From Amphiura filiformis (taxonomy: Eukaryota; Echinodermata; Ophiuroidea; Amphilepidida; Amphiuridae), in NCBI RefSeq assembly GCF_039555335.1, contig NC_092641.1, positions 37,596,548 to 37,660,547 on the forward strand: 64,000 nt of DNA. The letters are read 5' to 3'. The notes under the pieces are model-generated. The model did not search any database. It had not been told where the DNA came from and saw nothing but the letters and a program-made list of their open reading frames with translations. Position numbers and translations under genes: made by a program. How positions within the stretch are numbered: the stretch's first letter is position 1; every line of letters begins with the position of its first letter. Positions 1 through 64,000 of the stretch are shown here, piece after piece.

Positions 1-170
1 CGACCCGTATTTTTATTTCAGGAAATAAAACATTAGATTACCATAAAAACGAAACAGTAATCATTGGTTGGGTCTAATGTCATTTTTACATGGCATTTTC
101 ACAGTTTTTTTCTATCGTCATTCTCGCTCAATTAAAAAAAATATTTTGGCGTATATAAAATTGAAATAAA

Positions 171-838
171 ATTGTAAATTCAAAATGTATATAGGCTATG
201 GCCAATTGTAAATTCAAAATGTATATATGGCCAATTGTAAATTCAAAATGTATATATATGGCCAATTGGAAATTCAAAATGTATATAGGGCCAATTATTA
301 ATTCAAGATGTGTATATGCCTAGGGCCAATTGTAAATTCAAAGTGTATATAGGGCCAGTTGTAAATTCAAAATGTATAGGGCCAATTGTAATTCAAAATG
401 TATATAGGGTCAATTGTAAATTCAAAATGTATATAGGGCCAATTGTAAATTCAAAATGTATATAGGGCCAATTGGAAATTCAAAATGTATATAGGGCCAA
501 TTGTTAATTCAAGATGTGTATAGGGCCAATTGTAAATTTAAAATGTATAGGGCCAATTGTAAATTCAAACTGTATATAGGGCCAATTGTAAATTCAAACT
601 GTATAGGGCCAATTGTAAATTTAAAATGTATATAAGGCCAATTGTAAATTCAAAATGTATATGGCCAATTGTAAATTCAAAATGTAGGCCTATAGGGCCA
701 ATTGTACATTCAAAATGTATATGGCCAATTGTAAATTCAAAATGTAGGCCTATAGGCCTATAGGGCCAATTGTAAATTCAAAATGTAGGCCTATATGGCC
801 AATTGTAAATTCAAAACATATAGGGTCAATTGTAAATT
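171..838. repeat. Minisatellite, unit about 29 bp
   Basis: Roughly two dozen head-to-tail copies of GGCCAATTGTAAATTCAA followed by AATGTATATA(GG), with units of about 23-35 bp. Variation is mostly in the TATA/GGCCTATA spacer. No coding potential. Confidence 0.95.
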
Positions 839-866
839 TTTAGTGGGAATGAAGTAAAATAACGTA

Positions 867-2662
867 CCGTAAAACGGGGTGAATCGGGACAGTTTGGGCA
901 TGGCTTTAATTGTATTTTTTTCTTTGTAGCTTCAATTGCCACAGTTTTTGGTGCATTTTATGTCCACACATGAGATCTACATACTGGTAATGTTAGATTG
1001 AGTGGATTTCAAGTGCTTTACCTCTTTTTTTTATTTATGTGACTGTCCCGATTCACCCCGAGTTTGGGGTGAATCGGGACAGCAGAGTAAATAGTATATG
1101 ATGAAGGTTTGAATTAGTTTTTGTACCCTTTATCCCCACAAATGAGGTGAATTGGGACATTAAACAAGTATTTTTAAATATTTAAAAATACTTCTCTAAT
1201 AATTTAGAACAATTTAACAACAATTGATGTCATGTTTACTGCCATAACTTGGATGTTCTTTGGTACCCTCAACTGGACTGTACTTGTTACGGTAAAAAAG
1301 TAATAACACTTTTGACCTTCACATTTCATGTTAAAACTTAAGTTTTCATTGTTCTTTTCTTATCACTACTTAAATAAGGTAATACTACAGTGTTTCTTAC
1401 CAAATAAATACTGCATTTCTCCTAAACATTAAAAAAAAATACCGATAATCATGTGTCATTTTAAAGGAAAAAATAACGAGTTTAGCTGTGACTTCCAGTC
1501 AAAATGGACAACTCGCACATATTGCAGACAACTGTTAAATGTTCTTGCTACTTGCATGTGATTTTCCATCAATAACAATTATCATGTACATACAGCATAA
1601 AGCAAAACAACCTTTGGCCAAACACATTATGGGCAATTTAGCAATACCATACTGGTACCAACTTGCAATCAGTGCCATTAAAAACAACTCACGAATGATT
1701 TCTATCAGTCCAACAAATTGAACATTGGCAAACATTTTCCAACTCTAACAGCAATATTCAAAGCATAATTAACTCAATAATTACTGGAACTTCAGGATAA
1801 GACTAACAACATTATAGTTCAAATGGTTGTCCTCCAAAACTTTTTTGGGTTAAGGGTGGGTGGCTTTCAAATTTGTTTTTCTAATTTTCTAATTCTAAGT
1901 CAAATTATAGAGCTACCCAATGACCTGTGCCCAATGAAGGTGCAAATAGGTCTGTTTTACCAATACATATCTTAATACAAGTTATACCATTAAAGATACA
2001 AACAAATTAATAACAATATTTTAAAAACAAAGTACGATTTATTTAAAACCTGAAAATCCTTTCAAAAAATTATTTCTGGAATTCTGAAAATTAGGTGTGG
2101 TAAAATTTTGTACCGGGACAGTAAAAACTCACTTCCTGTTTTTAAAATTAGTGGTGGGTGGTACCGGGTAGAGGACAACTAACTATTACAGGCTTAAGAT
2201 GATGCCACATAGAGAATAATCCAAACTTAATACCATTAAAGCTACAGTACATTGTGTCCCAATTCACCCCGTTCTCAAAAGTTCAAATCTGAAAAGTACA
2301 AAAATCAACAAAATTAAAAATTTCTTTGGACTAACCAAATTTTCATTTTTACAGCACATGTATGACACTTTTTGTGAGGTCCCTGTGCATTTCCAGCTCA
2401 TTTCCTCCAATGGTTCCACTGGGAGGGATAAAGTTCTGACCACATCATTTTTTTGGAGCAATTGGAGGAAATTTTCATTTTAGTGTCCTGGGCTCCATAT
2501 TTCCTGTATCACATGTGCAAAGCCACCATTCTGATACTGACAGTCCATTTTTTAACATGGGAAGAGAAACACACAAAACAATCAATTAGGTTTGAAAAAT
2601 TTGGTGTCAAAAAACTTTTTTGTGTTTTGTCCCGATTCACCCCGGTGTCCCGATTCACCCCG
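867..2662. mobile_element. Tc1/mariner-like non-autonomous element with CGGGGTGAATCGGGACA termini
   Basis: The left end reads CCGTAAAACGGGGTGAATC and the right end is its inverted, shortened form, each next to a TA dinucleotide as expected of a TA target duplication. The terminal motif GGGGTGAATCGGGACA recurs inside: a palindromic pair at 1044-1082, a decayed copy at 1145-1159, another at 2255-2271 and a doubled copy at 2629-2661. No transposase can be read. Classification rests on the TA flanks and on the similar element at 21567-22162. Confidence 0.6.
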
Positions 2663-2699
2663 TATAGATTTTTATATGATTGACCGTTGACAAATCCAA

Positions 2700-4250
2700 G
2701 TTTCTACTCACACAGGCCTAGACTGTCGCCTCTTAATTCATATCTTGGCTGCATGGCTTCTTGAAAATGACCATTGGTTTAATGCTTCACGGGGGACTCA
2801 CGAAACTCATGAAATTCATATCATGGAAATCCCACGGGGGAAAGCAGAGAACCCCGGGCAGAGAACAAATGGTCATTCTACAGATATAGGCCTAATGTGT
2901 TCTGAAGAAGCCATCAACCAGCATGACCACGTGGTCAACTGAAATAGGCCTACGTTATTTATATTGTTGGAAGTGGTGAAAGATGCCTGTTATCCCATTT
3001 TTGTACGTTTTTCTAAGTTTGTAAATCTCAAAATTATATATTATAAGCGCCTATAGCTGTAACTTCAATATTTAAATATTATTTTTTTAATAGGCCTATG
3101 TAAACCTTGCCTATTTGTTTTCACAAAATCCACTGTAAGAAATAAATAAATACGGTACATCTAAAACATACTATAGGCCTATAGCTGTCATATTTTGTAC
3201 GTGTTCTTGCTACATGGTTTGAAATAGACCCAATGCAGGTTTACTGTTTAATTTGTAGGTTAAATATACACAGGCCTAAATAAATATATCGGTAGGCCTA
3301 TTGTAGTGTTTCTCGTCTCAGCCCGATTCCTTTTTTGAGATTTTTTCAATTTTAGTCTAAGCTTATTATTTTGAAATTCAGTTGTGATGTTTCTTTAGGT
3401 CTTGCAATGAACACTTTTGGAAGGTTTTGTGGCCTACCCCCGGGGGCCTACTTCTCAGAACAACAGAATAACTAAACCCTCTTCCTTTTTACAGACATAT
3501 ACGCTGAAACAGCGTATAATAAGTTTATTTGCATTTGCACCGATTTTGCGATCAAAATAAGAAATAAAAAAAGCAACTTTTCCTCTTTGTTGTTTTAAAA
3601 CTCGGATTTGAGCAATAGGCCTACTTGGCCTTATTTATTACAATTGTGGGTCTTTAAAAGCTTATCAATTTTGAACCGTCTATAGGCTACGCATCTAAAA
3701 TTACCAATGATTAATATTTAATTCCATAAAGCAGGCAGCGCAGGTGCATAATTAATTAAATAGGCCTATAATCATTTAGACTAATACTACATACTGTTGT
3801 ATACATACCTTTGAAATAATCTTGTAAGCTAATAGTAATATGCTGAAGATTCCAACTTAACTAACAAACACATTTCGTTGGTAAAACAAACGTAAACAGG
3901 TGAGTGGTATTTGCAATCAACTTACTATGCTGCAAACCGTGTGTCAGCGGAAGGATAATAAATAGAATGGGAGTCAGCGAGGTAAACGGTGTATGCGCAC
4001 TATACGCAAAAATTTGTCGCTCATGTGTCAGCGCAGTAATGCCGTTGCGATAGTCAGCGATGCGTACCACGCTTCGCAATTGTATTTTGATTTACGTCTT
4101 GAATTAAACTTGCCCAAAGTTAGAATAAGTGCAACTTTCAAGGGTTATAAAAAAATTTGCCAAAAGTAGATTTTAGTCGATTTTTGTTATACAATACTAC
4201 AATATACTCTGCATCCATTGATACAAAAATCGTCGATTGAGGAATTAATT
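2700..4250. other. Intergenic stretch, nothing recognised
   Basis: AT-rich sequence downstream of PRDM9 with several dispersed TAGGCCTA octamers. No protein-like reading frame or repeat array is seen. The PRDM9 3' UTR must start at its upper end, but I could not place a convincing polyadenylation signal. Confidence 0.5.
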
Positions 4251-4254
4251 CTAC

Positions 4255-5258
4255 CTAAACTGCCTTCACTCCCTGACTAATTGGTTTGATACCTGTGTGT
4301 ATCCTCATGTGTGCATTTAAATGACTATTTTGGGTGAATGTCTTGCCACATGTACCACATTGGTATGGTTTAATACCTGTATGTGTCCTCATATGTGCAT
4401 CTAAATTACCCTTTAAACTGAATGCCTTACCACATGTACCACATTTGTATGGTTTCTCTCCTGTATGAATTCTCTCATGTTTTGTCAAATTAGTACTATC
4501 TGTAAATGTCATATTACAGTGCCTACATCGGTATGGCTTGATACCTGTGTGTGTCCTCATATGTCCATCTAAATGATGCTTTACACTGAATGTCTTGCCA
4601 CATGTATCACACTTGTAAGGTCTCTCTCCTGTATGAATTCTCTCATGTACTGTCAAGTTGGTACTTTTTGTAAATGTCATATTACAGTACCTACATTGAT
4701 ATGGTTTGATACCTGTGTGTATCCTCATATGTCCATCTAAATGACCCTTTTGGCCGAATGCCTTGCCACATGTATCACATTTGTATGGTGTCTCTCCTGT
4801 ATGAATTCTCTCATGTATCGCCACATTACCCCTTGATGTAAACCCCTTACCACATATCTGACACCTATATGGTTTGTCTCCATCTTTATTTATGTGATAT
4901 TTCTTCACATCCTCCTCCTGATGAATAACATCACCACTTTGATAACTGTCAACAGATTGTGATGAGTTACCAGGGTAATTACAGTTCAAAACAAAGTCTC
5001 CTTTTGTTTTCTTGTCCTTTAAATCTGTTGATTGATGAAACCGAACAGTTTTGGCTGTTGCTGTGTTTGTTCTATCATGTTGATTGCCTCTGTTAGACGA
5101 GATCACTTTACACAGAGATCTGGCAAGATTTGGAGATGGTCTAGATTGGTACAGAGTTAAGTCTACATGTTGATGATGACGATACTTCAAATGTTTGAGA
5201 AGAAATAAGTAACCAGTGAATGCTTTACTGCAGAACTCACATTGATGACAATCACGAT
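4255..5258 (-). CDS. PRDM9: PRDM9 exon 9, lone C2H2 finger and seven-finger DNA-binding array
   Basis: Last coding exon, closed by TAG at 4257-4255. It has the classic PRDM9 layout of one separate finger just after SET (CEFCSKAF...H...H, residues 389-411), then about 100 low-complexity residues, then a tandem array (513-708) and an 8-residue tail. Helix residues -1, 3, 6 of fingers 1 to 7 are S/N/I, Q/H/G, K/N/V, V/H/G, D/N/K, L/N/A and Q/H/A. Fingers alternate between a CGKxF type ending TGIKP and a CNMTF type ending TGE(R/K)P. This implies growth by two-finger (168 bp) units, whereas vertebrate PRDM9 typically expands by single 84 bp units. Confidence 0.95.
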
Positions 5259-8200
5259 CTGTAGAAAACAATCATATGATGAATGTCATTTTATAAAAAA
5301 AGAAAGCAAGCTAGATGTGCTATTTTCAGCAAACTAGGTCTAATGATTGTAATTTCTTGAGGACAAAATTAATGGGAAAGCTCCCACAGCTTGTTCTTGT
5401 AATGCTCTTGTATTTTGTTGTTTCCTCATGTTCTAAGGTGGATAAATAACATGGACTGAGGATCATGGCTTTAAAGTTAGAGTCTTCAGCGTTGTTTTTA
5501 CCCCCCATTCCAAAACATGCCATGCAATAATTCAATTGCACAATACAGTACAGTCTTTTTTGTTATACTGGTTGACTGCTGGAACCCTGGCAGAACCAGC
5601 AGTTTAACCGTGTTATATTGTTTCAAACCATAGAAACCAGGCCCAATTGCCAGGGCACTAGCATTTGACTGGCAGTTTGGTTTAAATTCATACTGTAAAA
5701 ATTTGTTATTTAAGCATATATGCCTATTAATGAGCTGCTCAGACAAGAACAAAATTTTAGAGTAGTTTGTTAAACTTTCTCAATTTTTTTCTTTTAATTT
5801 ACAAATATCTATAGGCACATTATGCTTATTAACGGGTTTTTACGGTAATGTGACAAACAAAATTAAAGTTTATTTAACTGATATTAACAATGGCTATTAG
5901 AAGCTCTTACCATTAATAAACTTCTCCTCGTCTATTCCTAGCTCTTTAGCATACTCTTCTCCATAATAAACCAACAATTCTTTCCCTGCATAGATTGGCT
6001 TAAAGCTTCGATAGTAAATCCGACCACGGTATTGGTAGGCTATAAGGTTCTGCTCTGGTTCATTTCTGGCACAGTTGACATAGCGCATCCAGTTGGCTTT
6101 GCTTTTATTTTGCCCATTGATGAAGTGTACTCTTTTCTTGTCATTAAAAATCTGAAAGCAAAGAAATGACCGTCAAAAAATGAATGTGTAAGCAACATGC
6201 AGGTGACTATTTACCCAAGCTGTAGCATAACAATAATCAGTCTTTCACAATTATGGGGGAAAGCACCATGTCACAAGGATGTTTGTAATATAAAGCCTAT
6301 GGCCCGGGAAGAGGACAAATCAGGTCCTTGTCCTCTAGGATAGAAAGCCAAGAGTCATGATTTGTCCCACTCCATCTAGCTTTCCTTACTCTTACACATA
6401 TGGGATGCTGACCATATGTGACCTGGGGTCCAATTCACTGAACTTTACGAAATCATTTGTAACTTATGAAAAGTCGTAAGTTCCATTTCACTAAACATAG
6501 AGATTTACTACAGGAACCCTTCATAAAGTAATGTCTAGTATTGGGTATTCGTAACTTTACGAATGGTTACCTCACTTACCTGAGTTACGAAGGGTTAAAA
6601 GTTGAGTGAAATGGACCCCTGATCTGATCCACTCAGACCAAAGTTGGAAATTTTAACTATAATTACGCGGTTCGTAATTAAGGTGGCTCCCCACACAAAG
6701 GTGTGTAAATAACAAAGGTTTGTAAATACAAATAATATGCAATATGCAAATAAGCTCATTAATATTCATAAATATGCAAATAACATGACACAAAACTATA
6801 CAGCACATCAGGCCAGCATATCCAATCACCAAACTAAGTTTGAAGTTGATCGGTTATTACGTTTAACCTGCAGAGTGGATTAATGAAAATGTAGGCAAAA
6901 TATGCAAATAAGCTCATTAATATTCATAAATATGCAAATAACATGTCACAAAACTATACAGCACATCAAGCTACCATATCATACTCGGCAGAGGGGTTTG
7001 ACTCCCACCCTTTTTATTTTACCCCCACCCTTTTTATTGAGGCACCCTTTATACTGAAAATTCCTGACCCCCACGCTTTTTACTGAGGCACCCTTTATAC
7101 TGAAAATTCTTGACCCCCACCACTTTTTGCTTTTTCCGCTATTTGTAAACTGACAAAGTCGCACGCAATTTGGTTCGAAGTATCAAGTACGCCGAATTCT
7201 GCACCTATTTCACATGTGCGAGTCCGATGTTTTTCTCTCCAATAAGTTAATTGATACATTACGTGAACAATGCAAATTATATGTGAAAAACTACTACTGC
7301 ACTGTAAAATAAGCATTTTAATGAATAACTGTACTTTTATGGTGTTCAAATGTTGTTCTTGTCATGAAACTTGACGACGCTGTGTTCAGCGACTATATCC
7401 TACTTCTTCCGTGCTGCTTCGCTCAATCAATTATGCATGTTAATGACGTCACTCATATACGATCAATGTAAAGAAAAATAACACGTCATGGAAAATCGGA
7501 CATTTGCATATGACGTAGGTGTTTTGGCAGCGCTTCGGGGAGGATATTGTGTACATTGCACTGGATTCACGTAAACAAGCGCGAGCCTGCATCAAATGGA
7601 ATTTTATCTTGCGACATAGTGTGCAAGTTTTGGTGATTTTTCTTGGAACTATGATTATTTTATCATTCAATAAAAATATACTGTAAGTTGGAAGAAGCCC
7701 CACGCTTTTTATTTTAATCCCACGCTTTATATCAGTCCACGCTTTTTACCAAAAAAGTTTAAACCCCCACGCTTTCACCAATTTTCAGAATTTCGAACCG
7801 GCACGCATTATAAAGCGTGGACTGCCGAGTGTGCATATCCTATCACCAGACAAATTTTGATATAATATTGGATGGCTGAGCATGATACCATAACATATCG
7901 GATGAGTCATAAAAATATCGGACGAGCCAACGGCGAGTTCGATATTTGTATGACGAATCCGATATGTTATGGTATCATGCGAAATAAGCCATCCAATATT
8001 ATCATTATTAGGTTTTCTTAACTCCTAATAACCCTGAAAACATAATAATGAAGTTAATCGGTTCTTACGTTAGAGCTGCACAGTGGATTAAAGAATTTGC
8101 TTCCGCCCGGACAGTCAAACATAACAAAGAAACAAACAAACAACCAGGCAACCATCTGGATGATAACATAAGCCCCACACATGTGTGGGGGCCAAAAATT

Positions 8201-11200
8201 GAGTAAATACCATTGCTGACTTGCTCAGTACCTATTAGCTTGTACTGATTGATTTTGAAAGTCCCTGACATACTTGGTTGGCTTAAAAACAACAAGATGA
8301 TGGATCAATGAGAACGCATTATATTTGTGGTAAGAGTGGCACAAGAAGAGAGTAAATGAAACAATTAAAAAATGTGTTGATGAGTTTTATTTTTATGATT
8401 TACAGTCCATATCCTGATTTGTCATGTGTTGTAATAGTAATAACACACATCCAGATTTAAGTTGATATCTCATTGTTTACCCTAAGACAGAGAAATTGAA
8501 AAACACTCGGACGCAAAATTTGCATGCATGTTGGCAATCAGACACGACAACCATTTATTGACTTTTGTTTAAGATTTTTGTTGTTGTCGTGTCCAATACA
8601 AAACCAACAGTGAATAAATCACTACCTAATCACGCCCTTGAAGGCGGTAAATCCATTGGTTCCCGGTCGAGCCAAACAATACAATACAATACAAATTTAT
8701 CTGCATGACAATGATTGACATCTGACCCGGTAAACAATAACATGGATTGGCCCATTTCTTAGCAAGGGTAAATTGAGTTTAACTTGTTGCACTGTGTTAA
8801 ACTTTATTTTCTCAACTGGTATTATAATTTACATATTTTTGCTTTTTGCCTATCAAATGGAACATTTTTCAAATTGGTGTCTAATTAAATAAAATGTATA
8901 ATCTTACCTCCCAAGAATAGCCACTTTTCCTCCCCACTTGTTCATTCACAACAATCTCTCCTCCATAGGGTCCAAATCTTACTCCTTTTCGAATGAACTT
9001 CTCAGTCCAAACTCCTTGACCAGCTCCTTCTATACCAGCCTCTTTAACAACCAGTCCTGGTGGTAGACTAAGTTTAGCCCGGTTCTTGCATTTAGGTGGT
9101 AATGGAGTGTCTTCTATGATGGTCAGAGGATGAGTTGGACAATCATCTTCATACAGCTCATGACAATCTTCACAATCTGCAATTAATGCGAGACAACAGG
9201 GAATGGATCATTAACAATTTAGTATTATCAAGCATTTCAACAATTTTCCTATGGGATTTTCTAAATTTTAAAATCGATTGGGTACACTAACCCTGTCTCC
9301 CATGACACTAGCCTACACCACCATGTGTGAAAAATGTGTTGATTTTAAATTATCCTTGACATCTTTGGTGAAATAAATCAATGCTGGTATATTATACAAT
9401 AATATACAATAATAATCAAGAAACCAATAACAAAAACAACCAATATTTGTAAATCAAATTTTGGAAAAATATTCATGTACAAGACTTATTTGATGCAATA
9501 AGGTGATTACAATCACGCCTGCATGGCTCTTAGAATAAACAAGCTTGTTGGCCTGGAATTTAGGGTGTACTGATGGCAAAAAAACCTTGCTTTTTTTACA
9601 ACAGTAGCTTTGATTTGGAGCGAAAATAAAATAGGATAGGAAATAGCAGAAAGTCATCAAATATGTTTCGTTTAGTAACTTAAATCATGTTGATATAGCA
9701 CTATGATTAAGAAACTTAGGTATCCAAAAAGAATACTCACAGACATACACATCATCTTCTGCAGCTTCAAGATCCTTGTAGGATTTTCTTGTTCCTTCTC
9801 TTAATGAGTAACGTCTAGTGCCTGCCATGATACCAAATATAAACACCTCAAATAAAGGAAGTCTGCAGTTATGTAACCCGTCCTACACCAAAACCTGATC
9901 TTATGATTGATAAGGTCGTGTACAGAATCTAAATTTACAGATTGATACCAGTATAATGTATTATGAAAGTTGGTGCATTTTCAAAAGTTGCAAATCAAAA
10001 CAATGCATGCAGTCTAAATTGCTACTTAAATTTTAGACTGCATATATTGTTACTCAGCAATGTGATAACACAAGTTTATAAGTGCTATCACATTGCTGAG
10101 TAGCACTTCTCAAGTTGTTTCAATGTGTCACATTTACTAGACCAAAATGACAAAGCAGACAAAGCCATAAACTGTCGAAGTTGTTAGAATGTTGCTCAAA
10201 ATTCACAATTGCCAGAATAAATAATATTGTATAGTCTGATTGTTAAATAATCATGATTCAAACAAATGGAACTAATATGAATTTCATCACATAGGTTTTT
10301 AGGAAGCATTCAATATTTGTAATACTAGTGCAAAATCTTATAACGAGAGAACAGAAATGATAATACAAAATTCACTTCCATTTAATATTATGGATGTCTT
10401 TGTTCAGCTTTGGTTTGAAAGCTCAGCCCACAAGTACATGCTTGTTCCTTTTCTTAAAGTGTTGTGTGTAAATGCCTTACCTGGTAATTTGATATTAAAT
10501 CCCAGTCAAGTTTTACTAAAAATTTGATTTCAAACTTTTTGTCATCATCGAAATATTGAAAACATTAGTTAAAATCAATTTTCACAGCTTTGAACATCAA
10601 CACATTTATAACGATTAAAAAGTTTACCTGGGTCAGTTTGCAATTCTTTCTTCTTCTCTGTCTTCTTTTGAAATGTCTGTTCAACAGGATGCCAAGTCTC
10701 TGGATTTGTGTCATCATCCTCAAAGTCACTGACGTTAATATTAGCAAGTTGTTCAAATGCATCATCGCTGTCATACATGGGTGGTCTAGAGATAGTTTCT
10801 GGCTTTTTCTGAGTAATGTTAAAATGAAAAACAAGATGGTCATAATCTCGAGTTGTCAGAAGTACAATAAAATGCCAATACTCATCAACTAGCCAAGAAA
10901 TTCATAAGACACCAAGAATGAAAACAGAATTTTACCAAAATTGGACTGAGCTGTTTATAAGATAATACAATGTTTTATTTATTTAGCTTAATAAACCTGT
11001 AAATATATAAAACATGTCAAGTGTATTACCTTGCCAGTCATGTTTAAGGATTTTATGCAGTGTTCGAAATAAGCACTTATCCTTTTGTCCAAAAATCACT
11101 GGGGACAACCATATTGAGCTAGGTACTTATCCCCTGGACAACCATTATATTTACCTCCAAAATCATGATTTATAAGATATGGCCGTGTGTCTTGAAGTGG

Positions 11201-12233
11201 TGTTCCTTTGCGTTTCGTTAGTAAATTTCTGGGACCGCGCATCATTTTGCATTGAAACATTCATAACTTCCAAATTATAGATCCTATCATAGCAAAAGTA
11301 AACATTTTCTGAATGGAAAAAGTCAAATCTTTCCAAAAATGGCATCTAATTTTCAGTAGGGATAAGTCTAAATCAGGTAAAAATCCAAATATGCATGAAA
11401 AAGTTGTCAAAAAGTAGCACCTCCTCAAAAACATGTAACATCCTAAACATAGCACCTATCTAAAAACAACCTTATTGGTGCAAAGTAGAGGCAATAGCCC
11501 ACCCAAAAATGTATACTTCGATAGGGTTACCCCTACTTGATGTACTTTTTTGATACACGGAATGACACGTTACAAAATTTTCCATCAAAATTTGAGGAAA
11601 ATACAAAAATAATACTTGAATTGCTAAAAGGGCCTCTGTATATTAAAATCTTAGTGTATTCTTAAAAAACATTAATACATTTGAAAAGTGCAACCAGCAA
11701 CCATCCTAAAAATGTTTACTTTGATAAGGTTACACCTAAATAGAGTACTTTCTGTGGTGTGATGTCACGGTACACCGAAACATGCTGACATAAAAGACGT
11801 AAATTTTGTTCAGTTTAAAAAAGAACCAATCTCTTGTGTTAACTTCAAACCTGTTAAAACTACAGGTATTAACTACAAGTTTAAATCACTTCAGATTCTT
11901 CCTAGCAATATTTTCGGGCAATTTTTTCGGGCAATGTTGCTTTTATGTACTATCCAGAGAGGTTGCGTTAGCAACCAAGACTTTCGGGCTCTGTTGCTTT
12001 TATATACTTACCCAGAGAGTTTGCGTCAGCAACCGAGCCCTGCCAAATTCTGAATTCACCTGAATTTTTATTATTCTTGACGCTCTTTAATATCTCACAT
12101 GCAATAAGCAATTATAATATAACCATTTATAATATAAATGTGTGCGTATTATTTTAAATGTCCAATTTTAAAATTCCAATATTATGAATATTGGAGCAAA
12201 TATTAAATTTTGGTCTTGCTTGCTTGCTTGCTT

Positions 12234-12269
<36 letters not shown>

Positions 12270-15200
12270 TTATTTAATTATTTAATTAATAATTAATTAA
12301 TAATTAATTTATTAATTTTTAATTAATTTAATGGTTATTTAATACAGGCCTGTTAAAATCAATTACAATTGATTTATGGCAGTTAAAAAAAACCCGAGAT
12401 GGTTGTCTTCAGATTTCGGTATCCCAAAATCCATGTTAATTTAAAATTAATTAATTAATTAATTAATAATTTATTTAATTAATTAATTAAAGGAGTATTT
12501 TGTGATCCTAGCATCCTCTATTTGTGTCATTTTTCATTAGATATCCACGAAAAAAACATATTCCCAAAATTTCAGTTGATTCCGATTTTGCGTTCGCGGG
12601 TTATGCATGATTTAGTGTATTACACTGCTCCATAGACAATGCGTTGTAATTTCGTTCTGGTGCACCAGAACGAAATTCAAATTTCACGATATCTTTGCTA
12701 AACGAATTAATCTGCAAGAAATATTTCAGTACATAAACATTATGTAGCCAGAGGTTTCCAGTGATATAAAAATCTCAACTTTTTTGAGAAAAGTGGGGGA
12801 TGAGGCTGTGGATCACGAAATGCCCCTTTAATTAATCACAAAACAATAGATCTTTAGTGTAAAAGTAGAGATTTAAAAACTTCATTCACTGTTGTAATGT
12901 AGAAAACCATGATGAACTGATGAGTGCTCGTTTCTCCCATAGACTTTACATGGTGCCGTATCCCAAATTTGCACCACCTGGCGTCTTTGTTTACTTAATT
13001 AATTAAATCTTTTTTATTTCATATCTCAGAACATTAAATTTGGTACCAAATTAAAGAGTACATTCTAGGCCTTTAGGCAGTATCTTATTTAAAGACTTAA
13101 AACATTGTTGTAATATAGAAAAACCTTGATGAGCAGAGTGCTCATTTCTCCCATAGACTTTACATGGTTCCGTATCCCAATTCCGTATCCCAATTGCACC
13201 ACCCTGCGTCTTCGTTTACTTAATTACTTACAACTTTTTAATTAAAAACCTCAGAATATTAAGTTTGGTATCAAACTAAGGAGTACACTATAGGCTTTAA
13301 AATGAATGCAAATTTGATGGCATTGGAAATGATTAAAGGTGCTTACTTGTTACAAATAAGTCATTTTTTACTAAAATATGAAACAACACCACCCTATTGA
13401 GAACACCAGTTCACGACACACGGCCATATATAACTTGACATTAAATTTTGACTTCATGTTTGATTGTAATTTGTATCACTGCTAGCCCATATTATTACAA
13501 TATGATGTGATGCATGATGCCCACTTGTTCAGCATGCCCAGTTCTAAATATTTTTAATTAACAATTTCACTGAGTTACCCAATGGTGGCAGTGCTTGAGA
13601 TCCGCATTCATGGCGAATTTTGAAGCTTGCACAGGTTTAGCTATATTTGTGGCTACATATTTTCCAGAACAAAAGACATCAAACAAATTTGTTTGTTTTT
13701 TTTGCACTCAAAAATATGACACATTTTGGGAACAACCAAAATGTTTTGAGGACAAGCAGAAATTATGCTTAAGTTATCCTCGGGACAACCTCCATATTTT
13801 CCTTATTTCGGACACTGATTGTATGACTTACTGTTTCTCTCCTTTGTCCACCTGATTTCTTCAGAGGGACTGTAAAAGCTGAAATCTTTTTGCGAGCTGG
13901 AAAGATCAAAATAACACAATACAAGAACAAATACATTGAAATAGATACACAATACAAGAATAATGTGTTGAAATTTATAGATATTCAAATCGGATAATTG
14001 GCACTGGATATCAATAGTGAGTGGGGAAGGCTTAGACAGATCCTCGTAGGAGCTAATGTGGCACAAGTCTCCTAAAATTATCAAAAAAGAGAGCTGAAGA
14101 CCAAGATTGAGGAGGAAAAGAAAAGAAATAAAAAAGAAAAAAAAAAAAGAAAGTAACACTTGCCTACCAACTTCAAATCCTGGATCCACTTTATTTATTT
14201 ATTTATTAGACTTCATCACTGGTACATATATAATTATTGCACATCAAAATTTTGACAAATATAAATATAAAAGCTTTTAAAAAAAAAAACATGTTAAAAG
14301 ACCAGCGAATAGGCTGGGATAAACAGGTGTAAATTCACCTCTAGAACCATCCCACCTAGGAAAGGCCTAAATAATTTGGAAAAAAGAATGGAATGCCAGA
14401 GGCAAGACCTTAAGGGAAGGGGTATGAACATTTGGACAGTATTTATTTTGGGACATTAGAGCACATCAGACATATCGAATTGCATTCTGAATACTGAAGA
14501 ATGTCCTTCTGATATCAAATAATTTTGATTTTTGAAATTAGCAATTTAATACACATTTAATGGCAAATCATTAAAAATTGATATTTTTGATATTTAACAG
14601 TACTCGAAGTAAACTTTATAAATCTGATGATTTATACTTAAAGTGTATGTAGGTGGGATGAAATGCCGACGATCAATTGAAAATTTTGACCTTTAGTATT
14701 GAATATATGGATTTTTTTACCAAAAACACCAAAAAAAATTAGGTCTTTTTGGGAAAAAAAATCCATATCTTCAATATGAAAGGTCAAAATTTTCAATTGA
14801 CCGTCGGCTTTTCCTCCCAGCTACATACACTTTAAGAATATATCATTAGATTTATATAATTTACTTTGACGACTGTTATATATCAAAAATTTGAAAAATA
14901 TCAAATTTTTATAATTTGTCATAAAATTTGTATTATATTGTGATTTTCAAAAAATGAAAATTATTTGATATCAGAAAGACATGCTTCATATTCAGAATGC
15001 AATTCGATAGGTCTGAGGTGCTCTCATGTCCCACAAAAAATACTGTCGAAACGCAATAGACGCTCATTCTAGATCCCTTAAATGGGCCTACAATTAGGGC
15101 ACCGGCAAGTAGAAAACCAAGTGCAGGTATCAGAAGGAACACATTTGGAATCAAATTGAGACTTCAAAAAATCCAGAATTTCAAAAAAATCCAAACCTTA

Positions 15201-18200
15201 AGTTTACTGACTGATACTTGGAACTGTAGATGGTAATTTTGCCCAATATGAAGGACAAAAACTAGAAGCCATAGCCCATTTGCACATATGCCACTAGTCC
15301 AACCAAGTTAAGTTACTTTTTATGACAAGTAAATGTAATCCTTACACACACTATGCATTGCTCTTTAATCAAGCTATCTAAGTCTTATAGTACTCTTATG
15401 TTGATAACTTACCCAAAACAATATGAATAAAGAGGGAATGGTACCAAGTTACAATGACATTCAACTTTAATAATGTTCAAAGTTTTAATTGAAAAAATGT
15501 AGGTGATAGAACTATCAATATGGAAAATAGAAAATAGGCCTAAACCTTACATAGGTATTTTGCTAAAGCTGAAAATTAAGGTTTTTAGAACAAGCATCTA
15601 AATTTGTTAGTAAACCCAACAAATAGCCAATGTGAAAGCAATCTGATGACGCTGTAGAAATATAGTTGTGTGGTTAGTATTTCGAGTACAACCGTAGCTC
15701 AGGTATACCACTCAAACAAATGCAAGGCCTTTTGGAGTAAAAAAAATTGCCACATTTGTCACAACTTCCTATCACAGGAACATGTCCTGATGTTGTTAAA
15801 GTTTTAGAAACATATGGAAAGGTTTCTATACAAAAATGATTCTCTTATGAACCATCTGTAGACGCAGTTTCCACCTCTGTACACCTGAGCACACATTTTC
15901 ATCCTAGAGCTTCCAAGCATACCACAGCAAGCAGTGAATTGTCTCCACACAGTCTTTTACACTACACGGTTGAGTGCATATAGCATTATATGAGCTGTGG
16001 AGCTTCTAGCTGGAAAATGGGCCTCTGTAATTAGTTTCCGTTGAAACCTCAAGTGTTCCCTTCATCCAATCAGAATTTTTTTTATATCAAACGAAAGCTA
16101 ACACTTCCCATGTTATAGCAAGGCGAATGTGGTAAATCTGTTGAAAACTAATTATCCAAGCACATTTTTTGACCAAAATGTAGGTTTCAAAACCTCAAGT
16201 GTTCCTTACAATATTTGTCAAATTTTAAGTCATGAAATGAAAAAGCACACTTATATTGTCCATATACACTAGCATAACTAGAATGAGCAATGGCCAAATC
16301 TCTTGTGCAAAAAGTTACTATTTTTGCCTGTTTTGTCATACGGTGTGTAAATTCAATGAACTATGACCTTGCTAAAGAGTGCTTACAAATTATGGCTTGC
16401 ATTGTTTATCACACAAAATAATCATTAACATATTTTGCAAACAACCTTATTTTTCAAGCAACATGCAACGGTTTGCAACCCTAACCAAACAAATAACCAC
16501 AGCCTAAAGACAAAATTTGACCAAATTTAAGTATCTGATAGGAAAAAAGTAGATCTATTATGAGATACATTTGTGAGTAGTTAACTCTCATGACAGCAAT
16601 TTACACTCATTCCGTCACAGTGTAATGTTTAAATGTGATTAAATTTGCCTACTTGTGATTGTTGAAGCAGAAAGATAATATAATTATTTTATCTCTTTAG
16701 TTCAAAGAATATTACAAGATCTGTGATACTAATTTATACATACATCTGCTGCTTCCTGTAGGCAGCCAGTTATCATCTTCGTCATCACTGTCATCATATG
16801 AGACCTTTGTCTTTTTCCTTATAGTTCGCCTCATGAAATCAGGTGGTGGCACATTTAAACCTGAAAATAATTTCACAGAAATATTTTCCTTTAAAACATA
16901 GTTTTGTTTGAATTAATTTTAGTATAACAACAGCCTTCTTGCATGTACCGGTAATACAAATTGGAGCAAGGACAAGTGGCCCAAATTGTCAAAAAGTGGC
17001 TGAAAAGAATAAAAATGGGCCATTTTGCTGAAAGGCACCCCCCCCCCCATTTGCTTGGCCTTGTTTAGGCTTTGGAATTTCAATGAGATAGAGGTAAAGA
17101 ATGAAAGGAGAATCTTACCAACTTTGATCATCATTTCATGGTTCTGTTTCATGTTCCTCATTCTGAGTTTCTCATACTCTGAGAACTTGGCAAACTCTGC
17201 TGCAGTAAAATAGACTTCAATCCCATGGTTGTCTTCTTTTGGTGAACTCATCTTGCTCTCTCTATTTTCTACCTGCCCTAGGTTCTTCCTAAATCCGAAA
17301 TAAAACAAAATGGCCACAAATGTTAACTTTTTAGCAAATTAACTCCACACTTTGACTGACTGAAAGGTTAAATCAAAGTCAGTTTGGAAAGACTTGTTCC
17401 ATACTTGTAGCTAGGATTCTTAGCCCTAACACCCCAACTGCTTTTTGGCTAGGAGGAAGGAAAGAAGGAAGAAAGAAAGAAGAGAAATTTTTGTTCTCGG
17501 GTGCGGTTTGAACCCCCGACCCCTCGGGTGCCACATCCATGCACTGGCCTTGGCCTACCTTGCCACCAATGGCGTAACGCCTATAGATGTGCTCGGGGGG
17601 GCGATGGCAACCCGGGGCTAAGGGGGCACCCATGCCTGGATACGCTTTCAACATGATAATACTTTGTTATATGATAGTGGAAACCTTTATATACATAGAA
17701 TTTGGGTGCCCCTTCTAGACAAAATTTTTTGTGCGCATAGGAACATAAATTGTCATTTGAAAAACCAAAATTCAACTGAAATACCACATTAGTGGTATTT
17801 AGGTCAAAATTTGATTACCGTAGGTAAAATTGTTTTAGGACGGGGTATTTCGTATTCTTGGCCCTGAGCACCACAGTCCAGCTAGTGACGAATCTTCAAA
17901 AGTAAAGACATTGGAGAAGATGATGAAAACATTTGAATGAATGCGTATTTATTTTGTCGGTTTTGTAGTGTCCCTGGACCTAGACCTAAATGCTAGGATC
18001 ATTCATGGTTGACCTAAAAAAATTAAAAAATTGCATGATTGTTTGCGTTTTTGAAAAGTGATAATTTGTATTCATATTAACACTCTACTACTGTAACACC
18101 CTGGCCAATTTTGTGCCTATTTTTGCATTTTTCTCCAAAATTATAGCACATTGGTGACAAGTAACTTAGTAAGATATAGGGGCCAGGGGTAGCGCTAGGC

Positions 18201-19218
18201 TGCATTTTGGGGTCCCGGACTCACCAAAATACAATTTGGACCCCCTATTTTTAAATTTTCTGCAAGTTCAGGGGTCCCTACAGACCACCAGCTTTTCAAT
18301 CAAGCGTTACCTCAGACATACTATTTATGCTGCATTTGTGCAACTCTGACTCACCAAAATACAATTCGGACCCCGAACTTTCAAATTTTCTGCAAGTTCG
18401 GGGGTCCCTGTGGACTCTGGAGTGCTTTGTTCTAGCGCTACCCCTGATAGGGGCAAGAATTACAACTACTGCACTGAAAATTCAGCAACTCAAGGCAAGT
18501 AGTTATTGATTTATTGATCAAATATTGGTTTTCCCTCATTTTTGACTGTTAATACTCCACAACTGTGTAACTGTGCTGAAATAATATTTGCAGTATTGTA
18601 GTTGTAGTATTTTGGAGTCCCGGACTCAGTTCGGACCCCCTATTTTTAAATTTTCTGCAAGGGGTCCTTGCAGACCCCACACAGTTTTTCAATCTAACGC
18701 TACCGCACACATACTATTTATGCTGCATTTGTGCAAATCTTGACTTGCTAAATTCTACTAGGGACCCCTTCCTTGCTTTTTTATTTTCTGCATCTGGAGA
18801 GTTTTTTCTAGCGCTACCCCTGTTGACAACGGCTTACAAGTTACTACACACAGCCACCAAGCAAGAGTATGTTCCACGATGTACACAAATTAAATAATTT
18901 TTAGACAAACTGATGAAACTCGACGAGCGCCCAAGTGATGGTCAGGATAAAGTCTGTAAGTTGGCCATACATGCATAGCTGGGGGCCATCCGTGAAAAAC
19001 TACCATGACTATAATCAAATGAAGTATTTCTTGGCCAAACTGGAACATGCGCATTGCGTCCATGTATTGTAAGCGTGTACGCAGTGTAAGGCGCATGTAT
19101 ACTTTCTTCTGTACCGCGCTATGTGCGCGTGTGTTTATCGCGGAGCCATTAGCGTTCACATTGTTCCAATTTGATTATACTTACCTAACTTTCTTAGTTC
19201 GTTTGGATTGCGATCCAT
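4255..19218 (-). CDS. PRDM9: PRDM9 orthologue, KRAB-SSXRD-SET-zinc finger histone methyltransferase (9 exons)
   Basis: Joined exons, in gene order: 19185-19218, 17119-17277, 16744-16860, 13832-13896, 10628-10808, 9741-9821, 8908-9176, 5911-6151, 4255-5258. The total is 2,151 nt, 716 codons plus TAG, and every junction has GT/AG ends and matching phase. Domains: KRAB-like about residues 29-64, acidic tail of that block 84-95, SSXRD 186-212, zinc knuckle plus PR/SET 213-375, lone C2H2 finger 389-411, seven tandem C2H2 fingers 513-708. Known family role: in vertebrate meiosis PRDM9 binds DNA through its fingers and trimethylates H3K4 and H3K36, which places recombination hotspots. Seen here: the three catalytic tyrosines equivalent to human Y276, Y341 and Y357 are Y283, Y349 and Y365. 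The gene looks intact. Exon 1 is the least certain part. No transcript evidence was available, so meiotic function is inferred from domain content. Confidence 0.93.
5911..6151 (-). CDS. PRDM9: PRDM9 exon 8, C-terminal half of PR/SET
   Basis: Encodes [20 protein letters not shown], then RIYYRSF and KELLVYYGEEYAKELG. The [10 protein letters not shown] string is identical to mammalian PRDM9. Tyrosines 349 (YYR) and 365 (VYYG) correspond to human Y341 and Y357, separated by the same 16 residues. With Y283 they complete the catalytic set, so the methyltransferase should be active by homology. The exon ends in phase 1 with a GTAAGA donor. Confidence 0.95.
6425..6619. mobile_element. MITE with GGGGTCCA(A/T)TTCACT termini, in PRDM9 intron 8
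   Basis: About 195 bp, bounded by GGGGTCCAATTCACTGAAC and the inverted GTTGAGTGAAATGGACCCC, an imperfect 19-bp terminal inverted repeat. The interior has further inverted pieces (TTCGTAACTTTACGAA). No target duplication was resolved and there is no coding capacity. Confidence 0.7.
6983..7830. mobile_element. 848 bp non-autonomous DNA element with ACTCGGCAG termini
   Basis: Bounded by ACTCGGCAG and its inverse CTGCCGAGT. A CATATC string lies near both outer edges and may be part of the target duplication. The interior repeats CCCCCACGCTTTTTACT-like motifs at both ends in opposite orientation, forming longer subterminal inverted repeats. No transposase reading frame. Confidence 0.65.
7858..8005. 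mobile_element. Foldback element
   Basis: Two arms of about 65 bp, starting AATATTGGATGGCT and ending AGCCATCCAATATT, pair almost completely, including ATGATACCATAACATATCGG and its inverse, around a short GAGCCAACGGCGAG centre. It interrupts the surrounding repeat. Confidence 0.85.
8210..8890. other. PRDM9 intron 7, 3' part; no gene
   Basis: AT-rich intron sequence. A short inverted pair GACACGACAAC / GTTGTCGTGTC lies at about 8541-8605 and an (AATAC)n run at 8678-8693. Nothing else is recognised. Confidence 0.5.
8908..9176 (-). CDS. PRDM9: PRDM9 exon 7, zinc knuckle and N-terminal half of PR/SET
   Basis: Begins YCEDCHELYEDDCPTH, a CxxC...C..H zinc knuckle equal in position to the human YCEMC...C..H motif. 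The PR/SET start follows: NRAKLSLPPGLVV, GAGQGVWTE and VRFGPYGGE. The tyrosine of FGPY (residue 283) is the equivalent of catalytic Y276. Phase 1 in, phase 0 out, with a GAG|GTAAGA donor. Confidence 0.93.
9741..9821 (-). CDS. PRDM9: PRDM9 exon 6, SSXRD motif
   Basis: Reads G-TRRYSLREGTRKSYKDLEAA-EDDVYV and continues across the junction into YCEDC. The YSLRE...Y...E...DDxYxYC pattern matches the SSXRD segment of vertebrate PRDM9 (YSLRERK...DDDYLYC). SSXRD is one of the domains reported as conserved in complete PRDM9 genes and often lost in partial copies. Clean ATGGCAG acceptor and GTGAGT donor, phases 1 and 1. Confidence 0.88.
10007..10103. other. Two adjacent perfect-stem hairpins in PRDM9 intron 5
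   Basis: The first hairpin (10007-10042) pairs TGCAGTCTAAA with TTTAGACTGCA. The second (10051-10103) pairs ACTCAGCAATGTGATAACAC with GTGCTATCACATTGCTGAGT, a 20-bp stem with one mismatch and a 10-nt loop. They may be remnants of a small foldback element or a structured RNA. Neither is proven. Confidence 0.6.
10628..10808 (-). CDS. PRDM9: PRDM9 exon 5, acidic/low-complexity linker
   Basis: Encodes KKPETISRPPMYDSDDAFEQ and continues to a lysine-rich end (QKKTEKKKELQTDP). Starts after TTACTCAG and ends CAG before GTAAAC. The sequence is not recognisable as a fold. It occupies the position of the poorly conserved linker between the KRAB and SSXRD parts of PRDM9. Phase in 0, phase out 1. Confidence 0.8.
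11058..13817. mobile_element. 2.76 kb hAT-type non-autonomous element in PRDM9 intron 4
   Basis: Terminal inverted repeats CAGTGTTCGAAATAAG and CAGTGTCCGAAATAAG are flanked by near-identical 8-bp duplications (ATTTTATG at 11050-11057, ATTGTATG at 13818-13825). An 8-bp duplication and a CAGTG start are hAT hallmarks. A second inner inverted pair carries ATGGCCGTGTGTC (about 11178 and 13420). The interior includes TTTA/TTAA low-complexity DNA (12220-12490) and a diverged duplicate of CTCCCATAGACTTTACATGG. No transposase is visible. The right end lies 14 bp from the splice donor of PRDM9 exon 4. Confidence 0.8.
13832..13896 (-). CDS. PRDM9: PRDM9 exon 4, 65-nt basic microexon
   Basis: Short exon found by phase. 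Exon 3 ends in phase 1 and exon 5 starts in phase 0, so a bridging exon was required. This one starts after a pyrimidine-rich TTTCCAG acceptor, completes a serine codon, reads R-K-K-I-S-A-F-T-V-P-L-K-K-S-G-G-Q-R-R-E-T, and ends in phase 0 at a GTAAGT donor. It is lysine/arginine-rich like the PRDM9 linker. A large hAT-type element begins only 14 bp beyond its donor. Confidence 0.75.
14190..14409 (-). mobile_element. CR1-like LINE 3' end fragment
   Basis: Matches by eye the 3' end of the LINE at 28785-32085 (TTTATTTATTTATTA, then ACTT.ATCACTGG.AC, then the CAGCGAATAGGCTGG-type segment and CACCTCTA). In minus-strand sense it ends in a (TAAA)n run. A 5'-truncated copy of about 220 bp inside PRDM9 intron 3. 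Confidence 0.7.
14414..15077. mobile_element. TTAA-flanked near-palindromic MITE, copy 1
   Basis: Begins GGGA and ends TCCC, with TTAA on both sides (14410-14413 and 15078-15081). The two halves are long inverted repeats of about 300 bp, sharing for example TCTGATATCAAATAATTTT and its inverse. Target site TTAA is that of piggyBac- and Kolobok-type elements. A second copy is at 40501-41136 and a piece at 24088-24205. Confidence 0.85.
15085..16735. other. PRDM9 intron 3, no gene seen
   Basis: AT-rich intron. AACCTCAAGTGTTCC occurs twice (about 16046 and 16191). No coding or structured element is recognised. Confidence 0.5.
16744..16860 (-). CDS. PRDM9: PRDM9 exon 3, basic then acidic segment after KRAB
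   Basis: Reads GLNVPPPDFMRRTIRKKTKV then S-Y-D-D-S-D-D-E-D-N-W-L-P. It corresponds to the human PRDM9 segment that follows KRAB and ends in DSDEEWTP. The same order of a PxFM motif, a basic stretch and an acidic D/E run before a tryptophan is kept. Of two overlapping GT donors at the lower end (an ATGTATGT repeat), the one ending at 16744 is chosen because only it keeps the frame open into exon 4. Confidence 0.85.
17119..17277 (-). CDS. PRDM9: PRDM9 exon 2, KRAB-like domain
   Basis: Encodes residues 12-64. The stretch VYFTAAEFAKFSEYEKLRMR, then N-M-K-Q-N-H, aligns by eye with the PRDM9 KRAB segment around [20 protein letters not shown]. In vertebrates this ancestral KRAB domain recruits meiotic partners such as CXXC1 and EWSR1 rather than TRIM28; that role is transferred by homology only. 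The exon ends in phase 1 with GTTG then GTAAG. Confidence 0.88.
17480..17600 (-). mobile_element. Possible tRNA-derived SINE head
   Basis: On the minus strand the sequence holds a near-consensus A box (TGGCAAGGTAGG) and, about 45 nt later, a B box (GGGTTCAAACC), the two internal RNA polymerase III promoter elements. The following sequence is purine-rich (GAAA/GGAA). The element borders are not clear. Confidence 0.4.
18184..18446. mobile_element. hAT-type MITE, CAGGGGTAGCGCTAG termini
   Basis: 263 bp with perfect 15-bp terminal inverted repeats CAGGGGTAGCGCTAG and an exact 8-bp target duplication ATAGGGGC (18176-18183 and 18447-18454). The interior duplicates TCACCAAAATACAATT(T/C)GGACCCC. Sits in PRDM9 intron 1. 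Confidence 0.9.
18600..18822. mobile_element. Truncated second copy of the hAT-type MITE
   Basis: Shares the interior (GTCCCGGACTCA, TTCGGACCCCCTATTTTT) and the right terminus CTAGCGCTACCCCTG with the element at 18184-18446, but its left terminus is missing. Confidence 0.75.
19185..19218 (-). CDS. PRDM9: PRDM9 exon 1 (start codon, MDRNPNELRKL)
   Basis: The ATG lies at 19218-19216 and is followed by eleven codons and one base of a split glycine codon, then a consensus GTAAGT donor. It joins in phase to a CCTAG acceptor at 17278, giving G-Q-V-E-N-R before the KRAB exon. An alternative is that translation starts in exon 2 at the ATG at 17251-17249 (MSSPKED). I favour the upstream start because donor, phase and position in a CpG-richer stretch all agree, but the exon is short and rests on splice signals alone. 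Confidence 0.6.
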
Positions 19219-19400
19219 GACGTCCACTATCATGACTATCGTGAGCGCATGCCATCGGAATGCGTAGGCGTAGCACTTGTGCCGCGTCACGGGAGCGGGA
19301 AATGCTGTATGCACGCCGGTGATACTGGCGCGATGGCGTCAACTAATATGGATGGAAGGCCCCCAGTTATCCGGCCAGTGCAGTGAGGTGCAGGAATGTG
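19219..19400 (-). promoter_or_regulatory. Probable PRDM9 5' flank / promoter region
   Basis: Directly upstream of the proposed start codon the sequence becomes richer in G+C and CpG than the surrounding AT-rich DNA (GCGTAGGCG, GCCGCGTCACG, GCACGCCGG, GGCGCGATGGCG). This fits a promoter or 5' UTR of the minus-strand gene. No TATA box or initiator can be assigned, and the transcription start is unknown. Confidence 0.35.
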
Positions 19401-21019
19401 TCATGTTCATGTGTTGGATTCGTGTATAGCATAGCACATATGGGCATGCTAGGTATTGCCATGCAGCATGGCATGGCATGCATTGGCATTGCAAAGTAGG
19501 TCATGTACTTTCATGACTTTGATCATGTTGATGTAGGTAGGCCAAACAAATTCATGCAAATCACAAAAGACTCAAAATTATTGAAAATGCAGCGCTATGC
19601 ATGATACCAGATTTAAATTAAAATGAGCAGTGACATTGGCCTAGATGCCTCACATCAGGGCAGGGCAGGGATCAAGACTCAAGACTGCCCTCACGCTTTA
19701 TTTTTTCAATTCATGAATTTGAACATGTCATGCATGCATTGCATGCATGTGAACTTCCCATGTTCAATGTTCCGTCTGCCGAATTCTGAGTTCTGAGACT
19801 GATGCGATTCATGCCAACAAGCTTATGAATCAGTTGTGCACTGCACTCAAGTCTGAAGGAAACAAACACTTTTCTTCTTTACTCATCAAATTTACCTCGG
19901 ATTGATACTCGAATTCTTGATTAAACCGTCTTGATTTGCAAAAACTACGGTCCGTCTGCCAATGCAGGGGTGCCAATGAGCAAAAATTGACAAATCTGTC
20001 AAAAATCGATAAAATCATCACACACACAAAAATATAGTGCTGGGCGATTCTTTCAATTCGGGTCTTCACAGTTTTCATGAAACATCTCAAACATTGATTT
20101 AAATACAGGCCTTAATATTTATCACGAATTACGGTAGTAGGCCTAATGTGTTTAACAAAATAATTCCTTTCTTCCTGTACGTTTCTTTTTATCCAATATC
20201 AGCAGTAGGTACCTACCCAGCAAAAACAAATGTTTTAATAACAGGGCCTAAACGTGTTATAAACGAGCTATGGGTTGGATCAAAACGTTTTATCGAGATG
20301 TAGATACTAGGCCTAAATATCAGCAGTAACCTAAACACCCAAGGCGCTAGGCCTACTTCATCAATACCAAGTAGGCCCTAGAGCTAGCTGAGGCAATACT
20401 TCATCAATAGGGGCCTACCAATATCAGCAGTCTGTAGATATATCCAAGGCAATATTAATATTTCATCAATACCAATATCATCAGTAGATACCTAAGGCTC
20501 TACTTCATCAATACCAATATCAGCAGTGGCTACCTAATGGGCTACCCGGGATGCGGATTATTTTACCGTAGTTCACATTTGAATAGGGAGCCTGTTTAGG
20601 CAATTATATACCTATTAATATTGATCGGAGATTATACCGTATTCACTAGTAGGCCTAATAGTATATCGTGTGTTTGGGATGGGCTACCGGTACGGTACTT
20701 CATCAATAGGCCTACCAATACACCAGTAGCTACCTAATGTGCTACTTCATCAATACCAATACCACCAGTAGGCCTAAATAGCTAAGGCACTACTTCATCA
20801 ATAACAATATCAGCAGTAGATACCTAAAGGCGCTACTTCATCAATACCAATATCAGCAGTAGATACCTATAGGCCTAAGGCGCTACTTCATCAATCAATA
20901 TCAGCAGTAGATGGCTAAGGCAATACTTCATCAATACCAATATCAGCAGTAGATAGCTAAGGCACTACGGTAGGCCTACTTCATCAGCAGTAGATAGTTA
21001 TGGTAGGCCTACTATTCAT

Positions 21020-21366
21020 CATTCTTAGTCAGTGGGAGTGGTCTAGTTCGTAGACACATTTTTGATTGGACAATCGCAAGATTTCGGGTGCCGTTTATCA
21101 GGCCGTAGACGACCCCACGTCATCATGCGTCTTGATAATGCCTTACACGCTTGTAGAGGTGCGCGTATGTATTGCGCTGTAATGCGTAGACTAGTGCGGA
21201 ATACGCGACGCGCTAGCAGTAGGCCCCCTACGCGCAACAGAATACGTGAAGTTGTAAACAAGTTTCGTTCATTTTATAACGAGGGGAGTTTTTATGACGG
21301 TAACTTAGTTTTTGCTTTAAAAAATTGTTTACAGTTATTAAAATAATATTTAACTGACTAAGAATG
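21020..21366. mobile_element. Insert bounded by CATTCTTAGTCAGT inverted repeats
   Basis: CATTCTTAGTCAGT at 21020 and ACTGACTAAGAATG at 21353 enclose about 320 bp that are much richer in CpG than the surrounding array (CGCGTATG, ATACGCGACGCGC). A 94-codon plus-strand frame runs through it, but no protein is recognised, so the frame may simply follow from CpG-rich composition. Confidence 0.5.
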
Positions 21367-21376
21367 AGAATAAACG

Positions 21377-21543
21377 ATAGGAATTTTTATTTTGCCTATC
21401 CTCTACCTATGATAGACGACAGGCAGGTCCAATATTTTTATCGTAGTGGATACCGGCTGCGCCGGCATCCACTACTCAAAATATTGGACCTGCCTGTCGT
21501 CTATCACACGGTAGAGGATAGGCAAAATAAAAATTCCTATATC
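21377..21543. mobile_element. Foldback element with 75-80 bp arms
   Basis: GGAATTTTTATTTTGCCTAT through ACGACAGGCAGGTCCAATATT pairs with its inverse on the right side around a CCGGCTGCGCCGG centre. The arms are nearly identical, which suggests recent formation. A smaller related hairpin lies at about 45012-45108 (CGACAGGAATTTT and AAATTCCTGTAA). Confidence 0.85.
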
Positions 21544-21566
21544 AACAGTAAATAGCTAAGGCGCTA

Positions 21567-22162
21567 CCGTAAAATGGGGGTAACTTCGGTCAGCGGGGTA
21601 ACTTTGGTCAGTCAAATATATATTTTTTAAATGGTCATATTTTCGTAGGCCCTACAGCAATATTGTTTTTAGTCATGTTTGGTGTCAATTTGTTAAGAAA
21701 TAGGCCTATATTTAGAAGAAATAATAGTCGCTTATGCCCAATTTCCTCGAAATTTACGAAAAAATCGTGATTTTTGACCAACAATGAGCATTTTTTAAAC
21801 ATATTTTTTAGAAAAATAAAAATCGATATTTGTGAGCAAGAATGTGTGTTTGATTAATTTTACAAGGGTTCAAATGTCACAAAAAACAACAACTTGCCCA
21901 TATACAGCGAAGATCAATTTTTTGAATTTTTTTTCTTCATGGAATGTAATACACTGACCAAAGTTGCCCCAAATGCGGGGTAACTTTAGTCAGGCTATTT
22001 GTAACCCCTAGGGCACACTTACCAAATTATTAAAAAAATCTTTTTCAACTTCAAGGTGTAGAAGGGAACCCTAATGTCATAAAAAAGAGATAATTAGAAA
22101 TATTATTGGTTTTGTTTGGAAGTAGTGGTTTAAAAAGTGCCCAAAGTTACCCCATTTTACGG
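21567..22162. mobile_element. Tc1/mariner-like non-autonomous element with CCGTAAAATGGGG termini
   Basis: Ends CCGTAAAATGGGGGTAACTT and its inverse AAGTTACCCCATTTTACGG, flanked by TA on the left and CA on the right. The interior repeats GGGGTAACTTTGGTCA-like motifs, also as ACCAAAGTTGCCCC. Same style as the element at 867-2662 but with a different core motif. No transposase. Confidence 0.7.
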
Positions 22163-22394
22163 CACTTCATCAGCAGTATATATAGCTTGAGCAGTAGACC
22201 TATAGATAGCCAAGGCGCTACTTCATCAATACCAATATCAGCAGTAGATATAGCTACACTACTTTCATCAATACCAATATCAGCAGTAGATAGCTAGAGC
22301 ACAACTTCATCAATATACCAATATCAGCAGTAGGTAGCTAAGGCAATACTTTGTTTGGCTATGAAAAAGGCCTATGGCCGAAAGCTCGCCCAAT

Positions 22395-22612
22395 TTTATA
22401 CACTCTAAATTTCAAGGATTTAAAATAAATCCCAAGGGACTGTGATTAGGGACCAATCAAGTGTTAGATTTAAAATTAAATCTTTAAGATTTAAAATTAA
22501 ATCTTTTTGATTTAAAATTCAAATCTATAAGATTTATTTTAAATCTAAAATTGATTGGTCCCTAACTACAATCTTAAGGATTTATTTTAAATCCTTGTAA
22601 TTTAGAGTGTAT
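22395..22612. mobile_element. Foldback element, ACACTCTAAATT termini
   Basis: Begins ACACTCTAAATTTCAAGGAT and ends with its inverse. Arms include GGACCAATCAA / TTGATTGGTCC. The loop is AT-rich with repeated GATTTAAAATTAAATC. Nested in the 41-bp minisatellite. Confidence 0.8.
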
Positions 22613-23344
22613 ACTTCACGGTAGTTTCCTACTTTTTACTTTTGTATTCAATACTTTATCAATACCAATATCAGCAGTATATACCTAAGGTGCTACTTCA
22701 TCAATATCAGAAGTAGGTCTATAATAAGGCACTACTTCATAAATACCAATATATGCAGTACCGGTAACACCCAAAGGCGCTACTTCATCAATATACCAAT
22801 ATCATATCAGCAGTAGATAGGGCATAGTTCATCAATACCAATATCAACAGTATATAGCTAAGGCGCTAACTTTATCAATGTCAATATCACCAGTAGATAG
22901 CTAGGGCACTACTTCATCAATACCAACCAATAGCAGTAGCTACCTAATGGGATATTTCATCAATACCAATACCACCAGTAAATTGCTAAGGCACTACTTC
23001 ATCAATACCGATATCAGCAGTAGATGGCTAGGGCACTACTTCATCAATACCAATATCGATAGTAGATAGCTAGGGCACTAGTTCATCAATACCAATATCA
23101 GCAGTAGATTACTAAGGCCCTACTTCGTCAATACCGATATCAGGAGTAGATGGCTAGGGTACTACTTCATCAATGCCGATATCAGCAGTAGATTGCTAGG
23201 GTACTAGTTCATCAATACCAATAGCAGTAGATAGCCAAGACCCTACTTCATCAATACCGATATAGATAGCTTAAGGCCCTACTTCATTAATACCGATATC
23301 AGCAGTAGATATACTGGAGGTATTGATATTGATGATATATTGCC

Positions 23345-24085
23345 TTAAAGGCAATATTAATTAATACCATAAAAATTTTGTTGCCGAAATAGGGGGGTCG
23401 CAATATTATTGACGCCGACTTTTTATAAATTTGGGATCCCCCTCCAAAGAAAATGATAGCCCCCTGATTTCACTCTCATAACCAAATTGCCAAAGTTATT
23501 TTTAATTTTGTTGCCTTTCTCAAAACTCCAAAAAATTACTTGGGTATAGTTAGGTTATGGGAATGACGATTAATATACATTTGAACGTTGTCCCCCTTCC
23601 CGAGAAAAATAATGGGGTAAAATGGCACCTCTTATAGCAAACTTTGGGTCGCTTTTACAGAAATGTAAGAATGCAAATCTTTGAAAGTTATTTTTCAGCA
23701 AGTTTGATTCTTGGAGAAAAGGGAGGAAAATACTCATTCCGCACTAGACTTCAAAACCTTCGCAAGCTCTGAGGCATAGGCCCTACAATATTGTTGACTT
23801 ATCAAAAAAAAAACTTTTGGCATTTTTACCCTTGCAAATTTTTGCGCATATATTGCGCAACATGGAACTGGGGTTATTACAATTCACAAGGCACAGCGAC
23901 GTGTTCAAGTTTATTTTGAGAAAATACCCAGTTGCCTAAGTTGTCAACACTTGATGAGCAGTGACTACAGCTGAAACCGTCGAACGCTAGAGGGATTTTT
24001 AGCGCATATTTTCAATAATAAAATTATTATACGTTGTTTGTGTATTTTATTATATGCTCTACTATCAAATAGTATCGAGCACTAT
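23345..24085. other. No gene seen
   Basis: Sequence with short C-rich and A-rich patches (GGGGGGTCGC, GGATCCCCCTCC). Probably old repeat debris. No element ends were found. Confidence 0.4.
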
Positions 24086-24087
24086 TT

Positions 24088-24205
24088 CTATTGTTTGATT
24101 GACTATAATATTATAAATCTAATGATATGTAAAGTGTATGCAGCTGGGATGAAAACCCGACCATCATATGAAAATGTTGACCTTTTGTATTGAACATATA
24201 TATAC
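24088..24205. mobile_element. Fragment of the TTAA-flanked MITE
   Basis: The segment around AATCTAATGATATGTAAAGTG, GCAGCTGGGATGAAAA and GAAAATGTTGACCTTTTG matches the centre-side arm of the copies at 14414-15077 and 40501-41136. Ends are missing. Confidence 0.65.
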
Positions 24206-24222
24206 ATGAAGTTTCCCAAAAG

Positions 24223-27200
24223 AACAGGATATCCAGGGACTGGAAAGACTACCTTGTTGTTGCACTTCACAATGCACAGTGACGTCTACGAGTTTATTTT
24301 GTGAGGATATCCAAGGACTGGAAAGACTACCTTGTTGTTGCACTTCACAATGCACAGTGATGTCTACGAGTTTATTTTGTGAGGATATCCAAGGACTGGA
24401 AAGACTACCTTGTTGTTACACTTGCAATGCACAGTGATATCTACGAGTTTACATTTCACAATGCACAGGTGATGTATACGAGTATATTTTGTGAGGATAT
24501 CAAGGGATTGGAAAGACTACCTTGTTATTACATTTCACAATGCACAGTGATGCCTACAAGTATATTTTGTGAGAATATCCAGGGCCTGGAAAGATCACCT
24601 TGTATGTTGTTACACACTTCATAATGTACAGTGATGTATATGAGTTTATTTTTAGAGGATATCCAAGGACTGGAAAGACCATGTAGTTACATTTCACAAT
24701 GTACAGTGATGTCTACGAGTTTATTTTATAAGGACATCCAAGGACTGGAAAGACTACCTTGTTGTTACACTTCATAATGCACAGTGATGTCTACAAGTTC
24801 ATTTTGTAAGGATCCAAGGACTGGAAAGACTATATAGTTACATTTCGCAATGTACAGTGACGAGTTTATTATATGAGGATATCCAAGGACTGGAAAGATT
24901 ACCTTGTTGTTACACTTCACAATGCATGTCTATGAGTTTATTTGTAGAGGATATCCAAGGACTGGAAATACTACCTTGTTGTTACACTTGCAATGCACAG
25001 TGATATCTACGAGTTTATTTTGTGAGGATATCCAGGGACTGGAAAGACTACTATGTTATTACATTTCACAATGCACAGTGATGTATACGAGTATATTTTG
25101 TGAGGATATCAAGGGACTGGAAAGACTACCTTGTTATTACATTTTACAATGCACAGTGATGCCTACAAGTATATTTTGTGAGAATATCCAGGGCCTGGAA
25201 AGATCACCTTGTATGTTGTTACACACTTCATAATGTACAGTATATGTATATGAGTTTATTTTTAGAGGATATCCAAGGACTGGAAAGACTAGGTAGTTAC
25301 ATTTCACAATGTACAGTGATGTCTACGAGTTTATTTTATAAGGACATCCAATGACTGGAAAGACTACCTTGTTGTTACACTTCATTATGCACAGTGATGT
25401 CTACGTGTTTATTTTGTGAGGATATCCATGGACTAGAAAGACTACCTTGTTGTTACACTTCACAATGCACAGTGATGTCTACAAGTTCATTTTGTGAGGA
25501 TATCCATGGACTAGAAAGACTACCTTGTTGTTACACTTCACAATGCACAGTGATGTCTACAAGTTCATCTTGTGAGGATATCCAAGGACTGGAAAGACTA
25601 TGTAGTTACATTTCACTATGTACAGTGACGAGTTTATTATATGAGGATATCCAAGGACTGGAAAGGCTACCTACCTTGTTGTTACACATCACAATGCACA
25701 GTGATGTCTACGAGTTTATTTTGTGAGGATATCCAGGGACTGGAAAGACTACCTTGTTGTTACACTTCACAATGCACAGTGATATCTACAAGTTCATCTT
25801 GTGAGGATATCCAAGGACTGGAAAGACCAAGTAGTTACATTTCACTATGTACAGTGACGAGTTTATCATATGAGAATATCCAAGGACTGGAAAGATTACC
25901 TTGTTGTTACACTTCACAATGCAGTGATGTCTATCAGTTTATAAAAGGTTGTCAGAAAACGTTTAAATGTCGGGTTATATAAAGGGTATATTAAGAGTAT
26001 AAAACGTTTTCATAACCTTAAAAACATTTTTGATAATCTACTGCTCAGCAAACAAAAATGTTTTACAGAAAGCGTTTAAATGTCGGGTTATATAAAAGAT
26101 ATAAACACGTTTTAATAACATTCAAAAACATTCTTGAAAACTTGATACAAAACATTCTAAACAGAATGTTATTTTAGTTGAAAAAATATTTTGCGAAAAA
26201 TGTTTGCCCAAAATATTTTCAATAACGTTTAAAAACGTTTTCGTGACCTTTATATATTCCGACATTTTAATGTTATTAAAACGTTTTTACCTAAACCAAA
26301 AGCCAAAATATAACTTATTTAAAACGTTTTTGTGTTTGCTGGGTATGTAGTTACATTTCACAATGTACAGTGATGTCTACGAGTTTATTTTATAAGGACA
26401 TCCAAGGACGGGAAAGACTACCTTGTTGTTACACTTCATAATGCACAGTGATGTCTACAAGTTCATTTTGTGAGGATATCCAAGGACTGGGAAGACTACC
26501 TTGTTGTTACACTTCAAAATGCACAGTGACGAGTTTATTATGAGGATATCCAAGGACTGGAAAGACTACCCTGTTGTTACACTTCACAATGCAGTGATGT
26601 CTACGAGTTTATTTTGTGAGGATATCCATGGACAGGAAAGACTACCTTGTTGTTACACTTCATAATGCATAGTGATGAGTGATGAGTTTATTATGAGGCT
26701 ATCCATGGACTGGAAAGACTACCTTGTTGTTACACTTCACAATGCACAGTGATGAGTTTATTATATGAGGCTATCCATGGACTGGAAAGACTACCTTGTT
26801 GTTACACTTCACAATGCACAGTGATGAGTTTATTATGAGGCTATCCATGGACTGGAAAGACTATACTTGTTGTTACACTTCCCAATGCACAGTGATGTCT
26901 TCGAGTTTATTTTGTGAAGATATCCATGGACTGGAAAGACTACCTTGTTGTTACATTTAACAATGCAGTGACGTATATGAGTTTATTTTGTGAGAATATC
27001 CAAGGACTGGAAAGACTACCTTATTGTTACACTTCACAATGCACAGTGATGTTAACGAGTTTATTTTGTGAGGATATCCAGGGACTGGAAAGACTACCTT
27101 GTTGTTGCATTTCACAATGCACAGAGACCTCTACGAGTTCATTTTGTTAGGCTATCCAAGGAGTGGAAAGACTACCTTGTTGTTGCACAATGCAGTGATG

Positions 27201-27440
27201 TCTGAGTTTATTTTGTGAGGCTATCCATGGAGTGAAAAGGCTAACTTGTTACATCTCGCAATGCACAGGGATGTCTGCGAATCTATTTTAATAGTATACA
27301 GAGACTGGATTTCACAATGCAATTTCACAATGCCCAGTGATGTATTCTACTTGTATTTTATGAGAATATTCAGGAACTGGAAAGACTAAACCTGTTGTTA
27401 CACTTAACAGTGCACATTGATGTCTACAAGTTTATGTTTA
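24223..27440 (+). repeat. 78 bp satellite whose unit encodes a Walker A-like peptide
   Basis: Roughly 35 units of about 78 bp (GAGGATATCCAAGGACTGG, AAAGACTACCTTGTTGTTAC, ACTTCACAATGCACAGTGAT, GTCTACGAGTTTATTTTGT). Because 78 is a multiple of 3, frames stay open over several units. One frame reads EDIQGLERLPCCYTSQCTVM. Another reads GYPGTGKTTLLLHFTMHSDV-YEFIL followed usually by TGA. The latter contains an exact GxxxxGKT P-loop in units with CCAGGG; most units have CCAAGG (P-R-T-G). I do not call it a gene: stops recur, there is no start context and there is no splice structure. Interrupted at 25938-26343. Confidence 0.9.
25938..26343. mobile_element. Insertion in the 78 bp satellite, AACGTTTTT-rich element
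   Basis: Interrupts the array mid-unit. It repeats AAAACGTTTT and TTTAAATGTCGGGTTATATAAA (the latter twice, about 25960 and 26080) and ends AACGTTTTTGTGTTTGCTGGG. An internal CAGCAAACAAAAATGTTTTA mirrors that end, so it looks like two overlapping or nested copies of a small DNA element. The AAACGTTTT composition is common in marine invertebrate MITEs. Confidence 0.6.
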
Positions 27441-27704
27441 TGAGTGGTAATTTCCTAAAAACTTGCCCCTCAATAGCCAGTCTGGCTAACTGTCATTTTA
27501 TCTTTTCTGTTTTGGGAGCTCTATTGTTCAGAAACGAAAACGCAAGGGATTAAGTGAGATGGTGTGTAATTTGACTTCATTGTTACGTTTGGGGCATCAT
27601 GCTTCTCATTTCAAGAGGTAATAATATAGGTGCTGTTAATCACACTTATGTCTGTCAATAAAGGTTGGATAGGTCAATTATATGCAACACTGGTGTTTCA
27701 AGTG

Positions 27705-28011
27705 GGCAATTACCCTTGAATGTCTCTTATTTAACTAGGCAGGATAGGCCTACATCAGGTCCAAACGCAAATTTAATGTCATTCTGGTCTATATTAATGT
27801 GACATTTAAAAAAAGGACCACTGCCTCTTCTCCTCTTGCTTTCTTCTCTTTCTAGTCTGTCTGTCTCTCCCCCTCACCAACTCTCACCTGTGTCATCTTT
27901 TGAATTATGTGGATATCTGCATTATATTGGATGTTGTATTTCATTTACCCTTCTCCCCCTCTCACTGTTTTAGCAGTAAGCCTATGATCAACGTGGAAAA
28001 ATTAAAATAAA
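27705..28011. repeat. Direct duplication, copy 1
   Basis: About 307 bp beginning TTACCCTTGAATGTCTCTTA and ending GGAATAAACTC. Near-identical to 28418-28726 (copy 2), 713 bp downstream. It contains a CT-rich segment (CTCTTCTCCTCTTGC). Confidence 0.9.
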
Positions 28012-28417
28012 CGGAATAAACTCCCCCTGCTCTACTCGCCATCATCTCTTCTCTCGATCTCCTGTCCTCTTCACTCCATTCCTCTCCTCCCCGCCACCCG
28101 ATCATCTCCTCGTCTCATCATCCCCATTCTCTCATTTCCCCTATTTCGCAATTTGTAATCTATTATACAGCCTGGTCAATGAATGACAAATAATATACAT
28201 TTAAAATAGATTTGAGTCTAGCAATTTTGCCTGAAGCAATCATTCCAATTCAAGAAATCCAAGTAGTTTCACTTCAACGCACTTCTCTGGTGTTGCGTAT
28301 TATCAAGTTTTAACATGTTTAATGTGTATTTGGGACGAAAATAATTCCCCGTTTCATCTCTATCTCTACATAATCATAATGACCGATTTTTGCGCGATTG
28401 CACGAACAAGTAATCTT

Positions 28418-28726
28418 ACTCTTGAATGTCTCTTATTTAACTAGGCAGGATAGGACTACATCAGGTCCAAACGCAAATTTGATGTCATTCTGGTCTATAT
28501 TAATGTGACATTTAAAAAAGGACCACTGCCTCTTCTCCTCTTGCTTTCTTCTCTTTCTAGTCTGTATGTCTCTCCCCATCACCAACTCTCACCTGTGTCA
28601 TCTTTTGAATTATGTGGATATCTGCATTATATTGGATGTTGTATTTCATTTACCATTCTCCCCCCTCACTGTTTTAGCAGTAGGCCTATGATCAACGTGG
28701 AAAAATTAAAATAAACGGAATAAACT
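28418..28726. repeat. Direct duplication, copy 2
   Basis: Second copy of the block at 27705-28011, with only scattered differences (for example a CTGTCTGTC versus CTGTATGTC change and a few missing CT bases). A CT-rich low-complexity tract follows each copy. Confidence 0.9.
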
Positions 28727-28784
28727 CGATCTCCTCTCCTCTCCTCTCCAATCCATTCCTCTCCTCCCCCACTACTAAATGTAT

Positions 28785-31700
28785 TTTATTTATTTATTAC
28801 ACTTTATCACTGGCACAGAATTACACAAAAATATATAATATTGCACATAAGTTACATCAAAAATTACACAATATTATGAAAGGAACAATATATTTGTTTT
28901 AAAAAGTCAAGTGAATGGCTGGAGCGAACAGGTGCCAGGCACCTCTAAGACCGCCCCACCAAAACCAAAAAAGAAGGGAAGAGAAATATAAATTAGAGGG
29001 GGGAAATGCAGGTTAAGTTACATTTGCCTGCAATTTGGACAATTACAAAATGAGGTCCAAGTGCAAACAGAAGTTGCATCAAAGGTGCGAGCAAATTTGG
29101 ACTGGTAAAACTCCAAAACTTGTTGCTTAAATGAAGCAACAGAATTGGTAGATCTGATAATACTAGGGAGCTGGTTCCAAATGGGCACCATACGCTGAAA
29201 AAAGCCCATCTTGTGGCACTCAGTTTTAGAAAGCTGATTTACCAGCAACAAAGGATCAGAGGAAAATCTGGTGGTGGGACGGTCTTTGTTAATACCATTA
29301 AAAACTACATAATCATCTAGATTGATGTCATATAATCCCAGATTGCACTTGAAAAATATATTGAGATCAACATATTCTCTTCTAAAAACTTAATGGAAGA
29401 AGAGTTAGCTGGGTTAACCTTTCCTTGTACTCTCGGGGTAATCTAAAATGAATTTAGTTGCCCTTCTCTGGACCCCTTCAACTTTCTGGATGTTGCGCTT
29501 TGAGGTACTACTCCAGAGGGGACTGCAATACTATAAGTCACTACGAACCAAGGCTAAGTACGAACCAAGGCTGAGTCCTGGATACATTACGAGGGATATT
29601 GAAGCCAATGGTGCGTTTAATCATACCAAGTTTTTTGTTACACTTTTTAACAACCCTATTGATGTGATCATCCCAAGTGAAAGATGAGGAAATATCAAGA
29701 CCAAGATCTTTGATGGAACTAACACGGTCGAGAACGGCACCATTCATTTTATAATCATGACGAATTGCATTCCTACGTCTGGTGATTGATATGACCTGGC
29801 ATTTAGAGGGATGAAAATGGAGATCCCAAGTTTTGCTCCAATTAAATAATGCATCAATATCACTTTGGAGCATGTGACAATCAGAGACATCAGAGATGTT
29901 TTTATAACATTTAGAGTCATCTGCAACACTGGGCATGTCATTAATGTATAAAAGAAAAGGCATAGGCCCCAATATTGATCCTTGGGGTACCCCTGAAATA
30001 ACAGGAAGCCAGTCAGAATTTATTCCATCAATAACAACCCTCTGCCTCCTCCCTGTTAAATAAGCGCGAAACCAATTGAGGAGGTCAGAATGAAAGCCAA
30101 AAGATTGCAATTTGTGAAGCAACAAGCTATGACAAACATGTCAAAAGCTTTACAGAAATCAAGATAGATCAAAGTGGAGTGGAGTGGAGTGGGCGAAGGG
30201 AGGGGAGGGGAGGGGAGAAACCCATGTATCTTTGGCAACTGTCTGTTGGAAGTTGGTTGAGTAAAAACAGAATAAAAATAGTTGTTACAAAGAGAATCTT
30301 TTTCTCTAGCTGTTGTAGCTGTGATGTTATCCCAGCTGATAACTTTTGAAAGAGATTTGGATTTTGTTTTTGATCTAAAAAATGACCAGGATCTCTTGGT
30401 GTTATCAACAACACTTTCACCAAGACTATTAATATACTTATTAAAATTGATAGAGCAAATTTTTCAAACGATTACGAAACTTCCGAAAATTGGCCCAGTG
30501 GCTAGAGATTTGATTTTTTAGCACGCCTCCACGCAGTTTCCTTTTTGTTTTGGAGATGCCTAACTTCTGCGTAAATCCACGCTGGGGCCGAAGAGTCTTT
30601 GATATTAATTTTTGGTATGTAATCGTCTAAAACCTTGGTGAATATTTCAGAAAATAAGTCACCATGATGAATTAACATCTATTGCACAATATACTTCACT
30701 AAAATCAGTGTTTTGCAGCTCACAACGTATATCATTAAAATTAGCTGCTTTAAAATTGTATACAAATCGAGGTCTTTGTTTGAGACGCTCAACTCTTGTA
30801 CTCACAGTAAATTGAAGCAGCTTGTGATCTGTTAAGAATGTTTCATGTGATATGGTAACACCATTGAGCCTGTCAGGGACAGTTGTGAAAATAAGATCTA
30901 GAATATTATCACAATTTTTTCTAGATGGGATATCATTCATTTGCTTCAGGAAAAAGAATCCACAGAATCACAAAAGCTTGTTCAGAATCTGTAACATTGT
31001 GATATATAGTATTGTCAAGACAACCTTTTACATCGGGAAGATTAAAATCACCAATTACATGAATCTGGTTAAAGTCATTGAGGAGTTCAATTGTAGTCAA
31101 AATTATTAACAAATGTTTCAACTTTGCTATCAGGTGCTCTGTAGCATAATACAAGAGCCATTTTTTCACTTTTATTTGGTCTTATTTCAATTACCATTAT
31201 CTCGTCAACAGGCTCAACATCAGAATGACGTAGTGAGAAGATAGAGCTTTTAACTGCAAAGAGAAGACCCCCGCCACGTTCTTTCTCAGGGTCATCTCTA
31301 TCCTTGCGGTAAATATCATATCCACTGCAAGGGATTTCACTATCATCAACTGTTTCATTGAGCCATGAGACAGACACACAGTCAAATTTATTTGTAGATA
31401 AGATGGATTGAAAGTTTGTTAATGTTCGTTTTCCTTTTAATAGTTTTCATACTCCGCGCATTTAAATAAAGAAAGTTGAGTTTATTGGAATTGACATTGT
31501 TTGAAGTTGAATTGTTTGAAGTTGTATTGGGATGACTTGGACCTGAAGACGCATTCACATCATCGTTGGAGAACTCACTGGAGTCCAGATCACTGTCGGA
31601 AAAACTGCAGGATGAGTTGAAAAAGGAGTCGCTGAACTGTGGGAGCGCACAAGATGAACAGTGCCAAGGGTCGTCAGACGAAGCCAGAGTTTCATAGCTT

Positions 31701-32085
31701 TGAACATTCATACCAATGCACTTTGCGTGAAACCACAGATTGCACATGTCGCACAGTATGCCACATTGGTTGGACCAAACACACTTTGAACAGCTTCCAC
31801 ATGGATCTTTTGTGGGACCTGGATTGCTAGCAACGTCTCCACTAAGTACTAGAATCAGTGTCACTAGATGGGGCTTCAGTTTAACAGAAATCTTAGATGT
31901 TTTGGGGGCAGCTTAGCAGCTGAGGGCGGAGCTGTAGCTCTCATGTGATCAAAGTATATCATGCAGGTATTAATAGTCTTTGTTGGGGGAGGTATTGTAA
32001 CTAAGTTTACATCAAATGGATGTGCGGAAGAAATTCTATGAGGCAAGATTACAGACGGGTCAAGTTTTTGGTACATCTTTTAATC
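28785..32085 (-). mobile_element. Decayed CR1-like LINE with PHD finger, AP endonuclease and reverse transcriptase
   Basis: Parts in order on the minus strand: an N-terminal piece (31876-32076, MYQKLDPSVILPHRISS); a 2A-like LSGDVASNPGP (about 31800-31850) followed by a PHD-type C4HC3 finger (CDMCNLWFHAKC, WHCSSC); AP endonuclease pieces (GGGLLFAVKSS, IHVIGDFNLPD, about 31377-30933); reverse transcriptase pieces (IYLDFCKAFD, then SGVPQGSILGP and VADDSKCY, 30170-29541); and a C-terminal piece (29251-29018). The frame shifts between most pieces, so it is dead. The 3' end is a (TAAA)n tail near 28785. Clade assignment is by domain order. Confidence 0.85.
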
Positions 32086-32176
32086 ATTATCTTCGTATTT
32101 CACTTGGCTATTTTTATTCTGAAATTAGGAATATGACAATTGAAGAACAAGTTGAATTTGAGTTGGAATTACATAA

Positions 32177-32337
32177 TTAGAGGTTAATAACTGCGCATCA
32201 GTTATTTGGAGGGCATTTGAAAAATCTAAACATTTTGCCTTTGGAGCCACCCCGAGAGATATTCTGAGGTCCAAAGCAAAATGTTTAGATTTTTCACAAT
32301 GCCAGACGTATTACCGATGCGAAGTTATTAACCTCAT
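32177..32337. mobile_element. Foldback element, GAGGTTAATAACT termini
   Basis: Arms of 65-70 bp. GAGGTTAATAACT pairs with AGTTATTAACCTC, and AAAAATCTAAACATTTTGC pairs with GCAAAATGTTTAGATTTTT. The loop is GAGCCACCCCGAGAGATATT. Sits next to the 5' side of the CR1-like LINE. Confidence 0.85.
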
Positions 32338-33359
32338 TCATAACCGTCACTTTGATCTTTTAACTTTACAAAATAACACAAAATTTCCCTCAAAAGTTTG
32401 TAAAAATAAACAATTTTTACATCTTCCCTTTCCCAAAATCGATCAGGCAATCCAAATATGGCAGCCAGCGCTTGCGCAGTTTGTTGGACGCACAATACAG
32501 CGCACGCGGAGGTCAACTGTGTGCGACATTGGAACAAGTACGCATTTTGCGGTAAATTGTGAGATATTAATGACCTCGATTTGCGTTCGCGTTTTCGCAA
32601 ATAATAAAATATGATTAGATCGCACGTATCGCGTTTATTGATGAGGTTATGAATTTGGAATGAATGCTCCCAAAAAGGTTCATGATGAGCCCTCCGTTAT
32701 CCTCATCATGATCAATGAATTTATACTGATTGTTAATAAATGATGATCTGATTTGATAGGATCCCATGACCTTACAGTTGAGATGAATGATCAAACAATA
32801 TTCAAGCAATGTGAACCTTTACATAAAATAAATAAACAAGCACATCAAGGTGCGCATGCGGTGCAGTAATCAGATGTGTGCACTTTTAAACTTTTACCTT
32901 GTGGCATTGCACCTTCCATGCAGTACCATATGCCATTCACAAACCACCCAGGCCACCTGCAACCAAAATCCCCTGGCAGTGGTAGGGTTAATAGTCCCAC
33001 AGAATAGAACATAAATTCAACATGTTTGAAAAGCTTTGAAATCAAGGGGTGACCTTACCAACTAGTTGTTTGGTTAATAGTTCCACAGAATAGATCATAA
33101 TTTTAACACATTTGGAAAATATGTTTTTCCTGTATATAAGTTGGGTTTGCCCTATATTTTCACCAATTCATGTGCACAGTCTATATTTTAGAGCAATTTG
33201 CTACAAATGCTATATGAAATCTAATGTCGTTACTTAACATGTTATATCAACTCTATTAGTATGAATATTATAACTATTATATATATTATAATTTATTTTT
33301 TATTTTTTTATATCATAATATATCATAATAATTATTGTCATATAATCATCCTAAGCTGA

Positions 33360-35452
33360 CTAAAACAACGGTTTTTTGCAGATGTACTTCTTGGTGTCTT
33401 CACTACATGGTACATCATTCCAGTAGCCATCAACACGAATCTCACTGCAATCTTCCTTGCCATGGCCATCATTTGGTTCATCAGTACCCCAATTTGCAAA
33501 ATCAAACTGAAAAATATAAAGGGGGGGAAACAAGAAGAAAGGTGAGAGCCTAGTAAGTAAGTTAGCTTGAGGATATTGCTGATTTTGTACAAGTTTGATT
33601 CTGAGACTTTACTGAATATATGTGTAATTTTAATCAAAAAGGTTATTTATGACAGTAGATTTAAAAACCAAAAGCCATCTTTTGTGTCTTTTCTGCCATT
33701 GATTAAATTTCATTACAAGCTTGAGAAACGAATTGCTATTAGTAATAATACAATGCACAAATTTATTGATAAATGGAATGTTTTAGAACAGATGTGTTTT
33801 TAACTTTCGCCATTCTTTAAACTGTATGTATGTAATAGATTGCGCTCTTATCAAACATCATGTAATGTTTTTTTTCAATGTTCTCTTGCATTTTGTAAAT
33901 CTGTGTAGTTTTTATTTTTGTATGTCTTTTCTCCCATTGAGCACAGGGAAATAAAAGCTGTTTGGCTATGTGAAATCAAAAAAATAAAATAATAATAAAC
34001 ATATAAAAGCAATTGGATATTATGCATGTGGATCAATATTCTAGTACGCTTGAGTTCATGCTCTGCATGGCTGTTGCTCTTATTAACTTACGCGGCTTAC
34101 CTGGTTGTTGTCAACCCATCTAAAAGTGCCTTCATCAGTTATATCATCAAGACCTATCCAAAAGTGATCACTCACAACATAACCTAAATAAAAGAGCGGA
34201 AATATCATTAACAATTTACCATCTTTAATAACAATTGCAAAACGTGTGAATTAGGGGTTCATTCATAAGATTGAGGGCATGATCGCTGTTTATGCCCGCG
34301 GCGTGAGCCGAGGGCATAAACAGCGAGCATGCCCTCCATCCTATGAATGAACCCCATTCATACATACCCAACATTCTTAGCAATTCAATACAGATGAAAA
34401 TAATAAAGGTTTACAAGTTTAAATAACATTTCCATACCGTTTTCCTTCATAAATTGGAAGAAAATGAGTAGGCCTACTTGCAGGAAGCAGCTTGGTTCGC
34501 GAGGTCAACGGCCGGGAGTCAACGCGTGATACGCGTTATCTTTTGCGCTCCGCGTGAGAAGGGCGCGGTGACATGCGCGTGTAAGCAACACTAGCAAATC
34601 GTGGATCGTGTTAATTGGGTTCCAACGCTGCGTGGATTTAGCTTGTTTTGTGCCCTGCGTACTGGTCATAACGGAATTTATGACCAGCAAAAAAGGGCCC
34701 AAATCCAATCAGAAACGTCGTTATATTGTGAGTATGTATGAATGTGTGAGTCATGTACCTGACAAAGTTTGAAAGGGATATTGGAGTGAAAAGCTTATTC
34801 TGCTAGCACACTTCAAACAGACTTGGGTTGGGCATTTGACTATTCCAGTTGATATATTCATACACCTGCTATGGAAGATATGACCTTAATCTGCCACACA
34901 GGGGGTGTTGATTTTAAATGGAGTCACCCATTCAGGGAACCTTATTTGAAAATCATGCACCTGTGTGGAAGATTAAGGCAATGTCTTCCATAGGGGGTGT
35001 ATGGTTTCATCTGGAATAGCACAAGGCATAATGGAAGGGCATTTTGGTGTGAAGTTGACATCATAATTGGTTCTTGCTTATTGGGTGAATGTTCTTAGTC
35101 ATCCAGTAATTTCAAACAAGAGTTTTGGAATTCAATAAAATACAGGAACTTACTTTTTGCAACTTTGCAACATTGCGTCTGGAACCACCAGACTTCATCA
35201 GGCAACTGACCCGCTGGGCTGGTCACGTCACATGACCTACCCACCCCTCTTTGTACCCAATCATAATAGTTCTTAGATGCTCATTCAGGTTAATCTTACC
35301 TTGAAGGAAGGTATTCTCAGCTTGATTCAGGATACTGGTCAATGAACCACTCTTGGTAATGCAGTCCGATTTTGCATCAGAATATATCTTGCGTGAAGAA
35401 CTAAAGTAATAGCAATAATTGCTGAAGTAAGACCATGATGATGGACAATATC
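33360..35452 (-). CDS. Exons 25-27 of the HYR/lectin gene: C-type lectin domain and stop
   Basis: Exons 35300-35452, 34101-34183 and 33360-33506 encode one complete CTLD (visible residues about 1409-1535). It starts YCPSSWSYFSNYCYYFSSS, has the WIGL motif (HFWIGLDD), then DEPND, GYWNDVPC, and ends YICKKPLF and TAG at 33362. The EPN and WND motifs are the classic calcium and sugar ligands, and EPN normally predicts mannose-type binding. Six cysteines fit a long-form fold. The domain ends the protein, so it is exposed at the C-terminus. Confidence 0.9.
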
Positions 35453-38400
35453 CTGTAATACAAATAAAGTGTACATATCAGATTGGATAGTTCTTAATCA
35501 AGTGATATCCTGAAGGGAGTTTTATCAAGTTTAAACAATTGTATTTATTGTGTATAAATACTTTCCTGACCAATTATACAAAGCTTAGGAATAACAATTC
35601 AGGAAAAGAGAAAATCATAATGAAAAAACAAAAACAAATCTCTGTGAATCTTTCAAATAAAGAACCTTTAAAGTCATAATGTATGGTCTTATAATATGAA
35701 ATTGGTTAATTTTTTTTCAAACCTGAGTTTTTGGCATATTTGTAATGTTTACCTATGTCCCAACTTGCACATAAATGGAATCAGCCAAATTTGTTGTGTT
35801 TGTAGGTCAACAGAGCAAAGTTTGACATAATGTCATAATCAAAGAATCATGACATTCATGTCCTCCTATAGAACTGTGTGTTAAACGGCCAAAATAACCA
35901 GCAGGGTTTCTTTCACTTTACCTTGTTATTTCAGCTGAAAATGGACAGAAACCATTTCGGATAATAATAACTAGCATTATTTCAACATTTTGAGTATATA
36001 ATAACAAATTAAAAATTTGAAGGAAATCGTCATTAGGCTTTAATAATTGTGAATTTTCAGAACAATGAAGTGGAAATGACTCTCAATATATTGCAAAAGA
36101 CTTGTCCAGAATTGGTGGTGTAGTTTTAAAATCAGCTTATTCTTTTATACAATATTATATTTTCAAATTGACCTACTAGTAAAAATATTGTATGTCTGAA
36201 TATGTTTTATACTTTGAAGATTAGCTTACTAGTTTGGACTGTAATAGTCATAGTATGACTAGTTTGGACTGTAATAGTCATAGTATGACTAGCTATGTTC
36301 CCAGATGGATGATCAACTTACTAGTTTGTACTGTAATGGTCATAGTATGACTAGCTGTATTCCCATTAACTTACTAGTTTGTATTGTAATAGTCATAGTA
36401 TGACTAGCTATGTTCCCATTAACTTACAAGTTTGGACTGTAATAGTCATAGTATGACTAGCTATGTTCCCAGATGGATGATTAACTTACTAGTTTGTACT
36501 GTAATGGTCATAGTATGACTAGCTGTGTTCCTGTTAACTTACTAGTTTGTATTGTAATAGTCATAGTATGACTAGCTATGTTCCCAGATGGATGATTAAC
36601 TTACTAGTTTGTACTGTAATGGTCATAGTATGACTAGCTGTATTCCCATTAACTTACTAGTTTGTATTGTAATAGTCATAGTATGACTAGCTGTGTGCCC
36701 GTTAACTTACTAGTTTGTATTGTAATAGTCATAGTATGACTAGCTATGTTCCCAGATGGATGATTAACTTACTAGTTTGTACTGTAATGGTCATAGTATG
36801 ACTAGCTGTATTCCCATTAACTTACTAGTTTGTATTGTAATAGTCATAGTATGACTAGCTGTGTTCCCGTTAACTTACTAGTTTGTATTGTAATAGTCAT
36901 AGTATGACTAGCTATGTTCCCAGATGGATGATTAACTTACTAGTTTGTACTGTAATGGTCATAGTATGACTACCGTATTTTGTCGAATAAACGCCCCCGG
37001 GGGCGTTACATTTTCCCAAGGGGGGGCGTTTATTAGAGGTCATTTTTAGCACGAAAATTCCCGTTAAAATCATTAGGTAAGCTTAAAAGTCACGCTAAAA
37101 TGACGAACTATGACCTTTTGACACTGACTTTTGGTTCACTTCCGGGTTCGGATCGCCATTTATTGCTGATACTCGCGACCATGTGAGCAACTTGGTAAGC
37201 TTACTACACAAGATAGCATGGAAATATCGGAATTTTTTAAACATCTTGGTTGAAAAAAGTGGTGGGGGCGTTTATTTGAGGGGGCGACTATTCGATTTAA
37301 ATACGGTAGCTGTATTCCCATTAACTTACTAGTTTGTATTGTAATAGTCATAGTATGACTAGCTGTGTTCCGTTAACTTACTAGTTTGTATTGTAATAGT
37401 CATAGTATGACTAGCTATGTTCCCAGATGGATGATTAACTTACTAGTTTGTACTGAAATAGTCATAGTATGACTAGCTGTGTTCCCGTTAACTTACTAGT
37501 TTGTATTGTAATAGTCATAGTATGACTAGCTATGTTCCCAGATGGATGATTAACTTACTAGTTTGTACTGTAATGGTCATAGTATGACTAGCTGTATTCC
37601 CATTAACTTACTAGTTTGTATTGTAATAGTCATAGTATGACTAGCTGTGTTCCCGTTAACTTACTAGTTTGTATTGTAATAGTCATAGTATGACTAGCTA
37701 TGTTCCCAGATGGATGATTAACTTACTAGTTTGTACTGAAATAGTCATAGTATGACTAGCTGTGTTCCCGTTAACTTACTAGTTTGTATTGTAATAGTCA
37801 TAGTATGACTAGCTATGTTCCCAGATGGATGATTAACTTACTAGTTTGTACTGAAATAGTCATAGTATGACTAGCTGTGTTCCCAGATGGATCTCTTACA
37901 GTATAGACATTACTGTGGATTCCAATACCAAAGCTGGTTCCAGATTGGTATGTAGAGTCAATGGTGTAGAAACCAGAGTTTTCATTAGCAGTGGGGTCCA
38001 CCCAGGTGACTGTAGCTGATTGCGTACCAGGACTGACTTCTTTAATGATATCAGATGGAAGATTGACAAATGTTGGGCTTTCTACATCTGGAAGATTAAC
38101 AACAAAGAATGACACAAGTTAATTTTTCTACTAGATATTGGCAAATGAGATTCAATGTTGCCAAAATGTTCTGTCATGCATATCATACATAAAAAAGAAA
38201 GCATATTCAAAATATCACATTAATGATAATCCTCTTGAGACAGTTAATAGTCACATCTATTGGGATATAATTATATAAACCACAATGTGAACTAGATTGA
38301 TCTTGTAAATACTGGTTAACATTTCTTTACTATTTGATAGTTAGGAAGGGCCTCCTTTGCTTCTTTCAATTTTTCTTCATTTTAATGGTAAAGTGCCAGC

Positions 38401-41400
38401 ATACATACATACATACATACATACATTTGAGGCATTTATATAGCGCTACATACATAAAGAGCGCAGCGCATATGACAAAAATGACAAAATAACATGGCAA
38501 AAGATGAAACCAGATTAATTAAATACAAAGAACATAAAAATTATGACCACTGTGGAACAAACTATTCATAAGCAGCGAATAAGTAAGTTTTTAGACCCTT
38601 TTTGAAACCAGACAATGTATTTGATTCCCTGATGGTAGTGGGCAGATTGTTCCAAGCATGCTTTTTATAGGCTATAGCTAGCCTTGCTTGTGCATTTTGC
38701 ATAGGTCTGGACCATAGGCGTAGTAGATTCAGGTGGGGGGGATGGGGGATAAACCCCCAATATTTTGCCAGGGGATGGCCCATACAATCATCCCCCAATG
38801 TTGACGGCTGCATGTGGGTTTCTGACCAAATTAACCTCATATTTGGCCATTTAGGCCCCATAAGTGCAAATTTTTGCACGCTTTGCACAATTTTATTCCA
38901 CTTTTGCAATATATTTCAACAGTTTAGCTTCAAAATGGCAAAATTTTTCGCATTTGTTCAATAGACTTAATCTGTAGCCATTACACTACGCCACTGGTCT
39001 GGACCATGAATTTTCCATGAACCCAATAGTGTGTCTCTTACGGACAAGCCAAACAAACATGCACATACCATTCACAGTTATAACAAATGAATCATGTGCC
39101 TGATTTCCAAACTCATCAACAGCTGTGTATGTCACTGTTGTTTGCCCAATACCAAACTGTCCAGGTTGATAGTTGGAAGAAAGTGCCACAGCACTACCAG
39201 AGTTGTCGCTTGTTGTTGGGGCTGTCCAAGAAACGCTTGCATAACTCTGTCCTGAATCTGTGTTGACAGATATATCGCTGACTCTGTTGATGAAGGTAGG
39301 AGCTTCTCTATCTACAGTTTAAAGGAATAGGATTATTACAAGACAATAAGTTACTAAGTGTTCTGTACTACTCGAGATTATGCACATAATTTGATCTTTC
39401 CCTCTAGTAGGCCAAGGCGACTAGGATTTGAACCTGGGACCTATGGTTTTAAAGGGTTATAGGCTCAATATTTACTATATAGGTTCCAACCCTGGGTTCA
39501 AATCCTCATCAAGCTAAATGACTGTGCATAACCAAACATGGCTTTCTTATCCTTCCAGTGTATAGTCCCAGATTAACACCTTGATTAAACATACCTACAA
39601 CAGTTATAGTGAATGTCTTGGTAGCACTGTTTCCAGCCTCATCCACCACAGTAAACGTAGCTGTGTTACCACCTCCCAACTGATAAGGATTATGTGACCT
39701 TTCTATCTGTGTCACTGTCAATGCGCCCCCTGAGTTATCACTGACTTGTGGACTCCAAGTTGCTACTGTTGCTTTGCCTGGGTCTGTCTCCAAGGTAATA
39801 GAATCTGAGTCTACAAAGTCTGGATCATCAATATCTGTAATGAAATATAATTATTACAAGCAGTCAGCCAAGTTAAGAGCTCAAAATGGTTAGTTTCTTG
39901 TGAACCGAATTTGAGTTATTTATCAAAAAAAGATTTTAAGACCATAACACAGGATTCATAAATGCTTGTTCACTTGGGCTCAGCACCTAAACCTCTGTCA
40001 CAATGGGCTGGTTTACTGTCTAGTTCAACAATGAACAAAGGCCGACCTAACTCCAGATATTTCTTGTAAGCTTCAAATACTAGCTTAACTATGGGATTAC
40101 AAAAGTAAGATACACAACACATATACAGGGATGCCAGTTTCAGGTAATTACCTGATTTCCTACTTTTTGTTACTCCAAATGTCCACACTTTTATTTATTT
40201 TCAGGCCATTTTGAGGCTTTATAGCCCAAATTCGCACACTTTTTCAGGCTTTTCCTGCAAAGTCACTTTAGGTTACTGGAATCCCTGTATATATACTGAA
40301 CTTCAGTTTTCATGCAGAGCTTAGGCAAATTAAGTCTTGCTTGAGCTATTATGCTGTTCAATAATTATTATTATAATCTTCATTTTAGTTTGCATATTGC
40401 CGGCATACAAATGATGCTACACGGTGGTGAACTGATGAACCAGACTAGAACAGAGGATCCCAGCATATTTCTGTATGGAACAATATATCAACCACTTTAA
40501 GGGATCTAGAATGAGCGTTTATGGCATTTTCGACAGTATTTTTTGTGGGACATGAGAGCACCTCAGACGTATCGAATTGCATTCTGAATATGAAGCATGT
40601 CTTTCTGATATCAAATAATTTTCATTTTTTGAAATTCATGATATAATACAAATTTTAAGACAAATTATTAAAATTTGATATTTTTCAAATTTTTTGATAT
40701 ATAACAGTCCTCGAAATAAATTTTATATATCTAATGATATATTCTTAAAGTGCATGTAGCTGGGAGGAAAAGCTGACGATCAATTGAAAAAAATTTTCCC
40801 CAAAAGACCTTTTTTTTTTTTTGGTGTTTTGGGGAAAAATCCATATCTTCAATGCGAAAAGGTCAAAATTTTCAATTGATTGTCGGCTTTTCATCCCACC
40901 TACATACACTTGAAGTATAAATCATCAGATTAATAAAGTTTACTTCAAGTACTGTTAAATATCAAAAATATCAATTTTTAATGATTTGCCATAAAATGTT
41001 TATTACATTGCGAATTTCAAAAAAATCAAAATTATTTGATATCAGAAGGACATTCATATTCAGAATGCAATTCAATATGTCTGATGTGCTCCAATGTCCC
41101 ACAATAAATACTATCCAAACATTCATACCCCTTCCCTTAACATTACCAATAAACAAACACCACTGGACACAAACTAACAAACAAAACTAAACTTAACATA
41201 AAAAAGTCAACATACCTTTAACATTTACAGTAAATTCAAAACTAGCATAATTTCCCTGTTCATCCACAGCCGTGATAACCACCATATTATTACCAATAGG
41301 AATATTGTCACCAGAATTGTAATTTGATGTCACTGTTCTGTCACCACAGTTGTCAGTGACAAGTGGTCCAGTCCATGTCACCACTGATGTACCTTGCCCC

Positions 41401-44400
41401 GCACTGTTGGTTGTTGTTATATCTGATGGTAGCCTTGAGAATTCTGGTGGGATGCTATCTGCTTGATCTGAATTGTAATAGTGAAAACATGTTGTGTCTG
41501 GTTTATAGTTTCATTAACTAAGATCTTCAAGATTTAACTTTTTGGAATAAGTTCATAATAATATTTACAATTTGCATGGATGGTTAGTGAATTTGTCTCA
41601 ACACTAGAATAAAGTGTGTAAGGTGGAGGGTCTTATGAATTTAATAAAATAATTATCTCAAAAAGTTTGACAACAATGTTTAGGGTAAATGATAAGACAA
41701 TTTGATTATTTCATTGACCAAGGCAGTTACCAAAAGAGATATAATTTGGGACTCTTTCAGATTAAGATGCCTGTTCAAGCATCAATGTCAAGTTAAATTA
41801 ACATTCCAAAAGCTTCCATAAATGAATATTAACAATAAGGCTAATGGGCTATTCCAGTTGAAATCCATACACCCCTATGGAAGACATTACCTTAATCTTC
41901 AACACTGGAGACATAATATTTCAAATAGGGACACCCATTCAGGTAACCCCATATGAAATTCACACGTTGTTGGAGATTAAGGTCACATATTCCATAGAGG
42001 TGTATGGATTTCAACTGGAATAGCCTAATACATCTAAACTCTTGGTGTCAAAATAGTTATTGCATATGTTTTCTTTCCTCATAAAAGTAGAGTTTTGTAG
42101 ACAAAGAAAAACAAAGACAAGATTCCTTCAAATTGGTCTCACCTTGTAGACAAGTTGCTTGAGGGACATCAATATCTACTGTCAGTAGCTGGGAGGCAGC
42201 ATTATCATCATCATGAGCTAGAATATGCAGGCTATCTTTGCCATAGAAACCAGTATTAGGAGTGTAAGTGATTGTAGACATAACCCACACCAATTTAGCC
42301 TGTAATTAATAGAAAGTTATGCTAATTCAACAACTTTTCGTATACCTTCGGACACGTAAAATTCTTCATGCCTGGAACTTGGTTTACATGTTGGAGAGAT
42401 AGCGGCTAAATATTACCGTTTTAATTTGTAGTTTCATTGCTCATGCAGTGATATCAACAGAAAAATCACTGCGGATCTTCTTGTAGGCTGTAGGCTAAGG
42501 TGTAGTGGCAATAACTAACTGACATTCCTCATGAAATAATCATAATGTGAATTAGACAATCTTTAGCTTGCTTTCGTTGTTGAAAGGGATTCAATCCTGT
42601 TTCACCGTTGTTCATCACCGTTTAACAACTCACGTCCAACGCGTCTGCGTGGTTTACTTCAGCTGCCCTCGCAAAGTTAACCACGCAGACGGCGCGGATG
42701 CATTGTTGTTAAACAGTGATGAACAACGGTGAAACACGATTGAATCCCTGAACATCTCACCACTATGGACTGACATTATTTAATTCTGTAACTACAAGCA
42801 GCAGTTTGACACCGGTTCAAATTCTTTGTTTGGAGCCAATCGATAAAAGCATGCAGGGCCTCTATATTTTACAAGGCAAAGTAAACCCTGCAAATGGATT
42901 CCAGTTGAAATCCATACACCACCTGTGGAAGACATGACCTTAATCTGCCACTGAGGGAGTGTGAATTTCAAATGGGGTTACCTGAATGGGTGACTCCAAT
43001 TGAAATCTAAAGCTCTTTTGTCAGATTAAGTTAATGTCTTTCACAGAGGGTGTATTGATTTCAACTGGAATAGCCAAAGAGCACAATACTGCAAATAAAT
43101 AAAATCATCTTAAGATCAAAAGGTAAAATAGGCACTCTTTTTGACATTACCTTTGCATAAGGTAATTGCAGTCCACATGGCATGGACTTTTCCTGCCTGG
43201 TTGGTAGTTCATAGTTAACAATCACATTGCAGTTGGTGATGTCTGCTGGAATAGAATACACCTTGGTGGAAATCTCTGCATGCCCATTGGCTGATTGGGA
43301 TACACTTAAGGTCACATGATCACCACTGTCAATGTCGTATGCTCCTATTGTAGCTGTTATTGGTAAATATACACGATTGCTAGGTGTATTTTGCTCTGCT
43401 TTTATCTGAAATAAAGACACAACAAACCTCTTTTAATTGGCATTCTAGGAAACAATGGCATTCAATTAAGGGAACATGTGTTTCAGCCACAGGTCATATA
43501 TAAGAAGTTGAAATTGATAAAACATTACAAGGTGACAGAAGTGAGAAAGAAAAAACAGCCTTTTGATGACACTTTCATTTTCAACATCAGCATGTCACAT
43601 GAAGAAAACAAATGGGCTGATCCATCTAAAATTTGCACTTCCCCTGTGGAAGATTTTGTAAATATCTTCCACAGGGGAGTATAGATTTCATTTCAAATGG
43701 AATTAGTACATTAACCAACTCTATTTAAAACCCACCCTCTCTCTTTGGAAGATTTGGATTGAATCTTTCTCAGAGGGTACATGAAATTCAAATGAAATTG
43801 CACTTCCCCTGTGGAAGATTTTGTAAATATCTTCCACACGGGAGTATAGATTTCATTTCAAATGGAATTAGTACATTAACCAACTCTATTTAAAACCCAC
43901 CCTCTCTCTTTGGAAGATTTTGGTTGAATCTTTCTCAGAGGGTACATGAAAATTAAAATGAAACTGTCTAATGGGTTCATTTCATTTGAAATCCATACTC
44001 CCTCTGTGGAAGATAATTCCAACATCTTCCACAGGGGTAGTATGAATTTCAAATGCATTATACTAATTCATAAAAAGATAATACTCCAATGTAGAACACT
44101 AGCAAAAGAAGCTGCCCTTTCCAACAATGCAATTTCACAAAAAAACAGGTATAAAATTGCAGATGTAAACAGCCACCATAACCACATGTTTGCATTAATT
44201 AAATTCTTAACAGCCCGAATGTTTAAGAATCATCACTAGCCTACCTGGCATCAAAACAGCTGGTTGTGATATAGAGTAACTTACCCAGGCAGTTTTTGTA
44301 TTTCTGCTGTTGACAAGTTCTCCTTTATAGGATATGAATACAAAGGGGTTATCATTAACAGGCTTGACTATCAGAGTGATGCTGCCCTCAACATGAAGTG

Positions 44401-47400
44401 GTGAGATGTCTGCCGAATTATGCACTTCTTCCACTGTATGGAGAAAGAAATGGTTGAAACAAAACTAAGTGTTTGCTTGAACCAGAGTAGTAGTAACCAT
44501 TCAAAAGTAATCAAAATGATTCATGACAATCAAATTTACATTAAAACTCCAACGCAGAAATGCTATCCTTGCTCGTGGTGAATAAATGCGATGATGGCAC
44601 ATGGCAGCCATCTTGGATATGCACAAGTGAGGCAACATATACTACAATTACTTCATATACATTTCAAATGATTACTCCTAACAAACTGTTATTTAAGTTG
44701 GCAAAGGTCTAAGGTGCTTGGTTCAAATCCAAGAGAGAAGTATTATCCCAACGTATTTCAATTTTAGGGAGCAGTAGCTAAACTTACCTTTAAAATTGAG
44801 AGTTTCTTGTCCATAACAGTCTTTACATGGTATATATGTTAATAAACCATCTAATGTAAGACTAACAGAAGCAAGAGTTGAAGGTGGCTGGTTCAAATCC
44901 AAGGCAAACTGTAACTTGTCATTGTCTGCATCCTGTGCTTGTAGCTGGTATTTCATAACGGCTATAAATTGAAATGAAACAAAATTTCTGTTTGGTCACA
45001 TGGTTGATTGATATTTAGCGAATAAACGACAGGAATTTTTTGGACCTGCCTATCCTATGACATGATAGAGGAGAGTAAAGACACAAATTCCTGTAATTTA
45101 TTCTCATTCATAGTTATTTGATTATTAATTGTTTAAATAACTAAAAACTATTTTAGTCAGCAAAAATGAAGTAACTGTTATGAAAACTTGTTTACAACTG
45201 CACTTGCACATACTGCGATCGCGTGTGCATATCACGCACATGGCATACACATACAACTTGATACTTGCACACACAAGCATATTCCACAATGTTGCTACTA
45301 TCCTCAATATTGCTCATATAGACGACACCCAGAAATCAATGTAATTTAGCACTTACAAGCTAAACCATACCCACTAAGAATGAAGAATTTAATACCTACA
45401 TATTTTCTCTTTTGTAATTAAAAACCGACATTTTTTTCTCTTTAAGCATGGAATTTTTTGTAAAAGAAGTTGAAATTCCTCACAGCTTCATTCATTTTAC
45501 AAAGTGACAATTTTTAATTGTTAGAATATATTGATCAGCATGGAATTTTTGTAAAAGAAGTTGAAATTCCTCACAGCTTCATTCATTTTACAAAGTGATA
45601 ATTTATAAATGTTAGAATAACATATATTGATCATGATGACATACTTGGTATAATACATTTACCTTCATCCTCATTGAGTGTGATATTAGTAGGTAGATTC
45701 ACCAAATATGGCTTCCTGTTTATCAGACTTGTAGACACCCTAGCAACAGCAAACTGGGTCTCATGACTAAAATAGGTTCCCTGTGCTGTATTGGCTCCAT
45801 TAGCCGATGATTTCCTTGTCACACATACCTGGCATAATTTACAGAAATGAATAATTACAAGTATATAATTGTGGACATCTAGTGCTGCACATTTTGTGTG
45901 AAAGTGAGACACAACAACTATCTTAAAGGTACCCTGTGGTCTTTTCATTCCAAGAATTATTTTCTTTGTTAGACACAAGCATTCCTATTAAAAAATGTAC
46001 AGAAAATGCAATATACTGAAATAATAATTGATTTTTGCTGAGTAATCTTTGTCAAAATGGTCCACTTTATTTGACATTTTTTGCATGGCATCCTGGAAGT
46101 ACCACTGATTAGCTGCTCACAGATCTGCCAGTATATTGCCCTTCCAGATTGCAAATGCAGACATTCCTTGTAACAGGAATCCTACTTGATATTAAATCCA
46201 AATGCCCCTATGAAAAACATGACCTAAAATCTTCCACACAGGGAATATGAATTTTACATGGGGTAACCTGAATGGGTGATTCCATTTGAAATTTACACCC
46301 TCTGTGTGGGAGATTAAGGTCATGCGTTCCAAAGTGAGTGTATTGATTTCAAAGAGAATAACCCAATGCTACTCACAGGTACCGTTGCTCTGCCAAGGCC
46401 ATGATTATAAACTGCTGCTTTCTCCTCACATGTTATACCCGCATCTTGCCACTTCATATGTCCTGAAACAAATGTAAATTTATTAATACATATGAAAATT
46501 GTAAAGTAAAATAATCCATAGCATTTATCAGGACATTATTTCATAGATCAGAAATCAGTGTGATGGACTCCGTGGAAAGGGAGAAGGATGTTCAACAGAT
46601 GCATTAGGAAAATGTGGATATGGCAATTGGACTTTCAATCTAGCCAAAGCCAAGGACAAGCATAAGAGCATTCCTGACCCTCCTACCGACAACAGCGAGG
46701 TACAGGGAAAAAAGTGTCAGGTTTTGTCAATGGAGGGATTGCCACAGATATTTTTTCAAAATCTACTGGGTTGCTACAAGTGTCAAACCTCATAACACAC
46801 TGAGAAAATGCTTAGGTTTAAAATTTTTGCATGAGCTATTTAATACTTTAGATACACAAATTTTCTTCATTACTCTGATCTACATGGTGGCCTACATGTT
46901 AGAGCATTTGACTCATCGTGAGAGTAAGGCTGTGGGTTCGAACTCTGTTAGGGCCTATGTGTTGTGTTCTTGGGCAAGACACCAGTGGCGTGCGCAGCAC
47001 ATTGAAAGTGGAGGGGCCAGGTTGTTCAGTTCCCCCCAAATAGAGTCAAAAAGGGGGCAAATTTTGATGTTTTTCCCCAAAATTAACAACAAAAGTGGGG
47101 CCCTCCCCCCTTTACGCACACCACTTTAAGACACTCTATCATGCTTTTCCCACTCCATCCAGTTGTAAAAGGGGAGCTGTCATCTGATGTAATGTCCAAG
47201 TTTCATTTATTACAGCCTTATTCTTCCCTTTTGCATACTCTGACATCGCAACAAGCATTCTGCTAATATTGGTACACACTGAGCACTGGTGTTGAAGCCT
47301 GTTATTCTCGGTATGTGATCACCTGTATTAATAAAGTTAGTAGAATCAACCCCACAAAAAACCAGTGCTGTGTTTATCTTACTGGTCATTTTGTATTACT

Positions 47401-50400
47401 AATAGTTTGATAAACGTGTATCACTTGTTGGGAGTGAAATTGTACAAAATAAAGCATGCGTACTGAGATGTTGATGTGTCTAATACATGAGCCTTGCAGG
47501 GGGAAGTGCATTAGACGCATCAACATTTCAGTACAAGTGCATTATTTTGTACAATTTCTCGATCAACATGTGATACACATTTATTAACTATTTCATACAC
47601 AAGGAAAAAAAACATGATTTTTGCTGTTTTTAAAACAAAATTATCACTTAAAAATTTGGAAAAATCAAACCAAATATAAACATAAACCCACCTGAACAAG
47701 GCGGTTCTCGAACCACGAGTCTCGCCTGCTTTTGCGACCGCCTGCTTTTTCAATTATTTTTGGTAGAGGTAAATGAATTTGGCGGTTATCGGCTGGGCAC
47801 GATTATCTGGCTGATGGTGACTGTACCCACCAAGTGTCATGCCCATGCAACAGTTTTTACTAATTTGACCTCAGATGACCCCTGGTGACCCTGAAATTAC
47901 CTTCCAAAAATTTGGCTTTAAATGTTGACTGTACCCACCAAGTTTTCATGCCCATACGACAGTTTTTACTAATTTGACCTCAGATGACCCCTGGTGACCC
48001 CGAAATGACCTTCCAAAAATTTGGCTTCAAATGTTGACTGCACCCACCAAGTTTCATGCCCATCCGACGGTTGTTACTAATTTGACCTCAGATGGACCCC
48101 TGGTGACCTCGAAATGACCTTCCAAAAATTTGGCTTAAAATGTTGACTGTACCCACCAAGTTTCATGCACATACGACTGTTTTAACAATTTGACCTCAAA
48201 TGACCCCTGGTGACCTCGAAATGACCTTCCAAAAATTTGGCATAAAATGTTGACTGTACCCACCAAGTTTCATGCACATACGACTGTTTTTACTAATTTG
48301 ACCTCAGATGACCCCTGGTGACCTCTAAATGACCTTTCAAAAATTTGGCTCTAAATGTTGACTGTACCCACCAAGTTTCATGCCCATCCGACACTTTTTA
48401 CTAATTTGACCTCAGATGACCCCTGGTGACCTCGAAATGACCTTCCAAAAATTTGGCTTTAAATGTTGACTGTACCCACCAAGTTCATGCCCATACGACA
48501 GTTTTTACTAATTTGACCTCAGATGACCTCTGGTGACCTCGAAATGACCTTCCAAAAATTTGGCTTTAAATGTTGACTGGACCCACCAAGTTTCATGGCC
48601 ATATGACAGTTTTTACTAATTCGACCTCAGATGACCCCTAGATGACCCCAGTGACCTTGACCCACTAACCAATACAAACCGGTTCTGTCTCGGGTCAAGA
48701 TGCACCCACCCACCAAGTTTGAGGAACGTGCGACTCATAGTCTCCGAGAAAATAGGCGGAAAGCAAACTTTAACCAAAACTTTTAACCAAATTTGTCACA
48801 TACACACACACATACACACATACATACGGAAAAGTGATTATATAGTCTCCTGCCTTATCAGGCGAGACAAAAATGAATCAATCCTATGCGATGCGAACAT
48901 GTTCAAAAGCACTGTGCGTATTTCACAGAGTGCACATTTTACACAATCAATGCACTCTGCATACATTTCTAAGCACTTTTCTGATTGGTTGCTTTGATAT
49001 AGGAGTGTATGAAAGATCAACACGTGCCTCAACATCATAGTAACATTCTGTTTCCCACTAGAAGACCTGCACTTACCACTATCCCAATAGACAAGTTTAG
49101 GCACTTCATCTTGCCAGTTATTCCATGCTGAGAATGTCACCTTGATTTGTAAAGCCCCTTGGAGTTCCATTTGACCCAAACTTCCTAAGAAAAATGATGG
49201 CTCATATACTTGTTGAATTCTGTGATAAAATAATAATATTAATAATAATGAAACAAATAATTAATGGGTTGCTACATTATATTATACATCTTCATATTTA
49301 GGTCATTTCATTTTTATTTTGATAAAGGTTAAGGAAAGAAATGCAGCAGGTGCTCTTATTGCAGCAGCTCATATTGTAGGCTGATTTAATTTCACCCTCT
49401 ATTTTGGATCGATATGTGGGATGGTCTTAGAGGCGATGTGTATCTATTCTTCCCAGCCTTTTCACTGGTTTATAACATTGGCTAGGTAGCACAATTATTT
49501 GGGCTATCTTTTATATCAAATTTACACCATTTATGAACATGTCAAAGTTGCAGGTTTACTGATATCAGCGGTTTAGTAATCTTTTGCAAAGTATGTTACT
49601 TGTACTGATTCCAAATATTATAAATACTTGGGGAGCTAGGACCACCTGCTTTGCACCCCCACAGGACTGAACCCAACCAACATTTTTAGGTTCCTGAGAT
49701 TACCCAAAAACATAATCAGGATGTTCCTAAAAATATAAACTGGCCCCAAGGGGGGAAGGTCATCGAACTTTGCACTTATCCTTTCATTCACACAAGTCAA
49801 TGTTATATTATTTGTGATCAGAAATACTAACCTTCCTGCAAGTTCTCTGGATGCATATTCAGCCATTCTTCTATGATCAGTAATATAGGACCTAAAGTTA
49901 ACAGACACATCAGATGTGTAGTCCTGACTAGCTCTGCTATCATCTAGGAAACCAAACACTAGTGATGCACCTGCATGTAAGCCTGCAATAGTAAAGGAAC
50001 AATATATGTATGACAAGTGTATTCATAGATGGACTACCTACCTATTTTCATAAATTACAGCAAAATCCACTGCACATGCATGCCGGTCATGTGATGCAAT
50101 GATACAGTCACCCAAAGTCTTATATATGCAAGGTTTCATTAGCCAGGCTCAGCAAAACATCCATGGCTACCACTTGCAATCAGGTGCTTGGCATGCGAGG
50201 GGTCTCGGGTTTGAATCCAGAGTGTAACAAACAACTTCTTGCTTATCTTCACTTGTTTCTTTCCATCTTCCTTTACTTCTCCAAAAAGCACAATGGGTGA
50301 TTAGGTTCAGAAGGTGAATCATACACAGAATGAAGCACAGCTTGTGGTTTACATCTATGCTGCATCTTTAAGTGGGGGTGTGTTTACGCCAGCGTTTTAA

Positions 50401-53400
50401 GTGAATGCTAGCAATTTATGTATACATAACATACCTCCTGAAGTCTGAATAGTCAACTCAAAATCATCTTGTCCTGCCGCTTGTCTTCTGCGTCGTCTTG
50501 CAACAGATGTGTCAATCTTGAGGTCTTCTCCACCAGATGAGGTCATTAGTTCATCACCATCCTCTGAAATGGATCACAAAATTCTTTTGAATAAATTTAG
50601 ATTTAGGATTGTAGATTGAAAGTTATACTTCTATACAAGAAATATATTTACATGGTTAAGGTGGCACTACATAGTTGAGGAAGGTTTACAGTGACTTCAC
50701 TATGAGTGAGGAATTTAAGAGAATGTCATTAAAATATTACTCTTTTGGCACTTGATGGAAACACTATTTTTGATAGCTTCAAACAAAATCTTCTCTAGAC
50801 CTGTACTTGAGTAACAAAGTATGTGGCACTTCAGAAGTGCCACATACTTTGTTACTGGTGCTGTTGGATATTCACAATCTCAAATGTGATGTCACTTATT
50901 TATTTATTTATTTATTTATTACATTTGGCAAAAAGCACAGGCAATACCCAATAGTGCTCAAAGAGCACTAAATTAAAGGAAGCCCTACATACAAAGCGAA
51001 CAAAAATAAACTGAGAAGCAAAAACAAGATAAAAAAGACAACTATTGGAGGGCTTTAACTTTAATGGCTGCACACATGGATAAGGCAGCACTTTGAGATT
51101 CTCTCGGTCAGACATCCGGGAACATTGTCCCCTTTTCATAAGCGCACACATAGCAACCAGCTTGAGGAAGGGGAACTGCACATGCACACACTGGTCTTTT
51201 TCCATTGTGTGAAATCAGCTTGACCGAAAGAATGTTTACAACAGAAATTATACAGATAGATTCAGGATCCATGAACAAAATATGGGTGCATAGTTCATAC
51301 ACAAAACTTGTACAAGTGTGTTATAGGCAATACATTCAAATGTGCCATATACAAAATGAAGTATAAGTCAATTATCTTGCCACTGTTTGTCCAAGTTACA
51401 AAATAAGCTATCATAATTACCTATGACTGTTATTGTCCCAGCAGTTTTTACTGTACATATATCAGCATCATTGCATACTTTCAATTTGGTGTGTAAACAT
51501 CTACATAGAAGAAACAACAAGGTTATTAACAGGAATTTATTTCAAAATGTATTCTTCTTGTAACATTCAGTAAACTAAAAAGCTGACTTCTTATTAAGTT
51601 TGTCACAGTACACCTTTAATTTCAGTTTCTATTTTTTGAAAATAAAGAATGACAGGTAAAGAAAGAAGTAAAGAAAGACAGGTAAAGAAAGAAGTAAAGA
51701 AAGAAAGGAAGGAAGAAAGAGAAAAAGAAAGAAAGAAAGAGAAAAAGAAAGAAAGAAAGAAAGAAAGAGAAAAGAAAGAAAAAGAAAGAAAGTAAAGAGA
51801 GAAAGAAGTAAAGAAAGAAAGAAAGAAAGAAGAAAGAAAAGAAAGAAAGAAAAGGAAAAAAGAAAAGAAAAGAAGAAAAGAAAAGAAAAGAAAAGAAAAG
51901 AAAAGAAAAGAAAAGAAAAGAAAAGAAAAGAAAAGAAAAGAAAAGAAAAGAAAAGAAAAGAAAAGAAAAGAAGACATAAACATCTTTGTCTTATCTTTCA
52001 AACTTGTAAGTTTATGTTGAACCTACCACTTGAATCAAAGATTGCTCTTTCCTATCATCACACTCATTACTTTTAAATCTTTGCATTTTAACCAGTTTAA
52101 CAAACAAACATATTGACAGACAGACAAACATATCTTACTTTCCAGGCTCCATATTGAATCTACTGCCTGCAATCACTGTACCATTCTCATCAGGTACCAT
52201 GACATCAGAGATGCTCCTCTCTGCCATGTCATTGCCACTTGTGACAATAACTCTGCCATCTTTAATAGCCACTGAGCCTGAAGAATTGACACCCACAGTC
52301 ATACATTGGACTATGTCATCTTCTATATCTTCAGAGCTACCAACACAATAATCTGGAAGAACAAGTATTTTGTGATAATGTCTTACCTGTCAGCATAATC
52401 AAAACTACTGGTGCATTATCATAGAGAGATTCTTGCACTTCATGCTTTCCCAATGAGATTAGTCCCAACTCCAAATAGCACAATGTGTAATACTATGGTA
52501 AATGGGTTACAGGTTGATAGTATTATAAACCCTAATCCTCACCCCAACTCTAAACTCCATCCTAACCCTAACCTATAATTCAATTCCTAGTCATAACCTT
52601 AATCATAACCTAAAATGCCCTAAACCCTAACTTTAACCATTTAAAGACTAATATCATTTCTGACTAATGGACTGTTCCAGGTAAATATGTTATATTGAAT
52701 GGAAACAAAAGCATTTATTGACAATAACACAAAATTGAATGATAGTTTGCATCTTAAAGGTTGAGTGTATGTTATCATCACAACACACACAAGCATGCAC
52801 TTTAAATTCAAGTTTACCAGGCATGTGGCCAAAATAATCTGGAGGAAGTACACTATTTTGCCCATACACTTTTATGTATAATCTCTTTGATATCTTCCCA
52901 AGTATGCATGTTTGACCAAAATAAAACATTTCACAAAACCCCTATTTATGAAATAGAAGACAAGGGGTATATTCTTCCTCTAACAATATTGTGAAATAAT
53001 AAACACAAACACTGCCCTATATTCTATATTGCAATTGAGTGACAAATATTTTCCAAACAAAAATTGCTGGAGGATTTTGCAAAATTAATTCTTATTAAAA
53101 AAAGGTTGTTGTTTCATGAGTGGAACTCAATTTTGGATTGGGTAAGGGTGTGCTTCTGGGAATTAAAGTGAACCCATCCATATACCAATTTTCCAAGAAA
53201 TTTGGACCCAGCACTATACCAAAATATTTGGCCAAATTTAATGAAAATTGCCAACATTTTTTCAACTTTTCCCAAAAATGTTGGCAAATTTTTTTTGTGC
53301 CTACAGTTAGGCGAAATTGGGGTATTTTTCAGAAAAAAGATTGGAAAAGTTTGCAAAATTGACCCATCTATGTACGAAAATTGGCCTAGAAAAAAGGGTC

Positions 53401-56400
53401 ATTTATATGGCAAATGGACAAAAATGATACCCATGCTTGTGGCACGTCCGCATATGATCATTTGTACTGAGTACTCCCCTCCTCAGGTCGCTTCAACTGC
53501 AAACTTCACCAAGCAACATGCAAAAGCACCGGCGTGTCCAGGATCTGCGGGGGCCTCAAAGGGGCTTTCAGAATTATCCAGGGGGCTTAATGGCTAAAAT
53601 CGCCAAAAAAAGCTAATTTTACATGATTTATAACAAAGGGTGGGGACTAAGACCCCCCGGACATGCCACTGAAAAGGGAGGGGTTTCAAAACATAGCCAA
53701 TGAAGACTCACCATATCTGGATACACTGTCATCTTCTGCTTTAGTCCATGATATACCAGCACTATTAGCACTGCTTGTCTTCTTAGCATCAGTAGGATAT
53801 ACATTGTCGGATAATGGTTCACTAAAATTGAAAGCAGTTCCAATATCCTCTACTTTAGGTTGCTTCAAAAGGACAGTCACACCTGTTCAATAAGAGAGTA
53901 TGCTTATGAGTGATTCAAATATTATGCCACATATTTGAGATATCATCAATATGTAGTGCTCCTGGAGCATAGCTTGTTTGCTAACATGGCATTATTTTGA
54001 AAGCTTTTGGACCATAACATGTTGAAGGAATCTAAATTCTGCAATATTTGCCTGCTAAAAAGTCTGAAAATGTTTTTTGTAATTACTACTCAACTTTAAA
54101 ATGTGTAAATTTCTTACTTCAGTGTGGTTAGTGGGGGTGTGCTTGGCTGAAGGTGGTGTATAGGGGTGTGTATAGGGGTGTTTGTCTGGAGGAGTGTGTT
54201 TGTTTTTGTGTGGGGGCGGGTGAGGTGTGTGCATCTACCTCATTTTTAGTAGCTGTAATAATGGCATAAACATGTATTTAATCCCATATATCCATCTGAG
54301 GGTACAAAAAAAAAGAACGCCCACAGTTTATTACACATTGATCAGGTACATCTGGAGTCAGATAATGAAAGTTTATGTCAAGTATGAATAATTAATAGAA
54401 GGAATATGTGGGTGTGTGGGGGAGGGGTGGGGGTGTGTGTGTCACTCTTACCTTCACACTCAGTCACAGTCTCCAGACCAGCTCCATTCACAGCTTTCAC
54501 CATCACATAGTAGGTGTGATTATGAAACAAATGGCCCTCTAAATCAGGGTTTGAGCTAGACTGATTCAAGCCAGCATTGGTTAAACTTTGTAAATCTGTT
54601 GCACCTTTAGATGTGCCAATTGCCCAGTAATAGGCCTGATATATGAGAACAAAAAAATTAAAAGTCTACATGTAACACTTATCGTTTATATCGTTTTGAA
54701 AGTCTTTTGTAAGCTACTATAATTTCTGATATTACATTTAGCTACATTTATGAACTATTATATTATTCGCACCTTGTGCCAAGAAAATAACGAGGCAAGA
54801 AAATAAAGAAACAATAGTATCGTGGCTAGGACATCTCTTAGACTCCCAGAAGACACACCAGCTAGAAACCATGTCAAAATATCTGCACAAAGTAAAAAGC
54901 CTAGAGGAAAGCCAAAAACTACTTGGATGTCTATGATCCAAAAAGAACTAAATGAAACTTTAATGTCAGCTGAAGAAAAGGCTGCAAATTGCACCAGCTG
55001 GAACAAACTGATTGAGGTTACCATGTCAACAGACAAACAGCATATCTGATGATGATGATGTCCCAAAAGTCGAAGTATATTCACAAATTTCCCAATGTAC
55101 ACTGTAATAAATTCCTCCTTCCAATACATGAAAAAGGTTCAAGTAGTGAAGGTTGTTGTTACTTTAGGAACATCCCATACCAACTTATTAGCACCTGCAG
55201 CAGGCGAGTTTGAAATGAGGATACCTACCTTTATTTCACTTTCCTCATCTACGAAATTCCAATAAGCTTTGATTGTAGAATTAGATGCCTGGTGGGTAAC
55301 CGGCTGAAGGTCATTGATATCAGACCTTGTCACATCAAGGTAGAATTGAATGTCAAACTTTGGCGGTGTTATGTCTATGTAGATGCCATTGGATGAAGCA
55401 GAAGTTGTTTTCCCATTGCCAGAGACTGCTTGAACTGAAAGATTCAGAGGTATAATACTCTGTATTAATTGATATCCAATAATTAGTCAATATAATAAAA
55501 TCTAGTCACATAAAGGCATAACTAAGCATCAAACTTGGGAGGTGTAATGTCTATACACTGGGTAGATGCCATTGGATGAAGCATACATTGTTTTCCCATT
55601 GCCTGAGACTGCTTGAACGGAACTATCAATAATTCAACAACTCTTCCTATACCTTTGTACAGGAGCCAACCGTTGTTAAACCGTGATGAACCCACACTTT
55701 TACTGTAGCGTATACGCGAACGCGAACGAGACTACGCGTTACGCGAGAGCGAGTAAAATTTATCATGCCTGGAACCTTTGTGCGTATGCCAGCTTACAAG
55801 TTGAATTCAGTATTTTTCAGGTAGCGGCTAAACATTGCCGTTTTATTCTGTAGTTTTATTGCTGATATCAAAAGAAAATCATCGAAGTTTTGTAAGGCTG
55901 AGTGGCAATGATTAACTGACATTCCTCGTAAAATAATCGTGAATTATACGATATTTAGCTTCTTTTCGTTGTTGAAAGGATTCAATCATGTTTCACCGTT
56001 GTTCATCACCGTTTAACAACTCGCGTCCGGTAGCGTCTGCGTAGTTTACTTAGCTCGGGCAGCTAAAGCTGCCCTCGCGAAGTAAACCACGCAAACGACG
56101 CGGCTGCATCATTGTTAAACGGTGATGAACAACGGTGAAACATGATTGAATCCCTAAATAATACTCAATATTAATTGATATCTAATATTGCCTAATACAA
56201 ATAAATCTGGTGTGGCAAGCGATTTGTTTTGTTGTAGTTGGTTCTTTTTTTTTTTTTGGGGGGTCTCAAACTTTTTTTGGGAGGGGGGCGGATCTCAAAC
56301 TTTGTCTCAAATTTTACAACTTCCATGATTTTTGTTTTGACTGGGGATGCATCACATACCCCTTGTGACACTGTCATAAGGTTTTTCACAATGCCTGATA

Positions 56401-59400
56401 CTGCTTGAACCTTAATTCCAGGTGCGTATAGCCTTCCATGAGCGCACACAAACATGGAAATTCTTCAGACAACACAGATATATCAAATATGATTGGCTCA
56501 CCTGTAATGAAATACAGTGCATTGGCAACAGTGTCACTCGTAGTGTTCTCATATTGTAGTCTGCTTGCAGAGAGAGTCAGGTTTGTAAGAGAGAATGATA
56601 TTGGTGTGACCTGGGTCATGTTACATGAGTTTTCACACTGGAATCTATTGCAGGCTGATGCTGATAAACATGGAATGCAGGGACTTGCAATCTGTAGGGT
56701 AGAAGAGAGAATGATATTGGTGTGACCTGGGTCATGTTACATGAGTCTTCACACTGGAATCTATTGCAGGCTGATGCTGATAAACATGGAATGCAGGGAC
56801 TTGCAATCTGTAGGGTAGAAGAGAGAATGATATTGGTGTGACCTGGGTCATGTTACATGAGTCTTCACACTGGAATCTATTGCAGGCTGATGCTGATAAA
56901 CATGGAATGCAGGGACTTGCAATCTGTAGGGTAGAAGAGAGAATGATATTGGTGTGACCTGGGTTATGTTACATGAGTCTTCACACTGGAATCTATTGCA
57001 GGCTGATGATGATAAACATGGAATGCAGGGACTTGCAATCTGTAGGGTAGAAGAGAGAATGATATTGGTGTGACCTGGGTCATGTTACACGAGTCTTCAC
57101 ACTGGAATCTATTGCAGGCTGATGCTGATAAGCATGGAATGCAGGGACTTGCAATCTGTAGGGTAGAAGAGAGAATGATATTGATGTGACCTGGGTCATG
57201 TTACATGAGTCTTCACATTGGAATCTATTGCAGACTGATGCTGATAAGCATGGAATGCAGGGACTTGCAATCTGTAGGGTAGAAGAGAGAATGATATTGG
57301 TGTGACTTGGGTCATGTTACATGAGTCTTCACACTGGAATATATTGCAGGCTGATGCTGATAAACATGGAATGCAGGGACTTGCAATCTGTAGGGTAGAA
57401 GAGAGAATGATATTGGTGTGACCTGAGTCATGTTACATGAGTCTTCACATTGGAATCTATTGCAGGCTGATGCTGATAAGCATGGAATGCAGGGACTTGC
57501 AATCTGTAGGGTAGAAGAGAGAATGATATTGATGTGACCTGGGTCATGTTACATGAGTCTTCACACTGGAATCTATTGCAGGCTGATGCTGATAAGCATG
57601 GAATGCAGGGACTTGCAATCTGTAGGGTAGAAGAGAGAATGATATTGGTGTGACCTGGGTCATGTTACATGAGTCTTCACATTGGAATCTATTGCAGACT
57701 GATGCTGATAAACATGGAATGCAGGGACTTGCAATCTGTAGGGTAGAAGAGAGAATGATATTGGTGTGACCTGGGTCATGTTACATGAGTCTTCACATTG
57801 GACTCTATTGCAGACTGATGCTGATAAACATGGAATGCAGGGACTTGGCAATCTGTAGGGTAGAAGAGAGAATGATATTGGTGTGACCTGAGTCATGTTA
57901 CATGAGTCTTCACATTGGAACCTATTGCAGGCTGATACTGATAAGCATGGAATGCAGGGACTTGCAATCTGTAGGGTAGAAGAGAGAATGATATTGGTGT
58001 GACCTGGGTTATGTTACATGAGTCTTCACACTGGAATCTATTGCAGGCTGATGCTGATAAACATGGAATGCAGGGACTTGCAATCTGTAGGGTAGAAGAG
58101 AGAATGATATTGGTGTGACCTGGGTCATGTTACATGAGTCTTCACACTGGAATCTATTGCAGGCTGATGCTGATAAGCATGGAATGCAGGGACTTGCAAT
58201 CTGTAGGGTAGAAGAGAGAATGATATTGGTGTGACTTGGGTCATGTTACATGAGTCTTCACACTGGAATCTATTGCAGGCTGATGCTGATAAACATGGAA
58301 TGCAGGGACTTGCAATCTGTAGGGTAGAAGAGAGAATGATATTGGTGTGACTTGGGTCATGTTACATGAGTCTTCACATTGGAATCTATTGCAGGCTGAT
58401 GCTGATAAACATGGAATGCAGGGACTTGCAATCTGTAGGGTAGAAGAGAGAATGATATTGGTGTGACCTGAGTCATGTTACATGAGTCTTCACATTGGAA
58501 CCTATTGCAGGCTGATACTGATAAGCATGGAATGCAGGGACTTGCAATCTGTAGGGTAGAAGAGAGAATGATATTGATGTGACCTGGGTCATGTTACATG
58601 AGTCTTCACATTGGAATCTATTGCAGACTGATGCTGATAAACATGGAATGCAGGGACTTGCAATCTGTAGGGTAGAAGAGAGAATGATATTGGTGTGACC
58701 TGGGTCATGTTACATGAGTCTTCACACTGGAATCTATTGCAGGCTGATACTGATAAGCATGGAATGCAGGGACTTACAATCTGTAGGGTAGAAGAGAGAA
58801 TGATATTGGTGTGACCTGGGTCATGTTACATGAGTCTTCACACTGGAATCTATTGCAGGCTGATGCTGATAAGTATGGAATGCAGGGACTTACAATCTGT
58901 AGGGTAGAAGAGAGAATGATATTGGTGTGACCTGGGTTATGTTACATGAGTCTTCACATTGGAACCTATTGCAGGCTGATGCTGATAAGCATGGAATCCA
59001 GGGACTTGCAATCTGTAGGGTAGAAGAGAGAATGATATTGGTGTGACCTGGGTCATGTTACATGAGTCTTCACACTGGAATCTATTGCAGGCTGATGCTG
59101 ATAAGCATGGAATGCAGGGACTTGCAATCTGTAGGGTTGAAGAGAGAATGATATTGGTGTGACCTGGGTCATGTTACATGAGTCTTCACATTGGAATCTA
59201 TTGCAGGCTGATGCTGATAAGCATGGAATGCAGGGACTTGCAATCTGTAGGGTAGAAGAGAGAATGATATTGATGTGACCTGGGTCATGTTACATGAGTC
59301 TTCACACTGGAATCTATTGCAGGCTGATGCTGATAAGCATGGAATGCAGGGACTTGCAATCTGTAGGGTAGAAGAGAGAATGATATTGGTGTGACCTGGG

Positions 59401-62400
59401 TCATGTTACATGAGTCTTCACATTGGAATCTATTGCAGACTGATGCTGATAAACATGGAATGCAGGGACTTGCAATCTGTAGGGTAGAAGAGAGAATGAT
59501 ATTGGTGTGACCTGGGTCATGTTACATGAGTCTTCACACTGGAATCTATTGCAGGCTGATGCTGATAAGCACGGAATGCAGGGACTTGCAATCTGTAGGG
59601 TAGAAGAGAGAATGATATTGGTGTGACTTGGGTCATGTTACATGAGTCTTCACACTGGAATCTATTGCAGGCTGATGCTGATAAACATGGAATGCAGGGA
59701 CTTGCAATCTGTAGGGTAGAAGAGAGAATGATATTGGTGTGACTTGGGTCATGTTACATGAGTCTTCACATTGGAACCTATTGCAGGCTGATACTGATAA
59801 GCATGGAATGCAGGGACTTGCAATCTGTAGGGTAGAAGAGAGAATGATATTGATGTGACCTGGGTCATGTTACATGAGTCTTCACATTGGAATCTATTGC
59901 AGACTGATGCTGATAAACATGGAATGCAGGGACTTGCAATCTGTAGGGTAGAAGAGAGAATGATATTGGTGTGACCTGGGTCATGTTACATGAGTCTTCA
60001 CACTGGAATCTATTGCAGGCTGATACTGATAAGCATGGAATGCAGGGACTTACAATCTGTAGGGTAGAAGAGAGAATGATATTGGTGTGACCTGGGTCAT
60101 GTTACATGAGTCTTCACACTGGAATCTATTGCAGGCGGATGCTGATAAGCATGGAATCCAGGGACTTGCAATCTGTAGGGTAGAAGAGAGAATGATATTG
60201 GTGTGACCTGGGTCATGTTACATGAGTCTTCACACTGGAATCTATTGCAGGCTGATGCTGATAAGCATGGAATGCAGGGACTTGCAATCTGTAGGGTAGA
60301 AGAGAGAATGATATTGGTGTGACCTGGGTCATGTTACATGAGTCTTCACATTGGAATCTATTGCAGGCTGATGCTGATAAACATGGAATGCAGGGACTTG
60401 CAATCTGTAGGGTAGAAGAGAGAATGATATTGGTGTGACTTGGGTCATGTTATATGAGTCTTCACACTGGAATCTTGCACGCTGATGCTGATAAGTATGG
60501 AATGCAGGGACTTGCAATCTGTAGGGTAGAAGAGAGAATGATATTGGTGTGACCTGGGTCATGTTACATGAGTCTTCACATTGGAATCTATTGCAGGCTG
60601 ATGCTGATAAGCATGGAATGCAGGGACTTGCAATCTGTAGGGTAGAAGAGAGAATGATATTGGTGTGACCTGGGTCATGTTACATGAGTCTTCACATTGG
60701 AATCTATTGCAGACTGATGCTGATAAACATGGAATGCAGGGACTTGCAATCTGTAGGGTAGAAGAGAGAATGATATTGATGTGACCTGGGTCATGTTACA
60801 TGAGTCTTCACATTGGAATCTATTGCAGGCTGATGCTGATAAGCATGGAATGCAGGGACTTGCAATCTGTAGGGTAGAAGAGAGAATGATATTGGTGTGA
60901 CCTGGGGCATGTTACATGAGTCTTCACACTGGAATATATTGCAGGCTGATGCAGATAAACATGGAATGCAGGGACTTGTAAGCTGTAGGGTAGAAATCAA
61001 TTATAGCATTGGTCTATTCCAGTGGAAATCTTTATCCCCTGTGTGGGAGATTAAGGTCATGTTTTCCATAGCAGGTGTATGGATTTCAACTGGAATAGCC
61101 AACTGAATTTTTACACTCTAAAGCCTATTCACTCAACATTGTTTAAAAACTACTCCCCTGCTGCATAAAATTGTACACAAAGCTAACATACCAAATTGTA
61201 GCCAGAGCATTGGGAGTTGGGTACTGGAATTAGTTGTTGACGGTGTGTCCGGCTTGCGTTGCCGACACCATACCATACCCATTTTAAAGGGTAATTTCCC
61301 CCTAAAATGAACCCAGCACATGCAATGTTTCAAATGAGACACATATCTAGGGATTTTACCTGCAAAACATATCTAAGAGTATCATATATTTGAGTACGCC
61401 AGAATCATAACCCCAAAGTAAGAATACAATGATCACTATAAACCATAAATACCATACCTCTTTAAATGGAACCGTGTTTACTTGTCCACGTTCTGTACCA
61501 ATGCCGGCCAAATAGCGCACTATTGGACTGGAGCCTGCACGGAATGGGTTACCATAGCGACATGGATGGGAACTCTCTGGAGGAATTCTAATAATGCAAT
61601 AAAACAAAACATAGTGAGAATTATAACATATATGACCTTCAAAATATTCATCTATTTATTTATATCGTCGGTCGCAACACATAGTGGCATATGTGAAGGA
61701 CAAAATACGTTTCTGATCAAAACGTTTTTGACGGATATGCTACTAGTAAAGGAGTAGATACTCCTCCAATGTTATCTCTCAGTGGCCCGATTCCATTTTG
61801 TAATTGAAGTTTAAGGTTTAAACTATGAAATTGTATCTTTAATGGTTAACAAGGAATAAAAAATTGTAGGATAATAGCTAGCTCTAAGCCTATATGCCAC
61901 TATGTGAAACAGAAAATTTTGAAAATTACTCTACGCCACTATGTGTTAAGACCGACGATATACTTGGTTGGGGATAACAGGGGTAGGGGAGGTTTGTTGC
62001 AGGGCAGACTGCCCATGGAGAATACCATTTTGTGATTTGTGAGTGATTGGTTGAGAGCTGTACTAACAAGGCTATAAACATCCTCGATAATTGTGTACCT
62101 TAGATCACTGAAGTAAGCTGTGGCCTTTGGTGGATTGAATTCATCTTCTATTGATGACACAACATTATCCTTATTCCAAACATGTAATATCAATTGAGTT
62201 GATGTTGAGAGATGTGGTATGCCATCTAGTGCTGTAAGAAGAATCCCATCTATGGTCAAACTCAGCTCCCACTGCTCCTGTAACATTATACATGAAATAC
62301 CGTAAAGATAAGAATATAAGCCACAAGGTTGATTGAAATATGAATCAGACAATAATGTAATAGTACTAAAGTAGCTGTAGGTTACAGTGCTATAAACTTT

Positions 62401-63859
62401 TATCTAGCTTTTGATTTAACTCTTTTTTAAAAATTCCCTGATGATTTCATTCACTATACCTGTTCTGCAACTGTTGGATAGACCTTCACACTGAAGGAAT
62501 AGCTGTGCATCTCTTGTGAGGGATCAAAATTCAACACCACTGTATCATGGATTATAAGGTAGTCATCTCTATGGTAACGGCACCAGAGGGTAGCTTGCCA
62601 CTCTGAATCCCCTACAGGATAAAACAAAAGATCAACACAAAGTTCATTAAGCTTTGTATCACAAAATCCTACATTTCTTTCTTTCATTTGGGCAATTCCA
62701 ATTGAAATCCATACACCCTCTACTCTGTAGAAGGCATGGCCTTAATCTCCCACACAAGGAGTGCAGATTTTAAATGGAGACATCCATTCACTTAATCAGA
62801 TTTTAAAATTTGAAATTCACCCTGTGTGGAAGATTAGGTGCTATTAAGGTCATGCCTACCATAGGAATTTATGGATTTCAACTCGAATAGCATATTTTGA
62901 ACAGGTAAATTTGTACTGATATGCTTGTTTTAAGTGACATATATGAACCTGTACTAACTTTGATATAACTGTAGCCCACAAGCTCTCTGTTCAAGAAATT
63001 CTACATTCACTGGATGGTTGTACTCCTCCTTAGAGCCTTTGCTATCAGTAGAACTTAACACAGGGGGTGGATTGGCTTCATTATAACCTGCTAGGCTTAG
63101 GTATTCAGTGCAGTTACACCAACATGATGACTGGAAAAAAGGAGGATATAATGTTGTGTTACGATAATTATCATTTTTTGAAAAAATAACACATGCTTGA
63201 AAAGGGGTTCTCCATTACATTTTTTGTGGGCCATGCCGGCCATGTAGGCCTTGTAGGGCCAATAATTGATTTGTGTTTGAGGGCCAAGTGCACCTTGGCT
63301 TGCTAGTACTTAGAAGTACAAATCAAATCTGTGGCATCGGGGGTCGATGCTTTGCGTCACATGCGAGCGCGACGCAACGCGTAAAGAGCATGGTGCACAA
63401 ATCGTGCAGCAGTTGGTGCGCCAAAGAAGCATTGCACTGAATTATTCTCATACCTCCAGTTTCCGAGGTCTATTTACTTTGTACTTCTAAGTGGACAGAC
63501 TATATGATTAATGGACATTTCAGAGCTCTCACAGCAGTACCTAACACATTATGGAGAAGGGAACACAAGAAATTCACAGCTATAATAGCAAAAAGAAAAT
63601 TAGTTTCATGTTTGAAAATGAAAGACATGAAAATATAATGAGGATAAAAATATTGTTGTCCAAGTAATTTAGACTGAGATTGTGTTAAATGATGTACACT
63701 TACCTGGTCGAATGGTTGTACAAAGCAGCAAGAGCACAAGTCTTGTTTCCAATCACCTGATGGTTGTATTATGTAATCACCAACCACACCCTCCATGCCA
63801 TCCCAGAATAAAACACTTGTTATGGCATCAACATTGCCAGCAGCAGCTTTCAATTGAAT
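33360..63859 (-). CDS. Large extracellular HYR / cadherin-like / C-type lectin protein (27 exons visible, 5' partial)
   Basis: Exons in gene order: 63704-63859, 62959-63130, 62460-62611, 62099-62277, 61458-61587, 56502-56691, 55229-55434, 54452-54635, 53712-53882, 52139-52352, 51421-51500, 50435-50563, 49832-49982, 49077-49219, 46377-46462, 45663-45828, 44788-44961, 44285-44433, 43151-43405, 42143-42299, 41216-41467, 39595-39834, 39069-39311, 37842-38087, 35300-35452, 34101-34183, 33360-33506. All junctions have GT/AG ends and agree in phase; the sum is 4,608 nt (1,535 codons plus TAG). The N-terminus and signal peptide lie beyond 64000. No membrane segment is visible, so a secreted or matrix/adhesion role is inferred. 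I do not recognise a named orthologue. Introns carry many transposons and two satellites made from the gene's own splice junctions. Confidence 0.85.
33560..33995 (+). mobile_element. LINE 3' end fragment (L1/Tx1-type tail)
   Basis: Plus-strand frame 33567-33803 contains LLNICVILIKKVIYDSRFKN and later KLEKRIAISNNTMHKFIDKW, the pattern seen at the extreme C-terminus of L1/Tx1-type reverse transcriptases (ILxxKxxIYxxR...E..IA..N.....F..KW). The stop is followed by an AT-rich 3' UTR and an A-rich tail (AAAAAAATAAAATAATAA, about 33977). It lies in the last intron of the HYR/lectin gene. Confidence 0.55.
34254..34355. mobile_element. Foldback element, GGGGTTCATTCATA termini
   Basis: GGGGTTCATTCATAAGAT pairs with ATCCTATGAATGAACCCC, and CGCTGTTTATGCCC with GGGCATAAACAGCG, around a GCGGCGTGAGCC loop. 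About 100 bp. Confidence 0.85.
34838..35020. mobile_element. Palindromic MITE, CTATTCCAGTTGAAATCCA family, copy 1
   Basis: About 185 bp, beginning (G)CTATTCCAGTTG and ending with its inverse (CTGGAATAGC). The interior contains TGGAAGAT(A/T)(T/A)GACCTTAATCT and CATTCAGG. Further copies are at 41847-42025, 42896-43075, 46180-46363 and 62690-62892, with a half copy at 61010-61105. Confidence 0.85.
36225..37841 (-). repeat. Splice-donor satellite derived from HYR exon 24
   Basis: About 23 units of 53 or 62 bp in addition to the exon's own copy. In gene sense each reads ...CTAGTCATACTATGACTATT..CA.TACAAACTA then GTAAGTTAA, that is, the last 40-50 bp of HYR exon 24 and its 5' splice site. The 62-bp units also carry ATCATCCATCTGGGAAC, which joins intron to exon at a sequence shared with exonic GATCCATCTGGGAAC. 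Units alternate in blocks (53, 53 and 62 bp), a higher-order repeat of about 168 bp. Interrupted by a MITE at 36973-37306. Confidence 0.93.
36973..37306. mobile_element. TA-flanked MITE inserted in the splice-donor satellite
   Basis: 334 bp with TA on both sides and termini CCGTATTTTGTCGAATA / TATTCGATTTAAATACGG. Inner inverted G/C-rich arms AAACGCCCCCGGGGGCGTT and GGTGGGGGCGTTTATTTG. It clearly post-dates array growth, because the unit sequence resumes exactly on the other side. Confidence 0.85.
37842..41467 (-). CDS. Exons 21-24 of the HYR/lectin gene: four HYR domains
   Basis: Each exon (41216-41467, 39595-39834, 39069-39311, 37842-38087) is a symmetric phase 1-1 module of 240-252 nt encoding one HYR domain. 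The shared pattern is FxxLPSDI, VTWxxPxxxDNSG, a glycine-rich loop, then YTAVDExGN and FTITV; for example VTYTAVDEFGNQAHDSF in exon 23 and VVITAVDEQGNYASFEF in exon 21. HYR domains are immunoglobulin-like adhesion folds first named in hyalin. The exon symmetry is what exon shuffling produces. Exon 24's donor (CTA before GTAAGT at 37841) is the parent of the tandem array immediately downstream. Confidence 0.88.
38410..39015 (-). mobile_element. LINE C-terminal fragment, split by a hAT-type MITE
   Basis: The minus-strand frame near 38570-38712 reads ARLAIAYKKHAWNNLPTTIR then SNTLSGFKKGLKTYLF, the conserved W.NLP..IR...SL..FK..LKTYLF tail of CR1/L2-type LINEs. On the 3' side it ends near a (TACA)n run at 38400. 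The fragment resumes at 39005 after an inserted MITE. Confidence 0.65.
38713..38996. mobile_element. hAT-type MITE inserted in a LINE fragment
   Basis: 284 bp. Termini CATAGGCGTAGTAGA and (inverted) CAGTGGCGTAGTGTA; exact 8-bp target duplication GTCTGGAC (38705-38712 and 38997-39004). The interior is rich in GGGGGGATGGGGG. Related in termini to 46983-47127. Confidence 0.85.
40501..41136. mobile_element. TTAA-flanked near-palindromic MITE, copy 2
   Basis: Same family as 14414-15077 but in the opposite orientation, with TTAA at 40497-40500 and 41137-41140. The arms pair across a centre containing CAATTGAAAAAAATTTTCC. Located in the intron between HYR exons 21 and 22 of the HYR/lectin gene. Confidence 0.87.
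41847..42025. mobile_element. Palindromic MITE, CTATTCCAGTTGAAATCCA family, copy 2
   Basis: Termini GGCTATTCCAGTTGAAATCC and GGATTTCAACTGGAATAGCC are exact inverses. A complete copy of about 180 bp. Confidence 0.9.
42143..44961 (-). CDS. Exons 17-20 of the HYR/lectin gene: cadherin-like tandem repeats
   Basis: Exon 17 (44788-44961) reads AVMKYQLQAQDADNDKLQF and LDGLLTYIPC. Exon 18 (44285-44433) has VKPVNDNPFVF. Exon 19 (43151-43405) has YDIDSGDHVTLSVSQ. Exon 20 (42143-42299) has TITYTPNTGFYGKDSLHILA then HDDD. The alternating D-x-D-x-D, PVNDNP and TYTPNTGFYG motifs are typical of calcium-binding cadherin-like tandem repeats. The exons are phase-compatible and together with the end of exon 16 form about two repeats (visible residues 782-1081). 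Confidence 0.8.
42317..42749. mobile_element. Composite foldback element, copy 1
   Basis: Begins AATTCAACAACTTTTCGTAT, passes a unique middle (AGATAGCGGCTAAATATTACC), and ends in a foldback GGGATTCAATCCTGTTTCAC ... GTGAAACACGATTGAATCCC whose arms are about 75 bp. The copy at 55625-56154 shares all three parts. It lies within 16 bp of the splice acceptor of exon 20 of the HYR/lectin gene. Confidence 0.85.
42896..43075. mobile_element. Palindromic MITE, CTATTCCAGTTGAAATCCA family, copy 3
   Basis: Begins GGATTCCAGTTGAAATCCAT and ends TTTCAACTGGAATAGCC, with the same interior motifs as the other copies. Confidence 0.88.
43610..44062. repeat. Tandem-duplicated CTTCCACAGGGGAGTAT-type palindromic repeat
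   Basis: A segment carrying CCCCTGTGGAAGATTTTG and its inverse CTTCCACAGGGGAGTAT, then CCACCCTCTCTCTTTGGAAG, occurs twice in tandem (about 43640-43795 and 43797-43970). A third related palindrome follows (ATCCATACTCCCTCTGTGGA). A relative of the 180-bp palindromic MITE family. Confidence 0.7.
45448..45612. repeat. Short tandem duplication (about 90 bp x 2)
   Basis: CATGGAATTTTTTGTAAAAG, GAAATTCCTCACAGCTTCAT and TTTACAAAGTGA.AATTT occur twice in a row within an intron of the HYR/lectin gene. Confidence 0.85.
45663..49982 (-). CDS. Exons 13-16 of the HYR/lectin gene: unassigned beta-rich region
   Basis: Exon 13 (49832-49982) reads LHAGASLVFGFLDDSR and ends SRELAGR. Exon 14 (49077-49219) reads IQQVYEPSFFLGSL and KVTFSAWNNWQDEV. 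Exon 15 (46377-46462) reads GHMKWQDAGITCEE. Exon 16 (45663-45828) reads VCVTRKSSANGANT and HETQFAV, then LPTNITLNEDE. The WDSGHMKWQDAGITC...C...TQFAV order loosely recalls autoproteolysis-type folds that end C...L..FAV, but no HL[ST] cleavage triad is visible, so no function is assigned. Confidence 0.75.
46180..46363. mobile_element. Palindromic MITE, CTATTCCAGTTGAAATCCA family, diverged copy
   Basis: More mutated copy (TTAAATCCAAATGCCCCTAT ... GTATTGATTTCAAAGAGAAT). It retains GGGGTAACCTGAATGGGTGA and GGGAGATTAAGGTCATG. It ends next to the splice donor of exon 15. Confidence 0.75.
46885..47190 (+). mobile_element. tRNA-derived SINE, interrupted by a hAT-type MITE
   Basis: The plus strand carries tRNA-like polymerase III boxes (A-like region GTGGCCTACATGTTAGAGC, B box GGGTTCGAACTC), then TTGGGCAAGACAC. 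After the inserted MITE it resumes with TCTATCATGCTTTTCCCACT and GTAAAAGGGGAGCTGT, a body typical of animal tRNA SINEs. Confidence 0.7.
46983..47127. mobile_element. hAT-type MITE inserted in the SINE
   Basis: 145 bp with CAGTGGCGTGCGCAG and inverted AAGTGGTGTGCGTAA termini and a 7-bp duplication AAGACAC (46976-46982 and 47128-47134). No coding capacity. Confidence 0.8.
47401..47592. mobile_element. Foldback element
   Basis: Left arm AATAGTTTGATAAACGTGTA ... TTGTACAAAATAAAGCATG pairs imperfectly with right arm ... GTGCATTATTTTGTACAA ... TACACATTTATTAACTATT. Arms of about 85 bp. Confidence 0.75.
47815..48660. repeat. 108 bp satellite built of TGACCT half-sites (8 units)
   Basis: Eight head-to-tail units of about 108 bp (GACTGTACCCACCAAGTTTC, ATGCCCATACGACAG, TTTTTACTAATTTGACCTCA and so on). 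Each contains TGACCT-n4-TGACCC-n4-TGACCT-n5-TGACCT, direct repeats of the nuclear-receptor half-site (inverse of AGGTCA) spaced as DR4, DR4 and DR5. The array is followed by a segment with GACCTTGACCCACTAACC and an (ACAC)n run (48800-48825) that probably marks the end of the parent repeat. Confidence 0.9.
50435..52352 (-). CDS. Exons 10-12 of the HYR/lectin gene, with polybasic cleavage motif
   Basis: Exon 10 (52139-52352) reads YCVGSSEDIEDDIVQCMTVG and ends EPGK. Exon 11 (51421-51500) is an 80-nt exon, CLHTKLKVCNDADICTVKTA. Exon 12 (50435-50563) contains TSVARRRRRQAAG, a run of five arginines that fits a furin-type proprotein convertase site. Phases run 1-0, 2-1 and 1-1 and all agree. If cut, the protein would be split into an N-terminal FN3-like half and a C-terminal cadherin/HYR/lectin half. 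Confidence 0.75.
50810..50856. other. Perfect 23 bp inverted repeat
   Basis: AGTAACAAAGTATGTGGCAC-TTC, then a single A, then the exact reverse complement. 47 bp with no mismatch, in the intron upstream of exon 12 of the HYR/lectin gene. Probably the core of a small foldback element. It could form a cruciform or a long RNA hairpin. Confidence 0.9.
50893..51060 (-). mobile_element. LINE-like 3' end fragment
   Basis: (TTTA)n run followed by TTACATTTGGCAAAAAGCAC and GTGCTCAAAGAGCACTAAAT. In minus sense it ends in a (TAAA)n tail like the CR1-type 3' ends elsewhere in the window. No protein part is visible. Confidence 0.4.
51640..51975. repeat. Purine microsatellite (GAAA)n / (GAAAA)n
   Basis: About 335 bp of almost pure A/G on the plus strand, with irregular GAAA repeats followed by about 25 perfect AAAAG pentamers. 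It gives an artefactual open frame of Ser/Phe/Leu on the other strand. Located in intron 10 of the HYR/lectin gene, a few hundred bases from exon 11. Confidence 0.97.
52640..53690. other. Intron 9 of the HYR/lectin gene, mostly unrecognised
   Basis: No gene. A repeat-like block at 53120-53420 echoes itself (TTGGACCCAGCAC, GAAAATTGCCAACA, CCATCTATGTACGAAAATTGG). A short MITE-like unit lies at about 53528-53672, between CGGCGTGTCCAG and the inverted CGGACATGCCACTG. Confidence 0.45.
53712..55434 (-). CDS. Exons 7-9 of the HYR/lectin gene: fibronectin III-like region
   Basis: Exon 7 (55229-55434) reads VQAVSGNGKTTSASSNGIYI then DITPPKF and KAYWNFVDEESEIK. Exon 8 (54452-54635) continues AYYWAIGTSKGATDLQ, then HNHTYYVMVKAVNGAGLETV. 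Exon 9 (53712-53882) gives GVTVLLKQPKVEDIG and ISWTKAEDDSVSRY. The repeated WxFxDxESxIxxYxWAIGT...L..N.TYYVxVKAxNxAG pattern is that of FN3-like or related beta-sandwich repeats in deuterostome surface proteins. FN3 is assigned by pattern only. Confidence 0.75.
54770..55060 (+). mobile_element. LINE reverse transcriptase C-terminal fragment
   Basis: The plus-strand frame 54822-55049 reads PRGKPKTTWMSMIQKELNET, then SWNKLIEVTM, preceded in the genome by a WLGHLLRLPEDTPAR-like stretch. This is the common tail of LINE polyproteins (WLGHVLRM...RGRPKKTW...W..L). A 5'-truncated copy in intron 7 of the HYR/lectin gene. Confidence 0.75.
55625..56154. mobile_element. Composite foldback element, copy 2
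   Basis: Shares AATTCAACAACTCTTCCTAT, GGTAGCGGCTAAACATTGCC, TTAACTGACATTCCTCGTAA and the terminal foldback (GATTCAATCATGTTTCACCG ... CGGTGAAACATGATTGAATC) with 42317-42749. It additionally carries an internal CCGTTGTTAAACCGTGATGA piece and a CpG-rich insert (GCGTATACGCGAACGCG). Confidence 0.85.
56502..56691 (-). CDS. Exon 6 of the HYR/lectin gene: cysteine-rich exon, parent of the 116 bp satellite
   Basis: Starts IASPCIPCLSASACNRFQC (five cysteines in the first 23 residues), continues CNMTQVTPISFSLTNLTLSA and ends YFIT at a GTGAGC donor, phase 0 in and phase 1 out. The first 98 bp of this exon and its acceptor are the source of the tandem array that fills the upstream intron. Beyond the shared TTCTCTCTT the exon becomes unique coding sequence. 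Its own acceptor (CTACAG before 56691) is the only one of about 38 copies that continues in frame into that unique part. Confidence 0.82.
56692..61000 (-). repeat. Splice-acceptor satellite, 116 bp unit, about 37 copies
   Basis: In gene sense each unit reads TTCTCTCTTCTACCCTACAG, then ATTGCAAGTCCCTGCATTCC, and so on to GACCCAGGTCACACCAATAT, CATTC. It contains the pyrimidine tract and AG of a strong 3' splice site and about 98 bp of the start of exon 6. The array extends upstream from the true exon (56502-56691) across almost the whole intron to 61000. The most distal unit has the presumably original intron side (TTGATTTCTACCCTACAG). Units differ by a few substitutions only. 116 is not a multiple of 3, and reading through a unit reaches a stop after VKTHVT. 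Confidence 0.96.
61010..61105. mobile_element. Half copy of the palindromic CTATTCCAGTTGAAATCCA MITE
   Basis: GGTCTATTCCAGTGGAAATC at the left, ATGGATTTCAACTGGAATAG at the right, but only about 95 bp. The outer arms remain and the centre is lost. Confidence 0.75.
61458..63859 (-). CDS. Exons 1-5 of the HYR/lectin gene: N-terminal cysteine-rich and beta-rich region
   Basis: Five exons encode visible residues 1-263. The first two carry clustered cysteines (DLCSCCFVQPFDQ joined to SSCWCNCTEYL). Exons 3 and 4 alternate hydrophobic and polar residues as in a beta sandwich (WQATLWCRYHRDDY; EQWELSLTIDGILL). Exon 5 reads IPPESSHPCRYGNPFRAG and ends VPFKE in phase 0. No domain is named with confidence. 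All five junctions agree in phase, and codon content is clearly protein-like compared with the flanking introns. Confidence 0.78.
61661..61962. mobile_element. MITE with TATATCGTCGGTC termini
   Basis: About 300 bp. Left TATATCGTCGGTC then AACACATAGTGGC; right is the exact inverse apart from two bases. An internal TATGCCACTATGTG repeats the subterminal motif. No coding capacity; located in intron 4 of the HYR/lectin gene, 137 bp from exon 4. Confidence 0.88.
62690..62892. mobile_element. Palindromic MITE, CTATTCCAGTTGAAATCCA family, copy near exon 3
   Basis: Begins GGGCAATTCCAATTGAAATC and ends ATGGATTTCAACTCGAATAG, with GGCCTTAATCTCCCACACA inside. A diverged but full-length copy. Confidence 0.8.
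63308..63492. mobile_element. MITE-like unit with ACTTAGAAGTACAAA termini
   Basis: ACTTAGAAGTACAAATCAAA at the left and TTTGTACTTCTAAGT at the right enclose about 150 bp that are CpG-rich (GAGCGCGACGCAACGCG). No coding potential. Confidence 0.65.
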
Positions 63860-64000
63860 CTACAAGTAAGAAATAATATTGCCTTTAATATTTCTACCTT
63901 ATTCCTTTCATTTTACCTGATTGATATTTGTTGAATAAGAGAATATGCTTATGAGTGATTTAAATATATGCTGTTGCTAGTGTAAAATTACATGAAACTG

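Follow-up and report, generated by a model that had tools for sequence, protein, structure and literature searches.

Tandem arrays of a splice acceptor and of a splice donor at exon edges in one gene region of Amphiura filiformis

The window analyzed here, meaning the whole 64,000-nucleotide stretch of Amphiura filiformis DNA (NCBI RefSeq assembly GCF_039555335.1, contig NC_092641.1, forward-strand positions 37,596,548 to 37,660,547), carries a predicted chain of 13 exons on its minus strand (Table 1). The chain was assembled by eye and with splice-site matrices, using GT donors and AG acceptors, and was ended at 49832 after an exon candidate at 49184-49077 was dropped because its phase did not fit. 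Splice-site scores throughout come from human-type matrices; by these scores the acceptor and donor of exon 4 (4.1 and 4.0) and the donor of exon 3 (4.6) are weak. The 704-residue product of the chain has a match to fn3 only, below the Pfam cut-off. HYR exons lie farther down the minus strand (Pfam HYR, E 2.1e-15 and 6.9e-07), and three predicted exons together give a C-type lectin domain (Pfam, E 6.5e-23). Their strand and order suggest that the chain, the HYR exons and the lectin exons belong to one transcript.

Table 1. Positions of the principal features in the window, numbered from its first nucleotide.
Feature	Position	Strand	Description	Basis or remark
Predicted exon chain	49832..63859 (63859-63704 ... 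49982-49832)	-	13 exons, 704 codons, no stop	Coherent phases; outermost ends arbitrary
Predicted exon 5	61458..61587	-	Donor faces the acceptor array	
Predicted exon 6	56502..56691	-	190 nt, entered in phase 0 and left in phase 1	Acceptor 10.9; donor CAG/GTGAGC, 11.2
Acceptor array	56587..60995	-	38 acceptors, 37 full units; last copy forms the exon 6 start	Tandem Repeats Finder and unit listing
Short inverted-repeat element	61014..61098		One end 31 nt before the ancestral acceptor	Ends read by eye
Older partial copy of the exon 7 start, in intron 6	55502..55622	-	80% over 121 bp	Acceptor AG now CG
Predicted HYR exon	37842..38087	-	246 nt; the donor array begins with its own donor	Pfam HYR, E 2.1e-15
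Donor array	36228..37915	-	HYR exon end and donor; 23 donors (22 GTAAGT, 1 GTAAGC)	Tandem Repeats Finder and site listing

A tandem repeat covers the boundary between intron 5 and exon 6. Tandem Repeats Finder reports one array with a period of 116, 38.0 copies and 96% matches, its units lying head to tail on the minus strand. When split at the acceptor, 35 of the 37 full units measure 116 bp, one 114 and one 117, and the exact sequence CTACCCTACAG is present at 37 of the 38 acceptors, the remaining one differing by a single substitution. The limits of the unit follow from a comparison of the intron that precedes the first unit (ATAATTGATTTCTACCCTACAG) with the point where the last copy passes into unique exon (ATTCTCTCTTACAAACC). 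Of the 116 bp in the unit, 11-13 come from intron 5 and 103-105 from exon 6, with TT common to both at the join, and the acceptor with its adjoining 103-105 bp of exon is found in all 38 copies. Only the copy nearest the gene body is still followed by the remainder of exon 6 with its donor. The unit length lies within the range of about 10-120 bp for minisatellites, and identity is high in head-to-tail order (116 bp by 38, 96%); the array is a minisatellite spanning an exon-intron boundary, and a chance match is ruled out for 4.4 kb of such identity. Its GC content (0.41-0.43 in its 2-kb windows) is exon-like, compared with 0.37-0.38 in the surroundings.

The initial annotation had described this stretch as a satellite made of a splice acceptor and exon start, and the satellite is real. 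The 37 copies given there hold for full units and the 38 acceptors were counted correctly, but the array runs past the end assigned to it, into exon 6 as far as 56587. The exonic share of the unit was put too low, at 98 bp, because the exon's own CTCTCTT had been counted as intron. The junction between units supports the proposed origin by a duplication that joined exon to intron, but with TT alone in common at the join it shows microhomology at most.

Twenty-eight of the 38 unit rows are distinct (the last row being partial), with a mean pairwise difference of 3.7; units 36 and 37 are the same, unit 38 is one change off, and unit 1 differs from all others by 5-10. A higher-order repeat was rejected, with no run of at least three unit types recurring and a best lag of 11 (shuffle P 0.05). 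Since 28 of the rows are distinct and no such run recurs, the array is unlike the product of a looped assembly, and it is extremely improbable that the array is an assembly artefact, the true one being far shorter or else collapsed and longer. An exact search with one acceptor-unit pattern gave 0 matches in viral contigs, which is uninformative about animals.

Variation was found at 26 columns of the unit. In the tract and AG (columns 91-116) it affects 1 of 26 columns, compared with 25 of 90 elsewhere (P 0.006, for a window picked after viewing the data), and in a conventional 23-base acceptor window 2 of 23 (P 0.06). Excess conservation of the tract and AG is at most hinted at by these figures. 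Decoy exons are a phenomenon described in the literature, and the array acceptors might likewise have been kept for holding splicing factors unproductively, thereby delaying intron 5 or causing its retention. The near-invariance of the tract and AG would speak for such a role, but the conventional window and the small number of independent events speak against it, and we consider it very unlikely. As for coding selection on the units, the 25 changes comprise 10 synonymous, 15 non-synonymous and no nonsense changes (40% synonymous compared with 22-29% expected); they are too few, and none is claimed.

From the donor of exon 5, the intron would span 475 nt to the first array acceptor and 4766 nt to the last. 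The predicted chain is open with acceptor 38 (exon start 56691) only. Each of the 37 earlier acceptors leads to a stop after 15-102 codons, in 30 cases after 63 codons, which on the predicted chain bears out the original statement that the last acceptor alone continues in frame and earlier ones run into a stop. If exon 6 is skipped, a stop is met 19 codons on; the exon is thus not a cassette that could be lost without breaking the frame.

A second array on the same strand, which went unmentioned when the acceptor array was first noticed, repeats the end of a predicted HYR exon together with its donor. It is the mirror image of the acceptor array, with exon end and donor repeated instead of exon start and acceptor, and in our reading both are exon-edge minisatellites. 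The 22 spacings between its donors are 53 bp (11 times), 62 bp (8 times), and then 52, 92 and 389 bp; a donor-like GTAGGT at 36176 was left out of the count as it lies outside the array. The frame is open with the first donor only, the other 22 leading to an in-frame stop nine codons past the normal exon end. By analogy to the acceptor array, the first donor would be used and the remaining donors would be intronic. The 389-bp spacing, between donors 10 and 11, contains an inserted inverted-repeat element (approximately 36975-37310, with ends CCGTATTT and AAATACGG). One exact donor-unit pattern gave 0 matches in prokaryote genomes and is equally uninformative about animals.

Such a gene might be dying or already dead, the acceptor array having broken exon 6 splicing and the open frame being a relic. 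There are 38 competing acceptors, the frame is broken at every earlier one and on skipping, and a donor array is present too. However, 13 exons with 704 codons and no stop argue against a dead gene, as do the well-preserved HYR and lectin domains, although a recent loss would look alike. We regard this explanation as unlikely.

The acceptors are not all of the same strength. The first, ancestral acceptor scores 6.8, while 36 of the 38 score 10.9 and one scores 8.6; the earlier description of near-identical strong acceptors therefore fits 37 of the 38 but not the ancestral one. Among the 3534 AGs scored on the minus strand, 48 reach at least the array level, and 36 of those 48 are the array itself. 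The rise from 6.8 to 10.9 came about because the duplication placed the exon's CTCTCTT before the intron's CTACCCTACAG. Judging from the computed scores, when there were just two copies the correct acceptor, the downstream one, would therefore have been the better. The weakness of the ancestral acceptor matters for how the first duplication was tolerated. The case also suggests how a mutation expected to wreck a gene can be tolerated, the duplication itself having handed the correct copy a better acceptor.

Several other elements bear on acceptor strength. The short inverted-repeat element upstream of the array has 11 more matching pieces within the 64-kb window; it may have weakened the ancestral acceptor. 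Between -60 and -15, YTNAY occurs only at -51 in the two array copies checked, a point against the strength of the array acceptors, and before the ancestral acceptor the single site in that interval is at -15. A weaker AG, scoring 4.6-5.8, lies inside the exon part of most units. RNA structure as the selector of the acceptor was rejected, as four folded stretches were like shuffles (z 0.62, -0.93, -0.04 and 0.31); when one copy is folded by itself, the best structure leaves its pyrimidine tract unpaired.

We favor as probable an exon-edge minisatellite in which the last acceptor is mostly used, through pairing across the exon, with some leak. The array likely arose by tandem duplication of 11-13 bp from the end of intron 5 together with the adjoining 103-105 bp of exon 6, as its anatomy indicates, and later unequal exchange would have brought it to 38 acceptors. 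The spliceosome would mostly pick the last acceptor because it pairs with a strong donor (11.2) 190 nt away across the exon. By their scores, the donors in the array (3.8 or less, except ATT/GTAAGT with 6.7 in three units) would offer the other acceptors no comparable partner at exon distance, and across-exon pairing would favor acceptor 38, with an exon of 190 nt, over acceptor 37, with one of 306 nt, and over the others. Messages spliced to earlier acceptors would be frameshifted, given the computed stops, and probably decayed.

The switch from across-intron to across-exon pairing has been placed near an intron length of 250 nt (PMC9225289). As 11 of the 12 introns of the predicted chain are longer than 250 nt, this threshold supports across-exon recognition here. 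According to the same paper, exon definition reduces the upstream preference of acceptors and does not reverse it (PMC9225289), so that leak is to be expected and a clean choice of acceptor 38 is not guaranteed. The exon-like GC content of the array blurs the contrast between exon and intron and also counts against a clean choice. Further points against the favored explanation are the three units with a usable-looking donor, some weak sites in the chain and the human-type matrices. In those three units, ATT/GTAAGT makes 119-nt pseudo-exons possible, two of which were independently proposed by an exon scan. How splicing copes with so many acceptors, which had been called a real question, plausibly has an ordinary answer in across-exon pairing, and a documented relative exists in human ABCA7.

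A further route would use the short start of the unit itself. The acceptor is followed by ATT/GCAAGT in 33 of the 38 units and by ATT/GTAAGT in 3 of the 38; these lie 3 bases away from the classical recursive-site form AG/GTAAGT, with T at -1 and -2. Exon 5 could join an early unit and then re-splice from this 3-nt start, through a GC-type donor in the 33 copies or a canonical one in the 3, to a later acceptor. A wrong choice would in this way be repaired, at the cost of no more than one in-frame isoleucine codon per step. Such a stepwise ladder seems to us very improbable; if it were true, the ladder and the donor array, which share a strand, would turn the gene into a natural machine for splice pairing, with an output set by copy number.

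The two arrays can be compared with known repeats at splice sites. The unit of the human ABCA7 intron 18 VNTR contains the exon 18 donor, and the reference has 23.7 units of 25 bp (PMC5954066). With a splice donor within a tandem unit beside an exon, it is a direct parallel to the donor array described here. It differs in that a donor and not an acceptor is repeated, the unit is 25 bp, the repeat is polymorphic and its effects on splicing were measured (PMC5954066), whereas the present arrays come from a single sequence. When splicing in ABCA7 moves to the next donor, the side product keeps one unit and is out of frame, while canonical splicing persists (PMC5954066). Skipping of ABCA7 exon 19 climbs strongly with VNTR length (PMC5954066), which would fit a rheostat in which copy number sets transcript loss through wrong acceptors, skipping and intron retention, varies among individuals and tunes gene dose. 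That 28 of the 38 rows are distinct points the same way, as does the near identity of the units closest to the functional copy, which gives an impression of continuing turnover. However, use of the next donor, with retention of one unit, was constant across VNTR sizes in the ABCA7 study (PMC5954066). Tuning of dose by copy number is possible, if somewhat unlikely.

Minisatellite variation at the exon-intron boundaries of human duplicated genes also alters splicing; those units average 30 bp with 4 copies and can form novel introns (PMC2812944). The position at a boundary is shared, and the difference is that the present array has 116 bp by 38 inside an existing intron. No acceptor-bearing array appears among the literature matches listed; a donor array of this kind is already known from ABCA7. 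Introns have reportedly arisen from tandem duplications or tandem arrays (Zhuo et al. 2007). Such duplication likewise adds splice sites to a gene, but in the present case no new intron is predicted, and it is an existing one that is lengthened by copies of its acceptor side.

In mutually exclusive exon clusters such as that of Dscam, complete coding exons compete for one partner splice site. The acceptor array resembles these in offering many alternatives to one partner site, but its units offer no strong donor, with a moderate one in 3 of 38, and run into stops. With array donors at 3.8 or less except in 3 units, and a stop after all 37 earlier acceptors, a mutually exclusive exon cluster was rejected. 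Work on splice-site choice has mostly relied on minigenes with two competing sites. In this gene region, one donor is preceded by 38 near-identical acceptors and one acceptor is followed by 23 near-identical donors, competing sites that differ in almost nothing but distance. With two arrays of opposite kind on one strand, splice-site pairing would become measurable, and isoform counts in cDNA would show how it declines with distance, over the intron as well as the exon.

The start of exon 7 has also been copied, into intron 6 (Table 1). This older copy has a score of 126 compared with a shuffle maximum of 32, and a second, weaker fragment of the exon 7 start in the same intron scores 37 compared with 26. 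Together with the two arrays, exon-edge duplication is thus seen at three exons; the donor array and this decayed copy count among the points for the favored explanation. Two of the three larger arrays in the gene span straddle an exon edge, in a count that leaves out two-copy and short-unit arrays; the chance of this is about 0.06 under random placement on a list of 25 exons that includes uncertain ones. Given that chance, neither a particular preference of arrays for exon edges nor a special mechanism is claimed.

Several other repeats are present in the window. A 108-bp array of 7.7 copies found by Tandem Repeats Finder (47814-48647) lies between predicted exons and straddles no exon edge as far as identifiable. 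An interrupted array of a 42-bp unit (20458-23311, Tandem Repeats Finder) has no exon edge identified. Another interrupted array, of a 78-bp unit (24226-27444), has a plus-strand frame that reads GYPRTGKTTLLLHFTMHSDVYEFIL and then a stop; we take GYPRTGKTTLLLHFTMHSDVYEFIL to resemble a Walker A (P-loop) motif. No Pfam family matched the 25 residues, and this may perhaps be another array derived from coding sequence. Intron 6 contains a long inverted repeat (55978-56153, 83% over 180 bp) related to 42397-42752 (77%). About 39 bp at 63929-63967 match the intron immediately upstream of predicted exon 9 (92%). Minus-strand pieces of a reverse transcriptase-like reading frame, recognized by eye at 29541-31912, probably belong to a LINE-type element.
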